Below are positions 1 through 64,000 of a DNA stretch of 64,000 bases, piece by piece (positions within the stretch are counted from its first letter, which is position 1; the number at the start of each line of letters is the position of its first letter). The stretch lies in assembly GCF_000243135.2 (NCBI RefSeq), contig NC_019903.1, positions 1,402,001 to 1,466,000 on the forward strand. Reading direction: 5' to 3'. The position numbers and the translations under genes were made by a program. A model generated the notes under the pieces. The model did not search any database and had not been told where the DNA came from. It was given only the letters and a program-made list of their open reading frames with translations. The DNA comes from Desulfitobacterium dichloroeliminans LMG P-21439. Lineage in GTDB: Bacteria; Bacillota; Desulfitobacteriia; Desulfitobacteriales; Desulfitobacteriaceae.

Positions 1-2
1 CA

Positions 3-1346
3 TATTTAAGGCTCAGTGAAACGGTCCAGCGTAACGTTCAGGAAAATGATCTAGAGGGTGCCCAAACGATTCATTATGGGGAAGAAATGATGGCTGCGGA
101 TGACTTAATTAAGGATGTCGATAAACTCCTTGAACATAAGACAGAAGCTGTGGCTACGAACATCGGCAACATTCGGCAGATTTCATCACGAGGACTCATG
201 CTTGCTTTCACAATCACCCTTATTTCCATTTTGATTGCTGCTTTAAGCTGGCTGTGGTTATCGAGAAGTATAGTCAGCCCTTTGAGGAATTTAACAGAGA
301 TCAGTTCGAAAATAGCTCGTGGAGATTTGACATTAAAGTTGAATCGACGTGAAACGGCAAAAGATGAAGTGCAACTGTTGTCAAATCATTTTGGAATAAT
401 GGTAGACAATCTACGTGAGTTGATTAGGCAGGTACAAAGCAATGCACAGACAGCAAAACAAACCGTCGATAGCCTAGCGGGTCAAATAGAAGGAGCCCAA
501 GCTGCTTCCGAAGAAGTAGCGGCTTCGATTGAAGAAGTTGCAGGGCACTTGCATGCTCAACAAAATGGCATTGAGGGTATATTTAAAGCGGTTAATCGAA
601 CAGCGGAGGGAATTATTCATATTGAACAGATGGAGAAAAATACGCTTGATGTGGTAAGGCAAAATAGAGAGCGAGCCTTATCGGGGAACACTATTAATTC
701 TAAAGCAATAGCCCAGATGAAAAATATTGTTCTTCAAGAGCAACACATGACCGAAAAGATTCAACAACTCGTAATGGAATCAGGACAAATACAAAGTATT
801 GTGGAAATTATTACAGGATTAGCAGCTCAGACGAATCTTTTGGCTTTAAATGCGGCCATCGAGGCAGCACGTGCCGGTACACACGGACAAGGATTTGCTG
901 TGGTGGCAGAAGAGGTTAGAAAATTAGCGGAGCAATCTGCGCGCTCTGCCAAAGAAATCGCAGGGATTGGATCCTCCATTCGTGAAGGAATGCAAAATGT
1001 TGTGGACGTGATGCAGGTTACGACTCAGGTCGTGGAACAGGGGATGGAGAGTGTTCGGGAGTCTGGGGAAGGCTTTGAACACATTTTAAGTGCTTCGGAT
1101 GAAGCAGTGAGAACGGTTGAACAAGTAAATCAAGCAATCCAACGGATTACTTCTGAAGCTCGGGTCATTGAAAAAACGATACAGGAAATCGCTTTGGCGA
1201 GTCGGAGTGTGAATGAATCAACCGAACAGATTCAAGCGGGGAGTCAAGAAGAAGCCGCAACCATGACGGCTCTATCGAGCCAAATGTTCGATTTTGTATC
1301 CATTTTGCAAGATTTACAGAAAAGAGTTGACCAATTTAAAGTGTAA
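3..1346 (+). CDS. Methyl-accepting chemotaxis protein, 5' end outside window
   Basis: The frame is open to the left edge, so the N-terminal sensor part is missing; the first internal ATG is at 87. From that ATG, residues 34-56 form a hydrophobic membrane segment, followed by a HAMP linker (about 55-107) and a long coiled-coil signalling domain. The hairpin tip is typical of the family (QTNLLALNAAIEAARAG, then GFAVVAEEVRKLAEQS) and contacts CheA/CheW. The upstream part resembles a helical four-helix-bundle ligand domain. It is a transmembrane chemoreceptor; the ligand cannot be told. A hairpin follows at 1410. Confidence 0.93.
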   Translation, partial: YLRLSETVQRNVQENDLEGAQTIHYGEEMMAADDLIKDVDKLLEHKTEAVATNIGNIRQISSRGLMLAFTITLISILIAALSWLWLSRSIVSPLRNLTEISSKIARGDLTLKLNRRETAKDEVQLLSNHFGIMVDNLRELIRQVQSNAQTAKQTVDSLAGQIEGAQAASEEVAASIEEVAGHLHAQQNGIEGIFKAVNRTAEGIIHIEQMEKNTLDVVRQNRERALSGNTINSKAIAQMKNIVLQEQHMTEKIQQLVMESGQIQSIVEIITGLAAQTNLLALNAAIEAARAGTHGQGFAVVAEEVRKLAEQSARSAKEIAGIGSSIREGMQNVVDVMQVTTQVVEQGMESVRESGEGFEHILSASDEAVRTVEQVNQAIQRITSEARVIEKTIQEIALASRSVNESTEQIQAGSQEEAATMTALSSQMFDFVSILQDLQKRVDQFKV

Positions 1347-1409
1347 GCTATTCCAAAATCAGGAGAAAAGGAAAAATTGACTATCATATAAATGAATAAC
1401 GTTAAAAGT

Positions 1410-1446
1410 AAAGGAGAAGGTCGAGATGGTGCTCGCCTTCTCCTTT
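1410..1446. terminator. Bidirectional hairpin between convergent mcp and rsgI
   Basis: The arms AAAGGAGAAGG and CCTTCTCCTTT pair, extended by CGAG/CTCG with one bulged T. The site lies between the convergent ends of the chemoreceptor and rsgI and could stop transcription from both sides. Confidence 0.75.
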
Positions 1447-1452
1447 AAGTGT

Positions 1453-2685
1453 TTACCAGGAACGATAGCTACCTTGATTCGAATCATGATTTGAAGGGGA
1501 ATCTTGCCAGGAGTTCATAGGCTGGGAAGATTGATACTTTTGGTCATGTTCTGTATCAGAATTCCAGTTTCTTCCTTGGGTATCGTCCAAAGCGTTGGAA
1601 TGCGGCATCTGGCTCTGTTGAGGAGGATTTTGAGGGGAATTTTGAGGCCTGGATGGGGGTGTGTTCATGTTCGTAGTGGGAGGTGCGCTCATATTCATTG
1701 ATGACGAATTCTCTGAATGATCTGGAGCACTCGATGGCTTGTTCATATTCATAGATGGTGGTTTGTTTGGATTGCTCGGTCCCATCATCGATTGATTTTG
1801 CGGATTCCCGCCCTTTGAATTCCACGTCGGTTTCCACGGTTCGGAGCGGTCTTGGTTGTGGGTTTCATTGTTCATGGATTGCTGTGGTAACTTGATTTCA
1901 ATGCTTTCATTGGGGAAAAGGTCCGTTACATTGGTTTTGACGTCAGATAACGCTTTTTGCAGATTACCGCTTTGGATTGCATCAGGATGAAGGTCAATTC
2001 CTCTTTCTTGGCAGCGTTCATAAATCAGGTGACTATTTACCGACATACCATGATCGAGGGCTTTTTCACGGATTTTTTCATCCGATTGACCAACCACTAA
2101 GTTTCCTTGGAGATTGAGGCGTGACATTTCATTTTGGATCGACGTCTTTAGTACTTCACTATCGAGATTGCTATTCATCCATTTAGATAAGGGGATGAGT
2201 CGAGCGAGAACAAGGTTTTCGTTCGACTTTAAATTACCCTCTTTTGCAGCATTTTCAATGATGAGATCGATCGCTTGGTAAGCATCTTTCCCTTCGAGAG
2301 TTTGGTTATCAGGAATAGAAGTCCCACCGCTCATATCGCGCACTTCGATAACTTTTCCGTCATTATTCACAAGAAGTTCGATGCTCTGATCCTTATCCCC
2401 TCGATCCATATCCAGTGCAACCGATGCAACAGCCATGTTTGGAAGGGCAAAAACATAAAACGCTGTGAGACTCATCCCAAGCAATAATGCGGCTGCTGAT
2501 GCCGTATATTTCCACCAAGAACGATTCGGCAGCCCAGATCGCTTGGGTTTTAGATTAACTTCGATCGTATCCCCGATTTTCGGGGGAATGTTAGGTGTTG
2601 GAATTTCCAGAAAATCCCCCTTTTCAGTTAGGATGACCATCATTTTTGTGGAGATCCTCATAACCATTCCTAAATTCTTTTTCAT
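1453..2685 (-). CDS. rsgI: Anti-sigma-I factor RsgI-like membrane protein
   Basis: This 410-residue protein has the RsgI layout. A short cytoplasmic N-terminal domain (about 1-55, with MVILTEKGDFLEIP) would bind SigI. One membrane helix follows at about 59-82, then an extracytoplasmic domain. The C-terminal 140 residues are low-complexity, rich in Asn, Pro, Met, Ser and Gln, and end in Trp. It starts 12 bp after the sigI stop, so the two are co-transcribed. In characterised RsgI proteins the outer domain senses an external cue and controls release of SigI; here the outer domain carries no recognisable carbohydrate-binding module. Its Gln/Asn-rich tail resembles the small secreted proteins encoded just downstream of sigI. 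Confidence 0.88.
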   Translation of the reverse strand: MKKNLGMVMRISTKMMVILTEKGDFLEIPTPNIPPKIGDTIEVNLKPKRSGLPNRSWWKYTASAAALLLGMSLTAFYVFALPNMAVASVALDMDRGDKDQSIELLVNNDGKVIEVRDMSGGTSIPDNQTLEGKDAYQAIDLIIENAAKEGNLKSNENLVLARLIPLSKWMNSNLDSEVLKTSIQNEMSRLNLQGNLVVGQSDEKIREKALDHGMSVNSHLIYERCQERGIDLHPDAIQSGNLQKALSDVKTNVTDLFPNESIEIKLPQQSMNNETHNQDRSEPWKPTWNSKGGNPQNQSMMGPSNPNKPPSMNMNKPSSAPDHSENSSSMNMSAPPTTNMNTPPSRPQNSPQNPPQQSQMPHSNALDDTQGRNWNSDTEHDQKYQSSQPMNSWQDSPSNHDSNQGSYRSW

Positions 2686-2697
2686 ATCGCGACCACC

Positions 2698-3429
2698 TTA
2701 CTCTGTAAGTTCTGTAGTGATTTCGAGAAAGGTTTTAAGAGCATAAAATTCGGATTCGGAAAGAATCAAAGCGAGAGCGATGATATATTTTCTGCCTTTC
2801 TCTAGGACCTTGCGTTTGACCCGAGTTAAAAGTTCAAGCTCTTTCATCGGAAGGAGCTTTTGTTTTTTGAGTTGGGCAAGTAAGTGGGGGTAGTTAACCA
2901 AAGTCAGAGTCACACGAATGAGCGTCTCTTTACTGTCCCGATGTTTTGGAGAAACCTTCACCAGGTCATCTAAGGTTACGCCGTATTCGTTGAGAACCCG
3001 GACATAATTCTCGATAACCTCAGCAAATTGCATCTTCTTTTGTTCTTCTTGATACTGCTCTTGGGAGAGATTCATATCATAGCGACTCAGTTCCTCATCC
3101 TCGGGATTCATCGGGGATAAAGAAAGATGTTGATGCTTCCCTTCTTTACGAAAGTAATCCACAAGTCTTCGATGAATGACGGTTTGGGCAAAACTAAGAA
3201 ATTCCGCGCCGCCTTGAGGATTAAAGTGGTCAATGGCTTCATTAAAAGCCAACAGGGCAATGCTCAGTTCATCATCGTTATCCCACGTTAAATAGCGGTT
3301 GCAAATTTTTGAACTCACCTTCGCAATAAAGGGCTTATAGGATTGGATAAGTTCTTCCCGAGCGAGAGTATCGCCTTGTTGAGCTGAGACGAGGTTTTCT
3401 TTGAAAGGCAGACCTTGCATCTTTATCAC
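2698..3429 (-). CDS. sigI: RNA polymerase sigma factor SigI
   Basis: This 243-residue protein has a sigma-70 region 2 (about 45-110, around WDNDDELSIALLAFNEAIDHF and YFRKE) and a divergent C-terminal region typical of SigI rather than of ECF factors. The ATG has a GGAG ribosome site 8 bp upstream. The gene leads the sigI-rsgI operon. SigI factors respond to heat or envelope/polysaccharide cues in Bacillus and Clostridium; the stimulus here is unknown. The promoter carries the 11-bp repeat array described separately. Confidence 0.9.
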   Translation of the reverse strand: MIKMQGLPFKENLVSAQQGDTLAREELIQSYKPFIAKVSSKICNRYLTWDNDDELSIALLAFNEAIDHFNPQGGAEFLSFAQTVIHRRLVDYFRKEGKHQHLSLSPMNPEDEELSRYDMNLSQEQYQEEQKKMQFAEVIENYVRVLNEYGVTLDDLVKVSPKHRDSKETLIRVTLTLVNYPHLLAQLKKQKLLPMKELELLTRVKRKVLEKGRKYIIALALILSESEFYALKTFLEITTELTE

Positions 3430-3494
3430 TCCGCTTATTATTCATTCGTAAAGCTAAAAGAGGTTTTGAGGGGTAGCTTTAGAAATCAAAGTCC

Positions 3495-3549
3495 ATTATA
3501 AGTTTTCAATGTCACAGAACTGTCACATTTCTTAGGATTTTTTGTTACA
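3495..3549 (-). promoter_or_regulatory. sigI promoter with 11-bp direct repeats
   Basis: Read on the minus strand, TGTAACA (starting at 3549), a degenerate ATCCTAA (3538), TGTGACA (3527) and TGTGACA (3516) are spaced exactly 11 bp apart. A TATAAT -10 starts at 3500, 16 bp after the last repeat start. There is no separate -35. The layout matches activation by an OmpR/PhoB-family regulator. A weaker ACCCC...CGAA pair near 3445-3474 could be a SigI autoregulatory promoter. Confidence 0.6.
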
Positions 3550-3732
3550 TAAGGTTTCGGCTGAAGATCTGAGAATTTTAAATCCCAACTCTAAATACAA
3601 AATGTAGTTGTTAAAAAATGAACTAATTTTCACATAAAAATCACAAAGAGTTTAAACAAATGAGATAATAATGTGATACTCATCCATTAGAATCAAGGTC
3701 GAAACGAGGAAATGTAAAGGAGTCGTTGATAT

Positions 3733-4078
3733 ATGCAGAAAAACTACGAAAAGGAAAAAATCTTACGAAGAATTAAGATCATTCGCGGACAGCTTAGTGC
3801 AATCGAAAGAATGATTGAAGAGGAGAAGACACCTGAGGAAATCCTCCCCCCAGCTAACGGCTGTTCGTTCCGCGATTCATCATGTTTCAGTTCTGGAAAC
3901 TCAGGACTATGTACAAAATGAAATCGATAAATCTATAGAACAAGGAGGAGAACAAAACGAAGTCTACGAGGCTATCGAAAAATTATTGGATTTAAATAAA
4001 AATGCTCTATTTTTTGCAGGCGATTTGATACCGGCTAAAACCCCCGATTCAGAATGGGTACTCACTAAGCACGCATAG
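3733..4078 (+). pseudogene. CsoR/FrmR-family regulator, frameshifted in a C tract
   Basis: The first frame gives an N-terminal CsoR-like helix (RRIKIIRGQLSAIERMIEEE). The second gives the rest (PQLTAVRSAIHHVSVLETQ and a helical tail). They join across a run of six C at 3846-3851; five C would restore one reading frame of about 114 residues. Compared with the CsoR family, the three metal ligands (Cys, His, Cys) align with Pro, Tyr and Glu, so even the repaired protein should not bind Cu(I) in the usual way. A good AAAGGAG ribosome site precedes the ATG. It may be a sequencing error, a phase-variable tract or a real pseudogene. Confidence 0.72.
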
Positions 4079-4218
4079 AGATTAATTGGTCAGATCGGGA
4101 TTGTGCTCTTCGTTTCGAATGGCTTAAAAACAGAATATGTCCTTCTTGGCTGAGCATTTTGAAGGTAATTTGTGGAATTCGGAGATCGATCAATAAAGTT
4201 TAAGAAAGGATGTAACTA

Positions 4219-4341
4219 ATGATTTATCTTTCCATTATTGCAACAATCGTGTCATTCTTTGCTTTTCTGGGGTTAGTTTTTACTATGATCCTTGGCACAA
4301 GTCTTTGGGGGATCAAGAAAGTTTATAAATCATTCAATTGA
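4219..4341 (+). CDS. Small single-span membrane protein, 40 aa
   Basis: A 40-residue reading frame with an AAGAAAGGA ribosome site 8 bp upstream. Residues 2-33 are almost wholly hydrophobic (MIYLSIIATIVSFF...), followed by a short basic tail (KKVYKSFN), which suggests an inner-membrane peptide with the tail in the cytoplasm. The function is unknown. It lies downstream of the broken CsoR-like gene. Confidence 0.5.
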   Translation: MIYLSIIATIVSFFAFLGLVFTMILGTSLWGIKKVYKSFN

Positions 4342-4667
4342 AATCTAAATCTAAATTAAGTGGTATCGGAATTTATACAGTGTAGCTTCGCCATTAAATT
4401 TTATAGATTAAGAGTTTAGAGTCTAAATAGATTGAAAAGTTGGAAAAAAAGTTAATAAAATTTTCTAAGAGCCACCCCCTAAAATGTCAAAAGGGTTTGC
4501 GAATGACTTCGTGAAAAGAGAGGTGGTCCTGAAAAAAGCTTCGAGCAATGTTCATTTGCAAGAACTGAAGGTAGAATTCAGAGTACATCATACTCGAAAC
4601 ATCAAACTAAATTGAAAGTAAAACTCGAGAAGAAATGTATTAAAGCAAAATCAGAAAAGTAATATTA
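4342..4667. other. Intergenic stretch without a gene
   Basis: About 325 AT-rich bases between the small membrane protein and the first copy of the duplicated secreted-protein gene. I see no open frame with a ribosome site, no clear terminator and no 11-bp repeat array. Confidence 0.5.
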
Positions 4668-4686
4668 GAAAGGAAGATATTTGATC

Positions 4687-5316
4687 ATGAAAAACTTAAA
4701 AAATTCTCTTTTAGTCAGTGCGTTATCTTTAGGAATTGTCATGGGAGGCGTAGGGATTGCCAGTGCGGCGACTTCCACGGATTATTCACAACGAATCGCG
4801 GATTGGATTAAAAATGACCCCAATCCAATGGTCATGAACATGAATTCAACCGTTCCTACCTCAGCAGCCCCGACGGGTGCAACACTGGTTGATTCCAGCA
4901 GCGCAAGCTCCAGTAACTCCACTCAGGCGACTCCGAATAACACTCAGCAGCCGACAACACAGCCCGCAGTTCAACCGTCTCCACAGCAATTCACATCCGC
5001 TCAAGTTGCTCCCCAAAAACCGGCCGCAGAACAAACAGCCCCCCAATCGGTGACTCTGCGTCAACCTGTCGTCTCAGGAGCGAACATGAGTCAAAGCGAT
5101 TTGTATAATCAGATGGTGAATAACTGCATCGAGTGGGATCAACAAATGATGCAGCAATATGCAAACCCGCAAAACCGAGCGGCTATGCAACAACAATGGC
5201 AAAATCGAGTCCAACCCTCTCACAACGTCCAAAAATCGAATCCTAATTGGAATTCCAACTATGGTTCGAATGGCAATCGAATGTCCGAGAATGGGTCCGG
5301 CAGTATGGGTTGGTAA
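4687..5316 (+). CDS. Secreted Gln/Asn/Pro-rich protein, copy 1
   Basis: A signal peptide (residues 1-28, ending GIASAA) precedes a mature part of about 180 residues. The mature part has a low-complexity Ser/Thr/Gln/Pro stretch (about 45-120), then an Asn/Gln/Met-rich tail ending NGSGSMGW. I know no domain in it. I chose the ATG at 4687; a TTG at 4681 is an alternative. The tail resembles that of RsgI, so a cell-surface or spore-envelope matrix role is conceivable, but this is inference. Its near-identical paralogue is at 6441, from which it differs at four residues (Glu/Ala, Leu/Pro, His/Gln, Glu/Gly). Confidence 0.8.
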   Translation: MKNLKNSLLVSALSLGIVMGGVGIASAATSTDYSQRIADWIKNDPNPMVMNMNSTVPTSAAPTGATLVDSSSASSSNSTQATPNNTQQPTTQPAVQPSPQQFTSAQVAPQKPAAEQTAPQSVTLRQPVVSGANMSQSDLYNQMVNNCIEWDQQMMQQYANPQNRAAMQQQWQNRVQPSHNVQKSNPNWNSNYGSNGNRMSENGSGSMGW

Positions 5317-5332
5317 GATGCATAAATTTGAA

Positions 5333-5362
5333 GCGACAGGGAGATAGGCCCTGTCGCTTTTA
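5333..5362 (+). terminator. Rho-independent terminator
   Basis: GCGACAGGG pairs with CCCTGTCGC around a short loop and is followed by TTTTATC. It is part of the duplicated unit. Confidence 0.88.
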
Positions 5363-5461
5363 TCATTTTAGATGGATTTTTGGGTTTATGGGATCTAAAG
5401 GTCTTATAGCAAAGAATTTTTAATAAAGATTTTCATTCCCACGCATCAAATATAACAAAAA

Positions 5462-5505
5462 GTTTATACAATCGTGATTCTGCTGTTAAATATATTCTCT
5501 ATAAT
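5462..5505 (+). promoter_or_regulatory. Promoter with degenerate 11-bp repeats
   Basis: CGTGATT (5473) and TGTTAAA (5484) are 11 bp apart, with a weaker GTTTATA at 5462. TATAAT starts at 5500, exactly 16 bp after the last repeat. It points to the 21-residue ORF and the XRE gene. Confidence 0.5.
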
Positions 5506-5597
5506 CCGTTATGTAAGGACTTGAGTGGTCTCTGATTTTACAAAGAAATGCTTTGCATAAAAATCTAAAGTGTTGAAATCAAATTGGAGGAAAAACG

Positions 5598-5663
5598 ATG
5601 CGAATTTTATTAAGCGTACTTCTTGGATGGGAAAATCTTATCTACCTTATCAGCAAAAAGTAA
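5598..5663 (+). CDS. Possible 21-aa leader peptide
   Basis: MRILLSVLLGWENLIYLISK plus a final Lys, behind a strong TTGGAGG ribosome site. It lies between the 5500 promoter and the XRE gene. It could be a small membrane-active or leader peptide; it is too short to classify. Confidence 0.4.
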   Translation: MRILLSVLLGWENLIYLISKK

Positions 5664-5729
5664 AAGAATAACTTTCTCTATAACTTAATCGCAAGGTTCT
5701 CAAATATTTAAGGAAAGGAGGATGGTAGG

Positions 5730-6164
5730 ATGAAAAAGGCTCAAGCCATCCTGAATAATGAATTGCAACTCTTAAGTCAGTTTGGTCAATATCTATATCA
5801 GTTACGGGCCCAACGAAGTCTTTCCTTAATCAAATTGGGGGTCCGTTTAGGGATCAATGCCTCGTATCTCTCTGAACTAGAGCGGGGTCTGAAAATGCCT
5901 CAGGATGAATTAGTTTCACGCATTGCCGCTTTTTTTGGACTGGATGAAAACGGACTTTTTGAGATGTTAGGGAAGGTTCCTTTAAGTGTGCGCCAGGAAA
6001 TTGAGCAGAATCTTTTACTGCAAACGACATTGAAAGAAATGAGTGAGTCTCAGTTTTCGCGGCAAAGGAAACAAGAACTTTATGGAGAGTTTTATAATTT
6101 GGTTAAACGTACTAAAAACAATTTAAGAGCTACCCCTCTAAATGCTGTAAAGGTTGTCGAATGA
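5730..6164 (+). CDS. XRE-family transcriptional regulator
   Basis: This 144-residue protein has a Cro/CI-type helix-turn-helix at about residues 17-75 (SLIKLGVRLGINASYLSELERG, then a DELVSRIAAFFGLDE segment). A helical C-terminal tail probably mediates dimerisation. The AGGAGG site is well placed. It sits between the two copies of the duplicated secreted-protein gene and may regulate them, though no operator is evident. Confidence 0.85.
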   Translation: MKKAQAILNNELQLLSQFGQYLYQLRAQRSLSLIKLGVRLGINASYLSELERGLKMPQDELVSRIAAFFGLDENGLFEMLGKVPLSVRQEIEQNLLLQTTLKEMSESQFSRQRKQELYGEFYNLVKRTKNNLRATPLNAVKVVE

Positions 6165-6207
6165 TTATATGAAACCGAGAGAGGCTTAGAAAGGAGGAGT
6201 GTGCCAC

Positions 6208-6405
6208 ATGTGTGCCAGTGGAATTGTTATTTTTCCGAAGTCAAATCAATTTAGCGTTCGGACTAATAAAACAAACTTGAACAATGGTGGGGTCTTATCT
6301 CATTCTTTTTACATCGGTCTTAGAAATTTGGATCGAAAAATCTTAATGTCCCGATTAACACCACGTGTGTTGAATACAAAGAACCTTCAACGTTTCACAC
6401 TTTAA
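6208..6405 (+). CDS. Hypothetical protein, 65 aa
   Basis: A short frame with a strong AAGGAGGAG site 10 bp before the ATG at 6208 (a GTG at 6199 overlaps the site and is less likely). The product begins MCASGIVIFPKS and is moderately basic. I do not recognise it. It ends just upstream of the second copy of the duplication. Confidence 0.4.
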   Translation: MCASGIVIFPKSNQFSVRTNKTNLNNGGVLSHSFYIGLRNLDRKILMSRLTPRVLNTKNLQRFTL

Positions 6406-6440
6406 TCTAAAAATATTTAATGAAAGGAAGATATTTGATC

Positions 6441-7070
6441 ATGAAAAACTTAAAAAATTCTCTTTTAGTCAGTGCGTTATCTTTAGGAATTGTCATGGGA
6501 GGCGTAGGGATTGCCAGTGCGGCGACTTCCACGGATTATTCACAACGAATCGCGGATTGGATTAAAAATGACCCCAATCCAATGGTCATGAACATGAATT
6601 CAACCGTTCCTACCTCAGCAGCCCCGACGGGTGCAACACTGGTTGATTCCAGCAGCGCAAGCTCCAGTAACTCCACTCAGGCGACTCCGAATAACACTCA
6701 GCAGCCGACAACACAGCCCGCAGTTCAACCGTCTCCACAGCAATTCACATCCGCTCAAGTTGCTCCCCAAAAACCGGCCGCAGCACAAACAGCCCCCCAA
6801 TCGGTGACTCCGCGTCAACCTGTCGTCTCAGGAGCGAACATGAGTCAAAGCGATTTGTATAATCAGATGGTGAATAACTGCATCGAGTGGGATCAACAAA
6901 TGATGCAGCAATATGCAAACCCGCAAAACCGAGCGGCTATGCAACAACAATGGCAAAATCGAGTCCAACCCTCTCAAAACGTCCAAAAATCGAATCCTAA
7001 TTGGAATTCCAACTATGGTTCGAATGGCAATCGAATGTCCGGGAATGGGTCCGGCAGTATGGGTTGGTAA
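6441..7070 (+). CDS. Secreted Gln/Asn/Pro-rich protein, copy 2
   Basis: Same length and signal peptide as the copy at 4687. The four differences to copy 1 all change amino acids, and no silent difference was found. An in-frame ATG at 6420 would extend the protein by seven residues but overlaps the ribosome site, so the ATG at 6441 is preferred. It is exported and has unknown function. The first copy has RMSENG near its end where this one has RMSGNG. Confidence 0.8.
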   Translation: MKNLKNSLLVSALSLGIVMGGVGIASAATSTDYSQRIADWIKNDPNPMVMNMNSTVPTSAAPTGATLVDSSSASSSNSTQATPNNTQQPTTQPAVQPSPQQFTSAQVAPQKPAAAQTAPQSVTPRQPVVSGANMSQSDLYNQMVNNCIEWDQQMMQQYANPQNRAAMQQQWQNRVQPSQNVQKSNPNWNSNYGSNGNRMSGNGSGSMGW

Positions 7071-7086
7071 GATGCATAAATTTGAA

Positions 7087-7116
7087 GCGACAGGGAGATA
7101 GGCCCTGTCGCTTTTA
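7087..7116 (+). terminator. Rho-independent terminator (duplicate)
   Basis: The same GCGACAGGG/CCCTGTCGC hairpin with a T tract as at 5333. Confidence 0.88.
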
Positions 7117-7234
7117 TCGAATCAATCACTCTTTAAATTGAAATCAAACTTTTCAGGGAATTAATTACGAACTTAATTTATGAGTAGACCGATTCAATAA
7201 GAATTGTTTAAGAGGAATTACTGGAGAGGAGTTA

Positions 7235-7510
7235 TTAAGGAATCCATAGTTTTTGCCCGGGATAGATTCTATTGGGATTACTAAGACTATTCGCGTGTAT
7301 TATCGACTGCATACTCGTGCCATATTTCCGAGAAATATTATAAATAGTATCCCCGCGATTCACAGTATAAGTGCGGGTTGGCGCTTTATATTGTTGTGAC
7401 ATCTTCGACGTGCTTGGAACATAATCCTGACGTTGCGTTTGCCAGCGATCCTGCATACCGTACATATCGTGCACGCCTTGCATGGCCTGCATACCCCGCA
7501 TTCCGTACAT
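7235..7510 (-). CDS. LysM-domain protein, 91 aa
   Basis: The C-terminal half (about 47-91) is one LysM domain: YTVNRGDTIYNISRKYG... ending PGQKLWIP. LysM binds N-acetylglucosamine in peptidoglycan or spore cortex. The N-terminal half is rich in Met, Gly, Gln and Tyr and has no signal peptide. That combination is common in spore-coat or cortex-associated proteins made in the mother cell, so a sporulation role is plausible. GGAGGG lies before the ATG at 7510; the upstream GTG at 7525 overlaps this site. Confidence 0.82.
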   Translation of the reverse strand: MYGMRGMQAMQGVHDMYGMQDRWQTQRQDYVPSTSKMSQQYKAPTRTYTVNRGDTIYNISRKYGTSMQSIIHANSLSNPNRIYPGQKLWIP

Positions 7511-7673
7511 TCTCTTTCCCTCCACTTTTTACAACAGTTAGCGTATTACCATTATATAGAATATGTTTTTTTTTGTGTTTGTACACTACGCATTTTTGGA
7601 AAATATTTCATATTGCATCAGTAGTGTATGACCAATCCTTAACCTTAATGACTAGCTAGCAATATTACAAAAA

Positions 7674-7717
7674 TGTTAAAATTCTGTAACGTGAATGTGT
7701 CGAGTGAATTTTATAAT
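7674..7717 (+). promoter_or_regulatory. Promoter with three 11-bp repeats
   Basis: TGTTAAA (7674), TGTAACG (7685) and TGTGTCG (7696) are spaced 11 bp. TATAAT starts at 7712, 16 bp after the last repeat. A degenerate TATTACA lies one more period upstream at 7663. It drives the secreted protein at 7752. Confidence 0.65.
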
Positions 7718-7751
7718 AGAGTTAACTTAATGAGAACAGGAGGATATAAAA

Positions 7752-8075
7752 ATGAAAAGTATGAAAAAGTTTATAGCCGTATTTTTGGGAGCAGCCGTAT
7801 TGACAGTTGGCTTATCAGCTGCAAAAGTTAATGCTGCACCGCTATCACCACAGAATTATTGGGTGGCACAACAAGCGGATCAAAATCAAACGGTGCCAAA
7901 CACTCAGCCATCGGTACAGCAGGGTTCAGCCTATTACCCTAACTATGGCAATGGGTACAATTACATGAACCCAGGGTATCGATGGAATAATGGGTGGTGG
8001 AATAATTCCGGAAATGCCCGTTGGAGCGGTTATAATGGTTGGGGCATGGGTCAGTCCGGCTGGTGGTGCTGGTAA
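7752..8075 (+). CDS. Small secreted Trp/Asn/Gly-rich protein
   Basis: This 107-residue product has a signal peptide (about 1-28, ending KVNAAP). The short mature protein is rich in Asn, Tyr, Trp and Gly (YYPNYGNGYNYMNPGYRWNN) and ends GWWCW. AGGAGG lies 8 bp upstream. I recognise no domain. The composition recalls the other small exported proteins in this region. The gene is followed after 31 bp by the SHOCT-type membrane protein and is probably co-transcribed with it. Confidence 0.75.
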   Translation: MKSMKKFIAVFLGAAVLTVGLSAAKVNAAPLSPQNYWVAQQADQNQTVPNTQPSVQQGSAYYPNYGNGYNYMNPGYRWNNGWWNNSGNARWSGYNGWGMGQSGWWCW

Positions 8076-8106
8076 CAAAAAGTCGTCATGGAGAGGGGCT
8101 AAGGTC

Positions 8107-8367
8107 ATGTTTGGAGGTTGGGGATGTAGTCCATTTTGGGGTGAAGGATTCTGGGGGATTGGATTACTTGGAATGAGTATAAATTTAATTTTCTGGATTC
8201 TTCTAGTTGCCCTGATTGTTTACTTATTCCGTAAACTCGGTACAGGTTTTCGTAAACCAGCGTTTGCAGGTCGCGATGATGCATTGAGTATTCTTCGTGA
8301 ACGCTTTGCAAGAGGGGAGATCGATAGCGAAGAATACGAGCGGCGCAAACAGGATCTACACAGATAA
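8107..8367 (+). CDS. Membrane protein with C-terminal SHOCT motif
   Basis: This 86-residue protein has a Gly/Trp-rich N-terminus (MFGGWGCSPFWGEGFWGIG), one membrane helix (about 24-43) and a C-terminal SHOCT-like motif (ILRERFARGEIDSEEYERRKQDL). SHOCT motifs are short oligomerisation modules often found at protein ends. I chose the ATG at 8107, since the longer upstream frame overlaps the secreted protein gene. It is probably an envelope-stress-type accessory protein. A terminator follows. Confidence 0.8.
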   Translation: MFGGWGCSPFWGEGFWGIGLLGMSINLIFWILLVALIVYLFRKLGTGFRKPAFAGRDDALSILRERFARGEIDSEEYERRKQDLHR

Positions 8368-8371
8368 AGTC

Positions 8372-8414
8372 AAAGCTAGGTGAGAGTCGTATTGAGACCC
8401 GCCTAGCTTTTTTA
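8372..8414 (+). terminator. Rho-independent terminator
   Basis: AAAGCTAGGTG pairs with CGCCTAGCTTT and is followed by TTTT. It ends the 7752-8367 operon. Confidence 0.88.
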
Positions 8415-8489
8415 ATCGTGCGGGATCCATTCAACACAAATTTCACTAAAGCGATTCTCGTCATTTCTTGTCATTTCTTTTCAAAAAAA

Positions 8490-8533
8490 TGTTAAACACC
8501 TGTTAAAATCCTGTGACTTAGCTAGGGTAACAT
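8490..8533 (+). promoter_or_regulatory. Promoter with three 11-bp repeats
   Basis: TGTTAAA (8490), TGTTAAA (8501) and TGTGACT (8512) lie at 11-bp steps. The TAACAT -10 candidate starts at 8528, again 16 bp after the last repeat. It is upstream of the AhpD-like gene. Confidence 0.6.
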
Positions 8534-8593
8534 ATTCTTATGGGAATCAATCAAAAATCTATACAAAAATTTTTTCTTGGGAGGAATACGCAA

Positions 8594-8968
8594 ATGCCGA
8601 ATGTTGAATTATTATCTGAAGATAGTGTAAGTCCTGAGGTTCAGGAAATTTTCGCTCAATTAAAAGAAAAGCATGGAGAAATCCCCGCACCCTTCCGAGC
8701 GATGGCTCATCATCCTAAATATTTGAAGCTTGTCTTAAACAAGATGGAAACCGTGATGGGGTCAGATGTGCTTGATCTTCCAACTAAGTTAGCGATTGCC
8801 TTTGCTGTTTCTACATTAAATAAATGCGATTTTTGCATTAGTATGTATGCAAAACAGCTGCACGGGGTAGGTTTTACAGAGCAACAACTCATCGAGATTC
8901 TCGCAGTAATCGATTTTGTTACAGCCATGAACCATTTTAATAATGGGATGTTAGTAAAGCCAGAATAA
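8594..8968 (+). CDS. AhpD-like carboxymuconolactone decarboxylase-family protein
   Basis: A 124-residue all-helical protein with the family's redox motif: Cys78-Asp-Phe-Cys81 followed by His90. In AhpD proteins this pair reduces peroxides or a partner peroxiredoxin. GGGAGG precedes the ATG at 8594, which I prefer to the upstream ATG at 8540. Its promoter carries the 11-bp repeats. A role in peroxide or redox defence is likely for this anaerobe; the electron donor is not evident. Confidence 0.83.
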   Translation: MPNVELLSEDSVSPEVQEIFAQLKEKHGEIPAPFRAMAHHPKYLKLVLNKMETVMGSDVLDLPTKLAIAFAVSTLNKCDFCISMYAKQLHGVGFTEQQLIEILAVIDFVTAMNHFNNGMLVKPE

Positions 8969-9112
8969 TTGATTGGATATATACGGCAGGTGGTCAAAGT
9001 TTCCAGCCGTTTTAAATGTTTATAACGAGTATGTTATACCCGTGAGGCCTGTTAAGCATATCAAAATCACAACAGTGTAAATGAAAAAGCAAACGATAAG
9101 GAGAGAAGGTCT

Positions 9113-9265
9113 ATGGCACAAGTTACCATTACCTTGCGGATGATAATGGCTTCCATTCTTCTAGGAATTATTTCAATTTACACTGCGAATGGTCTAAATG
9201 TTTGGTTATGGCTTTTGTTCCTCATCGTATTTACAGGATATCCTCCTCTTTACACGAATTTTTGA
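9113..9265 (+). CDS. Small membrane protein resembling DUF2892, 50 aa
   Basis: A 50-residue protein with two hydrophobic stretches (MIMASILLGIISI and VWLWLLFLIVFTGY) and an ending TGYPPLYTNF. This resembles the GxCPLY end of YgaP-type DUF2892 proteins with Pro in place of Cys. A GGAGAGAAGG site precedes the ATG. A longer overlapping frame to 9446 has no such support. Confidence 0.5.
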   Translation: MAQVTITLRMIMASILLGIISIYTANGLNVWLWLLFLIVFTGYPPLYTNF

Positions 9266-9463
9266 ATTCTGGATAGTAGTCCCTTCCTTTATCTCTGGGA
9301 AGTTGTGGGTTTTGACCGTTGGATCTAATCAGAACACAATGGGGGGATTGGTAATCGCTATAAGCTTTTTCTTTTTCTTTTTCGCAGAACTAAAGAGAAA
9401 GAACAGCCTAGCGGTAAGTGGAAGAAAGAGTGTAGATGAGGTATGAAGAATTTCATATGATCT

Positions 9464-9504
9464 TAAATTTAAGAGTATCTGAGAAGGTACTCTTAAATTT
9501 TTTT
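9464..9504 (+). terminator. Rho-independent terminator
   Basis: AAATTTAAGAGTATC pairs with GGTACTCTTAAATTT (one G-T) and is followed by a T tract. Confidence 0.85.
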
Positions 9505-9509
9505 ATCAA

Positions 9510-9564
9510 TGTCACAGAAATGTTAAGAACCTGTGACATTTTTGTTACGTCAGTACAGTAAAAT
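9510..9564 (+). promoter_or_regulatory. feo promoter with four 11-bp repeats
   Basis: TGTCACA (9510), TGTTAAG (9521), TGTGACA (9532) and TGTTACG (9543) lie at exact 11-bp steps. TAAAAT starts at 9559, 16 bp after the last one. It is the most complete array in the window and lies directly upstream of the Fur box. Confidence 0.65.
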
Positions 9565-9573
9565 TTAATCAAT

Positions 9574-9592
9574 ATAAATGATAATCATTATC
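9574..9592 (+). promoter_or_regulatory. Fur box
   Basis: ATAAATGATAATCATTATC matches the 19-bp Fur consensus at 16 positions. The last 13 bases, GATAATCATTATC, match perfectly. It overlaps the expected transcription start of the feo operon, so iron-loaded Fur should repress it. Confidence 0.85.
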
Positions 9593-9610
9593 AAAGAAGG
9601 AGTGAATTCG

Positions 9611-10207
9611 ATGGAATGCTGCAGTGCAAAACAACCTTGGTATAAAAAACTGTCGTCTGCATTTTTAGGGACCGGGAATTGTCATGGAGAAGTCAGCCAA
9701 GAGACGCAGGGGCTAGAAAAGATTGCTTTAGTCGGGAGTCCGAATGTCGGGAAAAGTGTTTTGTTTAATATACTGACCGGAGCATACGTGACTGTTTCCA
9801 ATTATCCCGGAACCACGGTTGAGGTGTCGCGTGGTAAAGGAAAAATAGAGGCGAAGGAATATGAAATTATCGATACACCCGGAATGTACTCCTTGTTATG
9901 CATTACGGAGGAGGAAAAAGTGACGCGGGATCTGCTCCTTCGTGAGAAGCCTAAGGCTGTGGTTCATGTGGTCGATGCGAAAAACCTTCAGAGAATGTTA
10001 CCGCTCACCGTTCAAATGATCGAGGGGGGTGTCCCCGTTCTCTTGGTCTTAAATATCATGGATGAGGCAGAAAGTTTGGGACTAAAAATTGATGTCAAGA
10101 AGTTAGAGGCAGAGCTTGGGATCCCTGTTTTGTCTACGGTTGCAGCGCTCAATAAGGGAATAGAAGGATTAAAGGAAAGAGTGAGTGAATATGTCCAAGC
10201 GGCTTGA
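9611..10207 (+). CDS. feoB: Ferrous iron transport FeoB, GTPase part (split gene)
   Basis: 198 residues hold only the cytoplasmic G domain of FeoB: G1 GSPNVGKS at 42-49, switch I YPGTT around 65-69, G3 DTPG at 88-91 and G4 NIMD at 148-151, then a helical end. The N-terminus has a Cys-Cys pair. The AAGAAGGAG site supports the ATG at 9611. The membrane half is a separate overlapping gene, so the transporter is assembled from two polypeptides. It provides GTP-dependent Fe(II) uptake control at the inner membrane. Confidence 0.93.
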   Translation: MECCSAKQPWYKKLSSAFLGTGNCHGEVSQETQGLEKIALVGSPNVGKSVLFNILTGAYVTVSNYPGTTVEVSRGKGKIEAKEYEIIDTPGMYSLLCITEEEKVTRDLLLREKPKAVVHVVDAKNLQRMLPLTVQMIEGGVPVLLVLNIMDEAESLGLKIDVKKLEAELGIPVLSTVAALNKGIEGLKERVSEYVQAA

Positions 10208-11642
10208 AGTAACTTATGATCAAACGATTGAAGCGGCAATCGGGGAAATAATGAACAGCTTACAGAGTCAATATGTTCTTTCCAAACGGGCCATTGCCTT
10301 GCTCCTCTTACAAGAGGATGAGGATATCTTAGGAATGGTAAAAGAGAAGGAGAAAAACCAATACTTTAAGATTTCTCAGATTATCGAGGAGACAAAACAA
10401 GCCTATAACCGGCCATTGAATTACATCATTTCCTTGTCGCGGCAAAAGAAGGTCGATGCCATCGCCGAAAAAGCGATGACAAAGGTTCAAGGGAAAGAAA
10501 ATCGTGTTGCCGATTTCTTAAGCCGACTAACCATGAATCCTTTAACGGGGGTACCTATATTGCTGTTGGTTCTCTATTATGGACTCTATAAGTTCGTTGG
10601 AGAATTTGGGGCGGGGACCGTTGTAGACTTTCTCGAAGAGCATGTTTTTGGAGTTTATATCAATCCTTTGGTTAATGGAGTCGTGCAAACGTATATCCCT
10701 TGGACATGGTTGCAAGATTTATTAGCGAACGATTACGGAATTATCACCCTCGGAATTCGTTATGCGGTAGCCATTATTCTTCCTATCGTCGGGACCTTTT
10801 TCTTGATGTTTTCGATCATCGAAGATAGTGGTTACTTACCGAGACTGGCCATGCTGGTTGATCGGGTCTTTAAGAAGATCGGATTAAATGGAAGAGCGGT
10901 TATTCCCATGACTTTGGGGTTCGGCTGTGATACGATGGCCACGATGGTAAGTCGGACGTTAGAAACGAAACGTGAAAGAGTCATTGCTACATTACTTTTA
11001 GCTTTGGCTATTCCTTGCTCGGCGCAACTCGGTGTCATCTTGGCTTTATTATCGAGTGCTCCGGGAGCTTTAGGGGTTTGGCTTGGATTTGTCGGATTGA
11101 TCTTTTTACTCATAGGGTATCTCACGACCAAAATTCTTCCCGGGGATAAACCGAGTTTTTATATGGAAGTTCCCCCTTTGCGACTTCCCAAATTATCCAA
11201 TGTGCTGACCAAAACCTATACGCGGATGCAATGGTACTTCGTAGAAATCGTTCCTTTGTTTATCCTAGCCAGCATTTTGATTTGGTTCGGTAATCTGACT
11301 GGATTATTTGGAGTCGTTATTGGCTGGATGCAGCCGGTCGTAAACTTTATCGGCTTACCAGACAAGGCAGCAGAGGCTTTCCTTTTTGGTTTCTTTAGAC
11401 GAGATTATGGGGCAGCCGGACTCTATGACCTCCAACAAGCCGGGGTATTATCTCCTCGACAATTGGTCGTTGCCGCTGCAACCTTGACCTTGTTTGTACC
11501 GTGTATCGCCCAGTTCTCTATGATGTTAAAAGAAAGAGGGGTTAAAACGGCACTCGCAATTGCTGGTTTTATCTTCCCGTTTGCTTTCATTGCCGGTTTC
11601 GTTTTAAACTGGGTACTCCTAACGCTTAAGGTGTTGCCATGA
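10191..11642 (+). CDS. feoB: Ferrous iron transport FeoB, membrane part (split gene)
   Basis: About 483 residues: a soluble helical start (1-95), which corresponds to the end of the NFeoB region, followed by the polytopic FeoB channel. The conserved gate segments are present: GYLPRLAMLVDRVFKKIGLNG and the inverted repeat around the second Cys (LALAIPCSAQL), with GFGCDTMA where many FeoB proteins have GFGCNVPA. The start is the ATG at 10191 or the GTG at 10185. Both overlap the G-domain gene (stop at 10205-10207), so the two are translationally coupled. Split FeoB is not the usual form. Confidence 0.92.
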   Translation: MSKRLEVTYDQTIEAAIGEIMNSLQSQYVLSKRAIALLLLQEDEDILGMVKEKEKNQYFKISQIIEETKQAYNRPLNYIISLSRQKKVDAIAEKAMTKVQGKENRVADFLSRLTMNPLTGVPILLLVLYYGLYKFVGEFGAGTVVDFLEEHVFGVYINPLVNGVVQTYIPWTWLQDLLANDYGIITLGIRYAVAIILPIVGTFFLMFSIIEDSGYLPRLAMLVDRVFKKIGLNGRAVIPMTLGFGCDTMATMVSRTLETKRERVIATLLLALAIPCSAQLGVILALLSSAPGALGVWLGFVGLIFLLIGYLTTKILPGDKPSFYMEVPPLRLPKLSNVLTKTYTRMQWYFVEIVPLFILASILIWFGNLTGLFGVVIGWMQPVVNFIGLPDKAAEAFLFGFFRRDYGAAGLYDLQQAGVLSPRQLVVAAATLTLFVPCIAQFSMMLKERGVKTALAIAGFIFPFAFIAGFVLNWVLLTLKVLP

Positions 11643-11821
11643 CAACGTGTAGTTTTTGTGGTTATGAATTTCTAGAAGTTGACAGCCAAATAGGATGTCA
11701 GGGATGCCCTCTCCATAAATCGTGTGGGAAAGTAAAATGTCCTAACTGCGGTTTTGAAATCCCAAAGGAACCTAAGTTTATTGCCTGGCTTAAGAAGAAA
11801 CGGAGGGAGAAAGGTGAATAA
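11639..11821 (+). CDS. Cys-rich zinc-ribbon protein in feo operon
   Basis: 60 residues with three Cys clusters (CSFCG, CQGCPLHKSC, CPNCG), so a double zinc ribbon or Fe-S binder. Its ATG overlaps the feoB stop (ATGA). It takes the place where FeoC or other small Cys-rich accessory proteins occur in feo operons, but it is not a winged-helix FeoC. A role as an iron-delivery or sensor accessory is an inference from position. Confidence 0.75.
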   Translation: MTTCSFCGYEFLEVDSQIGCQGCPLHKSCGKVKCPNCGFEIPKEPKFIAWLKKKRREKGE

Positions 11822-12050
11822 ATCCTCTCAAATCATCTCATCCTGTGACATGACAAGAAGGCAGGAGGGAGTTGTTGCCGAACTAGCGACGGATAACGGG
11901 AGTATTTTGCGAAAGCTTATGTCGATGGGAATTCTGCCAGGAACACGGATTAAGCTTATTCAGAAATTCCCATCATACGTTTTTCAAGTAGGATATACTC
12001 AAGTCGCGGTCGATCGGGAAATTGCGTCTGTTATTTCAGTTAACGTATAA
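11814..12050 (+). CDS. feoA: FeoA domain protein
   Basis: 78 residues from a GTG at 11814 with GGAGGG upstream; the frame overlaps the zinc-ribbon gene by 8 bp. The fold is the SH3-like FeoA: LRKLMSMGILPGTRIKLIQKFP, then VDREIASVISV. It is a cytoplasmic partner of FeoB. The order feoB-feoB-ribbon-feoA is unusual, since feoA normally comes first. A hairpin follows. Confidence 0.9.
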   Translation: MNKSSQIISSCDMTRRQEGVVAELATDNGSILRKLMSMGILPGTRIKLIQKFPSYVFQVGYTQVAVDREIASVISVNV

Positions 12051-12054
12051 AAAT

Positions 12055-12094
12055 ATGAACCACGAATACCTAACTTACGGGTACTCGTGGTTCA
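12055..12094 (+). terminator. Hairpin ending the feo operon
   Basis: ATGAACCACGAATACC pairs with GGGTACTCGTGGTTCAT, nearly perfectly. The T run after it is weak, so termination is inferred from its position. Confidence 0.7.
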
Positions 12095-12127
12095 TACCTT
12101 AAGCTTTACTACATCTTAATATTAACG

Positions 12128-12689
12128 ATTTGGCATAAAGGTAGCGCAATCTGTGTCTTCGCTATTGGAAGAGTCTGGAAAGAACTGGTTGTAGATCTTG
12201 GCGGACATGTTTTCGATTCATCACAGGAATGCAGAAGGAAAGAGATATACCAGCTCACCTTAAATCGTGAATGGGCTAATCAGGTTCTCATAGCCAGTTC
12301 TCCAACTCTTGGATTGTGCATTATTCGCTTAGGCCTGAGTTTCTTTTCGATATTTTTACTCACCCTATTAGGGTATTTACTGCAAAGTCGCTTCCGATAT
12401 GCTAGAAAACTCCTCATAGACAATGGCTTACGCATAATGGGAATCGGTATTATTTTAACGCTCGTACTCCTTGCTATTTCCCTTGTTGTTGTTGACGATT
12501 TATGGTATTTCACTCTCCATTGTTCTTCTTCTCTTTACAACGATTTTCTCTCTGCCTGGTGTCATTCCGATCATGGAATACTTGGGCGGGGTTTTATCTC
12601 CCAATTTTCAGGAGTATCCTCCTTTGACTGTTTTCTTTGCCCAAGCGGTTTTGTTAGTAGCGCTTGCTAATCTTCCGTTAATTCTCTAA
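12128..12689 (+). pseudogene. Decayed membrane protein gene
   Basis: One frame reads without stop from the feo hairpin: TIWHKGSAICVFAIGRVW, then a soluble part (LVVDLGGHVFDSSQE), then two hydrophobic stretches up to about 12500. The sense then continues in another frame (YGISLSIVLLLFTTIFSLPG, ending ALANLPLIL) to 12689. There is no convincing start codon or ribosome site, and at least one frameshift lies near 12500. I do not recognise the family. Confidence 0.45.
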
Positions 12690-12753
12690 TGTACTGATCT
12701 CCCTTATGATAGAAAGACTGATCATAGGGGGATTTTATGTTCATAAAACATTG

Positions 12754-13279
12754 CTAAGCTCGAGGCAACTGGATAACTCCCATTGTCAGTAAAATAACTC
12801 CAGTGGCTAATTCAGCCCGAAAATGCTTAATTCCACGAATTCTTTTCCCGAGATTAAAGGCTGTAAAATTTGAGATGATTGATATTATGAAAAAGATTAA
12901 AATAAAGCACTAAATTTTTGCCCAAAGTTCCATATTTACTCCAGCCATGAGATCTTCAAACCCCACTCCCAAGTTAGCAAGAATGAGATTTTGTCCGATT
13001 TGTTTTGGGGTAATATCTGTAGACTCACGAATGAGTTGAAGCCCAATAAACACTAATAAGAAGGCCCCAATCTTAGTACTCGTTTCACCAAATGCCGTGC
13101 CTAAAATGTTACCGATTAGATATCCAGTTAGGGGTATCAGGCTTTGACAAAAACCAATCATAACTGAGATAAAAGGGATGGCGCGTGTATTCAAAACTTT
13201 TGTCCTAACATACATGGACAATATAAAAACATTAAAGTTCAAAGCCAGTGCGAAAACAATAATTGTAATAGTTCAACAA
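12754..13279 (-). pseudogene. MntP/YtaF-like membrane protein, nonsense and start mutations
   Basis: The frame encodes two MntP-like halves (FNVFILSMYVRTK..., IPFISVMIGFCQSLIPLTGYLIG, and NLILANLGVGFEDLMAG). A TAG at 12910-12912 interrupts it, but the same frame continues with a matching tail (ILIFFIISIISNFTAFNLGKR and GVILLTMGVIQLPRA) to a stop at 12754. Upstream of 13242 the sequence still encodes FALAL but in a frame without a start; an AAGGAG site near 13287 suggests a second frameshift. MntP exports Mn(II); YtaF is a sporulation membrane protein. The key Asp of the first half is Asn here. Confidence 0.65.
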
Positions 13280-13688
13280 AAATTCTCCTTCATTAGTGGT
13301 TGTTTTTCTTATCCGTGCTTTTAATATATGAAAGACTGACTATTGTAGAAATAATAATCCTGTACGAAAGAAATCTTTTCTTTCGACAGGCTTCTCCGGT
13401 TTATAAACCTTTCTGCTTTGCGACTGTCGATATTTAGCCCCGCGTGAAGGCATTTAGGTTTTTTATGCACCTAGACGAAAACGGCCATTTTCTGCTCTGA
13501 TTTTTGAGCCAGATTGGAAATGCTTTAAACTTGGAGTATTAAATTTTGGAGTATAGCGTTTTTGCTCTTTAATTCAAGAATGGATCATCTGCTACTGTAT
13601 CAGCTAGCAACAAGAAGCCTAGCTGCCAATGTAAGAGGGGCTTTATGTTAATTTATACGTAATCGCCGTTAAAAAACAGCGTCCTATA
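13280..13688. other. Intergenic stretch at the left side of the integrative element
   Basis: About 400 bases without a credible gene. A perfect hairpin lies at 13365-13385 (CGAAAGA / TCTTTCG). The left end of the integrative element probably lies in here or just before 13689, but I found no direct repeat with the right side. Confidence 0.45.
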
Positions 13689-13922
13689 TTATTGTCGAAT
13701 TGAGGCATTTCTCTGGAAAAACAAATAACCCTGTTGTCCATTTACGCTGATCGTATACCGGTCGCCCTGCCCTCCGGCTTTCATTTCCGCCGCAGGTCGG
13801 ATGTGAATAACCCGGTCAATGAGATATGTAGAGCCGCCCTCCCAAGTCAGTTCGAGCGGTAATAATATACCGTCCTTATCAAAAGCGGTCATTACAGGCA
13901 CATAAACCTTAGTATCAGCCAT
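13689..13922 (-). CDS. Small element-borne protein, 77 aa
   Basis: MADTKVYVPVMTAFDKDGIL... with a beta-rich pattern and the stretch MKAGGQGDRYTISVNGQQ. As I recall, similar 80-90 residue proteins accompany ImmA-type peptidases in Clostridial integrative elements. This one seems to stop early, which would suit a position at the element border. The function is unknown. Confidence 0.6.
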   Translation of the reverse strand: MADTKVYVPVMTAFDKDGILLPLELTWEGGSTYLIDRVIHIRPAAEMKAGGQGDRYTISVNGQQGYLFFQRNASIRQ

Positions 13923-13949
13923 GTATGCATTCCTCCTCGGAAAGACCAG

Positions 13950-14471
13950 TTATCTTCCCAAGAAATCTGAACGTGGGGTGTATGCTGTATTGAACGAGTA
14001 GCCTCTGGAGTTCATATCTCCCATCTTTATTAGCATGAGATTAATATCTGTGTTCATCATCGCTGCGATCTGGACAACATCATAGCCTTCACGGGCATAC
14101 TCATGAACCTCATTATCAGGAAAAAGCAGTGAAGCCGCAAACAAATTGGCTTCATACTCAGGACGTGTATTCATGGAATAAAGAACATATTCACGGAACG
14201 GGCTGTCATCAGCGAGATTACGATGATGTGCGTCATGTCCAAGTTCATGGCCACATACCAGAGTCTGCACCTGTTCAGGTAGTTTATTATTTATGAAAAT
14301 GAAGCGGTTCCGCTGAATTACGCGGTAAAGCCCCTTCAGCTTTGTAAAGTCATTGCGGAACAGAACCTCAATGCCCAGCCTGTCTGCTATAACAAAAGGG
14401 TTACGCGTTCCAAAACGCCGGACATATTTTTCAGCGGATTCATAAATATGTGTCTTGTTCAATGAAATCAC
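13950..14471 (-). CDS. ImmA/IrrE-family metallopeptidase
   Basis: 173 residues with a zincin motif His75-Glu-Leu-Gly-His79 (CGHELGHDAHH) and a downstream Glu-rich helix (YEANLFAASLLFP), as in ImmA. In ICEBs1 and related elements ImmA cleaves the cognate XRE repressor to induce excision. The gene lies directly downstream of the XRE gene on the same strand, so it is presumably its antirepressor. Confidence 0.85.
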   Translation of the reverse strand: MISLNKTHIYESAEKYVRRFGTRNPFVIADRLGIEVLFRNDFTKLKGLYRVIQRNRFIFINNKLPEQVQTLVCGHELGHDAHHRNLADDSPFREYVLYSMNTRPEYEANLFAASLLFPDNEVHEYAREGYDVVQIAAMMNTDINLMLIKMGDMNSRGYSFNTAYTPRSDFLGR

Positions 14472-14512
14472 CCCTATGCTAATTCTTCACAGCAGCAGTC
14501 CCAAAAAACGGA

Positions 14513-14929
14513 CTACGCCTTGTCGGCTTTGCGGTACTTTTTAGGAGTATACTTTTTGTTTTTCTCCTTGGCTATCCAATAAGCATCGGTGATTGCTCTC
14601 ATAACGGCGTCCAAGTCCTCGTCGTCCATATCGCCGCCGGCAAAAAGGCCGCTGACTTCAGTGACGAGCTGCTGAGCATATTTCTTTCCACGGTAGCCGT
14701 ATTTTTCTCCGGCAGCGTTTATAAACTCCTCATTTTCGGTCAGCAGATAATTCACATCAACGCCTAAAGCTGAAGCCAGCTTCCCATATACCTCGCGCTT
14801 CTTAGGATAGCAATCTCCGTTTTCATAGCTGACCATCGTGCGGAGGGATACCCCAACCGCCTTCGCCAGTTCCGCCTGCGTCATGCCTTTTGCGACGCGG
14901 GCATTTTTTATTTTTTCTCCGAATTTCAT
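14513..14929 (-). CDS. XRE-family repressor (ImmR-like)
   Basis: 138 residues: helix-turn-helix at about 5-60 (RVAKGMTQAELAKAVGVSLRTMVSYENG), then a helical C-terminal part with a Lys-rich end. It is divergent from the 14976 promoter and pairs with the ImmA gene. It probably represses the element's rightward genes. A candidate operator is the separated inverted repeat GTGCAAC (14984) / GTTGCAC (15044) around the promoter. Confidence 0.85.
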   Translation of the reverse strand: MKFGEKIKNARVAKGMTQAELAKAVGVSLRTMVSYENGDCYPKKREVYGKLASALGVDVNYLLTENEEFINAAGEKYGYRGKKYAQQLVTEVSGLFAGGDMDDEDLDAVMRAITDAYWIAKEKNKKYTPKKYRKADKA

Positions 14930-14975
14930 GCTGACCGCCCTCCTATGTTTAAGCAGATAATATTCTTACCACCTA

Positions 14976-15004
14976 TTGACAAGTGCAACTTAATTTCATA
15001 TAAT
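14976..15004 (+). promoter_or_regulatory. Consensus sigmaA promoter of the element
   Basis: TTGACA at 14976, a 17-bp spacer and TATAAT at 14999 form a perfect housekeeping promoter pointing right into the riboswitch. The arms GTGCAAC and GTTGCAC flank the -10 region and could be repressor half-sites. Confidence 0.82.
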
Positions 15005-15160
15005 TCAAATATGAAGATAACCTGCATATTTATCATAATCTATGTTGCACATGGTGTCAAGAAGCATTTTTGCAGTGGTACCAACGAATTGAACCTTAAA
15101 GGATTACCTAAAAGCGACCGTCTGCAAAGAAGCAAGACGGCTTTAATTACTCTGACAGCA

Positions 15161-15290
15161 AAATATTTAGTAAAGGGCAAACCTGCCAAAAGGCAGGGAC
15201 GCAAAGCCGAGGGTCTAAAGCGTTTGTTGCGCCATGACAGCCTAGCTGCCGATTTGTGCGAATGCCTGCCCTTTTTTAGAGCAGGCGTTT
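15161..15290 (+). promoter_or_regulatory. Cyclic-di-GMP-I (GEMM) riboswitch
   Basis: The aptamer (about 15161-15256) shows the class-I signature in order: AAAGGGCAAACC, a P1b stem CCTGCC/GGCAGG with an AAAA loop, GGGACGCAAAGCC, GGGTCTAAAGC, a variable P3 arm, then ATGACAGCCTAGCTGCCG, where the tetraloop receptor lies. Downstream, TGCCCTTTTTT at 15267-15277 can pair with AAAGGGCA in the aptamer to give a terminator, so ligand binding should favour read-through (inference). It lies 36 bp upstream of the zinc-ribbon ORF. Confidence 0.85.
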
Positions 15291-15325
15291 GTGTTGATAG
15301 AGAAAATAATGTAGGAGGGTACGAG

Positions 15326-15535
15326 ATGGTCAAAAAGATTAAACTCAAATGTCCGAATTGCGGACGTCGAATTGCTGATTACAGCGGAAATGCTGAGGCG
15401 TTAGCCTTGGTGGCTGAAACGAGTGAGGCCGAAAGCGATGTTCTCAGCTTGAAATGCCACCTGTGCAAATCTCAGGTTTCAATCATGCTGGAAAATAGCG
15501 AGGTTTATAAGATAAACAAGTCTCGGACTCCTTAA
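15326..15535 (+). CDS. Zinc-ribbon protein under riboswitch control
   Basis: 69 residues from the ATG at 15326 with AGGAGG upstream. Two pairs of Cys (CPNCGRR near the start and CHLC about 40 residues later) form a zinc ribbon resembling the Com-type Cys-rich proteins of phages. The longer frame starting at 14945 runs through the riboswitch and is not real. The role is unknown; it could be a translational or transcriptional regulator of the element. Confidence 0.7.
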   Translation: MVKKIKLKCPNCGRRIADYSGNAEALALVAETSEAESDVLSLKCHLCKSQVSIMLENSEVYKINKSRTP

Positions 15536-15633
15536 TATAGGGTAGACTCCAGCCAAATAAAATAAATATTATATATTCGATTCCAGCGCTTGACGCTATC
15601 CTCCCCTTATAAAAGCGGAGTGATTATAAAGAT

Positions 15634-15689
15634 GCCGGCCGGGCCTGACGAGTAGCACTATTGCTATGCGTCAGGCTCGGCCGGTTTTT
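15634..15689 (+). terminator. Strong GC-rich terminator
   Basis: CCGGCCGGGCCTGACG pairs with CGTCAGGCTCGGCCGG around a loop and is followed by TTTTTG. Confidence 0.85.
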
Positions 15690-15840
15690 GCATTCAAAAG
15701 CTGCTCGTTTTGGCTCCCCAGAAAGGAGCTAAACAAGTGGCTTATATTTTTTGCAATTTCATAATGGCAGCTCGCTGCCGTTCTCCTCCGCTTGTTCTTC
15801 ATTTCCAGATTTTCAAATTCACGAAATGGAGGACAAGCTC

Positions 15841-16257
15841 ATGGATAACTATGATAAAAATTATTCCTTGCTCGTCAGGGGCAAGCGAATCTCTGTGACC
15901 AAAGAGGTCTATAAAGCCTATTACCAATGCCGTGACAGGGAAAAGTACCTGGACAAGCTGGCGGAGGTAAACAACATCTCGATTGAAGGTTGCAGAGAGA
16001 GAGGTATCTCCGTAGAATACATAATCTCTGCTGCAGAAGATTCCATGGAGGATAAGATCATAACCGAGATGTTGATCGTAAAGCTGCGCCAATGCGTCGA
16101 AATGTTAGATGAATCTGAAAGAATGCTCATCGCAGAGCTATATCTTCAGGGTAAAAGCGAGCGTCAGCTGTCAAAGGAAACCGGTATTCCAGCGATGACA
16201 ATACATGACCGCAAGGGCAGGATTCTTAAGAAACTAAAAAAAATGATGGAAAAATAA
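15841..16257 (+). CDS. Sigma-70-like factor of the integrative element
   Basis: 138 residues. The C-terminal half matches sigma region 4: MLDESERMLIAELYLQGKSERQLSKETGIP, followed by a recognition helix (MTIHDRKGRILKKLKKM). The N-terminal half is helical with no clear region 2. GGAGG at 15828 fits the ATG at 15841. Such proteins precede serine-recombinase cassettes in Clostridial elements and may drive their transcription. Confidence 0.75.
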   Translation: MDNYDKNYSLLVRGKRISVTKEVYKAYYQCRDREKYLDKLAEVNNISIEGCRERGISVEYIISAAEDSMEDKIITEMLIVKLRQCVEMLDESERMLIAELYLQGKSERQLSKETGIPAMTIHDRKGRILKKLKKMMEK

Positions 16258-16274
16258 AAAGTTTTTCCGTGCAC

Positions 16275-16315
16275 CCCCTCACTTTTTTCCCTAAAGAAGT
16301 GAGGGGATTTTTTTA
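16275..16315 (+). terminator. Rho-independent terminator
   Basis: CCCCTCACTT pairs perfectly with AAGTGAGGGG and is followed by ATTTTTTT. Confidence 0.9.
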
Positions 16316-16817
16316 TTCCCCTGTTGCTCTTTAAAAATTTTATATCCGACAGCATAAATACATGAGCTGTCCAGCTGTGTGAAAAGCGGCAGCGACGTTG
16401 ATGGGCGCGCCAAGACTGCCTGCGGATAAATTTTATCCGTCGAACCGATGGCATCGAAGGTGACGAGCGGGAACGCCCGGTCATAAAACAGTCTATGGTG
16501 GACTGTTTCGCAATGAAATGGACAGTTATAATGCTACTTCCGCCTAGCCACAGACATCGCAATGGGGGCGGCTTCCAGAGATCCTGGGAGAGGTTAAATT
16601 CCTATGGAGTTTGCTTAACCGGCAAACCATCTATGCTGTCGCCCTATAAGCCGAAAGGCTTTTTCGCTTCGGGAAGTAGTGTCGAATAGAAGCGGCAAAT
16701 TCGTAATGAAGAACAAGCAGATCATTTTTGATCTCAGAAACTATGCGGCAGGATGGGCTTTTTCGTCCTGCCGTATCCTTCTGAGATTAAATTCAACATA
16801 TCAGGGAGGAAAACGAA
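16316..16817 (+). other. Structured noncoding leader before recombinase cluster
   Basis: About 500 bases between the sigma-like gene and the first recombinase-related gene, with no convincing frame. It holds AGCC-GAAA-GGCT followed by TTTTTC (16648-16664) and a long hairpin at 16731-16797: outer arm TCTCAGA/TCTGAGA, inner arm CGGCAGGA/TCCTGCCG. It could be a leader RNA with an attenuator, a decayed gene or the element's recombination locus. Confidence 0.5.
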
Positions 16818-17522
16818 ATGGAAAGAGAAGCATTGTCACAATTACTGAAGAAGGATTTAATTATCGGATATGTATACGGTCTTGACGGAGAATGTCAGGA
16901 ATTCTATTTTGAGAAATCCCCGTCCGGCATTGCAAGCTTTATCATCCTGAAAAAGGAACATGCGGACAAGATGATTCTGACGGATATGCTCGACAGACTG
17001 GTGCTGGATACCTTCGGAGAATTTATTAACCGCTGCCCGGATCAGAAGCTTCTGCAGGAGATCACGAAAGAGCTGGTACCGATGCAGCTGGGCGATAAGG
17101 AGCCTCTCAGTATTCCGATTGTGAGTATTGATGAAGCTCTTGAATTTCTAAGTCATGGAAGCCAGAAGCGAGCATGGATTTACTGCAGAATCGATGCACC
17201 GGAGGATACCCACGGTGTATTGAAAGGGCAGAAAAGGGAGCTCACGGATTACGCCGAGCAGATGGGATTTATAGTCGTTGGCGAATCTGAGGATATAGGA
17301 AGCGGTCTAGATTCTGACCGCCCCGGTCTTGCAGAGGTCATGAAGGCTGCCGGTGATGGCAGAATGGATGTATTGCTTGTAAAGAAGGTTGACCGCCTGG
17401 GGCGGGATACGGCAAAATTGCTGGAGTTCCTAAGAGGTCTGGATCAGCTGGGCGTGGAGCTTTATTCGCCGTTGGAGGGTCAAATCCAATTAGATTATCG
17501 AAGCCCTTCCCTTTCTTTGTGA
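16818..17522 (+). CDS. Resolvase-domain protein lacking the catalytic serine
   Basis: 234 residues. The first 130 form an unrecognised N-terminal domain. About 131-225 is a serine-recombinase catalytic fold (RAWIYCRIDAPEDT ... GSGLDSDRPGL ... VKKVDRLGRDT). The nucleophile normally in YCRVS is Asp here (YCRID), while the DRLGRD arginines remain. There is no DNA-binding recombinase domain. It is therefore probably a non-cutting accessory factor, for instance a regulator or directionality partner of the downstream recombinases (inference). Confidence 0.75.
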   Translation: MEREALSQLLKKDLIIGYVYGLDGECQEFYFEKSPSGIASFIILKKEHADKMILTDMLDRLVLDTFGEFINRCPDQKLLQEITKELVPMQLGDKEPLSIPIVSIDEALEFLSHGSQKRAWIYCRIDAPEDTHGVLKGQKRELTDYAEQMGFIVVGESEDIGSGLDSDRPGLAEVMKAAGDGRMDVLLVKKVDRLGRDTAKLLEFLRGLDQLGVELYSPLEGQIQLDYRSPSLSL

Positions 17523-17541
17523 TGAAGGGAGGGCGAGCAAT

Positions 17542-17703
17542 ATGTCAAAAAATCAGGCAGCCAACGAAGTGAAGTATAAGGTAGCGGTAAAGCTGTTGGA
17601 TATCATGCTCCGTAACGGTCTTATCTCCCCTGCCGAGTACAAAAAAATAGATGAATTGAACCGCCAAACCTTCACGCCGGAGCTTTCCAAGGTATATGCG
17701 TAA
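17542..17703 (+). CDS. Small SHOCT-like protein, 53 aa
   Basis: MSKNQAANEVKYKVAVKLLD, then MLRNGLISPAEYKKIDELNR and a short tail. The middle resembles a SHOCT-type motif. It is preceded by GGGAGGG and sits in the recombinase operon. Such small ORFs are frequent companions of these recombinases; the role is unknown. Confidence 0.65.
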   Translation: MSKNQAANEVKYKVAVKLLDIMLRNGLISPAEYKKIDELNRQTFTPELSKVYA

Positions 17704-17783
17704 AAACACCTGGATATCTCAAAGCTTGTGTGGTATTGTGTGTTGCTAACAGGAGTCAAAAACGAGAGAAAGGAGAGAAAACC

Positions 17784-19415
17784 ATGGCAAAAAAGATAAC
17801 AAAAATTGATCCTGTCAAGCAGCAGGTCGTCCGGCAATTGCAGCCGAAAAAGCGGGTTTGCGCCTATTGCCGGGTAAGCACCGACTCCCGTGAGCAGCAG
17901 AATTCATTTACCGCACAGCTTGAGTATTATACCACCTTGATTGAAAATAAAGAGGACTGGCAATTTTCCGGAATTTATGCCGATGAAGCAAGAAGCGGAA
18001 CAAAGCTTGCAAAAAGAGATGACTTTTTGAGAATGCTGAAGGACTGTGAGGACGGCAAGATTGATATGATCATCACGAAATCCTTGACCCGCTTCGCCAG
18101 AAACACAGTAGACAGCATTGAGGCAATCCGCCGCTTAAAGGCACTTGGCGTCGCCGTTTATTTTGAAAAGGAGCATATCGACAGCCTGTCAGAGAAAAGC
18201 GAGCTGATGCTGACCATTTTAAGCTCTCTGGCCCAGGGTGAATCCGAAAGCATCTCCACCAACAGCAAATGGGCGGTGATCAAACGCTTTAAAGACGGCA
18301 CCTTCATCCTCGGCACTCCTGCTTATGGCTATACCAAGGATGAAAATGGCGAGCTTATAATTCAGGAGGAAGAAGCCGCAGTAGTCAGACGCATTTTCCG
18401 AGAATACTTAAACGGTAAGGGCACCTATGCAATCGCCAAGGATTTATCGGAGCAAGGACTCCCCACCATACGCTCGGCTGAAAAATGGAACGACGGTGTG
18501 ATAAAAGAAATACTGCTTAATCCCATTTACACAGGCAACTTACTTCATCAGAAAACCATGACCACGGAGGTGCTGCCCTTTAAGCGGCAGATAAACAAGG
18601 GCCAGCTTCCTCAGTACCTGGTCGAGGATAATCATGCTCCCATTATCTCACATGAACAGGCGGAGGCGGTCAGAGAAATCTTTGAATACCGCAGAAAGCA
18701 GATGGGGGTGGACGATACGAATAAATACCAAAGCCGGTATGCCTTCAGCAGCAGAATCCTCTGTGGTGAATGTGGGGGTATGTTCCGGAGGCAGAAAATC
18801 TACATCGGCAAGCCCTATGAGAAAACCCAATGGTGCTGCCGCCAGCATATTCTGGATAACGCCAAATGCAGCCAAAAGGCAATCAGAGAGGATGATATCC
18901 AATGGGCTTTTACGGTGATGTGGAATAAGCTTGTAAGCAATTATACAGAAATCCTCACTCCTCTGCTGGATACGCTTAAAAAGCTCAGGATGAATGAACA
19001 GCAGGAGCAGGAAATTGGGGAATGCAGTAACAAAATCATGGAGCTTACAGAGCAGGGTCATATACTAAGCAGACTGGTATCAAAGGGATATATTGATCCT
19101 GCAGTATTTATAGAACGGCAAAATGCCCTGACCATAGAGCTTGCCACTGTGAAAAAGAAAAGGAGCCAGCTTCTGGATAACAACGGCTTCGACATAGAGA
19201 TTGCCGGAACAGAACAACTGCTGGAGCTTATCAGAAACAATCCTCACGTTATTGAAGAATACCGTGAGGATTTATTTTTACAGGCGATAGACAAGGTTAT
19301 CGTACAGAAAAACGGACAAATCACCTTCCGGCTAATCAACCGGCTGGAGCTGTCCGAACCCTGCAGGAAGGAGGCGTTAGAGGATGATGCAAAGGCATAT
19401 GCCCATAGGATATAA
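17784..19415 (+). CDS. Large serine recombinase 1
   Basis: 543 residues: resolvase domain (about 22-170, nucleophile in YCRVSTDS, then TRFARNT), recombinase domain (GYTKDENGELIIQEEEAAVVRRIF), a zinc ribbon (CGECGGMFRR ... C-C) and a coiled-coil C-terminus. AAGGAG supports the ATG at 17784. Such proteins integrate and excise elements by site-specific recombination without host factors. It overlaps the next gene by 32 bp. Confidence 0.92.
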   Translation: MAKKITKIDPVKQQVVRQLQPKKRVCAYCRVSTDSREQQNSFTAQLEYYTTLIENKEDWQFSGIYADEARSGTKLAKRDDFLRMLKDCEDGKIDMIITKSLTRFARNTVDSIEAIRRLKALGVAVYFEKEHIDSLSEKSELMLTILSSLAQGESESISTNSKWAVIKRFKDGTFILGTPAYGYTKDENGELIIQEEEAAVVRRIFREYLNGKGTYAIAKDLSEQGLPTIRSAEKWNDGVIKEILLNPIYTGNLLHQKTMTTEVLPFKRQINKGQLPQYLVEDNHAPIISHEQAEAVREIFEYRRKQMGVDDTNKYQSRYAFSSRILCGECGGMFRRQKIYIGKPYEKTQWCCRQHILDNAKCSQKAIREDDIQWAFTVMWNKLVSNYTEILTPLLDTLKKLRMNEQQEQEIGECSNKIMELTEQGHILSRLVSKGYIDPAVFIERQNALTIELATVKKKRSQLLDNNGFDIEIAGTEQLLELIRNNPHVIEEYREDLFLQAIDKVIVQKNGQITFRLINRLELSEPCRKEALEDDAKAYAHRI

Positions 19416-20283
19416 GCTGGCAGATGGTAAAATACAGCTGGATGAACCAAAGGCGGCTATTGTAAAAAGAATATTTACAGACTATCTGTCTGGTACTTCC
19501 ACCTCTGCCCTCGCAAAACAGTTGACCGAAATGAGCTTTCCGAACGCCAACAACAAAGCCTCCTGGAACCACGGGTCAATCGGCAAGATACTGGAGAATG
19601 TCAAATACCTTGGGGATGAATTCTATCCGCAGATGATTGATGTCGAGATGTTCGAGCAGGTGCAGAAACGCCGTAAAGAACGCTGTGAACAGCTGGGACG
19701 AAGCATTCAGCCAAACAGTGCGAACCGCCAGTATCCATTCACCGGAAAGCTCCGATGCGGAGAATGCGGCGAGGTTTACCGAAAATACATCGAGCACTGC
19801 GGCAAAGTGTCGGAGAAGTCTTTCTGGAAATGCAAGAAGTACATTTACAAGAACCGAGTTTGCTGCCGGTGCGGTTTCCTCACGGATGAACAGATTGAAA
19901 AAGCCTTTATTGAGGCAGCCAATCGGATTCTGGCAAGGATACAAATCCTCGACCGGAAGCCAAAGAAAGAACCAATTCCCAATAACCCCGAATTTAATAG
20001 ATTGGATCAGCGTATTAAGGAGCTGGAAGCAGAAGGGCGATATTCGTCCAACGAACTTCCGGCTCTTATTTTTAAGCGGGCACAGGCCCTTTACAAAACG
20101 GCAATAATCGATGACGCCGAATATAACACCGAGAAGATGAAGCAGGCGTTTTCAGGCAGACAGCCTCTCACAGAATTTGATGAGGAACTGTTTCTGACGG
20201 TGATAAAGCAAATCACGGTATACGCTGATCATCGGCTGGTGTTTGAATTTATAAACGGATTAACCATGGAAGCCAAATACTAA
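19384..20283 (+). CDS. Recombinase lacking the catalytic domain
   Basis: 299 residues start directly in the recombinase DNA-binding domain (MPIGYKLADGKIQLDEPKA) and continue with the zinc ribbon (RCGECGEVYRK ... C) and a coiled-coil tail. The whole N-terminal resolvase domain is absent and was not found upstream, where the frame overlaps recombinase 1. It may act as a DNA-binding subunit with recombinase 1 or 3, or with the Ser-less resolvase at 16818 (inference). Confidence 0.85.
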   Translation: MMQRHMPIGYKLADGKIQLDEPKAAIVKRIFTDYLSGTSTSALAKQLTEMSFPNANNKASWNHGSIGKILENVKYLGDEFYPQMIDVEMFEQVQKRRKERCEQLGRSIQPNSANRQYPFTGKLRCGECGEVYRKYIEHCGKVSEKSFWKCKKYIYKNRVCCRCGFLTDEQIEKAFIEAANRILARIQILDRKPKKEPIPNNPEFNRLDQRIKELEAEGRYSSNELPALIFKRAQALYKTAIIDDAEYNTEKMKQAFSGRQPLTEFDEELFLTVIKQITVYADHRLVFEFINGLTMEAKY

Positions 20284-20304
20284 ACCAAGGAAGGAGAAAC
20301 AATA

Positions 20305-21960
20305 ATGCAGACAGCGACAGCTAAAAAGAAAAGCATATCTATTATACCCTCCAAGCCGGAGTATGACAGGAATATAAAGCCTCAGTTTAAAGCCCTGCGG
20401 GTTGCGGCATACTGCCGCGTCAGCACCACGCTGGAGCAACAGGAAACCAGCTATGAAGCCCAGGTATCCTACTATACCGAAAAAATCAAGAGTAATCCCA
20501 ACTGGAAGCTTGCAGGTATCTACGCCGATGACGGGAAGAGCGCTACAAACACCAAAAAGCGTGACGACTTCAACGCCATGATCGAGGATTGCATGGCCGG
20601 AAAAATTGACATGGTCATCACCAAGTCGGTCAGCCGCTTCGCCAGAAACACGGTAGACAGCTTGCAGAACATCCGCAAGCTCAAGGAAAAGAACGTCGCC
20701 GTCTTCTTCGAAAAAGAGGGTGTGAATACGCTGGAGGGGACCGGCGAACTGTTAATAACCATCCTGAGCAGCCAGGCGCAGGAGGAAAGCCGGAACCTGA
20801 GTGAGAACACCCGATGGGGCCTTGTCAGACGGTTTGAAAACGGCATCGTCTCGGTTAACCACAATAAGTTTTTAGGCTACACCAAGGATAAGAACGGTGA
20901 GCTGGTCATTGTACCGGAGGAAGCGGATCTGGTCAGACGGATTTTCCGCCTTTACCTTGAAGGGAGTAGTATCATACAGATTACAAAAATTTTAGAGTCG
21001 GAAGGCATCACCACCGTCACAGGAAAGAGCCAGTGGTGTCCCGGCGTAATCGATAAAATGCTGAGCAACGAAAAATATATGGGGGATGTCCTACAGCAGA
21101 AAACCTATACCATCGATTTTCTCACTAAAAAGCGGGTGAAGAACAAAGGCATCGTCCCCCAGTATTACATAGAGGATGACCATGAAGCCATTATCCCCAA
21201 GGAGCTTTATTATCAGGTGCAGGAGGAAAAAGCGAGGCGGGCAAGTCTTAGTAAGACTGCGGCAGCCAGACGGGCAAAGCAAGAGAAGGAGAAAAGCAAA
21301 TACAGCTCCAAATTCGCTTTAAGTGACATTATGGTATGCAAGGAATGCGGCCAGCCTTACCGCAGACAGGTATGGTCTAAATACGGTCAGAAAAGCGCTG
21401 TGTGGCGGTGTGAGAACCGCCTAAAGAACGGAACCAAGAACTGCAAGCACTCCCCTACCTTCAAAGAGGAAATTCTGCATGAAGCGATAATGACCGCCAT
21501 AAACAGCGTCGTGGAAAACCGCGGCGAGTTTGTCGGAGCCTTCCGTGAGAACGTAATCCGAGTCATCGGCAGCTACTCTACTAAAAACATGACCACCGAG
21601 TTTGATGGGCAGATCGAAAAGCTGCAGGGCGAGATGCTGGCCCTGATAGAGGAAAACGCCAAGCAAGGCTCTATCAAAGAGGATTTTGACGAGAGGTATA
21701 AGAGAATCGCAGAGCAGATCAACGACCTGAAGCAGAAAAAGCTGGAGCTGGTGCGGGAGCAGAAAATGGCGGTGAATTTTCAGCAGAGGCTCGATGATAT
21801 GGACGCCTGCCTGAAGAAAACAACCTGCGAGGTCAGGGAATTTGATAACGATCTGGTCAGGAGGCTCCTGCAGAATATCAAGGCCGTCAAGGATGATCTG
21901 ATAGAGATCCAATTCAAATCCGGAATCGTGATGAACCAGCGGGTTTCATACTTTGATTAA
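20305..21960 (+). CDS. Large serine recombinase 2
   Basis: 551 residues with the full layout: catalytic YCRVSTTLEQQ near residue 35, SRFARNT, recombinase domain (GYTKDKNGELVIVPEEADLVRRIF), zinc ribbon (CKECGQPYRRQ ... C) and a long coiled coil. The ATG lies 21 bp after the previous stop with AAGGAG. It is the last gene of the recombinase operon; two hairpins follow. Confidence 0.93.
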   Translation: MQTATAKKKSISIIPSKPEYDRNIKPQFKALRVAAYCRVSTTLEQQETSYEAQVSYYTEKIKSNPNWKLAGIYADDGKSATNTKKRDDFNAMIEDCMAGKIDMVITKSVSRFARNTVDSLQNIRKLKEKNVAVFFEKEGVNTLEGTGELLITILSSQAQEESRNLSENTRWGLVRRFENGIVSVNHNKFLGYTKDKNGELVIVPEEADLVRRIFRLYLEGSSIIQITKILESEGITTVTGKSQWCPGVIDKMLSNEKYMGDVLQQKTYTIDFLTKKRVKNKGIVPQYYIEDDHEAIIPKELYYQVQEEKARRASLSKTAAARRAKQEKEKSKYSSKFALSDIMVCKECGQPYRRQVWSKYGQKSAVWRCENRLKNGTKNCKHSPTFKEEILHEAIMTAINSVVENRGEFVGAFRENVIRVIGSYSTKNMTTEFDGQIEKLQGEMLALIEENAKQGSIKEDFDERYKRIAEQINDLKQKKLELVREQKMAVNFQQRLDDMDACLKKTTCEVREFDNDLVRRLLQNIKAVKDDLIEIQFKSGIVMNQRVSYFD

Positions 21961-21966
21961 AAGAAG

Positions 21967-21996
21967 GCAGGAACGGCTGCGAGAGGCCGTTCCTGC
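21967..21996 (+). terminator. Terminator after recombinase operon
   Basis: GCAGGAACGGC pairs with GCCGTTCCTGC. There is no strong T run. Confidence 0.7.
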
Positions 21997-22017
21997 ATAG
22001 AGATACAAGCTGTTAAG

Positions 22018-22049
22018 ACTAAAATCCTCAATGCGCTGAGGGTTTTAGT
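22018..22049 (+). terminator. Second hairpin after recombinase operon
   Basis: ACTAAAATCCTCA pairs with TGAGGGTTTTAGT, leaving one mismatch, around ATGCGC. The rest of 22050-22286 is AT-rich, with a TATAAT at 22139 but no good -35 and no gene. Confidence 0.65.
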
Positions 22050-22286
22050 GTTGGCAGATATAAAGTTGATTCCGAAGTACAATGAATGGTTGAAATGAAA
22101 GTTTATAAATCACTCTATTTTTTTGTCCTAAAAAATGGTATAATGCGAACTAATATAACAAAATTATAAAAAATTCTGTTAATTGAGCCATGCAGTTATG
22201 TGTGGCTTATATTGATAGGCGGAGGATTACATATAGCAAGATATTACCAGTTGTTATGCTAAATCTATTTTAAGGATGTTCGTGGG

Positions 22287-22889
22287 ATGAAAAAACGAGT
22301 GTTTGTTTTTGATGAAACTATTATAAATACAAACCAAATAATTAATCTTAAGGACGAATATAGCCATATAAGAGGATATCACGGATGTCGTGTTCTTAAT
22401 TTGGATGATTACTATGAAAATGGAATTGTTCCGATTAATAAAAATGAAACTTTAAGACGCGCATTATATTTACTCAAAAATGATAGGATTAGTGAAAATG
22501 AGATAGTCAAGGTGTTTAATTCCCACTGGATGAGATTAACGGAAACACATAAATATGTTTGGTTTACTCTAACAAAGAGTGAGCTGATTGACTATTGTGG
22601 GCATTACTTGATATATGGCAGTGAATTTATTTGCGGCATAGCAGCAGAACTGCGTTGCCAGGATAGTTTGAAAAAAGGAATTCCTACTATTTTTCACTGT
22701 GACATTCCGATTGAAAAGATTCCGTCTGGTTATCTAGAAGATTTAAATGATAGGATTAAAACTGGGGATGGATACAATTGCGGGTTTAAAGTTATTGGAG
22801 CAATTAGTAAAGACGAGGTTGTAAAGTGTGAACATCCCAGAAAGATTTTAGATCCTCTGAATGGTTATATGCCTTATTATTGCCGCTAG
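22287..22889 (+). CDS. Hypothetical protein, 200 aa
   Basis: MKKRVFVFDETIINTNQII... with an AAGGA site. It is a soluble mixed alpha/beta protein with five or six scattered Cys (RCQDS, FHCD, NCGF) and a short Cys-His end (CEHPRK ... PYYCR). I do not recognise it. The AT-rich composition contrasts with the recombinases upstream. It is the first of several genes of defence-island character. Confidence 0.6.
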   Translation: MKKRVFVFDETIINTNQIINLKDEYSHIRGYHGCRVLNLDDYYENGIVPINKNETLRRALYLLKNDRISENEIVKVFNSHWMRLTETHKYVWFTLTKSELIDYCGHYLIYGSEFICGIAAELRCQDSLKKGIPTIFHCDIPIEKIPSGYLEDLNDRIKTGDGYNCGFKVIGAISKDEVVKCEHPRKILDPLNGYMPYYCR

Positions 22890-23024
22890 AATGCTGGTGA
22901 GTAAGGGGAGCCCCATGCCGATAAATGAAAATGTTAATATGAATACCGGACTTAGAAAAGGCAATCTTGGCCTATCATAGAGTGACCTCATTCAGAAATA
23001 ATAAATAGCATAGGAAGTGATTAG

Positions 23025-24185
23025 TTGCATTTATTTAAAAATTTTAAGATTTATGATGATGAGTTATGTCCATGTGGAAGTGAAAAACTTTATAAATATT
23101 GTTGTAAAGAAAGAAAAGATAAATCTCTTATTTCTAGCAAGAAACCGCCTGAAGTTCAAGCGATGGAAAGAATGAGAAAAGCATTATTTAAGTGCTGCCT
23201 GTATCCAGACAAGACCAAATGTGCGAAGCATATTAAAGAGGCTCATGCTTTACAAAATAATAAAATTATTTCACGATTAGCTGTTGATGGGCATGTATAT
23301 ATGTTGGATACCAAGAGGCCTCCGCTGATTATTCCAATTGAAAATGAAGAACCAGAAATAATTACGCTGATTGATAAAGTAGGTGTTAATCATGCCACTA
23401 CATCAACATGTTTCTGCGATGTCCATGACGATGAAGTCTTTGCTCCAATAGAGAAAAATGCCCTACCCTTTGATATAAACAACGAAGAACACAAATTTTT
23501 ATATGCCTACAAAGCATTTATTTTTGAGTATTATAAAGAACTTGTCCTGGAAAATGTATTCAGGCAAAATATAAAGGAAAAGCCATCAATGCTAAAGTCA
23601 GCGGATGCTGTAAGACAATATAGAAATTTACTTTTAAAGCGAAAAGAAATGGATCAAATAAAAACATTTTTTGACACTGCTTTAATTACTCAAAATTATA
23701 TTGGATTGAAAACACGAGTAGTTGAGATACCTGAAGAAATTGATTTTGCAAATTTTGCATGTGTTGGCTTTAGTTATGATTTAGAGGGTCATAAGATAAA
23801 AAATATTAAAAATAATATTATGGATAGAGTATTTCTAACAATATTTCCGGAAGAAAACAAATCATATATTATTATGAGCTATCTGGAAAAAGACAAAAAT
23901 ACTTACGGGAATTTGGCTGAACAGCTTAAATATAAGGATATAGATTTAATCAAATATTTTATAACTCTTGTTTTACCCTTATACTCAGAAAATATCGTAT
24001 TAAGTCCACGCTTATGGGAGAAATGGGATGAGGAAACACAGATGGCATTCACTTTTTACTCAAATAGGAGTGGCTCTCAATTTGCTGTATATAATTTAGC
24101 TGTAAAATTCGGAATGCAGAATATAAAGAATAAGAAAATGAATTTACCTAATGGAAAACGATGTAAAATCGATCTGTTTTCATAG
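23025..24185 (+). CDS. SEC-C motif protein, 386 aa
   Basis: TTG start with GGAAGTGA upstream. The N-terminus carries a SEC-C zinc motif (LCPCGSEKLYKYCC, residues about 15-28), the same metal-binding motif as at the SecA C-terminus and in many stand-alone proteins. The remaining 350 residues have no recognised domain; a helical part with several Asp/Glu-rich segments dominates. Proteins with this motif occur often in defence and stress loci. It is followed by the AlbA_2 gene 31 bp later. Confidence 0.7.
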   Translation: MHLFKNFKIYDDELCPCGSEKLYKYCCKERKDKSLISSKKPPEVQAMERMRKALFKCCLYPDKTKCAKHIKEAHALQNNKIISRLAVDGHVYMLDTKRPPLIIPIENEEPEIITLIDKVGVNHATTSTCFCDVHDDEVFAPIEKNALPFDINNEEHKFLYAYKAFIFEYYKELVLENVFRQNIKEKPSMLKSADAVRQYRNLLLKRKEMDQIKTFFDTALITQNYIGLKTRVVEIPEEIDFANFACVGFSYDLEGHKIKNIKNNIMDRVFLTIFPEENKSYIIMSYLEKDKNTYGNLAEQLKYKDIDLIKYFITLVLPLYSENIVLSPRLWEKWDEETQMAFTFYSNRSGSQFAVYNLAVKFGMQNIKNKKMNLPNGKRCKIDLFS

Positions 24186-24216
24186 GTTTAGCTTACTCTA
24201 GAAGAAGGTGTTCGAT

Positions 24217-25779
24217 TTGAAAGTATATGATGAAATAATCAGGCTTATTAATAAAAGAGTTGAGGGCGATTATTGGGATTACAAACAAGAATGGCATAGC
24301 GATAATGAACGGCTACTTCTTGATATATTATGTTTTGCAAATACCGTTCACAATAAAGACTGTTATCTAATAATTGGTGTTGCAGATAATGGCGATATTA
24401 TAGGCTTAAATAAAAATAGCCCAAATAGAAAAAATCAGGCAGCTGTGTTAGACCTATTATCAAATTCAATGTTTGCTGGAGATTTTGTACCAGAGGTTTC
24501 TGTTGAAACCATATTAATTGGCAGCAAAGAAATTGATGTACTTACTGTGTTTAACTCTTACAATGTACCCTTTTACCTTCGGTCAAAGTCGAGAAAATAT
24601 CATTCAATTGTGGAAGGATACATTTACTCCAGAAAAAACGATAGAAATACTCCTATATCTGAAAATAGTTCTATGCAGCAAATTGAATTGCTCTGGAAGA
24701 AAAGGTTGGGTTTGTTAAGTCCGCCGTTGGAGCAGATTATTTCAAGAATGAGGAACAAAGCAGAATGGCAAGAAATTGGTGATATATATTATAATGTATT
24801 TAACCCAGACTTTAAAATCAAAGAAGAATGGGATCAAGAAGAGCATAGAGATTATAAGCGCGAGTTTTACTCGTATAATCAGTGTAATGAAAGTACTCAT
24901 TATATTAATTTGTATATTTTATGTAGGGAAACTGTTTTAAAACAATTCCAGGTAGTGATTTTAGATAGTGGCAGGTATAAAACGCCTGTTCCTACTTGGG
25001 GGTTCATTCATGATCCCATTAGATATTCGGAGTCAATATATACGTACAAGTATATATTGAAAAATAGCATTGATTACGCTATCCAACAATTTATATATAA
25101 TGAAGATAGTGATGAAGCAAGGATTGCCAAACAAAGATTCGATGAGGTTGTCTTATATTTTGAAAATGAGCAGGAACAGGTGGACTTTCATCTATCAATT
25201 GAATCTTGCCCGGCAATTGTTGAGAAATATATAAATGATGCAAAGTTAGGCAAGTACATTGTTTCTTCCAACAATAAACTTGAAATTAAAGACTGTACAG
25301 AAAAGTTGATTACGGCATTTGCTTTTAAAAGATATTTGTCCGATTACCGTAGAAAAAAATCAGGTGTTGATGTTAAAAGAATCAAATCCATAAGGATTGT
25401 AAATAGAACATCAGTCGCGTTAAGACTTTCTGATATTGTGGAACATAGAGTGGATATCAATGAAACTGGAAAGGTAAAACATTTTCTTTACAATAGGGAA
25501 AGCAAAAAGGCAGTTAGTACATATAACTATTGTGCGGATAAATATTGGACAAGAAACTTTCTTAACTTTATAGAACCAATAACAACAGACTGGGAAAGAG
25601 ACTATTCAGTTGATGTAAGCGATGGATATGAATGGTATTGTACTTTGAAATATGACGATGGCACTACTAAGAACATTAAAGGAAACATTGTACCTCCCCC
25701 CTTTGCTGATGATATTGAACGACGAATAATAAATTTGGCTGCTTTTGAGGTGACTCCATGGTTGTTTAATATGCTATAG
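24217..25779 (+). CDS. AlbA_2 (Schlafen-type) domain protein
   Basis: About 520 residues. The N-terminal 125 contain an AlbA_2/Schlafen-like domain (EGDYWDYKQEWH ... LLDILCFANTVHNKDCYLIIGVADNGDIIGL). The C-terminal 390 residues are unrecognised. The TTG at 24217 with GAAGAAGG is preferred over the GTG at 24208. Such domains occur in putative transcription factors and in nucleic-acid-targeting defence proteins. It is possibly co-transcribed with the SEC-C gene. Confidence 0.78.
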   Translation: MKVYDEIIRLINKRVEGDYWDYKQEWHSDNERLLLDILCFANTVHNKDCYLIIGVADNGDIIGLNKNSPNRKNQAAVLDLLSNSMFAGDFVPEVSVETILIGSKEIDVLTVFNSYNVPFYLRSKSRKYHSIVEGYIYSRKNDRNTPISENSSMQQIELLWKKRLGLLSPPLEQIISRMRNKAEWQEIGDIYYNVFNPDFKIKEEWDQEEHRDYKREFYSYNQCNESTHYINLYILCRETVLKQFQVVILDSGRYKTPVPTWGFIHDPIRYSESIYTYKYILKNSIDYAIQQFIYNEDSDEARIAKQRFDEVVLYFENEQEQVDFHLSIESCPAIVEKYINDAKLGKYIVSSNNKLEIKDCTEKLITAFAFKRYLSDYRRKKSGVDVKRIKSIRIVNRTSVALRLSDIVEHRVDINETGKVKHFLYNRESKKAVSTYNYCADKYWTRNFLNFIEPITTDWERDYSVDVSDGYEWYCTLKYDDGTTKNIKGNIVPPPFADDIERRIINLAAFEVTPWLFNML

Positions 25780-25867
25780 AATTTGGGCTTAAAGATTAGT
25801 GAGAGCGGAAGAGGTAACTATCCGGAAAAATTCTATAGTCAATTATTTATGGAGCAGGGGGATTGAG

Positions 25868-26710
25868 ATGGCAAAGAAGACGATTAAAGAAACAATTCAT
25901 GCAAAAGGCATGGATATTGCTATTTATACTGAAGATTTTCAAAATGAATTTATTTCACTTACGGATATTGCACGATATAAAAGTGATGAACCATTTATTG
26001 TTATCAACAACTGGATGAGGGGAAAAGACACTGTTGAATTTTTAGGTTTATGGGAACAATTACATAATCCGAATTTTAAACCTATCGAATTCGATAGGTT
26101 TAGAAAAGAAGCAGGATATAATGCTTTTACATTATCACCGCAAAAATGGATTGAAAATACGAATGCAATTGGTATTGTCTCCAAATCAGGTCGTTATGGA
26201 GGAACTTTTGCCCATTCCGATATTGCTTTTGAATTTGCCTCCTGGATATCAGCAGAGTTTAAACTCTATATCATTAAAGACTATAAAAGGCTGAAAAGTG
26301 ATGAAAGCAGTCGGCTTTCTTTAAGTTGGAATCTGAACCGTGAGATTTCTAAGTTAAACTACAGAATTCATACAGATGCTATTAAGGAAAACTTGATTCC
26401 GCCAGAATTGAAGCCATATCAAATTTCCATGACCTATGCCAGTGAGGCCGACGTGCTTAATGTTGCACTGTTTGGAATAACAGCCAAACAGTGGCGCGAC
26501 GAACATCCTGACAAGAACGGGAATATTAGAGATTATGCTACCCTAAATCAACTGCTGGTTTTGGCAAATATGGAAAGCTATAATGCAATCTTGATTGAAC
26601 AAGGTAAGCCTCAAACAGAGCGGCTACAGCTTTTGAATAAATTAGCTATTCGTCAATTAGAAGCAATTCAGGAAATTAACATGGATACAATAAAAAAATT
26701 GGAAGGTTAG
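25868..26710 (+). CDS. KilA-N domain protein
   Basis: 280 residues from the ATG at 25868 (GGGGGATTGAG upstream). About 14-150 match the KilA-N DNA-binding domain of phage proteins (FISLTDIARYKSDEPFIVINNWMRG ... YGGTFAHSDIAFEFASWIS). The C-terminal half is helical. KilA-N proteins occur in phages and as solitary chromosomal genes; the function here is unknown. Confidence 0.88.
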   Translation: MAKKTIKETIHAKGMDIAIYTEDFQNEFISLTDIARYKSDEPFIVINNWMRGKDTVEFLGLWEQLHNPNFKPIEFDRFRKEAGYNAFTLSPQKWIENTNAIGIVSKSGRYGGTFAHSDIAFEFASWISAEFKLYIIKDYKRLKSDESSRLSLSWNLNREISKLNYRIHTDAIKENLIPPELKPYQISMTYASEADVLNVALFGITAKQWRDEHPDKNGNIRDYATLNQLLVLANMESYNAILIEQGKPQTERLQLLNKLAIRQLEAIQEINMDTIKKLEG

Positions 26711-26870
26711 AAAAGATAAAATGTCAGGATTGATGGCAAAAAATCTAAACACTTCTTGGCAACTTTGCTTTTAGAGCAGTATAAGTCTTTGGAAAGGATA
26801 CGGATTAATAAATTATTAGTGATTCGTGCTTTTCAGAGAATTGCGATATAAATAGAGAGGGAGGGCTAGC

Positions 26871-27099
26871 ATGTCATTCTTTGACCTTTTTAGAAAGAAA
26901 CCAGTAGAAAGCGTGAAGCCTATTGCATTAGATAAAACAGCCGACGGAACATCTAAGCAGACTAAATCCGGTATATCATCATTCGTAAAGGTGACTTCGG
27001 AAATAATATCATCTGCGGCAGAGGAAGTTATTCCGGCCGAAAAAAGAATCAAAAGTGCCATTGCAAGCAAGCACGGATTATATCCCCATGAAGTGCTGG
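26871..27099 (+). pseudogene. SAP-domain protein gene, 5' part, cut by transposon
   Basis: An AGGGAGGG site and ATG start a frame MSFFDLFRKKP... that reaches KHGLYPHEVL and is then cut by the composite transposon. If 27100-39083 (transposon plus one AGTGCTGG) is removed, the frame continues at VLDYAGSYYTEGN in 39084-40006 and yields a single protein of 383 residues. The host gene was therefore intact before the insertion. Confidence 0.88.
27092..27099 (+). repeat. Left 8-bp target duplication AGTGCTGG
   Basis: It is identical to 39076-39083. The bases outside the inner IS ends differ, so the duplication belongs to the whole composite unit. Confidence 0.92.
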
Positions 27100-28669
27100 G
27101 ATAGAGTACAATTAAGTTCGCAAAAGTAAAAAAGGAAAAGCCATCGGTAACTCCGAAAAGGTAAGTGCTGAAGCAAACCAAAAAGGAGTTGTTAACCGAT
27201 GGCTTACCCAAATTCTACCGTACCTTTTGAAAAAATGCTAATGAAATTTGTAACCGAAGAAGATCCCATGCAGGCTATGTTAAAATGGCTCTGCGAAAGG
27301 CTGATGGAAGCAGAAGTGGATGCAAAGCTAGGTGCTGAAAAATCAGAACGGTCTACTGAACGTCAAGGGTATCGATCAGGCTATCGCGTTCGCCGTTTCG
27401 ATACCCGGATGGGGACACTGTATTTAATGGTACCCAAACTGCGAAATGGCGGCTATATCCCTTTCTTTGTGGAAGGTAAGAAACGTTCTGAATTGGCCTT
27501 GATGAATGTGATTCAAGAAGCCTATGTTAATGGCGTATCCACCCGTAAAATAGAGAAACTCACTAAGTCCTTAGGCATTGACTCCATGTCACGAAGTCAG
27601 GTATCAAGCATCGCTAAAGAACTGAACGAACAGGTTGAAGCCTTTCGTAATCGAAGTCTCGATAAAGTCTATCCCGTACTCTGGGTGGATGCTCTCTATG
27701 AGAAAATCCGAGATGATCGAAGGGTCAAAAATATGGCAGTGCTGATTGTAACGGGTATTGATCTAGAAGGCAAACGAGATATTCTGGCCGTAGAGCCCAT
27801 GCCAGAAGAGTCCACAGCAACCTACACCAGTCTCTTCGAAAAGTTAAAGTCACGAGGACTAGAGAAAGTCTGGCTGGTTGTCTCAGATGCCCATAAAGGG
27901 TTAGTTAAAGCTGTTCAAGAGTCCTTTATCGGGTGTTCCTGGCAACGCTGTAAAGTGCATTTTATGCGGAACATCCTCGCTCATATATCCGGTCGAGATA
28001 AGCAAGCGTTTGCTAATAAACTAAAGCAAATCTGGCTTCAACCAGACTATAGCAGTGCAAAGAAATACGCTAATTCTCTGATGGATGAGTTTGAGGCCAA
28101 ATATCCTGAAGCCATTAAAACTCTGGAAGAAGGGTTGGAAGACTCACTACAGTTTTTCAGCTTTGCAGAGATTGATTCAAGAAAGATCGCGTCAACCAAC
28201 CTGCTGGAAAGACTCAACCGAGAAGTACGTAGAAGAACCCGGGTGGTTGGGATATTCCCAAGTATGGATTCCTATATTCGGCTAGTAACCAGCTACCTTA
28301 TTGAGTATAGCGAAGACTGGTGCAGTGGCCGATCCTATATCAATCCAAAAATCATCACTTCGATTGAGCAGGAACGTTCAAAAGCTGCGTAAGCCTTAAT
28401 CATTAATTCAGAAAAGCATGACGCTCGGCGCTAGCCAAGCAAACTCTCTTTGATTTAGGGTTACTCTTTGGGGTGAAAGAGACTTTGCCGTCTTCAAGCG
28501 TTTTGGTAGGGTGCACGTGTCAATGGGATGATGCCGAGCATATCCTCGGCCTGACGGCCTCCGGTATCCCTCGCATCACCCTTGACACTCTTCCCAACTT
28601 ACGCTTTTACATAAAACATTTAGCCTTAAGGGGTTCTGATGGTTTTTGCGAACATTTCTTGACACTATC
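27100..28669 (+). mobile_element. IS256-family element, copy 1 (1570 bp)
   Basis: Its ends are imperfect inverted repeats: GATAGAGTAC...TTCGCAAAA on the left, and the complement of TTTTGCGAA...GACACTATC on the right. It is base-for-base the same as 37506-39075 as far as I can read. It contains one transposase gene and about 275 bp of 3' noncoding sequence. Confidence 0.93.
27199..28392 (+). CDS. IS256-family (mutator-type) transposase
   Basis: 397 residues with the family's DDE residues in context: Asp in PVLWVDALYEKI, Asp in VVSDAHKGLV (before CSWQRCKVHFMRN) and Glu in ASTNLLERLNREVRRR. An AAAAGGAG site precedes the ATG. It is intact and identical to the copy at 37605. It should catalyse transposition of the single IS and of the composite unit. 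Confidence 0.96.
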   Translation: MAYPNSTVPFEKMLMKFVTEEDPMQAMLKWLCERLMEAEVDAKLGAEKSERSTERQGYRSGYRVRRFDTRMGTLYLMVPKLRNGGYIPFFVEGKKRSELALMNVIQEAYVNGVSTRKIEKLTKSLGIDSMSRSQVSSIAKELNEQVEAFRNRSLDKVYPVLWVDALYEKIRDDRRVKNMAVLIVTGIDLEGKRDILAVEPMPEESTATYTSLFEKLKSRGLEKVWLVVSDAHKGLVKAVQESFIGCSWQRCKVHFMRNILAHISGRDKQAFANKLKQIWLQPDYSSAKKYANSLMDEFEAKYPEAIKTLEEGLEDSLQFFSFAEIDSRKIASTNLLERLNREVRRRTRVVGIFPSMDSYIRLVTSYLIEYSEDWCSGRSYINPKIITSIEQERSKAA

Positions 28670-28688
28670 AATAGAATAGTTTTATAAT
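28659..28688 (+). promoter_or_regulatory. Hybrid IS-end promoter of rdhA
   Basis: TTGACA (28659-28664) lies inside the right inverted repeat of the IS. TATAAT (28683-28688) lies in the flanking DNA, with an 18-bp spacer. Transcription would start about 40 bp before the rdhA ATG. The second IS copy has the same TTGACA but no TATAAT outside. Confidence 0.75.
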
Positions 28689-28730
28689 AATTTAAAGGAC
28701 ATGCAATTATTATAAAGGAGGAAGATTGGA

Positions 28731-30386
28731 ATGGGCGAAATCAACAGGAGGAATTTTTTAAAAGCCTCGATGCTTGGAGCAGCTGCAGCTGCTGTAGCCT
28801 CGGCATCTGTGGTGAAGGGGATGGTTAGCCCCTTGGTGGCTGATGCTGCGGACATCGTGGCTCCGATCACGGAAACCTCAGAATTTCCATACAAGGTGGA
28901 TGCAAAGTACCAGCGTTACAATTGTATGAAGAACTTCTTTGAAAAGACTTTCGATCCGGAAGCAAACAAGACTCCTATTAAGTTTCATAACGACGATGTT
29001 TCCAAAATCACAGGCAAGAAAGATACGGGGAAAGACCTGCCCACGCTTAATGCGGAAAGACTTGGGATCAAAGGGCGTCCGGCGACACATTCAGAAACAG
29101 GCGTTCTTTTCTTTGGTCAGCATACGGGTGTCATGCCACACCAGCGCAGTAAAGAAACAGGCAATACCTTGTTGGATGACGCCTTGCAAGCCGGAGTCTG
29201 GGCTGTAGAATTTGATTTTCACGGATTTAACGCAACAGATAATGGTCCGGGAACTGTAATCACGCCTTATCCCATAAATCCTATGACCAATGAAATAGCT
29301 AATGAGCCTGTCATGGTACCCGGTTTGTACAACTGGGACAATATCGATGTTGAAAGTGTGCGACAACAAGGCAAACAGTGGAAATTCAAATCAAAGGAAG
29401 AAGCCAGTAAAATGGTTAAAAAGGCAGCCTGTTTCCTGGGAGCCGATCTGGTCGGCATCGCACCCTATGACGAGCGTTGGACCTATTCTACCTGGGGCAG
29501 GAAGATTCCAAAACCTTGTAAAATGCCCAACGGCAGAACCAAATTAATGCCATGGGATTTGCCAAAGGTGCTGTCAGGCGGGGGAGTAGAAGTTTTCGGA
29601 CATGAAAAATTTGAACCTGATTGGGAGAAGTATGCAGGTTTCAAACCAAAAAGTGTGATTGTCTTCGTTCTTGAAGAGGATTACGAAGCTTTGCGCACCT
29701 CACCGTCAGTCATTGCCAATGCCGCGACGGGGAAAGTTTACTCCAGTATGGGAGGAGTATCTTACAAAATCGCGGTTTTTCTGAGGAAGCTTGGCTATTA
29801 TGCAGCGCCGTCAGGAAACAATACCGGATTGAATGTTCCTATGGCCGTTCAGGCCGGGCTTGGAGAAGCAGGCAGAAACGGACTTTTAATTACCCAGAAA
29901 TTCGGTCCGAGACATCGCATCTCCAAAGTCTACACCGACCTGGAACTTGCTCCGGACAAGCCGAGAAAATTCGGGGTACGCGAGTTCTGCCGCCTGTGCA
30001 AAAAATGTGCGGATGCCTGCCCCGCCCAGGCCATCTCCCATGAGAAAGACCCTAAGGTTCTGCAGCCAGGGGATTGTGAGGAATCCGAAAATCCATATAC
30101 TGAAAAATGGCATGTTGATTCCAACCGTTGCGGCTCTTTCTGGGCCTATAACGGTGGTCTCTGCGCAAATTGTGTAGCTGTATGTTCGTTTAACAAAATC
30201 GAGACCTGGAACCACGATGTGGCCAGAATAGCCACTCGAATACCATTGCTTCAGGATGCAGCCCGCAAGTTTGATGAATGGTTCGGCTATAGCGGGCCTG
30301 TAAACCCTGATGAAAGACTTGAATCGGGTTATGTTCAGAACATGGTCAAAGACTTCTGGAATAATCCTGAGTCTATAAAACAATAG
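28731..30386 (+). CDS. dcaA: Reductive dehalogenase catalytic subunit (DcaA/PceA type)
   Basis: 551 residues. A Tat signal (RRNFLK at 6-11, hydrophobic stretch, cleavage probably before residue 40) directs the folded enzyme outward. The C-terminal part has two Fe-S motifs, CRLCKKCADACP and CANCVAVCSFNK with an upstream Cys; a corrinoid completes the active site. It terminates organohalide respiration at the outer face of the membrane. It closely resembles PceA of D. hafniense except for a divergent block about residues 120-170 (GVLFFGQHTGVMPHQRSKE) and scattered changes. That pattern is the one described for DcaA, the 1,2-dichloroethane enzyme. The symbol is from memory; pceA-like is the alternative. 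Confidence 0.9.
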   Translation: MGEINRRNFLKASMLGAAAAAVASASVVKGMVSPLVADAADIVAPITETSEFPYKVDAKYQRYNCMKNFFEKTFDPEANKTPIKFHNDDVSKITGKKDTGKDLPTLNAERLGIKGRPATHSETGVLFFGQHTGVMPHQRSKETGNTLLDDALQAGVWAVEFDFHGFNATDNGPGTVITPYPINPMTNEIANEPVMVPGLYNWDNIDVESVRQQGKQWKFKSKEEASKMVKKAACFLGADLVGIAPYDERWTYSTWGRKIPKPCKMPNGRTKLMPWDLPKVLSGGGVEVFGHEKFEPDWEKYAGFKPKSVIVFVLEEDYEALRTSPSVIANAATGKVYSSMGGVSYKIAVFLRKLGYYAAPSGNNTGLNVPMAVQAGLGEAGRNGLLITQKFGPRHRISKVYTDLELAPDKPRKFGVREFCRLCKKCADACPAQAISHEKDPKVLQPGDCEESENPYTEKWHVDSNRCGSFWAYNGGLCANCVAVCSFNKIETWNHDVARIATRIPLLQDAARKFDEWFGYSGPVNPDERLESGYVQNMVKDFWNNPESIKQ

Positions 30387-30448
30387 TGATTTCAATGTCA
30401 AATATATTAATCATAAGGAGAAAATTATTATAAGGAGTGAAAGGTATT

Positions 30449-30766
30449 ATGAATATATATGATGTGCTGATTTGGATGGCACTGGGTATGATTGCATTGC
30501 TTATCCAATACGGAATCTGGCGGTATCTGAAAGGGAAGGGCAAAGATACCATACCTCTTCAAATCTGCGGGTTCCTCGCCAACTTTTTCTTTATATTTGC
30601 TTTGGCCTGGGGATATTCCAGCTTTTCGGAGCGTGAATACCAAGCTATTGGCATGGGATTTATCTTCTTCGGAGGCACGGCACTTATTCCTGCGATTATT
30701 ACTTACAGGCTGGCTAACCATCCGGCAAAAAAAATCAGAGAAAGTTCGGATTCTATTTCTGCTTAG
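30449..30766 (+). CDS. dcaB: Reductive dehalogenase membrane anchor RdhB
   Basis: 105 residues with three hydrophobic spans (VLIWMALGMIALLIQYGIW, LQICGFLANFFFIFALAWG and GMGFIFFGGTALIPAIITY). This is the usual size and topology of RdhB/PceB proteins, which hold the catalytic subunit at the membrane. The ATG at 30449 lies 62 bp after the rdhA stop and is preferred to an ATG four codons upstream. It is almost unchanged from PceB as I recall it, in contrast to the A subunit. Confidence 0.92.
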   Translation: MNIYDVLIWMALGMIALLIQYGIWRYLKGKGKDTIPLQICGFLANFFFIFALAWGYSSFSEREYQAIGMGFIFFGGTALIPAIITYRLANHPAKKIRESSDSISA

Positions 30767-30798
30767 CAATTAGAGTATCAAGCCATAGGGTTAATGAG

Positions 30799-30830
30799 GC
30801 CAGTAAGTGTCTCTTCAGATACTTACTGGC
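30799..30830 (+). other. Intercistronic hairpin between rdhB and rdhC
   Basis: GCCAGTAAGT pairs perfectly with ACTTACTGGC around a 12-base loop. There is no immediate T run; an ATTTTTTAAG stretch lies 20 bp on. It could attenuate transcription or protect the AB message from decay. Confidence 0.65.
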
Positions 30831-30873
30831 TCATCTCTATAATCTTCATAATTTTTTAAGAGGTTGAAAAACT

Positions 30874-32160
30874 GTGAAAACAAAGAAAAATAAAGCAGTG
30901 TTGGAAAATAGAAGAGGATGGGAATACTATTATCATTTTTCTCTACTTCTCACTGCCATAATAGCTATTTTATATGGTGTGTTCTGGGCTCCTCAATCAG
31001 TTGATTACAAGGGAATCATCCAAAAAAATGTTCTCGGCGTTATATCCATAGAAAAAATGATGGGGAATCAGCATGCCTATAAAATCGATACGGCACAGGG
31101 ACGTTTCTATGCAGTATGTGATTCGGCTATAGGATATCAATCCAAAGTTGAGGCTATGACTATCGTCAACGAAAAGGGCCTTATAGAGAAAGTTATTATT
31201 ACGAAACAGGGAGAGACTCCGGTTTTTTTTGAAAGGCTCACAAACCAAAAGTATTTTGACGGCTTTCAAGGTCTTGCAATCAAGGAGCCTATTTATTTGG
31301 GAGGAGCATATGGATATTCGGGATATCTGGGTAGTATAAAAACAAATAATTATATTGACACGGTAACAGGTTCAACAGTGTCGTCACATGCTGTGGCTGA
31401 GGCTGTGAACAAAGGGAATTCTTATTTATCAGGGCAATTTTTTAACACCCAATGGGCCAACCCTTACGATTTATTCCAGCTTAGCTGGAAGGATATGGCC
31501 ATGATTGCGATGTTTTTAATTGCGTTTGCCTCAGCCTTTATCAAGAAGCTCGTAAAAATACGTCTGGCATTCCTGCTGGTTAGTGTCGTGGTGCTTGGTT
31601 TTCTCGTTAATCAGTTTGTGACAGGCAGCTTGCTTCTTTCAGCAATTACGTTGCAGATTCCCAGGATAACTAACCTGAAATGGTATGTGCTTATGGCCGG
31701 GTCTCTCGGATTTATTATCCTTTTGGGAAAAAATCTGTATTGCGCTTGGATTTGTCCTTTTGGAGCAGTACAAGAGATTCTTAACAAGGCTGCAGGGTTC
31801 AAATCTCTGAATATTTCCCAGAAGACTATTAAAATACTCAGGCTGGTGGCTCCGACCATTTTATGGGTTGCACTTCTGCTGGGCACATTACTGGGTGACT
31901 ATGGGACATTGGATTACCAGCCTTTTGGCGCGCTTTTCCTGTTCAAATCGGTATGGTTAATGTGGTTGATGTTACCAATCTTCTTGTTTATGAGCTTATT
32001 TATTAGCCGTTTTTATTGTAAATTCTTCTGTCCGGTAGGATTTATTTACAATTTGCTTAACCGTTGGCGAAATAAGGAGGTAAGAATATGGAAACAGAGA
32101 TTAGATCGATTGAAGCGCAAAAAAAAGGAAAAACAAGAGACCTTGTCTTCACACTCCTGA
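30874..32160 (+). CDS. dcaC: RdhC membrane flavoprotein (NosR/NirI-like)
   Basis: 428 residues from a GTG start with AAGAGG. Order: N-terminal membrane helix (about 22-40), extracytoplasmic FMN-binding domain with a flavinylation-type motif (DTVTGSTVSS, about 167-176), then five membrane helices with two cytoplasmic CxxxCP motifs (CAWICPFG and CKFFCPVG). Related proteins covalently bind FMN and may pass electrons or act in maturation; the exact role of RdhC is unsettled. The end overlaps a 47-codon ORF in another frame. Confidence 0.9.
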   Translation: MKTKKNKAVLENRRGWEYYYHFSLLLTAIIAILYGVFWAPQSVDYKGIIQKNVLGVISIEKMMGNQHAYKIDTAQGRFYAVCDSAIGYQSKVEAMTIVNEKGLIEKVIITKQGETPVFFERLTNQKYFDGFQGLAIKEPIYLGGAYGYSGYLGSIKTNNYIDTVTGSTVSSHAVAEAVNKGNSYLSGQFFNTQWANPYDLFQLSWKDMAMIAMFLIAFASAFIKKLVKIRLAFLLVSVVVLGFLVNQFVTGSLLLSAITLQIPRITNLKWYVLMAGSLGFIILLGKNLYCAWICPFGAVQEILNKAAGFKSLNISQKTIKILRLVAPTILWVALLLGTLLGDYGTLDYQPFGALFLFKSVWLMWLMLPIFLFMSLFISRFYCKFFCPVGFIYNLLNRWRNKEVRIWKQRLDRLKRKKKEKQETLSSHS

Positions 32161-32231
32161 TCCTTATTTTCGCAATCGCTCATTTTTTTGTAATGCTTCA
32201 GTCAGTGGGAATCCTCAGGGCTGACCGTTGA
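32088..32231 (+). CDS. Small membrane protein overlapping the rdhC end, 47 aa
   Basis: An AAGGAGG site inside rdhC lies 6 bp before an ATG that opens a frame of 47 codons: METEIRSIEAQKKGKTRDLV, then one membrane helix (VFTLLILIFAIAHFFVM) and a short end (LQSVGILRADR). The helix lies after the rdhC stop, so the overlap alone does not create it. It would be co-translated with RdhC. I know of no function; it could be a subunit of the RdhB/C complex. Confidence 0.55.
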   Translation: METEIRSIEAQKKGKTRDLVFTLLILIFAIAHFFVMLQSVGILRADR

Positions 32232-32287
32232 AATTTTCCTGAGAAAGTAGCGTATCAAGTAGACATAATGAGGGAGGAATCGTGATA

Positions 32288-33238
32288 ATGAAGCAGTTCG
32301 AACTTGGACAATATAAGGGTCTAAATGTCAAGCGTTTTGATACAACAGTCCAAGAAGAGGAGATTCAGCAAGCCTTAGATTATATCATAGGCTCTTTTGA
32401 TGAAATTGAAGAAGAAAAAAGAAATGAGCCTATTAAAACAAACGATTATGTAATCGTGGATATTGACGGTTATGAAAAGGATGCAACAGTACCGGTTATA
32501 AGAAACATCGATACAAAATTAATAGTCGGCAGTGAAGGTGTATTTCGAGAAGTTAGTGCAAATCTCCTAGGGAAGAAAATGGGCGACACAGTGACCTTTG
32601 AGACTGTTATTCAGCCCGATGCCTTAGAATTTCAGCGTTGGTGGGGAAGCGAGTTTACATTTACCGTTAAGATTAAGAGCGTTTTTGTGGTGAAGAAACC
32701 AGAATTGACTGAAGAATTAATTAGGAAAGTTGAACCTGATCTAAAAAACCTGGAAGACTTAAAAAATATGCTTGCCCTAAAAATCACTCACGAAAAAGAG
32801 GGGAAGGAACGGGAGGCAAATATTCTCTTGATTTTTCAAGCTTTAGTTAAACAATGTAAGTATGAATTTGATGAAGAAGAATTGGATTCAGCTGCTGAAG
32901 ATTTATATAAGAAATTTACTGAAGAACTCAAAATAGTTGATGATATGGAACTTATGGAATATTTGATCCATAGAAAAATAACCGCAGACCAATTGCTGGC
33001 CGAATGTAAGGAAGAGGCATCCAGAAGGATTCTCTGGGAACTTATGATAAATTCTGTTATTGAGAAAGAAGAGATAAATCTTACTCCGGATGAAATCAAA
33101 TATCTTGAAAAGCGAATTAACGAAAGCCGACAAAACGGTCAACTCCCCGAAGAGTTTATGGACATCAATTTTTTACTGGCATCGTATTTACGAAAAAAAA
33201 CAATAGACTATTTGCTAAAAATCAATTTGGCAAGTTAA
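32288..33238 (+). CDS. dcaT: Trigger-factor-like chaperone RdhT
   Basis: 316 residues resembling trigger factor without the ribosome-binding N-terminal domain: a PPIase domain (about 25-130, TNDYVIVDIDGY ... GDTVTFETVIQPD) and the helical C-terminal chaperone arms. PceT is known to bind the Tat signal of PceA and keep the precursor folded until export. The ATG at 32288 is preferred (AGGGAGG 10 bp upstream); a GTG at 32282 is possible. It closes the rdhABCT operon. Confidence 0.92.
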   Translation: MKQFELGQYKGLNVKRFDTTVQEEEIQQALDYIIGSFDEIEEEKRNEPIKTNDYVIVDIDGYEKDATVPVIRNIDTKLIVGSEGVFREVSANLLGKKMGDTVTFETVIQPDALEFQRWWGSEFTFTVKIKSVFVVKKPELTEELIRKVEPDLKNLEDLKNMLALKITHEKEGKEREANILLIFQALVKQCKYEFDEEELDSAAEDLYKKFTEELKIVDDMELMEYLIHRKITADQLLAECKEEASRRILWELMINSVIEKEEINLTPDEIKYLEKRINESRQNGQLPEEFMDINFLLASYLRKKTIDYLLKINLAS

Positions 33239-33393
33239 TCTATCCTATCTTTTAAGATTATTACCACCACCGCGAATCGCGTCATAATTATAAAGCTGGT
33301 AGAAATAGCAGTAGAAAGCAGAGCACACCAACAGATGGCTTGTGAAGAATTGGCATAACGGTACGAACATTGTTGTGAAAGGTGTTATCAAGA

Positions 33394-34211
33394 TTGAAAC
33401 TAGAATCCTTTGTTGATATAGCGAGTGAAATTCAAAAACTATTTTATTTAATGAAGATGTTATTATCGGAGTAAGCGATACCGAAAAGATGCTTGCCGTT
33501 TTTAACGGGAAAAAGCTCATGCTTCATGCAAAAGCAGGTGATGTACTAAAAGAGGGTATGCCCGGTCTCATTGCGATGCAAACTGGGCAAAGAGTAGTGA
33601 AAAAAATCCCGAAAGAAGTTGCTGGTATTCCTCACATCGGTATAGGCTTACCAGTATATGATGAGGGAAAAATTGTTGGCAGTGTCATGGTGGGTATTTC
33701 CGATGAACGTTTTGACACTTTAATGGATGCTGGTCAAGGGGTTTTGGCCGCGGTTCAAGAAATCTCTGCATCAACGGATAACTTATCTAACGAATCACAT
33801 GAAATTCTCGTGAATACAAAAGCAATGGCTCGTGAAATCGCACAAGTCAACTCTGATGTTGAACATATAAATGTCGTTCTTAACAAGATTAAGAGCATTT
33901 CGATGCAGACAAACATTTTAGGATTGAATGCTTCGATCGAATCTGCTCGGGTGGGCAAACTCGGTCGTGGATTTGCAGTTGTCGCAGATGAAGTGCGGAA
34001 GCTTTCAGAAAACACCAAATTATTAACAAAAGAAATAGATCAGGATTTAGAGAAAGTAAGGAAGTCAGTTTCCTCCTTAGTCACAGAAATTGGGCAATTT
34101 AGTAGAGTCATCGAAGTCCAGGCCGACGGGACTGAGGAGGTAACACGTGCAGTTGGTCAAATTGTTGAGATGGCTGGAAAGCTGGTTGAAATGGGTCGGG
34201 TAGATTATTAG
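33394..34211 (+). pseudogene. Soluble chemoreceptor-like gene, frameshifted
   Basis: From a TTG, one frame reads [16 protein letters not shown]. The sense then moves to another frame at about 33445 ([17 protein letters not shown]), which continues into a receptor signalling domain ([35 protein letters not shown]) to 34211. There is no membrane span. The start lacks a good ribosome site. It is cargo of the transposon with no evident link to dehalogenation. Confidence 0.75.
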
Positions 34212-34300
34212 ATCTAGTCCACTGTAAGTTTTAACGCAGAATATCTTGCATCTCGAATATGGTTAAAATGAAATATTGTTTAATATGATGGAGGTGATAA

Positions 34301-34504
34301 ATGATGCTTGCAACATTTGGATATCTAACACCAGTGACAATGGGGATTGTGCTTGTTACAGCTTTGGTCATCTTTGGACCGGGTAAGTTGCCGGAATTAG
34401 GGAAATCGCTGGGTAATGGTATTAGAGAATTTAAATCTGCGACCGCAGAAGAAGAGAAAACAGAAGATAATATTGTCGCTAAAACCGAAAAAGATCCTGC
34501 CTAA
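34301..34504 (+). CDS. tatA: Twin-arginine translocase TatA
   Basis: 67 residues: a membrane helix (about 10-27), the FGPGKLPELGKSLG hinge with an amphipathic helix, and an acidic tail. GGAGG lies 6 bp before the ATG. TatA forms the pore for folded proteins such as RdhA. It is the only intact tat gene in the cargo. Confidence 0.93.
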   Translation: MMLATFGYLTPVTMGIVLVTALVIFGPGKLPELGKSLGNGIREFKSATAEEEKTEDNIVAKTEKDPA

Positions 34505-35087
34505 GCAGTTGACTACCTAAAATGAGCGCAAAAAGGAAGTAAAGCAGAAGTGCGAAGGCGACAACGTAATGACGACAATATGCCGTTAACAGACCATTTA
34601 AGAGACTTACGGAAAGTGCTTGTCGTAGCTGCGTACGCCATTGCTGGGGGTACGGTATTAGGATGGTTTGTAAGTGATCTTACCTTTGCCTATTTAGCAC
34701 GTCCGGTATCTTTGCTGGGAGATATCACGTTTATTACTACAACGCCGATGGAACCAATGTTGGTTAAGATTAAGGTTTCTGTGATTTTTGGTGTCGCTCT
34801 TGCACTCCCTGTTCTAATGTGGAAAATTTGGAGTTTTGTATTGCCAGCTCTAAAACAAAATGAGCGTAAGTATTTATACTTTATTGTGCCAACCTCTGTA
34901 CTTCTTTTTATTGGAAGGGGCCGCTTTCTGTTTATATGTAATAATACCTATCGGGATTAAGTTTCTTCTTAATGCTGGAAGCGGAGCTGTTCAGTCCACA
35001 CCATTTGTGACGAAAACGTCATACATTAGCTTTCTGTTGAGCTTCTTGTTAACATTTGGGCTGGTGTTTCAACTTCCTATCATATTA

Positions 35088-36947
35088 CTCGAGTTTGACA
35101 CCTCGAAAGCTGTAACTATTGAATTTCAAGGGCTTCCAAACTTTAGATTTGCGCATACCACTACAATTCCCTGTTTGTGGGAATTCATCTATACCTTTTG
35201 AACTCTTTCTGGAATCCTTGCCCCGACTGCTTTAAATGCGATCGCTGCAGCGCCATGAACCTCGGTTCGTACTAAGTGTTCCTGATCTTTAACTTTAATT
35301 TTAACGGCATGGACTTTCCTTAGCGCACGAATTACTTCGGTATAGCCGTATTCACTTTCGCAATTCATAAGAAGCTTTTGAAACTTGATCTGCATTACGA
35401 GTGCGAGAAAGCAAAGCATAATGTGTCCGCAGATCCGCCGTTCCGTCCAGTGGTAGACCGGACGTAAATCGAGCGTACTCTTGAGATTTCGAAACGCACG
35501 TTCAATTTGCCATAAGTCTCGATAAGCGGTCGCGACTTCCTCTGTAGGAAGCTGAGTATTCGTTTGCAATATGTATAGACCATCAAAAAGAGCTGCTTGT
35601 TTTAGTTTTTCCTTATTAATCGTTGCCGCATCCTGTGTGACGTTGATGTACTTTTTGTATTCGCTGTTCCCGATTAAATCCTTAATATTCCCGTGTTCAA
35701 GCTTGCTACGAAGTTTAATCTCAATCTTTTCTCGAACGGCTTGATCTCGTTTAGCCTCTTCTTCGTTTAAACAAACAATATATCGATCTCCTCCGAGGGT
35801 AACTTCTTTTACCTTGAGGTTATCCTTAACAAGAGTATACGGTTCAGGGGAAGCTACGATTTCAGGGCCAACTTTAACATTTCGCATCCGAACTCCCAGG
35901 ATGTATTGAAGGTTCAATTTCTCGAGAAGCTCTAAGGTCCGCTTGCCCATCATGCCCCGATCCCCAACAACAATAACACGTTGGATATTAAATCGTTTTT
36001 TCAAATCACTGACCGCTTCAATAAATGCATCTGTATCCGGGGTATTCCCAGGGAAGACATGATGAGCAATGGGAATTCCATCCCTCGACATCAGCATTCC
36101 AATCATAACTTGGAGACGATCCGGCCGATGGTCCTTGGAATGGCCATATTCGAGAAGGTCGAAAGCCCCTGCGTCTCCTTCCACATACGTGGAGGTCGTG
36201 TCAAAGAAAACGAGATCCAGTTGACGGGTAAATAGGTCGGTATGATGGTAGAAAAGTTTCTCTTCAATCATTTCCTTGTTTTCATCCAAGAAGTCGATCG
36301 CTCGATAGAAATGATGAAGCTTCAAACTCTCTAACTCTGGGCGATGGACGGAATCTTTCCAATCGCTGACTCCCAGTTTACTGGTGGGCTCCGTTAAGCG
36401 ATTTAAAACCATACAGAAGATGGCTTCTTGTACATCCACACTTAATTCTCTCTCGCAAAAGAGTTGAGCCAGTATTTCATGAAGTCCAAGGTTTTCCCAG
36501 AGTCGACGAAAGACCAAAGAGGGTCCATACTCTTTACTCCAGTCTGCAAAGAGATCTTCAGCGGCATCCACCACAGCAAGTTTATCGGAGAACTTCGCAA
36601 GAGAGCGAATCAGGTCGTCAAGTTTCCCATTTTGGAGATCCTCCACTCTCCCCAAGTTACAAAGGACTTTTTGACGAACCTTACCCTCTTCACGACGGCT
36701 CTCACAGATTTGAAGGTAACGGCGTTCCGAGCCGTCCCGATTGTAGGCTGTTTTAATACGTGCAAACATAGCAACACCATTATACCACTTAAATCGAGGT
36801 GATAACAGTAATTATTTGCCAACGTGCGGCACTACAATCTAAAGTTTCAGCGGTTTTTTGGAAGGATTTTTAGCTTTGAATCCGCATGAAAAGCCATAAT
36901 TAAAAATTAACAGCAACAAAATTTTCGTTGTTGCTGTCAAACTCGAG
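35088..36947 (-). mobile_element. IS1634-family element in tatC (1860 bp)
   Basis: Terminal inverted repeats CTCGAGTTTGACA / TGTCAAACTCGAG bound the element. TATTA duplicates flank it at 35083-35087 and 36948-36952. Confidence 0.92.
35189..36769 (-). CDS. IS1634-family transposase
   Basis: 526 residues with DDE residues in LVFFDTTSTYVEG, VVGDRGMMGKR and YRDLWQIERAFRNLKSTLD. It is intact and close to full length for the family. It is transcribed against tatC. Confidence 0.95.
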   Translation of the reverse strand: MFARIKTAYNRDGSERRYLQICESRREEGKVRQKVLCNLGRVEDLQNGKLDDLIRSLAKFSDKLAVVDAAEDLFADWSKEYGPSLVFRRLWENLGLHEILAQLFCERELSVDVQEAIFCMVLNRLTEPTSKLGVSDWKDSVHRPELESLKLHHFYRAIDFLDENKEMIEEKLFYHHTDLFTRQLDLVFFDTTSTYVEGDAGAFDLLEYGHSKDHRPDRLQVMIGMLMSRDGIPIAHHVFPGNTPDTDAFIEAVSDLKKRFNIQRVIVVGDRGMMGKRTLELLEKLNLQYILGVRMRNVKVGPEIVASPEPYTLVKDNLKVKEVTLGGDRYIVCLNEEEAKRDQAVREKIEIKLRSKLEHGNIKDLIGNSEYKKYINVTQDAATINKEKLKQAALFDGLYILQTNTQLPTEEVATAYRDLWQIERAFRNLKSTLDLRPVYHWTERRICGHIMLCFLALVMQIKFQKLLMNCESEYGYTEVIRALRKVHAVKIKVKDQEHLVRTEVHGAAAIAFKAVGARIPERVQKV

Positions 36948-37182
36948 TATTACTAATCTTAATTAAAATTGGAGTATTATCCCCAAAAACGTTAGCAAAA
37001 AAGAGGCGCTGGGCGATATTGGCGATTGTCATTTTAGCGGCCATTGTTTCTCCAACCCCAGATTTATTCTCACAATTTCTCATGGCTGCTCCGATGTATC
37101 TCCTCTATGAAATCAGTATCTGGCTTGGGTACCTAATTAGGAAAAGAGAAAAAAGCCAAGCGTGAAATAAGGGAGGCAAGAC

Positions 37183-37505
37183 ATGGGCTTTACTGAAATC
37201 TTCTTAATTATGACTATCGCGCTTATTTTATTTGGGCCTGAAGAGTTGCCGGGCATTGCACGGAGGGTAGCTAAAGTTATTATGGAAGTTCGCAAGTTTA
37301 GTAATGAATCAACCAAAGAATTACAGAAATCTGTTGCTAGCCCTGTTAATATATTTACCAAAGCATTTGAACATTCGGTTTCTCCGCGTGTAGCCGAAAA
37401 GGAATCATATGATTTACAAGAAAAATTGGTTCCTAATGAAAAATTATTATCACACGATGATGAATGTACGATCAGTGATCAATTGCCAACGTCATTGGTA
37501 CAAGA
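37183..37505 (+). pseudogene. TatA/TatB-like gene truncated by IS copy 2
   Basis: MGFTEIFLIMTIALILFGPEELPG is a TatA/B N-terminal helix and hinge, followed by a helical domain and a long polar tail that suits TatB better than TatA. The frame runs into the IS left end, which adds EIEYN and a stop at 37521, so the original C-terminus is lost. The 17-bp gap to tatC suggests a former tatA-tatC-tatB operon. Confidence 0.78.
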
Positions 37506-39075
37506 GATAGAGTACAATTAAGTTCGCAAAAGTAAAAAAGGAAAAGCCATCGGTAACTCCGAAAAGGTAAGTGCTGAAGCAAACCAAAAAGGAGTTGTTA
37601 ACCGATGGCTTACCCAAATTCTACCGTACCTTTTGAAAAAATGCTAATGAAATTTGTAACCGAAGAAGATCCCATGCAGGCTATGTTAAAATGGCTCTGC
37701 GAAAGGCTGATGGAAGCAGAAGTGGATGCAAAGCTAGGTGCTGAAAAATCAGAACGGTCTACTGAACGTCAAGGGTATCGATCAGGCTATCGCGTTCGCC
37801 GTTTCGATACCCGGATGGGGACACTGTATTTAATGGTACCCAAACTGCGAAATGGCGGCTATATCCCTTTCTTTGTGGAAGGTAAGAAACGTTCTGAATT
37901 GGCCTTGATGAATGTGATTCAAGAAGCCTATGTTAATGGCGTATCCACCCGTAAAATAGAGAAACTCACTAAGTCCTTAGGCATTGACTCCATGTCACGA
38001 AGTCAGGTATCAAGCATCGCTAAAGAACTGAACGAACAGGTTGAAGCCTTTCGTAATCGAAGTCTCGATAAAGTCTATCCCGTACTCTGGGTGGATGCTC
38101 TCTATGAGAAAATCCGAGATGATCGAAGGGTCAAAAATATGGCAGTGCTGATTGTAACGGGTATTGATCTAGAAGGCAAACGAGATATTCTGGCCGTAGA
38201 GCCCATGCCAGAAGAGTCCACAGCAACCTACACCAGTCTCTTCGAAAAGTTAAAGTCACGAGGACTAGAGAAAGTCTGGCTGGTTGTCTCAGATGCCCAT
38301 AAAGGGTTAGTTAAAGCTGTTCAAGAGTCCTTTATCGGGTGTTCCTGGCAACGCTGTAAAGTGCATTTTATGCGGAACATCCTCGCTCATATATCCGGTC
38401 GAGATAAGCAAGCGTTTGCTAATAAACTAAAGCAAATCTGGCTTCAACCAGACTATAGCAGTGCAAAGAAATACGCTAATTCTCTGATGGATGAGTTTGA
38501 GGCCAAATATCCTGAAGCCATTAAAACTCTGGAAGAAGGGTTGGAAGACTCACTACAGTTTTTCAGCTTTGCAGAGATTGATTCAAGAAAGATCGCGTCA
38601 ACCAACCTGCTGGAAAGACTCAACCGAGAAGTACGTAGAAGAACCCGGGTGGTTGGGATATTCCCAAGTATGGATTCCTATATTCGGCTAGTAACCAGCT
38701 ACCTTATTGAGTATAGCGAAGACTGGTGCAGTGGCCGATCCTATATCAATCCAAAAATCATCACTTCGATTGAGCAGGAACGTTCAAAAGCTGCGTAAGC
38801 CTTAATCATTAATTCAGAAAAGCATGACGCTCGGCGCTAGCCAAGCAAACTCTCTTTGATTTAGGGTTACTCTTTGGGGTGAAAGAGACTTTGCCGTCTT
38901 CAAGCGTTTTGGTAGGGTGCACGTGTCAATGGGATGATGCCGAGCATATCCTCGGCCTGACGGCCTCCGGTATCCCTCGCATCACCCTTGACACTCTTCC
39001 CAACTTACGCTTTTACATAAAACATTTAGCCTTAAGGGGTTCTGATGGTTTTTGCGAACATTTCTTGACACTATC
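37506..39075 (+). mobile_element. IS256-family element, copy 2 (1570 bp)
   Basis: Identical to 27100-28669 at a constant offset of 10406 bp. Its outer (right) side abuts AGTGCTGG and its inner (left) side abuts the cut tatB-like gene. Confidence 0.95.
37605..38798 (+). CDS. IS256-family transposase, second copy
   Basis: Residue-identical to the transposase at 27199, with the same DDE contexts. The reading frame that starts at 38879 inside the IS 3' region and runs into the SAP gene is only a read-through. Confidence 0.96.
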   Translation: MAYPNSTVPFEKMLMKFVTEEDPMQAMLKWLCERLMEAEVDAKLGAEKSERSTERQGYRSGYRVRRFDTRMGTLYLMVPKLRNGGYIPFFVEGKKRSELALMNVIQEAYVNGVSTRKIEKLTKSLGIDSMSRSQVSSIAKELNEQVEAFRNRSLDKVYPVLWVDALYEKIRDDRRVKNMAVLIVTGIDLEGKRDILAVEPMPEESTATYTSLFEKLKSRGLEKVWLVVSDAHKGLVKAVQESFIGCSWQRCKVHFMRNILAHISGRDKQAFANKLKQIWLQPDYSSAKKYANSLMDEFEAKYPEAIKTLEEGLEDSLQFFSFAEIDSRKIASTNLLERLNREVRRRTRVVGIFPSMDSYIRLVTSYLIEYSEDWCSGRSYINPKIITSIEQERSKAA

Positions 39076-40006
39076 AGTGCTGGTTCTTGATTATGCTGGC
39101 TCGTATTATACGGAAGGAAATTCTTTTCAAGGCTTCTGGTGGTACAGGTATGGTGTGAGGAATGTTGATAACTGCCTTCGTTCCCTGCTTGACCGAGGAT
39201 TTCTGCAAGTCGGAGATTTGCAGAGCGCCATTGAGAAAGAAACCGCAGCAGTCCTCAAGGATGAATTGAAAAATCACGGGCTAAAAGTGAGCGGTAAAAA
39301 AGACGAGCTGGTACAGCGCCTGTTGATAGAGATCCCTCATGAAGAGCTTAACTCCCGTTTTACCAAAAGGACATATCAGTTAACGGAACTCGGAAAGCAA
39401 GCGCTTGAAGAAGAAAGTTATGTTCCATATATACACCGGCATACACTTGAAGATATGGATATATGGTCGCTAAATAAAATAATTCATGAGCCCCCGTATA
39501 TGCCATATCGCGATAAAATATGGGGCTACCTTAACAAGCGCAGCATGGAACACTTCGCAGCTGGTAACTTTGGCTTATATAGAAACTGCAGACATCATAT
39601 GTCCAATTTTCTGATGGAAGAGAAGAAAATAATAGATGCGCTGGGCATGTTATCAGAAGTGGTGTTTTACGATTTAAGTGGACTTGGCAACAACTACGAT
39701 CCACAGTATCTCCATATTTTTGCTGAGCACTTCTTCCCGTATAAAGACTCGACGGTGACAATGGCGCCTGGCATCACAAGTGCTGTTATGAATTGTCAAA
39801 AAGAGCTTAACCTAACCGACGAAGAACTCAAAGCGGCATTGCTTGACCGGATGAAGCGTCTGAGTGCGCCTTTACATCTTTTTACACCGGAAGAATGTGT
39901 AGATATTGTATTTATGGAAAGTCGAGGAGAGACTGACGCATTAACAAATATATATGCCAAGGCAAGACGGAGGTTCAAACAGAATTTTCCGGGTATTAAA
40001 TGTTGA
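39076..40006 (+). pseudogene. SAP-domain protein gene, 3' part
   Basis: It starts with the right AGTGCTGG copy and continues VLDYAGSYYTEGNSFQGFWW. A SAP helix-loop-helix motif lies in the middle (VLKDELKNHGLKVSGKKDELVQRLL), preceded by a winged-helix-like stretch. The rest is helical. SAP motifs bind nucleic acids. With the 26871-27099 part the protein would be 383 residues. It has no start of its own after the insertion. Confidence 0.88.
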
Positions 40007-40162
40007 GTTTAGAATCAAATAACAGGTAACCATAAAACCATCAGCCGGTATCGTCTTATCAGTCTGGGAGCGAGTAAAGCGGTTTTTGGCTTAAGCCAAA
40101 CAGCGCATCAACAACATACTGCGCATAGATAATAGACATTTGAAATTGAATGAAGGTGGAAA

Positions 40163-41116
40163 ATGGCACAAATATTATTTGATTTTTTTAATGAAACTCA
40201 CACCGAATGGCTCAAATCTTTCTGTGCCTACTTTCGGCTTAGTGAGAAAGCAGTCATCTCTTATTTTGATGAAGTGAATCCAGATGAGTTGACGCCTAGA
40301 AAATTGACACAGGATTTAAATATAAACTTGACTGATTATGATAGCAATAACTTATCAATCATCTGCCACCATATGACAACAGCTTCAGAAGTCGATAAAG
40401 AAAGCTTTCTAATTCGTGGCATTCTTAATTTAAAACAGATGCTTCAAGAGAAAACACCTTTATCAGATTTTATAAAGGCTTATGGAATAACAGTAAATGT
40501 TGATAATCGGAAGATGTTTATAAATCAACAATCATATCCGATTACGTCCTATGGTGAGCCTTGTGAGTTTTGTTTTAAGGAAAGAAAAATGCCGTGTAAT
40601 GCATACTTTAAATGTGATCCGAGAAAGGATATGGATCATCTCGGATTGAAGCTGTATAAATACGGAGCTACAGTAGAATTTTTTATCCATGCAACTATAG
40701 ATGAAATGGTAAGATACTCGTCTATACGAAGGTGCCCAGAAATTCTTCAAACTCTGGATAAGATTGTTTCGGGGATAAATGGATTTAGTACATCGGCTTA
40801 CACAATGAGCTATGATTGGATGAAAGCAAAAACTGAATGTTATATACTTGAATTCCCTGTTCGATTGAGCAACATGGAAACATATGCACCAATTGACTAT
40901 GACCGCGCATGGTATGAAATCAGTGATTGCCTGGAGCAGAACGGCTATAATTATGAGGACTATTATGAGAGACTGATTCCTCAAAATGTATTTGATAATA
41001 TGGTTTTCCTCAAATGGTTTATTAGTGTTTATTTTTATGATTCGGAGGAATTGGGTTCGTTACTACCGGATAAGTGCGTTGAGTCAGAAGAAGTAAGAAT
41101 AATAGAAATTGATTAG
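40163..41116 (+). CDS. Hypothetical protein, 317 aa
   Basis: MAQILFDFFNETHTEWLKSF... with GAAGGTGG before the ATG. Several Cys lie in the middle (PCEFCFKERKMPCNAYFKC), a possible metal site. There are no membrane spans and no domain I recognise. A terminator and the first 50-bp repeat follow, so it may be a self-contained accessory cassette. Confidence 0.62.
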   Translation: MAQILFDFFNETHTEWLKSFCAYFRLSEKAVISYFDEVNPDELTPRKLTQDLNINLTDYDSNNLSIICHHMTTASEVDKESFLIRGILNLKQMLQEKTPLSDFIKAYGITVNVDNRKMFINQQSYPITSYGEPCEFCFKERKMPCNAYFKCDPRKDMDHLGLKLYKYGATVEFFIHATIDEMVRYSSIRRCPEILQTLDKIVSGINGFSTSAYTMSYDWMKAKTECYILEFPVRLSNMETYAPIDYDRAWYEISDCLEQNGYNYEDYYERLIPQNVFDNMVFLKWFISVYFYDSEELGSLLPDKCVESEEVRIIEID

Positions 41117-41153
41117 CGATAAGAATATAGTTGAAAAATTGTAACGAATAAAG

Positions 41154-41215
41154 CCTTCAAGTTAAAAATGATTTGAAGGTTTTATTGTTTACAATTTACT
41201 TAGATTGTAAACAAT
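41154..41215 (+). terminator. Tandem terminator hairpins
   Basis: CCTTCAA/TTGAAGG followed by TTTTATT, then the perfect arms ATTGTTTACAA / TTGTAAACAAT. Nearly the same double structure recurs at 44794. Confidence 0.78.
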
Positions 41216-41280
41216 AAAAGCGGCGTTAAATCGCTAAAAAAATGCCACCACAAGCGACTGTTTCAGAAATATACCCTGCC

Positions 41281-41330
41281 GCCAAGGGGATACCAGAGGG
41301 ATGCGACATCTTTTTTGTATCCTCAAGGCA
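41281..41330 (+). repeat. 50-bp dispersed element, copy 1
   Basis: It begins GCCAAGGGGATACCA and ends TTTTGTATCCTCAAGGCA. The arms GCC-AA-GGGGATAC and GTATCCTC-AA-GGC can pair. The gap 41117-41441 otherwise holds only the terminators. Confidence 0.8.
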
Positions 41331-41441
41331 CACAGAAATAATTGTCGATTTATATCGAAGACAATAAATTGAATGTCAATCGAGAACTGCTAAAATGCAA
41401 ATTTTTTTATGATAGATGAAACAAATTTAGGGGAAATGATA

Positions 41442-42944
41442 ATGTTTATAAAACAGGTAAAAGAACAGTTAGGGAAAATGTCTGAGGCAGAAAAGGAAGA
41501 ATGGATTTTGGCTCAGGCAAAATTACTGGAGGAGAACGAACAGCAAAGTTTTTTGATGTCGCTTTCCGGTGAAAAAAAAGTTATATACATGCCAAGTCAG
41601 GGAGAGATCGAAGAATTATGTGAGAAGGTAGATCATGGTGACATTTATCTTGAATATGAGACACATTATTACGAGTTTGATGATGACGGCAGATATATGG
41701 ATGATTGGAAAGTATGGCATAATGATCCGTTTCAGGCGATGGATTTCCTGAACAGAGTTTTCAGGGGATGCCATGATTTGCTGCTCTTAAATGAGTATAA
41801 AACCGTGGTTGATATTTTGGACAGGGTTTGTAAATTGGAATTCAAAGTGATTGAATCTCCGGATTCGGAAGATTTTGAAGATGATTCACCATTCACATTG
41901 GTAAATGCTGCTGAAGAAGGCATGTTATCTATGAGTATCAGCGATATTGGAAAAGACTGGGTAGCGGCATATGTTAAGCTGGCGGACAGATGGGATAGCC
42001 CGGAACTTGCAAAAAGATTGGTTGAAATATTCAATCAACCGATATGTAAGAAGCTCAATCCGAGTATGCTTATTGGAGAAGAAATCCCAAATGATTTATT
42101 TCTTCATATGTTTGAAATATTAAATGTGCAGATTTTGGAAGCAGAGTCACATTTTAATAATCTATTCTCTAAAACTGTCTTTACCCACGACAAATATCTG
42201 TATGAGAATAAGCTTAAGAGACAAAAGGAAATATTGTTGAATATTCAGATGAAGTGTATAGATGAAATACAAAAAAAGTCTCAACAAAACGGTTCTGTTC
42301 TTGCAGCTTCATGGAAACAGATTGGAGAACTTCTTGATGCGCTCAAGTTTGAGCAATATATTGATGACCAATGGGAAATTGAAGAAATCCGGAATATCTG
42401 TAATGCATTATTAAAGACAGGCAAGCTGGGGCAAGAAGATTGGGAATTGAGAAAAAAGATTCTGTCCGATATTATTCTGCACGGTTATTATAATGATTAC
42501 GGCTGCTATGACCCAATGGTTGATTTGTCGAATGAATTGTGTGTGAAGGCAGATGAGTTTCTCGCGTTTGCAGATATAATGGATGGCTCTGGTTATTATA
42601 AAAAAGAAGCGGCACATTTATATCATAAATATGGGAGAGACGACAAATATGTTTCTTATCTGGAAACTCATTTGGGAAAGGAAAGTGAAACATATGTAGC
42701 GCTGATAAATTATTATAAGGAGCATGATAATTTTGACGGGGCATGCCGGGTGGCAGAACAGGCGTTGGAAAAATGCAAAGATGATCTGACGGATGCTTTT
42801 ATATATCTCCTTGTTGATGCAGAAAAGAGAGAAGATAAAGACAAGTACAAAAAATTGTATAGCAGTGCGAAGAGAAGGCGTTTAGCAGATATTAATCGAA
42901 TAGATCAAGCGTTAAGTGATTTGAAATCAGGTAGTTATGCTTGA
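41442..42944 (+). CDS. Hypothetical helical-repeat protein, 500 aa
   Basis: From the ATG at 41442 (AGGGG upstream; an ATG at 41409 has no ribosome site). The acidic start is followed by many helical hairpins. The last third looks TPR-like (AHLYHKYGRDDKYVSYLETHLG ... LINYYKEHDNFDGACRVAEQALEKC). It is probably a protein-interaction scaffold. I recognise no catalytic motif. It lies in the accessory region between two 50-bp repeats. Confidence 0.65.
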   Translation: MFIKQVKEQLGKMSEAEKEEWILAQAKLLEENEQQSFLMSLSGEKKVIYMPSQGEIEELCEKVDHGDIYLEYETHYYEFDDDGRYMDDWKVWHNDPFQAMDFLNRVFRGCHDLLLLNEYKTVVDILDRVCKLEFKVIESPDSEDFEDDSPFTLVNAAEEGMLSMSISDIGKDWVAAYVKLADRWDSPELAKRLVEIFNQPICKKLNPSMLIGEEIPNDLFLHMFEILNVQILEAESHFNNLFSKTVFTHDKYLYENKLKRQKEILLNIQMKCIDEIQKKSQQNGSVLAASWKQIGELLDALKFEQYIDDQWEIEEIRNICNALLKTGKLGQEDWELRKKILSDIILHGYYNDYGCYDPMVDLSNELCVKADEFLAFADIMDGSGYYKKEAAHLYHKYGRDDKYVSYLETHLGKESETYVALINYYKEHDNFDGACRVAEQALEKCKDDLTDAFIYLLVDAEKREDKDKYKKLYSSAKRRRLADINRIDQALSDLKSGSYA

Positions 42945-42965
42945 CAATACATAAATTAAGACCTT

Positions 42966-43244
42966 TTGTATGTCGAAAGATGGCAGGAAGAATTCGATCA
43001 GGATAGAAGGCGACAAAAGCCTAAATCAGCAGGGGTATTCTTGAAAATTAGAAAAGATATTCTACAACCGTATCTGGATGATAGGGGTTACAAGCTTTGT
43101 TATAGTATTTCACTTAGGCGTTCTACGGATAAGTATAAATCTGAAGAGGATATGCAATGGACACATAGATTTTCAGGAAATACACGGAACACCTTTGAGC
43201 AATTAGCATATGTCTTGTTTTGTCAAGGCATTCAGAAGTTGTAG
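42966..43244 (+). CDS. Possible remnant ORF, 92 aa
   Basis: A frame opened by TTG without a good ribosome site: YVERWQEEFDQDRRRQKPKS, then ILQPYLDDRGYKLCYSISLRR. It ends in GIQKL. It looks like the C-terminal piece of a longer protein. I cannot assign it. Confidence 0.35.
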   Translation: MYVERWQEEFDQDRRRQKPKSAGVFLKIRKDILQPYLDDRGYKLCYSISLRRSTDKYKSEEDMQWTHRFSGNTRNTFEQLAYVLFCQGIQKL

Positions 43245-43323
43245 TGCCGTTGCAAAGTGAAAGGTAACGCAAAGGAGATACCCCCATTTGAATTATGTGT
43301 TATAACATGTGTTATAACTTTCC

Positions 43324-43352
43324 TTGACATTATATCGGAACGCCGATACAAT
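43324..43352 (+). promoter_or_regulatory. Promoter with palindromic operator for HTH-kinase operon
   Basis: TTGACA (43324), 17-bp spacer and TACAAT (43347). The spacer contains ATCGGAACGCCGAT, a palindrome with a 4-base centre, ideal for autorepression by the HTH protein. A second palindrome, TGTTATAACA, lies just upstream near 43298. Confidence 0.75.
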
Positions 43353-43369
43353 GAGTTTAGGTGATGAAA

Positions 43370-43828
43370 ATGACAATACAACAGCTTTTGCAGGATATGC
43401 AAATGTCCCGTTATCGTTTATCGAAAATCAGTGGGATTCCATGGGCAACTCTCGCGGATATTTATTCCGGGAAAACCCATTTGCACCGATGTGGCGCAGG
43501 AACGCTTTCCAAACTGTCTAAAACACTTGGTCTATCCATTGAGGAACTGTTGGCACTGGAAGCAGAGCCGGAAAAAAACACAGCCGCCGGGAAACCAAAC
43601 ATAAAAACTTACTTGGAAACCGGGCTGTCGGAGAGCGTCCAAAAAGCAATAAAAGACTATTTGCAAGGCGAAAAGGAGCAGGTGCTATATCTTGACTGCT
43701 TGTGCAATGAGTTATATGGAGCCATTAATGCCGACTTTTGGGCTGGCTTAATTACTGAGGAACAGGCAAGCTATCTGCGTGTAAAATATCTTGGCACAGA
43801 GGGAAAGGAGGATGGCATTAATGATTGA
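43370..43828 (+). CDS. HTH regulator of HipA-like kinase operon
   Basis: 152 residues from the third possible ATG (43361 GTG and 43364 ATG are alternatives). The N-terminal 60 residues form a Cro-type helix-turn-helix (MQMSRYRLSKISGIPWATLADIYSG, then LSKTLGLSIEELL). A helical C-terminal part would contact the kinase. The stop overlaps the kinase start by 8 bp, as in antitoxin-toxin pairs. Confidence 0.82.
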   Translation: MTIQQLLQDMQMSRYRLSKISGIPWATLADIYSGKTHLHRCGAGTLSKLSKTLGLSIEELLALEAEPEKNTAAGKPNIKTYLETGLSESVQKAIKDYLQGEKEQVLYLDCLCNELYGAINADFWAGLITEEQASYLRVKYLGTEGKEDGIND

Positions 43829-44765
43829 TTTTACGTTGTGTGAAGTAAATAAATTCAGAGCTTACGGTGGGGCAAATGGAAATAAAATCAATATTCTTTA
43901 TGAGGGCAATAGCTATATGCTTAAATTCCCGCCTGTCCCAAGTCGCAAGAAAACCATGAGTTACACCAACGGATGTATCAGTGAATACCTTGCCTGCCAT
44001 ATCTTTGCATCCCTCGGATTCAAAACCCAGGAGACCCTGCTCGGTACCTATACTGATCCACGCGGGAAGGAAAAAGTGGTAGTGGCCTGCGTAGATTTTA
44101 CCGAAGGCGGCAAAAGACTCATTGAGTTTGCGCATCTGAAGAATACCTGCATTAGCAGTGAACAGAATGGATATGGCAAAGAACTTTCATCTATCATGCA
44201 GGCAATAGATGAGCAGATGCTTCTGCCGCCGGATCAGCTTCGGGATTTCTTTTGGGATATGTTTATTGCCGATGCACTGCTTGGTAATTTTGACAGGCAC
44301 AATGGAAACTGGGGCATTCTTGTAGATGAACAGTCTAAGACGGCTGAAATTGCCCCCGTTTACGACTGTGGCTCCTGCCTCTACCCGCAGCTTGCAGCCA
44401 AGGATATGGGGGATGTCCTAAACAGTGAAGATGAGATTGACAGGCGGGTTTATGTTTTCCCTGCCTCGTCCATTGAGGAAGACGGAAAAAAGATTTCCTA
44501 CTTCGAATTTATCTCTTCCCTGAGAAATCCAGACTGCACGGCGGCTCTAAAAAGAGTTTCCGCACGGATTGATATGGGAAAAATACGTACGCTCATTGAT
44601 AAAACACCGACACTGCTTCCAATACAAAAGGAGTTTTATACTGTAATAATTTCAGAGCGAAAGGCAAAAATCATTGATTACAGCATGGAACAACTCATGA
44701 AACTGGATGGACAGGAGCTGGAGCGAGAGAAACTACAAAACCGTGGACAGCAGTTTACCATGTGA
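43821..44765 (+). CDS. HipA/CtkA-like Ser/Thr kinase
   Basis: 314 residues, shorter than E. coli HipA and closer to CtkA-type kinases. The catalytic loop is GNFDRHNGNWGIL (Asp158, His160, Asn161) and the metal-binding Asp lies in YDCGSC (about 181-186). A glycine-poor N-terminal lobe holds KINILYEGNSYMLKFP. AAAGGAGG favours the ATG at 43821. It is presumably the toxin or effector half of a two-gene HipBA-like unit. Confidence 0.85.
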   Translation: MIDFTLCEVNKFRAYGGANGNKINILYEGNSYMLKFPPVPSRKKTMSYTNGCISEYLACHIFASLGFKTQETLLGTYTDPRGKEKVVVACVDFTEGGKRLIEFAHLKNTCISSEQNGYGKELSSIMQAIDEQMLLPPDQLRDFFWDMFIADALLGNFDRHNGNWGILVDEQSKTAEIAPVYDCGSCLYPQLAAKDMGDVLNSEDEIDRRVYVFPASSIEEDGKKISYFEFISSLRNPDCTAALKRVSARIDMGKIRTLIDKTPTLLPIQKEFYTVIISERKAKIIDYSMEQLMKLDGQELEREKLQNRGQQFTM

Positions 44766-44793
44766 TAGAAATCAGATTTTAAAATTGTAAACA

Positions 44794-44827
44794 AAAGCCT
44801 TCAAGCTAAAATGATTTGAAGGCTTTA
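44794..44827 (+). terminator. Terminator of kinase operon
   Basis: AAAGCCTTCAA pairs with TTGAAGGCTTT, followed by ATTG. It is close to the hairpin at 41154 and is again followed by an imperfect ATTGT/ACAAT hairpin. Confidence 0.85.
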
Positions 44828-44929
44828 TTGTTGACAATTCACTAGGGTTGTAATTGTAAAGCAAAAAAACAGACCCAATTCAAAGAAAAAATAGACTGCA
44901 CAGGCGATATATCTGAAATATACGTTGAC

Positions 44930-44979
44930 GCCAAGGGGGTACCAAATTGATACGGCATCTTTTTTGTATCCTCAAGGCA
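44930..44979 (+). repeat. 50-bp dispersed element, copy 2
   Basis: Starts GCCAAGGGGGTACCA and ends TTTTGTATCCTCAAGGCA, 50 bp as in copy 1. The rest of the 544-bp gap 44766-45309 has no gene that I can support. Confidence 0.8.
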
Positions 44980-45309
44980 TGTGGAGACCGCAATCCTGTT
45001 GCAACGTCAAAACGCTTGATATAAGCGGATTCGCAGGATTGTTGTTGAAATATGCTTTGACGTGAAAGGATGGTGCTTTCACGTCTTTTCTTTTGCAAAA
45101 TAATAATGGGTTTGCTCTACCTTACTTTAAGATGATGAAGGAATGTAGATGAAAACTGTCAGGATTATTCCCGCTATACCTAAAGAGAATATAAAGCTTA
45201 GGGTTTGTTTGATGTGATGAAAGGTCTTGAAGAGCGGTGGCATGGAACAAATTCTCGCAGGATGTATATAATAATGCTATAATAATGTACATGAAGGGAG
45301 GCATCGATC

Positions 45310-45576
45310 ATGCCCCAAATAAGACCGATAACTGATTTGAGAAATACCAACGAAATCTCTGATTTGGCCCATGCTAAGAAAGAACCTATATTTATAACAA
45401 AAAACGGCTATGGTGATTTGGTTGTTATGAGCATTGAAACCTTTGATTCCATGTTGGCGGATCGTGAACTCGACGCAGCTATCGCCGAAGCCGAAGCCGA
45501 GTATACTTCTGATGACCTGCTTATAGATGCAAGGGAAGCTTTGTCAAGCTTAAAGAGGAAGCACTTTGGAAAATAA
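45310..45576 (+). CDS. Phd/YefM-type antitoxin
   Basis: 88 residues: an N-terminal Phd/YefM DNA-binding fold (IRPITDLRNTNEISDLAHAKKEPIFITKNGYGDLVVMSIETFD) and an acidic C-terminal helix for toxin binding. The GGGAGG site is well placed. It precedes and overlaps the RelE-type toxin gene by 11 bp. Confidence 0.88.
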   Translation: MPQIRPITDLRNTNEISDLAHAKKEPIFITKNGYGDLVVMSIETFDSMLADRELDAAIAEAEAEYTSDDLLIDAREALSSLKRKHFGK

Positions 45577-45874
45577 ATATTCTGTAAAATTACTGCCTCG
45601 CGCACACCGTGATTTGGATGGCATATATACCTACATTGCTGAAACGATGATAGAGCCAGGCATCGCTGCAAAATTGGTTGACACGCTTGAAGAAGCTATT
45701 TTCAGCTTAGAAAGTATGCCTCAGCGTGGAGCGTTAAGAAAAATAGGTGCTTATGCCAATAAGGGATACCGCCAGCTATTCGTAGGTAATTTTACTGTAG
45801 TATACCGTGTTGCTGAAACTAAAAAGAGAGTAGTTCTTGTTGTCACAATACGATATTCAAAAAGCCAGTTTTAA
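45566..45874 (+). CDS. RelE/ParE-family toxin
   Basis: 102 residues from a TTG: SVKLLPRAHRDLDGIYTYIAE, then KGYRQLFVGNFTVVYRV and VVLVVTIRYS. This is the RelE/ParE fold of a ribosome-dependent RNase or gyrase inhibitor. The pairing with the antitoxin is by overlap. The third 50-bp element lies 160 bp downstream. Confidence 0.88.
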   Translation: MENKYSVKLLPRAHRDLDGIYTYIAETMIEPGIAAKLVDTLEEAIFSLESMPQRGALRKIGAYANKGYRQLFVGNFTVVYRVAETKKRVVLVVTIRYSKSQF

Positions 45875-46036
45875 GAGGCCAATGCCAACACCTTGCTACC
45901 CTTGCAAAAATTGCATCAATACCATTGTTTATAATGATTATTGAATGAAGTCGTCCTACCTATGGTTGAGGTATTTCTTCCCGGATATCAAACAATCTGG
46001 TCTAGATATGTGTTAGCCCCGCTACGAAATAACGCC

Positions 46037-46086
46037 GCCAAGGCCCTACCAGGCTTTAACGGCATTATTTTTGTATACTCAAGGCA
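46037..46086 (+). repeat. 50-bp dispersed element, copy 3
   Basis: GCCAAGGCCCTACCA ... TTTTTGTATACTCAAGGCA, again 50 bp, with weaker arm pairing. It is followed by CGTTGAGAC, also seen in altered form after copies 2 and 4. Confidence 0.75.
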
Positions 46087-46243
46087 CGTTGAGACAATCG
46101 TACTACTTTACTCGACACTAGATTGACTTGACAGAAATGTTATATGAAATGATAGAAACATCTGCTAATCGATGCAAGGTGTTTTATTGACAAATAAGGG
46201 TATGAATAGTATGATTTGTATAACAAGCAAAGGAGTTGTTAAT

Positions 46244-46450
46244 ATGGAAAACTCGACTGGAAAATATGCATGGACCGCTACTGTTGGAACAAAAGGTCAA
46301 TTAGTTATTCCTAAGGAAGCCAGAGAAATATTTAATATTCAGCCAGGAGATACGCTAATTATCCTGGCAGATAAAGAACAAGGAATCGCTATTCCGCCTA
46401 AGAATACATTTGACAAGTATTTTCAAACGATTTTTGGCGGAAAGAAATAA
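46244..46450 (+). CDS. AbrB/SpoVT-domain regulator
   Basis: 68 residues from the ATG at 46244 (AAAGGAG upstream). The AbrB-type swapped-hairpin barrel is evident: ATVGTKGQLVIPKEAREIFNIQPGDTLIILAD. It ends 19 bp before the amidohydrolase gene and probably regulates that operon. Confidence 0.88.
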   Translation: MENSTGKYAWTATVGTKGQLVIPKEAREIFNIQPGDTLIILADKEQGIAIPPKNTFDKYFQTIFGGKK

Positions 46451-46469
46451 TAACCGGAGGATATGAGTT

Positions 46470-48410
46470 ATGCCAACAATATTTGGGATCTCTTTGATTG
46501 GATTTATACAGATGACAATAGGGGCGGCCATTGTTATCTTCATATTGGTCAAATATCTTAATCGCCTAAAAGAGAACAAAGAAAACGAGTATATTATTCA
46601 GAATGTGCATGTAATTGCCGGGGATGGCAGTGAACTGTTTCATCAGAATGTTTATATTAAAGATGGAATTATTAAAAAATTGACTGATAAGACTCTGGAA
46701 ATTAAGCAGGTCCAGATTATTGATGGTACCGGAAAAACATTGATGCCTGGATTAATTGACTGCCATATTCATATTCAGGGATTGAATAATCGCAGCGATA
46801 AGGATAGTGACAGATTTATAGAAGAACAGATTCCGACAATCTTCTCAGAGCGTGTTCTGCCCTATGGTATTACAACAATCAAGGACCTATGTGCTCCAAA
46901 ACACTTTATATATAAGTTGCGTGATCAAATTAAATCAGGAAAAATCATTGGTCCGGAACTGTTGGTGGTGGGGCCTAATTTCACATCTCCTGATGGTCAT
47001 CCGGCTAATACCCTGGGCAGAAATAATCCATGGATCAGAAAAGAGATGGCGCTTGAAGTTTCAACATCAGAGGAAGTCAGTGCCGGCATTGATGAGTTAA
47101 AGGCAGCAGGAGTTGATTTTCTCAAATTCACTTATCAGGGTGGTGATTACTGGTATTTTGATGAGAAGCTTCAGATCAAAAAACTCGATAAGGCTTTAAT
47201 GAAACAGATTATCAACGAGGGTAAGGAAAAGGGCATGCTTACAACTGCTCATGTATTCTATAAAGAGGATGTAAGAGAACTTCTTGAGGCTGGAATATAT
47301 GGTATTGAGCATGGTATTCTTGACGAGCAGATAGAATCGGATGATGATATCATTAGACTTTGGAAAGAAAGCGGTGCTCATTTTGTGCCGACTGTTAATG
47401 CTATGACCTACGAGAAAGAACCTATGCGTCTGGTCAATAGTATCCATAATCTGAAGGTGCTTTACGATGCCGGGATCCCGATTGCCATGGGAACGGACAA
47501 TATGCTCGAGATGTTGGGCGGAGATGTAGAGCATAAGGAATTGGCTTACTACGTTGAAGCCGGGCTTACCCCTACGCAGGCGATTATGCTGGCAACTAAG
47601 AATGGTGCTGAACATCTTGGTGTTGCCGAAAGGAAAGGCATGGTTAAGCCTGGTATGGAGGCTGACCTGATTCTCTTGGAAAAGAATCCTGCAGAGAATA
47701 TTTCCAACATGCAGTTCATTGACAAGGTATTCTTAAAAGGCAAGATAGCGTACTCACAGAAGCCAATTAAGTTTTATGATCTCCCTGGATACACATACCA
47801 TGATGATGTCAAGACAATCAGCTATGAAAGTTCAGATAAGAAGATTACGCGTCAGGTTGATGTTTCCGGATATGTAGCAGAAAAGAAGATTATACATACG
47901 GTTACTCATGATGGGCTGGAATGGTCTAAGGAAATTTTTACGCTTGACACCAACCTGTCCGTATTAGAATGGCATTACCACAGAGAACCAGATAATACAG
48001 ATATCACTGCAGTTAAGGAAAATAATTTCATTCATATGACCGGTACTTTTAAAGGAAAGCGTCAGGATAAGAAACTTAAGGTTGGTGATGGTCTGTGGTA
48101 TCAGCAGATGGATCTTGCAATGCCGGCCTTTATTCAGTCTAGTCTGGATGAGATACTATTCTACTCTATCGGGACTGGAGATAATCGCGGTGCTATGGGT
48201 CTTGGTGAATTTGCTGCTAAGAAAATAGGTGAAGAGGAAGTGTCTATTGGAGATGTATCCTACTCATGCGTAAAAATAAAATTTGTATTAACGATGTTTT
48301 CATGGGCATGGTCAGGATATTACTGGTATGACAAAATATCCGGACAATTGGTACAGAGCGGGGAAAGCAAGGGAAAGTATATAAAGATACAGTATCAGGT
48401 TAAGGCATAA
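46470..48410 (+). CDS. Membrane-anchored amidohydrolase with C-terminal extension
   Basis: 646 residues. One N-terminal membrane helix (about 5-28). Residues 40-430 form an amidohydrolase TIM barrel: GTGKTLMPGLIDCHIHIQG with the HxH metal site, a Lys in FLKFTYQG, His residues in TTAHVFYKED and YGIEHG, and Asp in AMGTDNMLEM. The last 210 residues are a beta-rich domain not found in simple imidazolonepropionase-like enzymes. The substrate is unknown. A GGAGG site and the AbrB gene precede it. Confidence 0.85.
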   Translation: MPTIFGISLIGFIQMTIGAAIVIFILVKYLNRLKENKENEYIIQNVHVIAGDGSELFHQNVYIKDGIIKKLTDKTLEIKQVQIIDGTGKTLMPGLIDCHIHIQGLNNRSDKDSDRFIEEQIPTIFSERVLPYGITTIKDLCAPKHFIYKLRDQIKSGKIIGPELLVVGPNFTSPDGHPANTLGRNNPWIRKEMALEVSTSEEVSAGIDELKAAGVDFLKFTYQGGDYWYFDEKLQIKKLDKALMKQIINEGKEKGMLTTAHVFYKEDVRELLEAGIYGIEHGILDEQIESDDDIIRLWKESGAHFVPTVNAMTYEKEPMRLVNSIHNLKVLYDAGIPIAMGTDNMLEMLGGDVEHKELAYYVEAGLTPTQAIMLATKNGAEHLGVAERKGMVKPGMEADLILLEKNPAENISNMQFIDKVFLKGKIAYSQKPIKFYDLPGYTYHDDVKTISYESSDKKITRQVDVSGYVAEKKIIHTVTHDGLEWSKEIFTLDTNLSVLEWHYHREPDNTDITAVKENNFIHMTGTFKGKRQDKKLKVGDGLWYQQMDLAMPAFIQSSLDEILFYSIGTGDNRGAMGLGEFAAKKIGEEEVSIGDVSYSCVKIKFVLTMFSWAWSGYYWYDKISGQLVQSGESKGKYIKIQYQVKA

Positions 48411-48614
48411 CCGTTTAATTGCGCAAGAGGATATGTTTCCAGGAACGACCTTGATGATAAAAAATAACTTGAAAAGACGGTCACATGCTTCTTTGAACGA
48501 GAGTGGACATTTGATGTACTTCCTACAGTATTTTGAAGATGATGTCCGATTAATTTTTCAGACTCGTCGAGGCCAAAGCACTCTAACTCGTATGAGCTTC
48601 GGTGCACGTGTCAG

Positions 48615-48895
48615 TGCTATCGAATCCAAATTTGTTTCTGTGTCGTTTGATGATAAAATTGGAAGAATTACAGCTAGTGGAGAAACTAGTGAATATAATC
48701 ACCCTCCGCCAGGTTCGTTTCCCTTGGTTTTCGGAGTGGGTGAGCAATCAGATCGGCAGGATTACATCATGTGGAGAGATAACGGAGTATCAAATCCCTA
48801 CAATAGGGTAGGAGCCTCATTGTTCTTGTACTTGGCCCGGACGGTGCAATATGGTTTGCTGAGGAGTCTGATAAAACAGGTCAGTTAATTTATTA
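48615..48895 (+). pseudogene. Virginiamycin B lyase (vgb) remnant
   Basis: Vgb-type blades appear in three frames: DDKIGRITASGETSEYN, then SNQIGRITSCGEITEYQIPT, then LGPDGAIWFAEESDKTGQLI ending at a stop near 48895. At least two frameshifts separate them, and the 5' part is lost. Vgb linearises streptogramin B antibiotics. Confidence 0.7.
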
Positions 48896-48959
48896 ATAGG
48901 CTATCTGAATTCACATTTTTATGTGTTGTTTTAGATTGTTAGAAGGGAGCGAATATACT

Positions 48960-49305
48960 ATGACTGGGCCAGAAAAGAAGAAGCTTTATCCGAATAAAAA
49001 TATAAAGACAGTCTGCTATATAAGTAATCTACCAAAAAGACCCAATGTTGAGATTGGAGACTATACTTATTATAGCGATAATAAAAATTCCCCGGAGAGA
49101 TTTTATGATAACATAGAGCACCACTACGAATTCCTAGGTGATAAACTCATAATAGGCAAGTTCTGTGCAATTGCGGAGGGTGTTAAGTTTATAATGAATG
49201 GCGCGAACCACAGAATGGATGGGATTACAACCTATCCGTTTAATATCTTTGGATACGGCTGGGAAAAGGTCGCTCCTACAATTGAGCAACTTCCATTAAG
49301 AACAT
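48960..49305 (+). pseudogene. Streptogramin A acetyltransferase (vat) N-terminal fragment
   Basis: AGAAGGGAG and ATG start MTGPEKKKLYPNKNIKTVCY ... KLIIGKFCAIAEGVKFIMNGANHRMDG, the left-handed beta-helix start of Vat-type xenobiotic acetyltransferases. Homology stops at IEQLPLR, about half of the usual length; the next bases belong to an M20 peptidase fragment. Confidence 0.82.
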
Positions 49306-49814
49306 TAATGCTCAGGAGCCAATCGTGGTTTCTGTAGGGAAAGTTGTTGGAGGTACTAAGGCGAACATTGTTTCTAAATATACAGAGATCGACATTTCTA
49401 TGAGATACTTTAATTCCAAGGTTAGAGAACTAACTGGCCCATGTCGCCATAAAAAGACATGCAGAGGCTATCGCAGGTGCTTATGAGCTTAAGGTTGACG
49501 TGATCATAGAGGAAAGTGCACTGAGTCTTTACAATGATGATGAATTATCAAAACTGGCTGATCAAAGTATTAAGAAAGTCTTTGGAGAAGGTAAAAATAT
49601 AGACTTGCCTAAATATATGGGATCAGAGGCTATGCCTTACTATTTTCAATATGCTAAAGGAGTTTATGCATTTCTCGGCTATAAAAATGAAGAAAAAGAA
49701 GCTATATACTTTCCTCACCATGAGAAATTTAAGATTGATGAAGATTATTTGGAATATGGTACAGCATTACATGTGCAATTTGCTCTCGATTTCCTGAATA
49801 GTTCCTTAACATAA
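49306..49814 (+). pseudogene. M20-family amidohydrolase C-terminal fragment, frameshifted
   Basis: EPIVVSVGKVVGGTKANIVSKY and MRYFNSKVREL are the M20 dimerisation domain. After a shift near 49440 the sequence continues IKRHAEAIAGAYELKVDV, then MGSEAMPYYFQYAKGVYAFLGY and DEDYLEYGTA to 49814. The N-terminal catalytic half is missing; the fragment is joined directly to vat. Confidence 0.75.
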
Positions 49815-50014
49815 AAAATTTTGCTGGAACCTGAGGCGATGGTTACCTATAGATGTGGGAAATTTAATGGGTCAGCAGAAACTTCTGCAAAAATTTCCTC
49901 GAATCATAGCTAAACAACACATAGCTAATCAACAACACACATAGCTAAATTATTCTTGCAAAACTAGTTTAGTTGCAGTATAATGAAAATTTGTGTTATA
50001 CTAAGGTGGTATCG

Positions 50015-50086
50015 ATGATCATTTGGGTCGGTGCTGCCTTTTTTATATTGCTTTTTGGATGTCTGAAACTATTAAAAAGAGAGTAG
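50015..50086 (+). CDS. Possible 23-aa membrane peptide upstream of carD-like gene
   Basis: MIIWVGAAFFILLFGCLKLL plus KRE, behind AAGGTGG, ending 10 bp before the CarD-like gene. One membrane helix. It could be a leader or a real small protein. Confidence 0.4.
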   Translation: MIIWVGAAFFILLFGCLKLLKRE

Positions 50087-50096
50087 GGGGATATGA

Positions 50097-50591
50097 ATGT
50101 TTAAAATTAATCAATATATAGTATATAACTCAATGGGAGTATATAAAATCGTGGATATTCGTACCGAAGAACTTATTACAAATGAAAAAATACAATACTA
50201 TGTATTAGAGCCTGCCTTTAAAGATAATATGACCATAAAAATCCCGGTAGGGAATGACAAAGTTCTCATGCGTGGAGTTATTTCCAAAGAAGATGCTGTT
50301 TCAGTCATTGAAGCCATGCCTAAAACTGAAACCGTTTGGATTTCCAATAACAAAGCAAGAACCGATAGTTTTATGAAGGCACTAAGAAGCAATGAGTGCG
50401 GACAATTAGTAGAACTAATTAAGTTATTACATGAGGAAAAAGTCGAAAGGACCAGTCTGGGCAAAAAGCTCTGGAAGAAAGATGAAGACATCATGAAAGT
50501 TGCTGAAAGAAACCTTTATGAAGAATTTGCTATTGCTTTAAAAATTTCTCCTGCAGAAGTACTTCCCTTTATTAGAGAGCATGTCTCATGA
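50097..50591 (+). CDS. CarD-family transcriptional regulator
   Basis: 164 residues. The N-terminal Tudor-like CarD/CdnL domain binds the RNA polymerase beta subunit (INQYIVYNSMGVYKIVDIRTEEL ... YYVLEPAFKDNMTIKIPVGN). The C-terminal part is helical (LLHEEKVERTSLGKKLWKKDEDIM). It is shorter than Mycobacterium CarD only in the linker. It is probably a global or stress-linked regulator; the target is unknown. Confidence 0.87.
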   Translation: MFKINQYIVYNSMGVYKIVDIRTEELITNEKIQYYVLEPAFKDNMTIKIPVGNDKVLMRGVISKEDAVSVIEAMPKTETVWISNNKARTDSFMKALRSNECGQLVELIKLLHEEKVERTSLGKKLWKKDEDIMKVAERNLYEEFAIALKISPAEVLPFIREHVS

Positions 50592-50771
50592 TAGGATTCC
50601 ATTAAATCCATAGGTTAAAAATAAAGCTGTTCATGCAAAAATGTACCCTGTGGAGTAGACTATGGAAAAAGCTACACCGTAGAGTTTTTTGTTATAATGA
50701 GAAGAAGTTGACCGGTTAAAATATTTGGAAACTCTTAATAAGGTCTAAATTAAAAATCTTATCCAATAGGG

Positions 50772-50823
50772 AAAAGGGAGTTCGCTAACTACTCGGGTAA
50801 GTAGTTTTGCGAACTCCCTTTTT
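50772..50823. terminator. Bidirectional terminator
   Basis: AAAAGGGAGTTCGC ... GCGAACTCCCTTTTT with an inner AACTACT/AGTAGTT arm. It serves the CarD-like gene and the convergent cysteine-desulfidase operon. Confidence 0.87.
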
Positions 50824-50886
50824 AGCTTGCCTACGATTCAGCCACTAATTTACGGATCAATAAGCTCATAACCTGATGTACTTAGA

Positions 50887-52200
50887 TTAGTGGATAACCT
50901 TCTGCTCTTTTACGATATCCCATAGAATAGAATCAACCTTGTTGTGTAGAACATCATGCTGCAGACGATACAGGTTCTCAACAGTAACCTTAAGGTCGTC
51001 GTGTACAAAACCTTCAACATTACTTGCTCTAATGCCCTTTTCTGCCATCATCATGGCTTCAATACATCCGAACAGGGAAGTGAACATTCTGAAAGCACAG
51101 GACGGCTTTGCACCATCGCAAACGACTCCGGCCATATGAATCATGCTCGTGCAGAGCATATCGTTAATCTGCTGAGGATTCAGTCCGTGAATAAATGCAA
51201 CTCCGGCTGCCGCTGCGGGAGCACTCGTTGCTGCGCAGGAGCATGTAGGAGGCATGTAAACGAACTCTCTGGAGAGATACTTGAGATAGGTGTTAAGGAG
51301 AAGAGCAAATGCAACTGCTCTATAACCCTCTTCCTCAGAGCACTTACGGTACTCGGCAGAAGCCCAAGGTCCCATAACAACCATAGCGCCCTGATTACCG
51401 CTGGCGGTGCTGACCATGGCCGGATAATCGCTGCCGCCCATGCGCGCATCGGCACCCGCAGTTGCCCAGATTAGTACATGCGTAAGCTCGTCACCCGCGA
51501 CAAATCCGCTCTCAATATTCTGCATAAGCACACGGGCGGTCTGTAATCCGCGCGGATTCTCTATTCCGTCCTTTGCAAGGGCAGTATTCATGGCAACAGC
51601 TTCTCTTGCTCTTCCAAACTCGCTGATGTCTGCAGTCTTGCACCAGTTGTAGATGTTCTCAATCGTGAACTCGTTCCAGTCGACACCGTCTGCAGGGATA
51701 AGCATCTCGCCGGCAGGCTTGCGGTTATCCACTACAACCTTGTTATCGACCTCAAGGTAAGTCCATGTGTGGTGCTCATCCTCAAAGATAACTGTGGCTA
51801 CATGCTGGTCGGTTGTGAGAGTGAGTTTGAAATATACCTGCTTACCTGTGCTGTTATCCATGTCGAGTGTGAACTCTGCGTTTTTCACAAGCTCTTCAGC
51901 GGCAACGACGTCCTCAGGCCTAATGTTGTGCAGTACTTCCTTGCAAGCATCCGCGTCACCGTTGATGATACCAACAGCGGCGGACAAGTAGGCGCCGGTT
52001 TTTCCGCCCGTGTTAGGAATGCCAACGGCCTGAACACCCGTGACCATAAGTCCGCAACCTACCATGTCAACTCTCTTGACTGTACCAGTTGCGTGCTTAC
52101 GTGTAATCGCTCCAGCCAGTGCAAACATCATTGGCTCTGTGCAGCCTAATGCCGGGGATGCTTCTTTGTCCAGAAGTTCTCTAAAAATGCTCATACTCAT
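50887..52200 (-). CDS. CyuA-type L-cysteine desulfidase / Ser dehydratase-like enzyme
   Basis: 437 residues of the UPF0597/CyuA family: ASPALGCTEP near the start, GCGLMVTGVQAVGIPNTGGKTG, PPTCSCAATSAPAAAAG and CDGAKPSCAFRM. The Cys residues fit a [4Fe-4S] site. Known members eliminate H2S from L-cysteine or act on related amino acids, giving pyruvate and ammonia. It is second in the operon with the opine-type dehydrogenase, 50 bp apart; the actual substrate may be the amino acid released by that enzyme (inference). Confidence 0.83.
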   Translation of the reverse strand: MSMSIFRELLDKEASPALGCTEPMMFALAGAITRKHATGTVKRVDMVGCGLMVTGVQAVGIPNTGGKTGAYLSAAVGIINGDADACKEVLHNIRPEDVVAAEELVKNAEFTLDMDNSTGKQVYFKLTLTTDQHVATVIFEDEHHTWTYLEVDNKVVVDNRKPAGEMLIPADGVDWNEFTIENIYNWCKTADISEFGRAREAVAMNTALAKDGIENPRGLQTARVLMQNIESGFVAGDELTHVLIWATAGADARMGGSDYPAMVSTASGNQGAMVVMGPWASAEYRKCSEEEGYRAVAFALLLNTYLKYLSREFVYMPPTCSCAATSAPAAAAGVAFIHGLNPQQINDMLCTSMIHMAGVVCDGAKPSCAFRMFTSLFGCIEAMMMAEKGIRASNVEGFVHDDLKVTVENLYRLQHDVLHNKVDSILWDIVKEQKVIH

Positions 52201-52250
52201 AATAAATCATTTCCTTTCCTATCCGTTTCAGCGGCTCGTTTATCAATTGT

Positions 52251-53333
52251 CTAATACGAGCCTGCTTTTACATAGTTCTTGATTTCCGCAACGCTCTTTC
52301 CTGCGAGGCCGAGTCTTGTAGCGGACCTGCCGTTTTCGAACCAGTTTGTATCGTGTGCAACACCGGTCAAAGTGATTACGGCGTCCATGATAGGTGTGTC
52401 TATACCGAGCTGGTCGGCTATGGACGCCCAGCAGACAAGCGCAATGGGAATATCTTCTGTGAGGTAACGATAGTTGATATCGTTAGGGCCTGCGATGGAA
52501 GTGAGCGCGTGGCTGCCATGTCCCATAGCATAAAGCGCTTCCCAGGAATCAATCTTATCTACGCCCGCAAAATCCTCGAGAGCATGAATCTGGTATCCGA
52601 AAGCCTTGCCAATTGCGAGTCTTTCCTTGTTGAGGAGAACATCGATTTTAAGCCCGGAAGGCTGGAAGCCATGCTCATACAGGAAAAATGTGAAGTCGGG
52701 CTTTTCAATATTGCTTAGGTTAACAAGACACGGTCCGGGATGTACCGTCGGGTTGACCAGGCTCAAGCCGCACTCCAAAATGTCTGCATAAACACCAGGG
52801 AACTCATAGATATCCTCTCTGATCTGATCAAAGTACTTCTCAGATGCAGAAGCAGGGAAGAAAGCGATAGGAGCCAGATGGCGATCGTACATACGTACCT
52901 TGCCAGGTTCAATTCTTCTAGTGCTGAACGGGGGAATTGTGGACTCAACAAAGATCGGGCATGTCTTGTCATCACCCCAAACATTCTTGTAAATCAGAGA
53001 TGCCATGCAGCCGTTGAACGTAATAACAATCTGATCTACCATTGTATGTCCCTTAAGTATCTTCGCATACTCTTCATGACGGTTTCCCGGAACGCATATA
53101 CAAATGTAATCAGCACCTTTTATGGCTTCGTCGATATCTGATGTTACAACATCGATTTTTTGCCTTGTCTCAAAAGCGCCTACACATTCGATTTCATGCG
53201 TATCAACGATTTTCTGAATTCTCGAGATGAGGTGCGTCGGAGCAAACAAACGCACCTCATGACCCTTGGCTTTAAAATCAACGGAGAGCGTCTGCGCGAT
53301 ATTTCCGGTTCCCAGAACTGCTATCTTTTTCAT
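52251..53333 (-). CDS. NAD/NADP octopine/nopaline dehydrogenase-family enzyme
   Basis: 360 residues from the ATG at 53333 (AAAGGAG upstream); a longer frame to 53486 lacks such a site. The N-terminal Rossmann fold has IAVLGTGNIAQTLSVDF at 3-19. The C-terminal half has the helical opine-dehydrogenase domain (NPTVHPGPCLVNLS; HALEDFAGVDKIDSWEALY). The family joins or splits amino acids and 2-oxo acids by reductive amination. It leads the operon with the CyuA-type gene. Confidence 0.85.
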   Translation of the reverse strand: MKKIAVLGTGNIAQTLSVDFKAKGHEVRLFAPTHLISRIQKIVDTHEIECVGAFETRQKIDVVTSDIDEAIKGADYICICVPGNRHEEYAKILKGHTMVDQIVITFNGCMASLIYKNVWGDDKTCPIFVESTIPPFSTRRIEPGKVRMYDRHLAPIAFFPASASEKYFDQIREDIYEFPGVYADILECGLSLVNPTVHPGPCLVNLSNIEKPDFTFFLYEHGFQPSGLKIDVLLNKERLAIGKAFGYQIHALEDFAGVDKIDSWEALYAMGHGSHALTSIAGPNDINYRYLTEDIPIALVCWASIADQLGIDTPIMDAVITLTGVAHDTNWFENGRSATRLGLAGKSVAEIKNYVKAGSY

Positions 53334-53480
53334 AGATAAATCTCCTTTCGTTAATCTCTGGTCCGATGAACAAATCAGACTAAGATTATAAATCTGCTGT
53401 AGGCGCCAGATGTAGTCTAAGGAGTGGGCAAAGTTCCTTTGACTGCATAACGCCCTCGCGCAGGCAAGTCCGTGCATAAA

Positions 53481-53555
53481 ACACAATTTTGTGTACCATA
53501 TAACTTACACTTGGGGTAAAATTGAATCCCTAGCTGTATACGCAAAATTGTGTAC
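53481..53555 (-). promoter_or_regulatory. Two operator-like palindromes before opine operon
   Basis: ACACAATTTTGTGT at 53481-53494 is a 14-bp palindrome. A related imperfect site, GTATACGCAAAATTGTGTAC, lies at 53536-53555. They are candidates for the cupin-XRE regulator encoded next door. Confidence 0.55.
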
Positions 53556-53650
53556 GTGCACTATAGTGGAAAAACGGAAATATATTTCTCTCATGCAAGA
53601 TAAATTTATCACCCTTATTTCTCCTTGTCAATTATTATTTTCTATTTTAT

Positions 53651-53696
53651 TAAAAAAAACTGCAGTTTTTTCTCTCATATGAGATAAAACTGCAGT
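53651..53696 (-). terminator. Terminator of cupin regulator gene
   Basis: Read on the minus strand, ACTGCAGTTTT / AAAACTGCAGT arms enclose an inner TCTCATATGAGA palindrome and are followed by TTTTTTTAATA. It lies 35 bp after the regulator stop. Confidence 0.82.
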
Positions 53697-53730
53697 CTAA
53701 GCATTTAACTGTTATTTCTTTATTTTCCTC

Positions 53731-54279
53731 TTAAATGAGGAGGAAGCAAACAATGGCATCCTCTTTGCCTCCGTTTATATAACCGTGCTCCTCCTGGGAA
53801 TCGAAGTCAATACCACAGCCTTCTTCCAAATGATAAGTCTTAGAACCTATCACTACATCAAGCTCGCCTTTGAATACTATGCAGTATTCTTTGCCAGAAC
53901 TCTCGTGTATAAACATGGGTGGTTCGTAATGGTATCCGGCTTTGAACACACCGTAGAACACCTGGATTCCGTCAAGCGGAGAAAAAGGAAATATATTATA
54001 TAGCTTAAAAAGTCCGCCTTCGTCAATCAGCGGAGTCGTATTAGATATGTCCTTAATAATATATGAGCTGTCGGCCTCCCCCGCAAGTGAATTTAGAGTA
54101 ACCTTGAGCCCGTTGGCAATTTTCCATACAGTTGTGATTGTCGGAACGGATTCACCACGCTCTATCTTGCTTAGCATAGCCTTGCTGATTCCCGTCAGTT
54201 CAGAAACATTGCTAAGGTTTAAGTTCCTACTATCCCTAATCGCTTTTAGCTTCTCTCCAAATGCTGAAAAATCATTCAT
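53731..54279 (-). CDS. XRE-cupin transcriptional regulator
   Basis: 182 residues: an XRE helix-turn-helix (about 9-65, RNLNLSNVSELTGISKAMLSKIERG) fused to a cupin barrel (about 110-180, GYHYEPPMFIHESSGKEYCIVFKGELDVVIG ... SQEEHGYIN). Such regulators control amino-acid or polyamine catabolism by binding a small ligand in the cupin. It lies between the opine/desulfidase operon and the transporter gene and likely controls both. Confidence 0.87.
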   Translation of the reverse strand: MNDFSAFGEKLKAIRDSRNLNLSNVSELTGISKAMLSKIERGESVPTITTVWKIANGLKVTLNSLAGEADSSYIIKDISNTTPLIDEGGLFKLYNIFPFSPLDGIQVFYGVFKAGYHYEPPMFIHESSGKEYCIVFKGELDVVIGSKTYHLEEGCGIDFDSQEEHGYINGGKEDAIVCFLLI

Positions 54280-54458
54280 TTACTATTTACCTCTACTTTT
54301 CTAATTTAATACAATAATCATATTCGTTGGCCCAACCACATAATGGCTAACCAGTTTCTCGGGAATTTTGTGTTAATTCACCCGCAATTTTTGATTTAAT
54401 TATAAATTATATATGAAAATCACACCTAAATCAAGGCTCTTGATATTAAATCTATTCA

Positions 54459-55005
54459 AATGTTGTTAATCGTCGATTGTAAAACTTATTTCCACCCCTA
54501 TCACTCTTAGATGTGGAAGTTAGTCTTACAAACAAAAGGATGGTATTTAGTTTTACAAATTTGATCGCACTAGTTTTTCCTTTGACCCCAGATTAAGACT
54601 TGACATGGGGACAGCGGATGCTACCCTATATTAAGGGATGGGGCATACCCAAAAGGAATACATCTTTGAAGCCACAGCCCTCGACCCCATTGAAGCATCC
54701 GATGTGGGGTCCTATGTCAAGTCTTGCCCCAGAGTAGCTTGATAACTTAATTATTCAAGATGTGTTCGTAAGAAATAGCAGGGTGGAAATTACCTTTTCA
54801 AAAAAACGGTTATTGTTTTCAACCTTAGTTTCTGGTACCCAAAATTAGCTTATTACAGCTCAAAACTCCCATATATAGGAGAAAACAAGTGGAATTAAGG
54901 GTGCGTAACTTTCCGCACGCCTTTTATTCCTTTCTAGGCTTAAATGGGTGGAAATAACTTTTACAAAGTGGAAGTTACCTTTTCAATTGACCAATGTTGT
55001 TAATC
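54459..55005. mobile_element. Relic of an IS21-like or MITE element without transposase
   Basis: Left end TTGTAAAACTTATTTCCACC (54478 on) is nearly the complement of GGTGGAAATAACTTTTACAA near 54947-54967. Several further GTGGAA-N-TTACAA-like motifs occur inside (54512, 54540, 54783, 54968). Multiple such end repeats remind me of IS21-family ends. A 13-bp direct repeat AATGTTGTTAATC flanks the unit (54459-54471, 54993-55005). An inner inverted repeat AGACTTGACAT...GGATGCT / AGCATCC...ATGTCAAGTCT spans 54596-54722. There is no coding capacity. Confidence 0.5.
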
Positions 55006-55271
55006 TATCCGTCCCTTTTGTCGATTATCTGTTCATACCCCGGTATTGATATTTAATTATATGATTCCGGTGCAGAAACCCCCTGATTTTTCAGTCTAAA
55101 AGCAGAAATTCACCCCTGTTATATCGAATTATATAGTACAAGGGAGATATTTGGGGATTTAACGACCTATTTCCCTTATACTACGATTCGAGGTGGTTTT
55201 TTCTTTGTTTAGAGAGAATACATTACATATTGAAACATAAAAATTATATTATTTTTGATATAAAAGTATTG

Positions 55272-55300
55272 TTGACAACTATATTTTTTTACTATATGGT
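55272..55300 (+). promoter_or_regulatory. Probable promoter of the YkvI-type transporter gene
   Basis: TTGACA at 55272, a 17-bp spacer and a weak TATGGT -10 at 55295. It is the best match in the 440 bp between the relic and the transporter; no gene is seen in 55006-55449. Confidence 0.45.
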
Positions 55301-55449
55301 GTAATAAAGCAAGAGGATTTCCATTATAGTGGACGATTATTTTATTTCTCATTTGCAAATCCCTAAGCCATGCATGGGCTCGCATTCGCTTAAGGATCTT
55401 TCTTTTCTGATTTTGATTGAATTTTAATTGAAGAAAGGTGAAATTAATA

Positions 55450-56592
55450 ATGGAAGATACGGGAAATAAAACAATGCGTGTAGGTGCTCTGATGTCCTTT
55501 GCGGGAGCCCTTATGGCATACCTGATCGGTTCCGGTACCGCCAGCGGTCAAGAGTCCATGCAATACTTTTCAAGTTGGGGTTCTGTCAGCGGAGCACTAA
55601 TTGTTGCAATCGTAAACTTTACTATAATGTTCTGCACATTTATGGCATATACCTATGCAGGGCGCCACGGCGCCACAGACCTGTTAAGCGTGTGCGAATT
55701 CTATGTCGGAAAGACTGTAGGAAAACTCTTTACAGCCTTTGCATGGATTTTTAATGCTTGCGCTTTATTCTTTATGATTTCCGGATTTGGTAATACTCTT
55801 AATCAACAATGGAACCTCCCGCTCTGGATCGGATATGCCATTGCCGTTGTTCTCGCTGTAGGAACGGCGTCTCTCGGTCTTAAGGGGATCGTTAACATCA
55901 TTGGTAAGGTTGGGCCGGTTATTGTTGCTTTTCTTTTTTTGCTCGGCATAATTTCCGCATTTAAATACTTCCCTCATATTCCGGAAGGAATCAAACTCAT
56001 ACAATCCGGTGAAGTTACTGTGCTCCAAGCTGGAGCCAATCCTTTGTTTGCGGGTATTTCCTTTGGCGGCTGCTCAATCCTTCTCGTTGCGGCATATATG
56101 TCCAGTATCGGGAGAGAACTTGGAGAATATAAAAAGAAGTACACTGCCATCATCTGTGGCATAGGCGCTGCTGCAATTTCTGTAACAGTTTTAATTCTTG
56201 GACTCGTCCACCTTGGAAATGTTGCGGATTCCTCTACTTCCGCGATTCCTAACCTCCTCATCGCAAATCAAGTGTTCGGAGCGGCTTCCGGAATTTTCGG
56301 AACCATATTCGCAATTATCATTCTCCTGTCCATCTATAGCACCTTCTGCCCGATCCTTTGGACTTGCGTTTCCACTTTCATCAAGGATGAGGAATCCGCC
56401 AAATATAAGATTGCTTGTGTTCTTGCAGGTGTAGTCGTATTCATCGTGGACTTGTTCATCCCGTACGCAACTCTTGTAAACATTATTATGACATATGCCG
56501 GATATACCGGTGGTATCGTCTTTGCTGTTCTGACGATAAGGTGGATTATGGTTAGAATCGAGGACAAAAAGGACGCTAAGCAAACGCTGTAG
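55450..56592 (+). CDS. YkvI-family membrane transporter
   Basis: About 380 residues with ten to eleven hydrophobic spans and a LeuT/APC-like start (VGALMSFAGALMAYLIGSGTASGQE), as in YkvI/GerAB-type carriers. The ATG at 55450 is preferred to the GTG at 55438. Its position beside the cupin regulator and the opine/cysteine operon suggests it imports the substrate of that pathway. The family has few characterised members, so specificity is open. Confidence 0.82.
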   Translation: MEDTGNKTMRVGALMSFAGALMAYLIGSGTASGQESMQYFSSWGSVSGALIVAIVNFTIMFCTFMAYTYAGRHGATDLLSVCEFYVGKTVGKLFTAFAWIFNACALFFMISGFGNTLNQQWNLPLWIGYAIAVVLAVGTASLGLKGIVNIIGKVGPVIVAFLFLLGIISAFKYFPHIPEGIKLIQSGEVTVLQAGANPLFAGISFGGCSILLVAAYMSSIGRELGEYKKKYTAIICGIGAAAISVTVLILGLVHLGNVADSSTSAIPNLLIANQVFGAASGIFGTIFAIIILLSIYSTFCPILWTCVSTFIKDEESAKYKIACVLAGVVVFIVDLFIPYATLVNIIMTYAGYTGGIVFAVLTIRWIMVRIEDKKDAKQTL

Positions 56593-56954
56593 ATTCTTAA
56601 ACTATAGTAGTTGTTAAATGGAAATACTTGTCTCAGATCAAGAATATGAGAACGGGTTTAAATCCTACCTTAATATGAGAAATATTCTAGGATTATTTGA
56701 ATATTGATATTGGACGACTGAGTTACAAGGAGAGAGATCGACTTGAAACTTGCCGGTGCCTTTGACGTTTGGCACGATTTGCTTACAACGGACAAGTCAT
56801 CGACGTGGAACTGATCATCTGCGTGCGTGAGGAAAAGCTCGCCGGTAATCGGATGAAGATATTCGTGTGCCAGAGCGAAATCGGCAGTAAAATGAGGCGA
56901 TACGAAATTAAGTTTGAACTGCGGACGTGGAAGTAATTTTTGTATAAGATGTAG
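56593..56954. other. Intergenic stretch, possible remnants
   Basis: Without a gene I can support. Plus-strand frames give short sensible pieces (VIDVELIICVREEKLAGN; SKMRRYEIKFELRTWK) and a minus-strand frame of 95 codons has no ribosome site. It may be a fragment of a lost gene. Confidence 0.35.
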
Positions 56955-56990
56955 CAAGTCCCAGGGAGTGATCCCCGGGACTTGTTTATT
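56955..56990. terminator. Hairpin upstream of 57012
   Basis: CAAGTCCC pairs with GGGACTTG, extended by GGG/CCC inside, followed by TTTATTATT. It also fits as terminator for the minus-strand gene ending at 57012. Confidence 0.75.
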
Positions 56991-57011
56991 ATTCGTCTGG
57001 TTATGTTAATC

Positions 57012-58082
57012 TTAAAGTAAGCGTTTTACAGATTCCTGTAATTGTGGAGCTACTTTATAAATATCATCTACTGATGATATTGGGATCTTAAACTGTTTTT
57101 TCTTCTCATCTGGTAAAGCAATGCTCTTATTGATAGAACCGAGATAAACACGACAAATCCATTTTAGTTTATTATCGTCTAGAAGAATACCGAGATAGGA
57201 CTCTGTATCTCTGTAGAATATTCTTGATGGTTCTACGGTTTCTGATAAAACACTTTTAATTGCATAGAAATATTCAATTTCCTCAAGTGTTGTTACAATC
57301 TTGGATTCAGGGACTTGGTTATCAAAATCTGTTTGATCATTGGCAATAGTTGCTTCAAGTGGCTTACTTTCGGTTTGACCAATTGCAGCCTTGATTCGAT
57401 CATTCATTGTTTCGTTTAAGAATTGGTTATAGGAACGTTTTACAACATCTTTAAATTTATCTATTGCAGCCTTGGTTCTCTTTCCCTCATAGATTTCACC
57501 AAGAATGTAGTTGATGAAATGCTCGTCTGGATCTTGCAATTGCCTCATAAGCAAAGATTTTATTAACCTAGAATACTTCAACTCTGAAGCAGTATTAAAT
57601 ACTGCATCTACATCTAAGGTTGTTTTATGAAATTTCTTGAGTTCTGGTATGAGGCCCTCTTTAATATCTAAAAGGTTAATTTCCATGAAAGGTTTTTCAT
57701 CCATCTTATTTGGTTCTTCCAGGTCAGTGTAGAAATTATATATAATGCCATTGGTTAAAATGCCGAACTTCGCCTTAGTTGTCCCGAAGTATCGGAACAA
57801 TTGAGAACCGTGTTTATCGAGAGATTCTCCACACCATTTTGCTTCTATTAATATTGTGGGGTTTTCGTTTTGAAATATTGCATAATCGACCTTCTCACCT
57901 TTTTTGATACCCACATCCGCTGTAAACTCTGGAACAAATTCAGTAGGATCAAAGATATCATAGCCGAGTAATTGGAAGAAAGGTAATATGAGAGAAGTCT
58001 TTGTTGCCTCTTCTGTTGATATCTGATCTTTTAGCTTTTGAACCCTTTGAGCAAATTGCTTTAACTGGTCAATAAAATCCAT
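57012..58082 (-). CDS. Stand-alone type I restriction HsdR N-terminal domain protein
   Basis: 356 residues. The first 170 match HSDR_N: TEEATKTSLILPFFQLLGYDIFDPTEFVPEF, then Asp in KVDYAIF and ILIEAKW (PD-(D/E)xK site Asp...Glu-x-Lys). No helicase motor follows, as would be expected in HsdR (about 1000 residues). The C-terminal half is unknown (EEIEYFYAIKSVL ... ESYLGILLDDNKLKWICRVYLG). No hsdM or hsdS lies nearby. It is a possible single-gene nuclease or defence protein. Confidence 0.83.
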   Translation of the reverse strand: MDFIDQLKQFAQRVQKLKDQISTEEATKTSLILPFFQLLGYDIFDPTEFVPEFTADVGIKKGEKVDYAIFQNENPTILIEAKWCGESLDKHGSQLFRYFGTTKAKFGILTNGIIYNFYTDLEEPNKMDEKPFMEINLLDIKEGLIPELKKFHKTTLDVDAVFNTASELKYSRLIKSLLMRQLQDPDEHFINYILGEIYEGKRTKAAIDKFKDVVKRSYNQFLNETMNDRIKAAIGQTESKPLEATIANDQTDFDNQVPESKIVTTLEEIEYFYAIKSVLSETVEPSRIFYRDTESYLGILLDDNKLKWICRVYLGSINKSIALPDEKKKQFKIPISSVDDIYKVAPQLQESVKRLL

Positions 58083-58307
58083 GAATGCTACCCCCCTTTA
58101 AACATTATGTAAATGATTTCCTTCAACGAGAATAAAAGTATTCCTCCTTTTCGACAGAAGATTACAGATATCGGGAATATAAGAACAATCCATTACTGTG
58201 TTAATGAAGAATTGCAAATCTCAAAAGTATTCCTATCCGTGAGGAGAGGAATAACTTTTATGTGGCATAATTCGCGTAATTTCTGCATAGTGGGTGTGAG
58301 ATAATGA

Positions 58308-58493
58308 ATGAAAATGACAGATGGGAGGGGCTTTTATTCTATCGGAATGGATGTTGAAGACTTAACCTCTACGTTGGCAGAGCTTAAATCTAAAGGCATC
58401 AAAATCACCAAGGGGCCATTACCAACAACCGCTGGAAGCTTAGCCTTTATTGAGGATCCAAATGGCGTCCGAATTTGTCTAGATTGCTGTTGA
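58308..58493 (+). pseudogene. VOC/glyoxalase C-terminal fragment
   Basis: 61 residues: [21 protein letters not shown] ... [17 protein letters not shown] is the second half of a VOC (glyoxalase/epimerase) domain with the metal Glu-like FIEDPNG. The first half is missing upstream, so it is a remnant. The upstream 220 bases have no recognisable gene. Confidence 0.65.
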
Positions 58494-58545
58494 ATTTTAC
58501 GATTAATATACATATAATAATATCAGCAGAAAGGAGCTGATTACG

Positions 58546-58803
58546 ATGCCGAAAATAAAGCCCATTTCAGATTTAAGGAATTATAATGAGGTTTTGCGCG
58601 ATGTTTCCGTTGGTGGGCCTGTCTTTTTAACCAGGAATGGTCGTGGCCGATATGCCCTCGTCGATATTGCTGATTACGAAAAAACACAGGCGACAATCAA
58701 GCTCATGAGCGAGCTTACTAAGGGACGCAAATCGGGTGAGGAAAAAGGATGGCTTCTGCATGAAGATGTGAAAGCGCATTTCGCAGGAAAGATTTATGAA
58801 TAA
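58546..58803 (+). CDS. Phd/YefM-type antitoxin
   Basis: 85 residues: KIKPISDLRNYNEVLRDVSVGGPVFLTRNGRGRYALVDIADYE is the Phd/YefM fold; the rest is a polar toxin-binding helix. GAAAGGAG precedes the ATG. It overlaps the toxin gene by 8 bp. Its start resembles the antitoxin at 45310 (P-I-SDLRN-NE), so the two pairs are paralogous types. Confidence 0.88.
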   Translation: MPKIKPISDLRNYNEVLRDVSVGGPVFLTRNGRGRYALVDIADYEKTQATIKLMSELTKGRKSGEEKGWLLHEDVKAHFAGKIYE

Positions 58804-59131
58804 AATACTTTATTCACCCGAAGCCCTAAATGACATTGACGAGATATGGGCCTATATCAATAACGAATTGCAAAATTCTGCAGCCGCTCAAAAAATTGTG
58901 TCAGACACATTGGACACCATTGAGAAGCTGCGGGATTTTTCGGAATTAGGGCCACCTTTGTCCTCGATTACTGAATTTGAAAGTGATTATGGGTTTCTTG
59001 TTTGCGGAAAATATATTGTCTTTTACCGGGTGATGGGCTTAGATGTACATATAGACCGCGTGTTGTACGGAAGGCGTAATTACATGAGTATTTTGTTTGG
59101 CACATTACACAATGACGACGATTCAGAATAG
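58796..59131 (+). CDS. RelE/ParE-family toxin
   Basis: 111 residues: ILYSPEALNDIDEIWAYINNEL, then YGFLVCGKYIVFYRVMG and VHIDRVLYGRRNYM. The pattern is typical of ParE-type toxins with the basic end RRNY. It forms an operon with the antitoxin just upstream. The fourth 50-bp element begins 60 bp after the stop. Confidence 0.9.
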   Translation: MNKILYSPEALNDIDEIWAYINNELQNSAAAQKIVSDTLDTIEKLRDFSELGPPLSSITEFESDYGFLVCGKYIVFYRVMGLDVHIDRVLYGRRNYMSILFGTLHNDDDSE

Positions 59132-59190
59132 CTTAAGGCCATAGACCTTAGATAAGCGGTATTAAGCGTTGGGATATGAACGTACCCACC

Positions 59191-59240
59191 GCCAAGTGGA
59201 TACCAAAACAATCTGCCATCACTTTTGTATTCTCAAGGCA
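59191..59240 (+). repeat. 50-bp dispersed element, copy 4
   Basis: GCCAAGTGGATACCA ... CTTTTGTATTCTCAAGGCA, 50 bp, then CGTTGG. The remaining gap 59132-59517 has no gene that I can support. Confidence 0.78.
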
Positions 59241-59517
59241 CGTTGGTGTTACTTCATTGTAAGTCTTTGAGTAGATTTATGTCTCAGAGACGGGTCGCGT
59301 TGAGTGTGTGGTAGTGCTATATTGGGGGTAAGTATTTGAACCACTGTGGCTGTGGCCGAAATCGGCATATATAGGTAACAATAATGAGGTAGGGTTGTGT
59401 AAGGGATTGTTAAAATGTCTGTTAAGCGATCCGCAAGGTTTTTAAGCTATATGGCTGGTGGCGTTGATGTCAGTGAGAGAGTATACTTAAGCTAATGAGT
59501 GATTGGAGGTAGTTACT

Positions 59518-59631
59518 ATGGGCGATAAAAGTCCTAAGAACAAGGAAAAAAAGAAAAAGAAGGCTGAAAAAAAGACTAAGGCTATTTCTTCAATATCTTC
59601 TTCAATAGAGCCAGCGAACAAACCGAAATAA
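59518..59631 (+). CDS. Lys-rich small protein, 37 aa
   Basis: MGDKSPKNKEKKKKKAEKKT followed by a Ser-rich stretch and EPANKPK. A TTGGAGG site lies 8 bp upstream. Very basic, unstructured peptides like this recur in Firmicutes genomes; the function is unknown. Confidence 0.6.
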   Translation: MGDKSPKNKEKKKKKAEKKTKAISSISSSIEPANKPK

Positions 59632-59700
59632 TTAAAATCGATATTGGAAAATTGTGCTAAATACTTTCTATTGCATTGTTTGAAATTTAATAACTAATAA

Positions 59701-59727
59701 ATCCAGCTTTATAGCTGGACTTTTTTT
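59701..59727 (+). terminator. Rho-independent terminator
   Basis: TCCAGCT pairs with AGCTGGA, followed by CTTTTTTT. It ends the Lys-rich protein transcript. The next 345 bases to 60072 hold no gene that I can see. Confidence 0.85.
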
Positions 59728-60072
59728 GTCATGTTTTGAGCATCTGTTGGATAAAGGCAGGTGCTTTTATTATTCTGACAAAAATATACAAAATGAACAT
59801 TCAAGTTGCAGTATACTAGTTTTATATAAATATTAGTTTTTTACATAGTGTGACAAGTGTTATAAAGAATCGAAATAGACTCTCGGAATAAAAAGGGGGG
59901 TTATTGCTAAACTGGAGAGAATTAACTGGGAATTGTGATGGTTAAAGGGGATCCCGAATAGTTCCAGCAAGTTCTCTTAAAAATGGGTATGCAAAGAAAC
60001 CTAACAGCACTTCATTTTTGAAAGTGCCTTAGGTTAGTTAAAAAGCATTAAGAACAACTATTTAAGCCATGG

Positions 60073-60693
60073 TCAAGCTAATATTCCTTCAATTAAAAGA
60101 CGACAATGCTCCACTGCCTGATCTTTTAAATCATAGGCAGGGAAACGGATACACCACTCATAACAAGCACCTCTAATTGTCATTACAAAATGCTGGGAAA
60201 GAGCTTCAGGGGAGAGGGTGTTTTTAAATTCGCCCTGATTTATGCCTTTGGCGATGATGCTAGAGAATAATGCATAAAGTTCTCGGTTATAGCCTTTGAC
60301 GGAATCGGAGTCCACGGCTCCTTCAAGGAGCAACTGGTAGACCTTCTTCATATTTTCATGGCCGATGGAGTGAATAAGAACATCGGCTATTTTTTCTGTT
60401 AAAGCGAGAATTGCTACTGAAGTAGGTATATCAGAGGGCAGTGTATTCACAAAGTTCTTATAGTCTATATCGGCACGGGCAGCTTGCTCCGCAATTAACT
60501 CGGCGATTAGCGCATCCTTAGACCCAAAATGCACATAAAAAGCTCCTTTGGTGATTCCTGCAGCATCAGTAATATCCTCTACGCTAACGTCAGCATAGTC
60601 GTGCTGAGCAAACAGATTGGCAGCAATTTCGTAAAGTTTCTTTTTGGTTTCAGCGCCCTGGATCTTTCTTTTATTAGTTTTATTTTCTTTCAT
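60073..60693 (-). CDS. TetR/AcrR-family regulator
   Basis: 206 residues. The N-terminal helix-turn-helix (about 14-62) reads ETKKKLYEIAANLFAQHDYADVSVEDITDAAGITKGAFYVHFGSKDAL in pieces; the helical C-terminal domain binds an unknown ligand. The gene is divergent from the GLUG protein gene with a 178-bp spacer, so it may regulate that gene. Confidence 0.9.
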   Translation of the reverse strand: MKENKTNKRKIQGAETKKKLYEIAANLFAQHDYADVSVEDITDAAGITKGAFYVHFGSKDALIAELIAEQAARADIDYKNFVNTLPSDIPTSVAILALTEKIADVLIHSIGHENMKKVYQLLLEGAVDSDSVKGYNRELYALFSSIIAKGINQGEFKNTLSPEALSQHFVMTIRGACYEWCIRFPAYDLKDQAVEHCRLLIEGILA

Positions 60694-60871
60694 AGACGTG
60701 TCCCCCTGTAGAAATTTACATGTTAATCTTATATACTAAGGGTGTTTACTAAACCGATTCAGTGAACAGAGTTAGTATCAATTAGCATATCATCTGATTG
60801 TTATCAAATCAAGATAGTAATACCTAATAGTTGTTAGGGATAGATAAAAAGAAAGTGGAGGAGGTCATATG

Positions 60872-63800
60872 ATGAAAAAGAAAGGCTTTTATAAGCTTAC
60901 CGTAATGTTCATGTCGATCCTTTTGCTTGTGGGCATGACTCCCGTTTCAGTGATAGGAGAAAATAGTGAATTGATTCCTGAGGCAAGGGGAGAAATTTAT
61001 ACATTACTTTCCACCGATTCAGATGAAGCGAAAGTGATAGGGCTAGGGACCAAAGAAAATCCCCTTCAGATTGAAACAGCTGAACAGTTAGCCTTTTTTG
61101 CATGGAGTTGGAACAACGGGACCCTTCCAACATCTATACCAGAGAATCCTCACCTACTACAGGTGAACAATATTGACCTTTCAGCTTATGGCAAAGACTA
61201 TGAGGAGGGCAAGGGGTGGCTACCCATTGGTAAGCAATCCCGTCCATTTAAGGGTACATTTGAAGGTAACAATAAGACAATCAAGGGATTGTACATCGAC
61301 CGCAGCGAGGAAATGGATATTGGTCTATTTGGTAGAGTAGAAAGTTGTACGTTGCAAAATATCATCGTCGAAGGTGCAGTAATTAATGGTTCTTTTTTTG
61401 TAGGATGTGTGGTAGGGCATGTGGTATGGCTGAGTGGGAATAGCACAGTAGATAATTGTGTCAGTAGCGGTATTGTTAGTGGAAATGAGGAGGTCGGCGG
61501 AATAGTAGGCTATACCGAACCCGGCAGTACAATACAGAATTGCGCCAGTAGCAGCGCAGTCAGTGGAAAAGTCAAAGTAGGTGGGATTATAGGGGATGCC
61601 TTGTGGAGCGGAGAAATAAAAAATTGCGTCAGTAGCGGCATAGTTAGTGGAAATGATCAGGTAGGCGGAATAGCAGGGTATGTTAACAATTTGCAGGATT
61701 GCGTCAGTAGTAGTGTGGTCAGTGGAAGGAGTAGGGTGGGTGGTATAGCTGGGTTTGTTGAATTTGGAGGCTTGCAGAATAGCATAAGTAGCGGTGCGGT
61801 TAGTGGAACAGAGCAAGTGGGAGGAATCGCAGGACTTGCTCAAATCGCCTCTATTCAGAATAGCGTCAGTAGTGGTACAGTTAAAGGAACAAACCAAGTG
61901 GGCGGAATTGTAGGAAAGTTGAAATACGGCACAATACAGAAGATACAGGATTGCGCTGCTCTTAACAGCTACATTATGGGAGATTCTAATTTAGGTCGTA
62001 TAGTGGGTGAGCTCGATGGTGATCCGAGCTACCCTATATTAGTCAATAACTACGCTTATAGGGAGATGAAAGTCGGCAACAGTACAGTAGAAGGTGTGGA
62101 CCCTAATACTATAGATGGTGCATCTGTAGGAATAGAAGAAATCAAAAAATTATGGACCGATGGAGTTTTAAAAGCTAGCTGGAATGCCGCTGGTGTTTGG
62201 GATCTTGCTGAGAGTAAACTTCCAGTGTTGAAGAATATTCCAAATCAGAGCGATTTACTACCCACGCATCTTGTAGGCTTTGCAGGAAGTGGAACTATCG
62301 ATCAACCCTTTCTTATATACAGCGCGGATGATTTAAAAGATATGGCAGATAAGGTAAATCATGATATGGATGATTACAGTGGTATAAGTTTTAGATTAGA
62401 AAACAACATAGAGCTTTCTGCTTATGGCAAAGACTACGATAATGGCAAGGGCTGGACGCCCATAGGTTCTTCGGAAAATCCTTTCAAGGGTTACTTTGAC
62501 GGCAATGACAAGACCATAACAGGTTTATATATAAATAATAGTGATGAAGATTATGTTGGATTGTTTGGCTATATCGTCGATGGTACAGTGCAAAATGTGG
62601 CACTGGATGGAGGTAGTGTTAGCGGAAATAATAATGTGGGTGGTGTGATAGGGTATCTCGAGACTGCCCTTATTTCTAAAAACCTAATTAATTCGGGTAG
62701 TGTCAGCGGGAGTAATAATGTAGGTGGTATAGTAGGATTTAACAAGGGGCCAGTGGAAAAATGTGTTAATAAAGGAAGTATTAGTGCCATAGGCCGAGTC
62801 GGCGGTGTGGTGGGCTTTAATGAAGGAGGAGTAGAACAATGCATTAATACAGGAAGTATTAGTGCAAAAATTCAAGCTGGCGGTGTGGTGGGCTATAGCA
62901 AAACCGGAGTAGGAAAAAGCATCAATACAGGAAGTATTAGTGCTGAAGACCAGGTCGGCGGTGTAGTAGGCTATACCGCAAACGTTGTATATGAAAGTAT
63001 TAATACAGGAAATCTTCGAGGAAGAGATCAAGTTGGTGGAATCGTAGGAAAGACAGAAGGTAGCTCAATAATACTACATTCCGTCGCCCTCAATAGTATC
63101 ATTACGGGAGATACTGATTCAGGTCGAATCGTGGGTTTTCGAGGAAATCCTGGGGTTGATTTGGAGAATAATTGTGCTTATAAGGGAATGAAACTTAACC
63201 AGAATACCGTGTCTGATGGAGCTGGAGACGATAAAAACGGCGTAAGTGTTGGAGTGGAGGAAATCAAAAGCCTATGGACCGGGACCGAGGGTCTGTTAAA
63301 AGACTTGTACGACATTAGTGCTTGGACTCTTGCTGAGGGTAAGCTTCCAACCTTGATAGATATGCCCTATCAGAGCGATTTACTTCCTGCTTATATCGTG
63401 GGGCTTGCAGGAATTGGAACCAGCGAAGAACCCTATCTTATATACAGCGCGGCTGACTTAAAGGATATGGCAGATAGAGTGAACAGTGATATGGATAATG
63501 ATTACGCTCATAGCTATTTTCGATTAGAAAAAGACATCGATCTTTCTACCTATGGTCAAGGATATGATAATGGCAAGGGTTGGACACCCATAGGTTCCTT
63601 CGACCATCCCTTCGGGGGTTTCTTTGACGGCAATGGCAAGACTATAAAAGGGCTGTATATAAATAATAGTGATAAAGATTATGTTGGGTTGTTCGGCTAT
63701 ATCGACAATGGTACAGTGCAAAAGGTGGCATTGGATGGAGGTAGTGTTAGCGGAAATAGCTATGTCGGTGGCATGGTGGGATTTAATTTAGCAGGAATCC

Positions 63801-64000
63801 TACAGAGCTGCATCAGCGCTGGCATTACCAGTGGATCAGGTCTCAATATCGGTGGCATGGTTGGGCATATGGAAAACGGTAGGGTGGAGAACTGTATCAG
63901 CTCGGGCAATATCAGTGGAACCAATACTAATGTGGGTGGAGTAGTGGGGTATGTTAAAAGTGGTACAGTGGAGGGCTGTATCAGTCTGGGTAATATCAGT
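60872..64000 (+). CDS. Giant secreted GLUG-repeat protein, 3' end outside window
   Basis: The ATG at 60872 (or 60869), behind GGAGGAGG, opens a frame of 1043 codons that reaches the right edge without a stop. A signal peptide (about 1-29, FMSILLLVGMTPVSV) is followed by three large modules beginning near residues 56, 470 and 846. Each has an opening such as PFLIYSADDLKDMADKVN, then AYGKDYDNGKGWTPIG and FDGNDKTITGLYINN. Many 20-24 residue GLUG-type repeats follow (VGGIVGY, N/S-C-V-SSG-VSG). The repeats predict a beta-helix, as in bacterial adhesins and surface proteins. Confidence 0.9.
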   Translation, partial: MKKKGFYKLTVMFMSILLLVGMTPVSVIGENSELIPEARGEIYTLLSTDSDEAKVIGLGTKENPLQIETAEQLAFFAWSWNNGTLPTSIPENPHLLQVNNIDLSAYGKDYEEGKGWLPIGKQSRPFKGTFEGNNKTIKGLYIDRSEEMDIGLFGRVESCTLQNIIVEGAVINGSFFVGCVVGHVVWLSGNSTVDNCVSSGIVSGNEEVGGIVGYTEPGSTIQNCASSSAVSGKVKVGGIIGDALWSGEIKNCVSSGIVSGNDQVGGIAGYVNNLQDCVSSSVVSGRSRVGGIAGFVEFGGLQNSISSGAVSGTEQVGGIAGLAQIASIQNSVSSGTVKGTNQVGGIVGKLKYGTIQKIQDCAALNSYIMGDSNLGRIVGELDGDPSYPILVNNYAYREMKVGNSTVEGVDPNTIDGASVGIEEIKKLWTDGVLKASWNAAGVWDLAESKLPVLKNIPNQSDLLPTHLVGFAGSGTIDQPFLIYSADDLKDMADKVNHDMDDYSGISFRLENNIELSAYGKDYDNGKGWTPIGSSENPFKGYFDGNDKTITGLYINNSDEDYVGLFGYIVDGTVQNVALDGGSVSGNNNVGGVIGYLETALISKNLINSGSVSGSNNVGGIVGFNKGPVEKCVNKGSISAIGRVGGVVGFNEGGVEQCINTGSISAKIQAGGVVGYSKTGVGKSINTGSISAEDQVGGVVGYTANVVYESINTGNLRGRDQVGGIVGKTEGSSIILHSVALNSIITGDTDSGRIVGFRGNPGVDLENNCAYKGMKLNQNTVSDGAGDDKNGVSVGVEEIKSLWTGTEGLLKDLYDISAWTLAEGKLPTLIDMPYQSDLLPAYIVGLAGIGTSEEPYLIYSAADLKDMADRVNSDMDNDYAHSYFRLEKDIDLSTYGQGYDNGKGWTPIGSFDHPFGGFFDGNGKTIKGLYINNSDKDYVGLFGYIDNGTVQKVALDGGSVSGNSYVGGMVGFNLAGILQSCISAGITSGSGLNIGGMVGHMENGRVENCISSGNISGTNTNVGGVVGYVKSGTVEGCISLGNIS

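Follow-up and report, generated by a model that had tools for sequence, protein, structure and literature searches.

The last heptamer of Escherichia coli pho promoters lies 16 bp from the −10 element, and the regulator sits over the −35 region. The PHO boxes are described, in an excerpt of PMC4415409, as 11-nt direct repeats of seven conserved plus four less conserved bases. An 11-bp period is also found in the general wall-homeostasis system WalRK (YycFG): excerpts give the Staphylococcus aureus WalR motif as TGTHH-N6-WGTNDD (PMC10746227), and in Bacillus subtilis lytE is a common target, with a SigI promoter and a WalR-dependent SigA promoter (PMC7299342). Systems of SigI and its anti-sigma factor RsgI are those of Bacillales and cellulolytic clostridia, and the Bacillales SigI promoter consensus is printed as ACCCCC--AA-15N-CGAA in the excerpted text of PMC4711584. 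The envelope-stress pairs CpxAR and BaeSR resemble the locus described here by analogy only, in that a sensor kinase and an OmpR-type regulator adjoin small exported proteins.

Within the window, the whole 64,000-nucleotide stretch of Desulfitobacterium dichloroeliminans DNA that was analysed, boxes of 11-bp units identify the promoters of a small group of neighbouring genes. This set is probably switched on by a regulator and sensor pair encoded just outside the window, and we consider it likely that the boxes are the sites of this dedicated, adjacent OmpR/PhoB-type regulator, acting in a two-tier circuit with sigma-I. The window carries the following features:

1453..2685, minus strand: rsgI, anti-sigma factor (Pfam RsgI_N 39.2, cut-off 25; RsgI_M 47.2, cut-off 25.3), ending RSW
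2698..3429, minus strand: sigI, RNA polymerase sigma factor SigI (NCBIfam NF006175, 340.3 bits, cut-off 244)
3442..3474, minus strand: second, downstream promoter of sigI, of sigma-I type, ACCCC-N21-CGAATGA, zero mismatches
3495..3549, minus strand: regulator box (units 1, 3 and 4; unit 2 absent) and −10 TATAAT, upstream of sigI-rsgI
4474..4506, plus strand: sigma-I type promoter of the exported protein gene 4681–5316, zero mismatches
4681..5316, plus strand: small exported protein ending GSMGW, first of two near-identical copies
5451..5505, plus strand: regulator box (degenerate units, the last at 5484) and −10 TATAAT; four-unit match with three mismatches
5730..6164, plus strand: HTH (Xre-like) regulator (Pfam HTH_31, HTH_3)
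6132..6164, plus strand: sigma-I type promoter of the second exported copy, overlapping the end of the HTH gene, zero mismatches
6435..7070, plus strand: second exported protein copy, ending GSMGW
7663..7717, plus strand: regulator box and −10 TATAAT
7752..8075, plus strand: small exported protein ending SGWWCW
8107..8367, plus strand: SHOCT membrane protein, the next gene after 7752–8075 (Pfam SHOCT, 40.5 bits)
8479..8533, plus strand: regulator box and −10 TAACAT
8594..8968, plus strand: carboxymuconolactone decarboxylase/AhpD-like protein (Pfam CMD, 45.9 bits)
9510..9564, plus strand: regulator box with four good units and −10 TAAAAT, upstream of feo
9579..9593, plus strand: Fur-like palindrome TGATAATCATTATCA between the −10 and feoB, zero mismatches
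9611..10207, plus strand: FeoB, G-protein part (TIGR00437 profile positions 1–154, 199 bits)
10185..11642, plus strand: FeoB, membrane part (TIGR00437 profile positions 190–594, 251.7 bits; each half is below the whole-protein cut-off of 315.65)

The gene finder misses some genes, for example 7752–8075. Downstream of the 5451–5505 box lies a 21-aa reading frame at 5598, followed by the HTH gene; for neither this frame nor a 40-aa frame at 4219 did pattern searching of the collected loci return anything but the window copies.

All five box sites named in the preliminary description are present, and the last repeat lies exactly 16 bp before the −10 in 5/5. The full box comprises four 11-bp units. 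The sigI site reads, on the minus strand, TGTAACA (3549), a gap, TGTGACA (3527) and TGTGACA (3516), with TATAAT at 3500–3495. On the plus strand, TGTTAAA at 5484 precedes TATAAT; TGTTAAA, TGTAACG and TGTGTCG (7674, 7685, 7696) precede TATAAT; TGTTAAA, TGTTAAA and TGTGACT (8490, 8501, 8512) precede TAACAT; and TGTCACA, TGTTAAG, TGTGACA and TGTTACG (9510, 9521, 9532, 9543) precede TAAAAT. Unit 7696, TGTGTCG, falls outside the heptamer type TGTnA, and unit two is absent from the sigI site. Site 5484 has a single good heptamer, yet was recovered as a four-unit site with three mismatches.

Two or more perfect heptamers among the last three units, together with a −10 at +16, occur at 33 sites, against 0.3 expected from first-order Markov sequence (16 loci: the window, L007, L008 and 13 loci of relatives, L037 being left out as a duplicate of L036). 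Four of these sites are in the window, and 5484 is not included. The four-unit pattern, drawn from sites picked for a −10 at +16, matches 73 places in 12 of 45 family genomes (control, 1), corresponding to 65 distinct boxes after removal of repeats that share the same 60 bases. Although the boxes were sought without the −10, and TANNNT stands at +16 in 63/65, 30 of the 65 are not independent of this distance because the pattern derives from sites chosen for it; among boxes absent from the pattern-deriving loci, 34/35 have the −10 at +16. The search pattern itself guarantees conservation at the positions it names; conservation outside it, across the 65 boxes, extends to T at −4 (82%), to A at +3 (74%) and to the −10. 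The two boxes that lack a −10 at +16 (L120 and L148) are poor boxes too.

The boxes had been proposed to define a genome-wide regulon, which is not what the 3.62-Mb genome shows. The four-unit pattern has 8 matches in it (reversed control, 0), all of them no more than 12.1 kb away from either of two OmpR/PhoB-type regulator genes that are paralogues of each other. The strict two-heptamer pattern is only weakly in excess by number (6 places, 3 for the reversed pattern); 5/6 places fall within 13.3 kb, the sixth is upstream of the paralogous sigI, and none lies outside the two loci. A three-heptamer scan allowing up to two mismatches gave 27 places genome-wide against 18 for the reversed control, 11 of them in the two loci and 16 elsewhere.

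The regulator gene (genome positions 1399442–1400125) lies 1.9–2.6 kb to the left of the window edge, out of view for the preliminary description, and its paralogue is at 1171821–1172501, each with a sensor kinase gene. The regulator combines a receiver (PF00072, 118.2 bits) with Trans_reg_C (PF00486, 97.6 bits), which places it in the OmpR/PhoB family. Pfam assigns HAMP (190–241) and HisKA (254–318) to the kinase, and finds, at E up to 0.01, none of the cytoplasmic PAS that WalK carries between these two domains. The full-length kinase model was poor (pLDDT 66.2) and its fold matches were dominated by kinase cores, so the sensor domain was modelled alone (model m047add29e6fa, pLDDT 88.3). It is of PAS/Cache type and resembles S. 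aureus WalK (4ywz_A, Foldseek E 6.2e-5, TM 0.47; 4ywz_B, Z 11.7, 3.4 Å, 122 aligned), with other PAS/Cache domains of many ligands nearly tied in Z.

Across the 45 family genomes, regulator orthologues (at least 385 bits) and paralogues (at most 280 bits) are separated by a clean gap, the 385-bit limit having been chosen after the gap was visible. Ten genomes have both the regulator and the four-unit box, 1 the regulator only, 2 the box only and 32 neither, scoring in genomes with many regulators having covered some of the first-look candidates; the Fisher p of 2e-7 overstates this association because the genomes are related. A box lies 79–808 bp upstream of 11/16 regulator copies, in 8/11 genomes; the other 5 copies (G029, at a contig end; G034; G008; and the second copies in G014 and G024) have none within 1.5 kb upstream. 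In G034, the genome with the regulator only, the kinase reading frame spans just 292 aa close to a contig end, and that stretch yields no box even by looser criteria. The two box-only genomes are G023 (100% complete, 7% contamination), with one four-unit box and, at sigI on its apparent contig L038, a box of RR type, and G040 (78% complete), with 8 boxes; neither has a regulator orthologue. G057, from another family, also has no regulator orthologue, and carries relatives of sigI and of the SHOCT and exported proteins, together with a box at a feo remnant.

We propose that an envelope signal, perceived by the extracytoplasmic PAS/Cache domain of the partner kinase, would lead to phosphorylation of the regulator, whose molecules would then bind head to tail on the four 11-bp units. 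The last unit would occupy the −35 position, 16 bp before the −10, and the regulator would therefore recruit sigma-A RNA polymerase, much as PhoB does. Predicted targets are its own operon (a positive feedback), sigI-rsgI, the small exported proteins, the SHOCT protein, the AhpD-like protein and the iron importers, and sigma-I would form a second tier on its own operon and further exported proteins; protection of the envelope may be the purpose. As to the absence of a −35 element, claimed earlier, 0/65 boxes reach 5/6 or better to TTGACA at spacings of 15–19, but this level is attained by only 2% of random positions as well, and 4/6 is reached by 22% of random positions and 23% of boxes. The accompanying proposal that an OmpR-family activator replaces the −35 is in keeping with co-occurrence with one OmpR/PhoB-type regulator, with the −10 at +16 in 63/65 and with the targets in relatives; activation by binding is what we infer from these.

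The geometry of the boxes could suggest that they are Pho boxes of the phosphate regulator PhoB/PhoP, and PhoB is indeed the second-best NCBIfam family for the regulator, at 245.3 bits. This score is below the cut-off of TIGR02154 (296.2), however, the unit sequences differ, and inspection of the box-first genes showed no phosphate gene. No TGTnA array occurs in 3.9 kb of this genome's pstS locus (L230, identified by TIGR02136 at 215 bits against a cut-off of 206.6); its upstream region reads, by eye, TTAACC-N5-TTTACA-N5-TTAACC instead. A Pho-type regulator, as the preliminary description had suggested, is thus highly improbable. The TGT repeats at an 11-bp period, the PAS/Cache sensor domain, the wall-related targets and the sharing of lytE by WalR and SigI would suit WalR sites, with the regulon as a branch of the WalRK system, although the likeness of the sensor model to WalK extends to the other PAS/Cache domains tied with it. 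Against this, the regulator scores 238 for YycF (cut-off 340) and the kinase 295.4 for WalK (cut-off 725), the distribution is patchy (regulator orthologue in 11/45 genomes), and the regulon is local rather than global. OmpR-type paralogues of the next class (at most 280 bits) occur in 39/45 genomes, but boxes in 12, of which 10 have this orthologue. We therefore regard this reading as very unlikely; membership is rejected on the curated cut-offs and WalRK is retained as a close analogue. The regulator also falls below the cut-offs for CpxR (167.8/341) and BaeR (211.8/380), and LTXXQ (CpxP/Spy) is not among the matches listed, at E up to 0.01, for the DUF2680 protein. The local regulator is likewise under the cut-off for the regulator of the heavy-metal system CzcRS (cztR_silR_copR, 199.8/279.2).

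Because the last unit occupies the place expected for sigma region 4, the regulator could instead act as a repressor, or set basal expression, through a box that covers the −35 region. Yet no box promoter reaches 5/6 at −35, so that these promoters would be weak without an activator, and the exact +16 distance would be expected for polymerase contact and unneeded for repression; we judge this reading quite unlikely. It is hardly credible that the likeness is functionless and stems only from the shared ancestry of genes duplicated in a mobile, A+T-rich region. The targets are often clustered paralogues, and this genome carries the locus twice and the 3 other genomes of the genus lack it, but the boxes precede unrelated families (the two-component operon, FeoB, FTR1, RodA-type, VTT, VanW-like and CMD) and are conserved at positions outside the pattern. 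Moreover, 0/19 DUF2680 genes outside the regulon have a box plus −10 (one is a 28-aa fragment, and starts were guessed).

The sigma-I tier belongs to the main reading, for which B. subtilis lytE, with its SigI promoter and its WalR-dependent SigA promoter, offers a precedent. SigI and RsgI both score over their family cut-offs, and an ACCCC...CGAA promoter lies at sigI itself, as in the described SigI-RsgI systems, with a spacing one base longer than the Bacillales consensus printed in the excerpt. Six perfect matches to this promoter type occur genome-wide, all at the two loci; the scan gave 16 places (6 with zero and 10 with two mismatches), against a control of 15 that counts up to two mismatches. 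With a different number of spacer bases the pattern is noise (18 places, control 25). A similar element is found at 13/16 sigI loci and, unlike in the described systems, a regulator box at sigI, in only 5/16. Three loci of relatives (L036, L038 and L048) and the paralogous sigI of L008 share the box layout of the window sigI.

Box-first targets across the 65 boxes include the regulator's own operon, sigI, small exported proteins, FeoB, FTR1 and RodA-type proteins, among others; they comprise 58 proteins because the search located no frame downstream of 6/65 boxes and one further frame is open-ended. The suggestion that the set joins envelope, redox (AhpD-like) and iron genes is supported by the targets in relatives. 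Genes that start like the SHOCT gene (MFGGWG or MLGGWG, judged by eye) follow a box of their own in L119, L127, L143 and L147, and a box also precedes the AhpD-like relative in L117. TGTNAC arrays also precede DUF2680 genes in family f4 genomes; most of these arrays lack a −10 at +16, and the genomes have no orthologue of the local regulator. The open-licence paper listed for DUF2680 concerns toxin-antitoxin systems.

The promoter pattern thereby becomes a testable two-tier circuit of one two-component pair, one box of exact geometry, one sigma factor and few targets; among the entries listed from the open-licence literature there is no account of such a circuit. Small exported families that are functionless in Pfam (DUF2680) or unmatched (at E up to 0.01, window 7752–8072 and 4687–5313, and L007 15060–15353) would gain a regulatory home, tied to iron import and wall genes. 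With small exported proteins told apart from others by a limit on hydrophobicity and a manual list of starts to exclude, 22/30 box-first ones end in tryptophan. The tendency extends over unrelated exported families (DUF2680, the GSMGW family and two of WCW type) and the RsgI tail, which ends in tryptophan in several loci unlike in the described SigI-RsgI systems. The C-terminal tryptophan follows the regulon more than the protein family. Neither this shared residue nor the sigma-I promoters figure in the preliminary description. A doubtful but possible extension is joint control, by the two-component pair and sigma-I, of an envelope set marked by tryptophan as a new C-terminal signal; a common extracytoplasmic receptor or protease might read this end, and exported proteins and the anti-sigma factor might compete for the reader, reporting the envelope state to sigma-I. 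Iron-transport promoters with a box carry a Fur-like site in 6/6.

The five repeat sites reported in the preliminary description of the window are real: all lie where it placed them, and in each the last heptamer is exactly 16 bp before a -10 element. Its account of the heptamers holds for their positions, with the exceptions that the unit at 7696 reads TGTGTCG, the sigI site lacks unit two and the site at 5484 has one good heptamer. In the window, two other stretches of this genome and 13 loci from relatives, 16 loci in all, 33 sites combine a -10 at +16 with two or more perfect heptamers, compared with 0.3 expected from Markov sequence. When the four-unit box (heptamers at 11-bp steps) was sought without the -10, 63 of 65 distinct examples had TANNNT, matching at least 4/6 of TATAAT, at exactly +16; the offsets ranking after it were 21 (17 boxes), 11 (12) and 18 (10). 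Because the four-unit pattern was derived from sites selected for the +16 distance, a fair test needs boxes that do not occur at those loci: of 35 such boxes, 34 have a -10 at +16, followed by offsets 21 (13), 11 (11) and 18 (9), which supports our main reading. The search pattern itself imposes conservation at the positions it specifies. Beyond these, the 65 boxes are conserved at -4 (T, 82%), at +3 (A, 74%) and in the -10, and position -1 is random. No -35 matching at least 5/6 was found at any of the 65 boxes, as against 2% of controls. The layout is that of a regulator occupying the place of the -35. The core of the original proposal, an OmpR-family site replacing this element, is well supported by sequence. 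PHO boxes are also 11-nt direct repeats, as described in PMC4415409.

We scanned the 3,624,449-base single contig of which the window forms positions 1402001-1466000. The strict pattern found six places (three for the reversed control), five within 1398241-1411564 and one at 1168325. The four-unit pattern found eight, compared with none in the control, and all eight are at most 12.1 kb from one of two regulator genes (1399442 and 1171821), so the boxes belong to a duplicated locus of local extent, as opposed to a genome-wide regulon. Both box clusters are adjoined by genes for an OmpR/PhoB-type regulator and a sensor kinase, and the two regulators are 86% identical. The left pair, for which the Pfam assignment was made, ends 430 bases before the window start. 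Its regulator scores below the curated cut-offs of all the best 25 of 102 matched NCBIfam models (bits/cut-off: MtrA 252.1/300, YycF 238/340, CpxR 167.8/341). A Pho-type regulator, for which the preliminary description proposed a test, was rejected on the PhoB score of 245.3, below the cut-off of 296.2, and the box regulator is most likely this local two-component pair, which has no established name. Upstream of the genome's own pstS (L230, genome position 1033005), TTAACC-TAATC-TTTACA-ATAAG-TTAACC can be seen by eye, and this TTAACC-type repeat is likely to be a separate phosphate-type box.

The kinase sensor domain is modelled with a PAS/Cache fold (pLDDT 88.3). Its first Foldseek row is Staphylococcus aureus WalK (4ywz_A; E 6.2e-5, TM 0.47). 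The VIA rows are nearly tied (Z: PctD 12.5, CitA 11.9, WalK 11.7 with 3.4 Å over 122 aligned) and point to no particular ligand.

The first genes after boxes comprise the regulator operon and genes for small exported proteins (DUF2680 among them), SHOCT-like and CMD/AhpD-like proteins and FeoB; sigI is preceded by a three-unit form. In relatives, further targets are two FTR1 iron permeases and RodA/FtsW-family, VTT (DedA), VanW-like, chemoreceptor and DUF1385 proteins. We scored box promoters over 19 positions against the Fur consensus. Each of the six iron-transport promoters with a box (four feo, two FTR1) scores 16-17/19 for a Fur-like site within 160 bases, compared with at most 14/19 for the other 59 boxes, so the iron genes look to be under joint control of the regulator and iron. 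At feo, the match found in the sequence is:

window 9579-9593, perfect Fur-like palindrome TGATAATCATTATCA between the -10 and feoB

The box circuit is also predicted to have a sigma-I second tier. The motif ACCCCNNWAAA-N15-CGAAWGA is matched without mismatch at six places genome-wide, every one of them in the two loci: sigI genes account for two, and genes for GSMGW-type exported proteins for the other four. Ten further places all have two mismatches, against 15 at up to two mismatches in the control. This promoter matches the Bacillales sigma-I consensus given in PMC4711584, but is one base longer. Of 16 sigI loci, 13 have a similar element and five the regulator box. In Bacillus subtilis, lytE is known as a target common to a regulator and SigI (PMC7299342). 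Binding by the local OmpR-type pair and expression through the sigma-I circuit are predictions from the DNA.

Exported proteins of unrelated kinds in the regulon share a C-terminal tryptophan with RsgI. Among 13 loci, selected for SigI, a C-terminal Trp occurs in 25 of 228 distinct reading frames, a proportion that is therefore not genome-wide; on inspection each of the 25 proved to be a regulon-family exported protein or RsgI. Proteins with this end in the window and in L007, another stretch of this genome, include:

window 1453-2685, RsgI, ending in Trp
window 4681-5316, Trp-ended exported protein
window 6435-7070, the same
window 7752-8075, the same
L007 14303-14665, the same
L007 15060-15356, the same

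The last residues of 30 small exported box-first proteins are Trp (22), Gln (5), Gly, His and Arg (1 each), and other box-first proteins have a Trp end in 1 of 28. One sigma-I-promoter protein of the second locus (L008 7300-7977) ends in Arg. Five genomes hold 19 DUF2680 proteins that are not part of the regulon, and none of these ends in Trp or has a box with a -10. Across the class (n = 30 DUF2680 loci), a Trp end is found at 7/7 loci with box and regulator and at 3/23 others (L201, L202 and L206, the last adjoining a feo remnant with a box). One reading is that the C-terminal Trp may be a recognition signal.

Box and regulator co-occur. A search of 45 family genomes gave 73 places with the four-unit box, spread over 12 of them (control, 1), and a regulator orthologue (at least 385 bits; next paralogues at most 280) is found in 11, compared with at least one OmpR-type match in 39. 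Ten genomes have both, one the regulator only (G034), two the box only (G023, G040) and 32 neither (Fisher p 2e-7). Restricting the comparison to the 35 genomes with a completeness of 90% or more gives 8/1/1/25 (p 3e-6). Both p values are too small given shared ancestry. The stretch of G034 examined has no box by looser criteria, and its kinase frame is 292 aa and near a contig end. Of the 16 regulator copies, 11 have a box 79-808 bp upstream, and these come from 8 of 11 genomes; the five copies lacking one are those in G029 (contig end), G034 and G008 and the second copy in each of G014 and G024.

The regulator is present in 11 of 82 genomes of the class, all of one family, and in one of four in the window's genus, which suggests horizontal transfer. 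The relatives in the SigI search were 13 Desulfosporosinus loci and one Paradesulfitobacterium locus. The gene for a conjugative coupling protein (T4SS-DNA_transf; L007 6683-8500) lies some 7 kb to the left of the two-component pair, a neighbour that may point to acquisition of the locus by transfer; CadA-like ATPase, ArsR-like and cation-efflux-like genes, named by eye, lie between them. L229, in a genome of another family (G057), is a partial locus copy (SigI 50%, exported protein 62%, SHOCT 81%), with a 14-residue FeoB remnant after a box and a DUF2680 gene ending in Trp; no regulator orthologue was found in G057. DUF2680 genes of more distant genomes (L193, L199, L201, L202, L204, L205), which lack this regulator's orthologue, have TGTNAC arrays at 11-bp steps nearby, L205 alone with TATAAT at +16.

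Within the window, an exported protein gene is duplicated with its start region (4655-4954 and 6409-6708, 98% identical over 300 bases). A frameshifted gene is possible at 3733-4078, where two short frames overlap and, judged by eye, are similar to parts of a single 117-aa protein of L117 that is box-controlled. A probable reductive dehalogenase cluster includes:

window 28731-30386, TAT/4Fe-4S protein, Dehalogenase model match below its cut-off
window 30874-32160, FMN/4Fe-4S protein
window 32282-33238, trigger-factor-like protein

Two mutator-type transposase genes (397 aa, equal Pfam scores) stand either side of this cluster, and the region 27199-38798 looks like a composite transposon.
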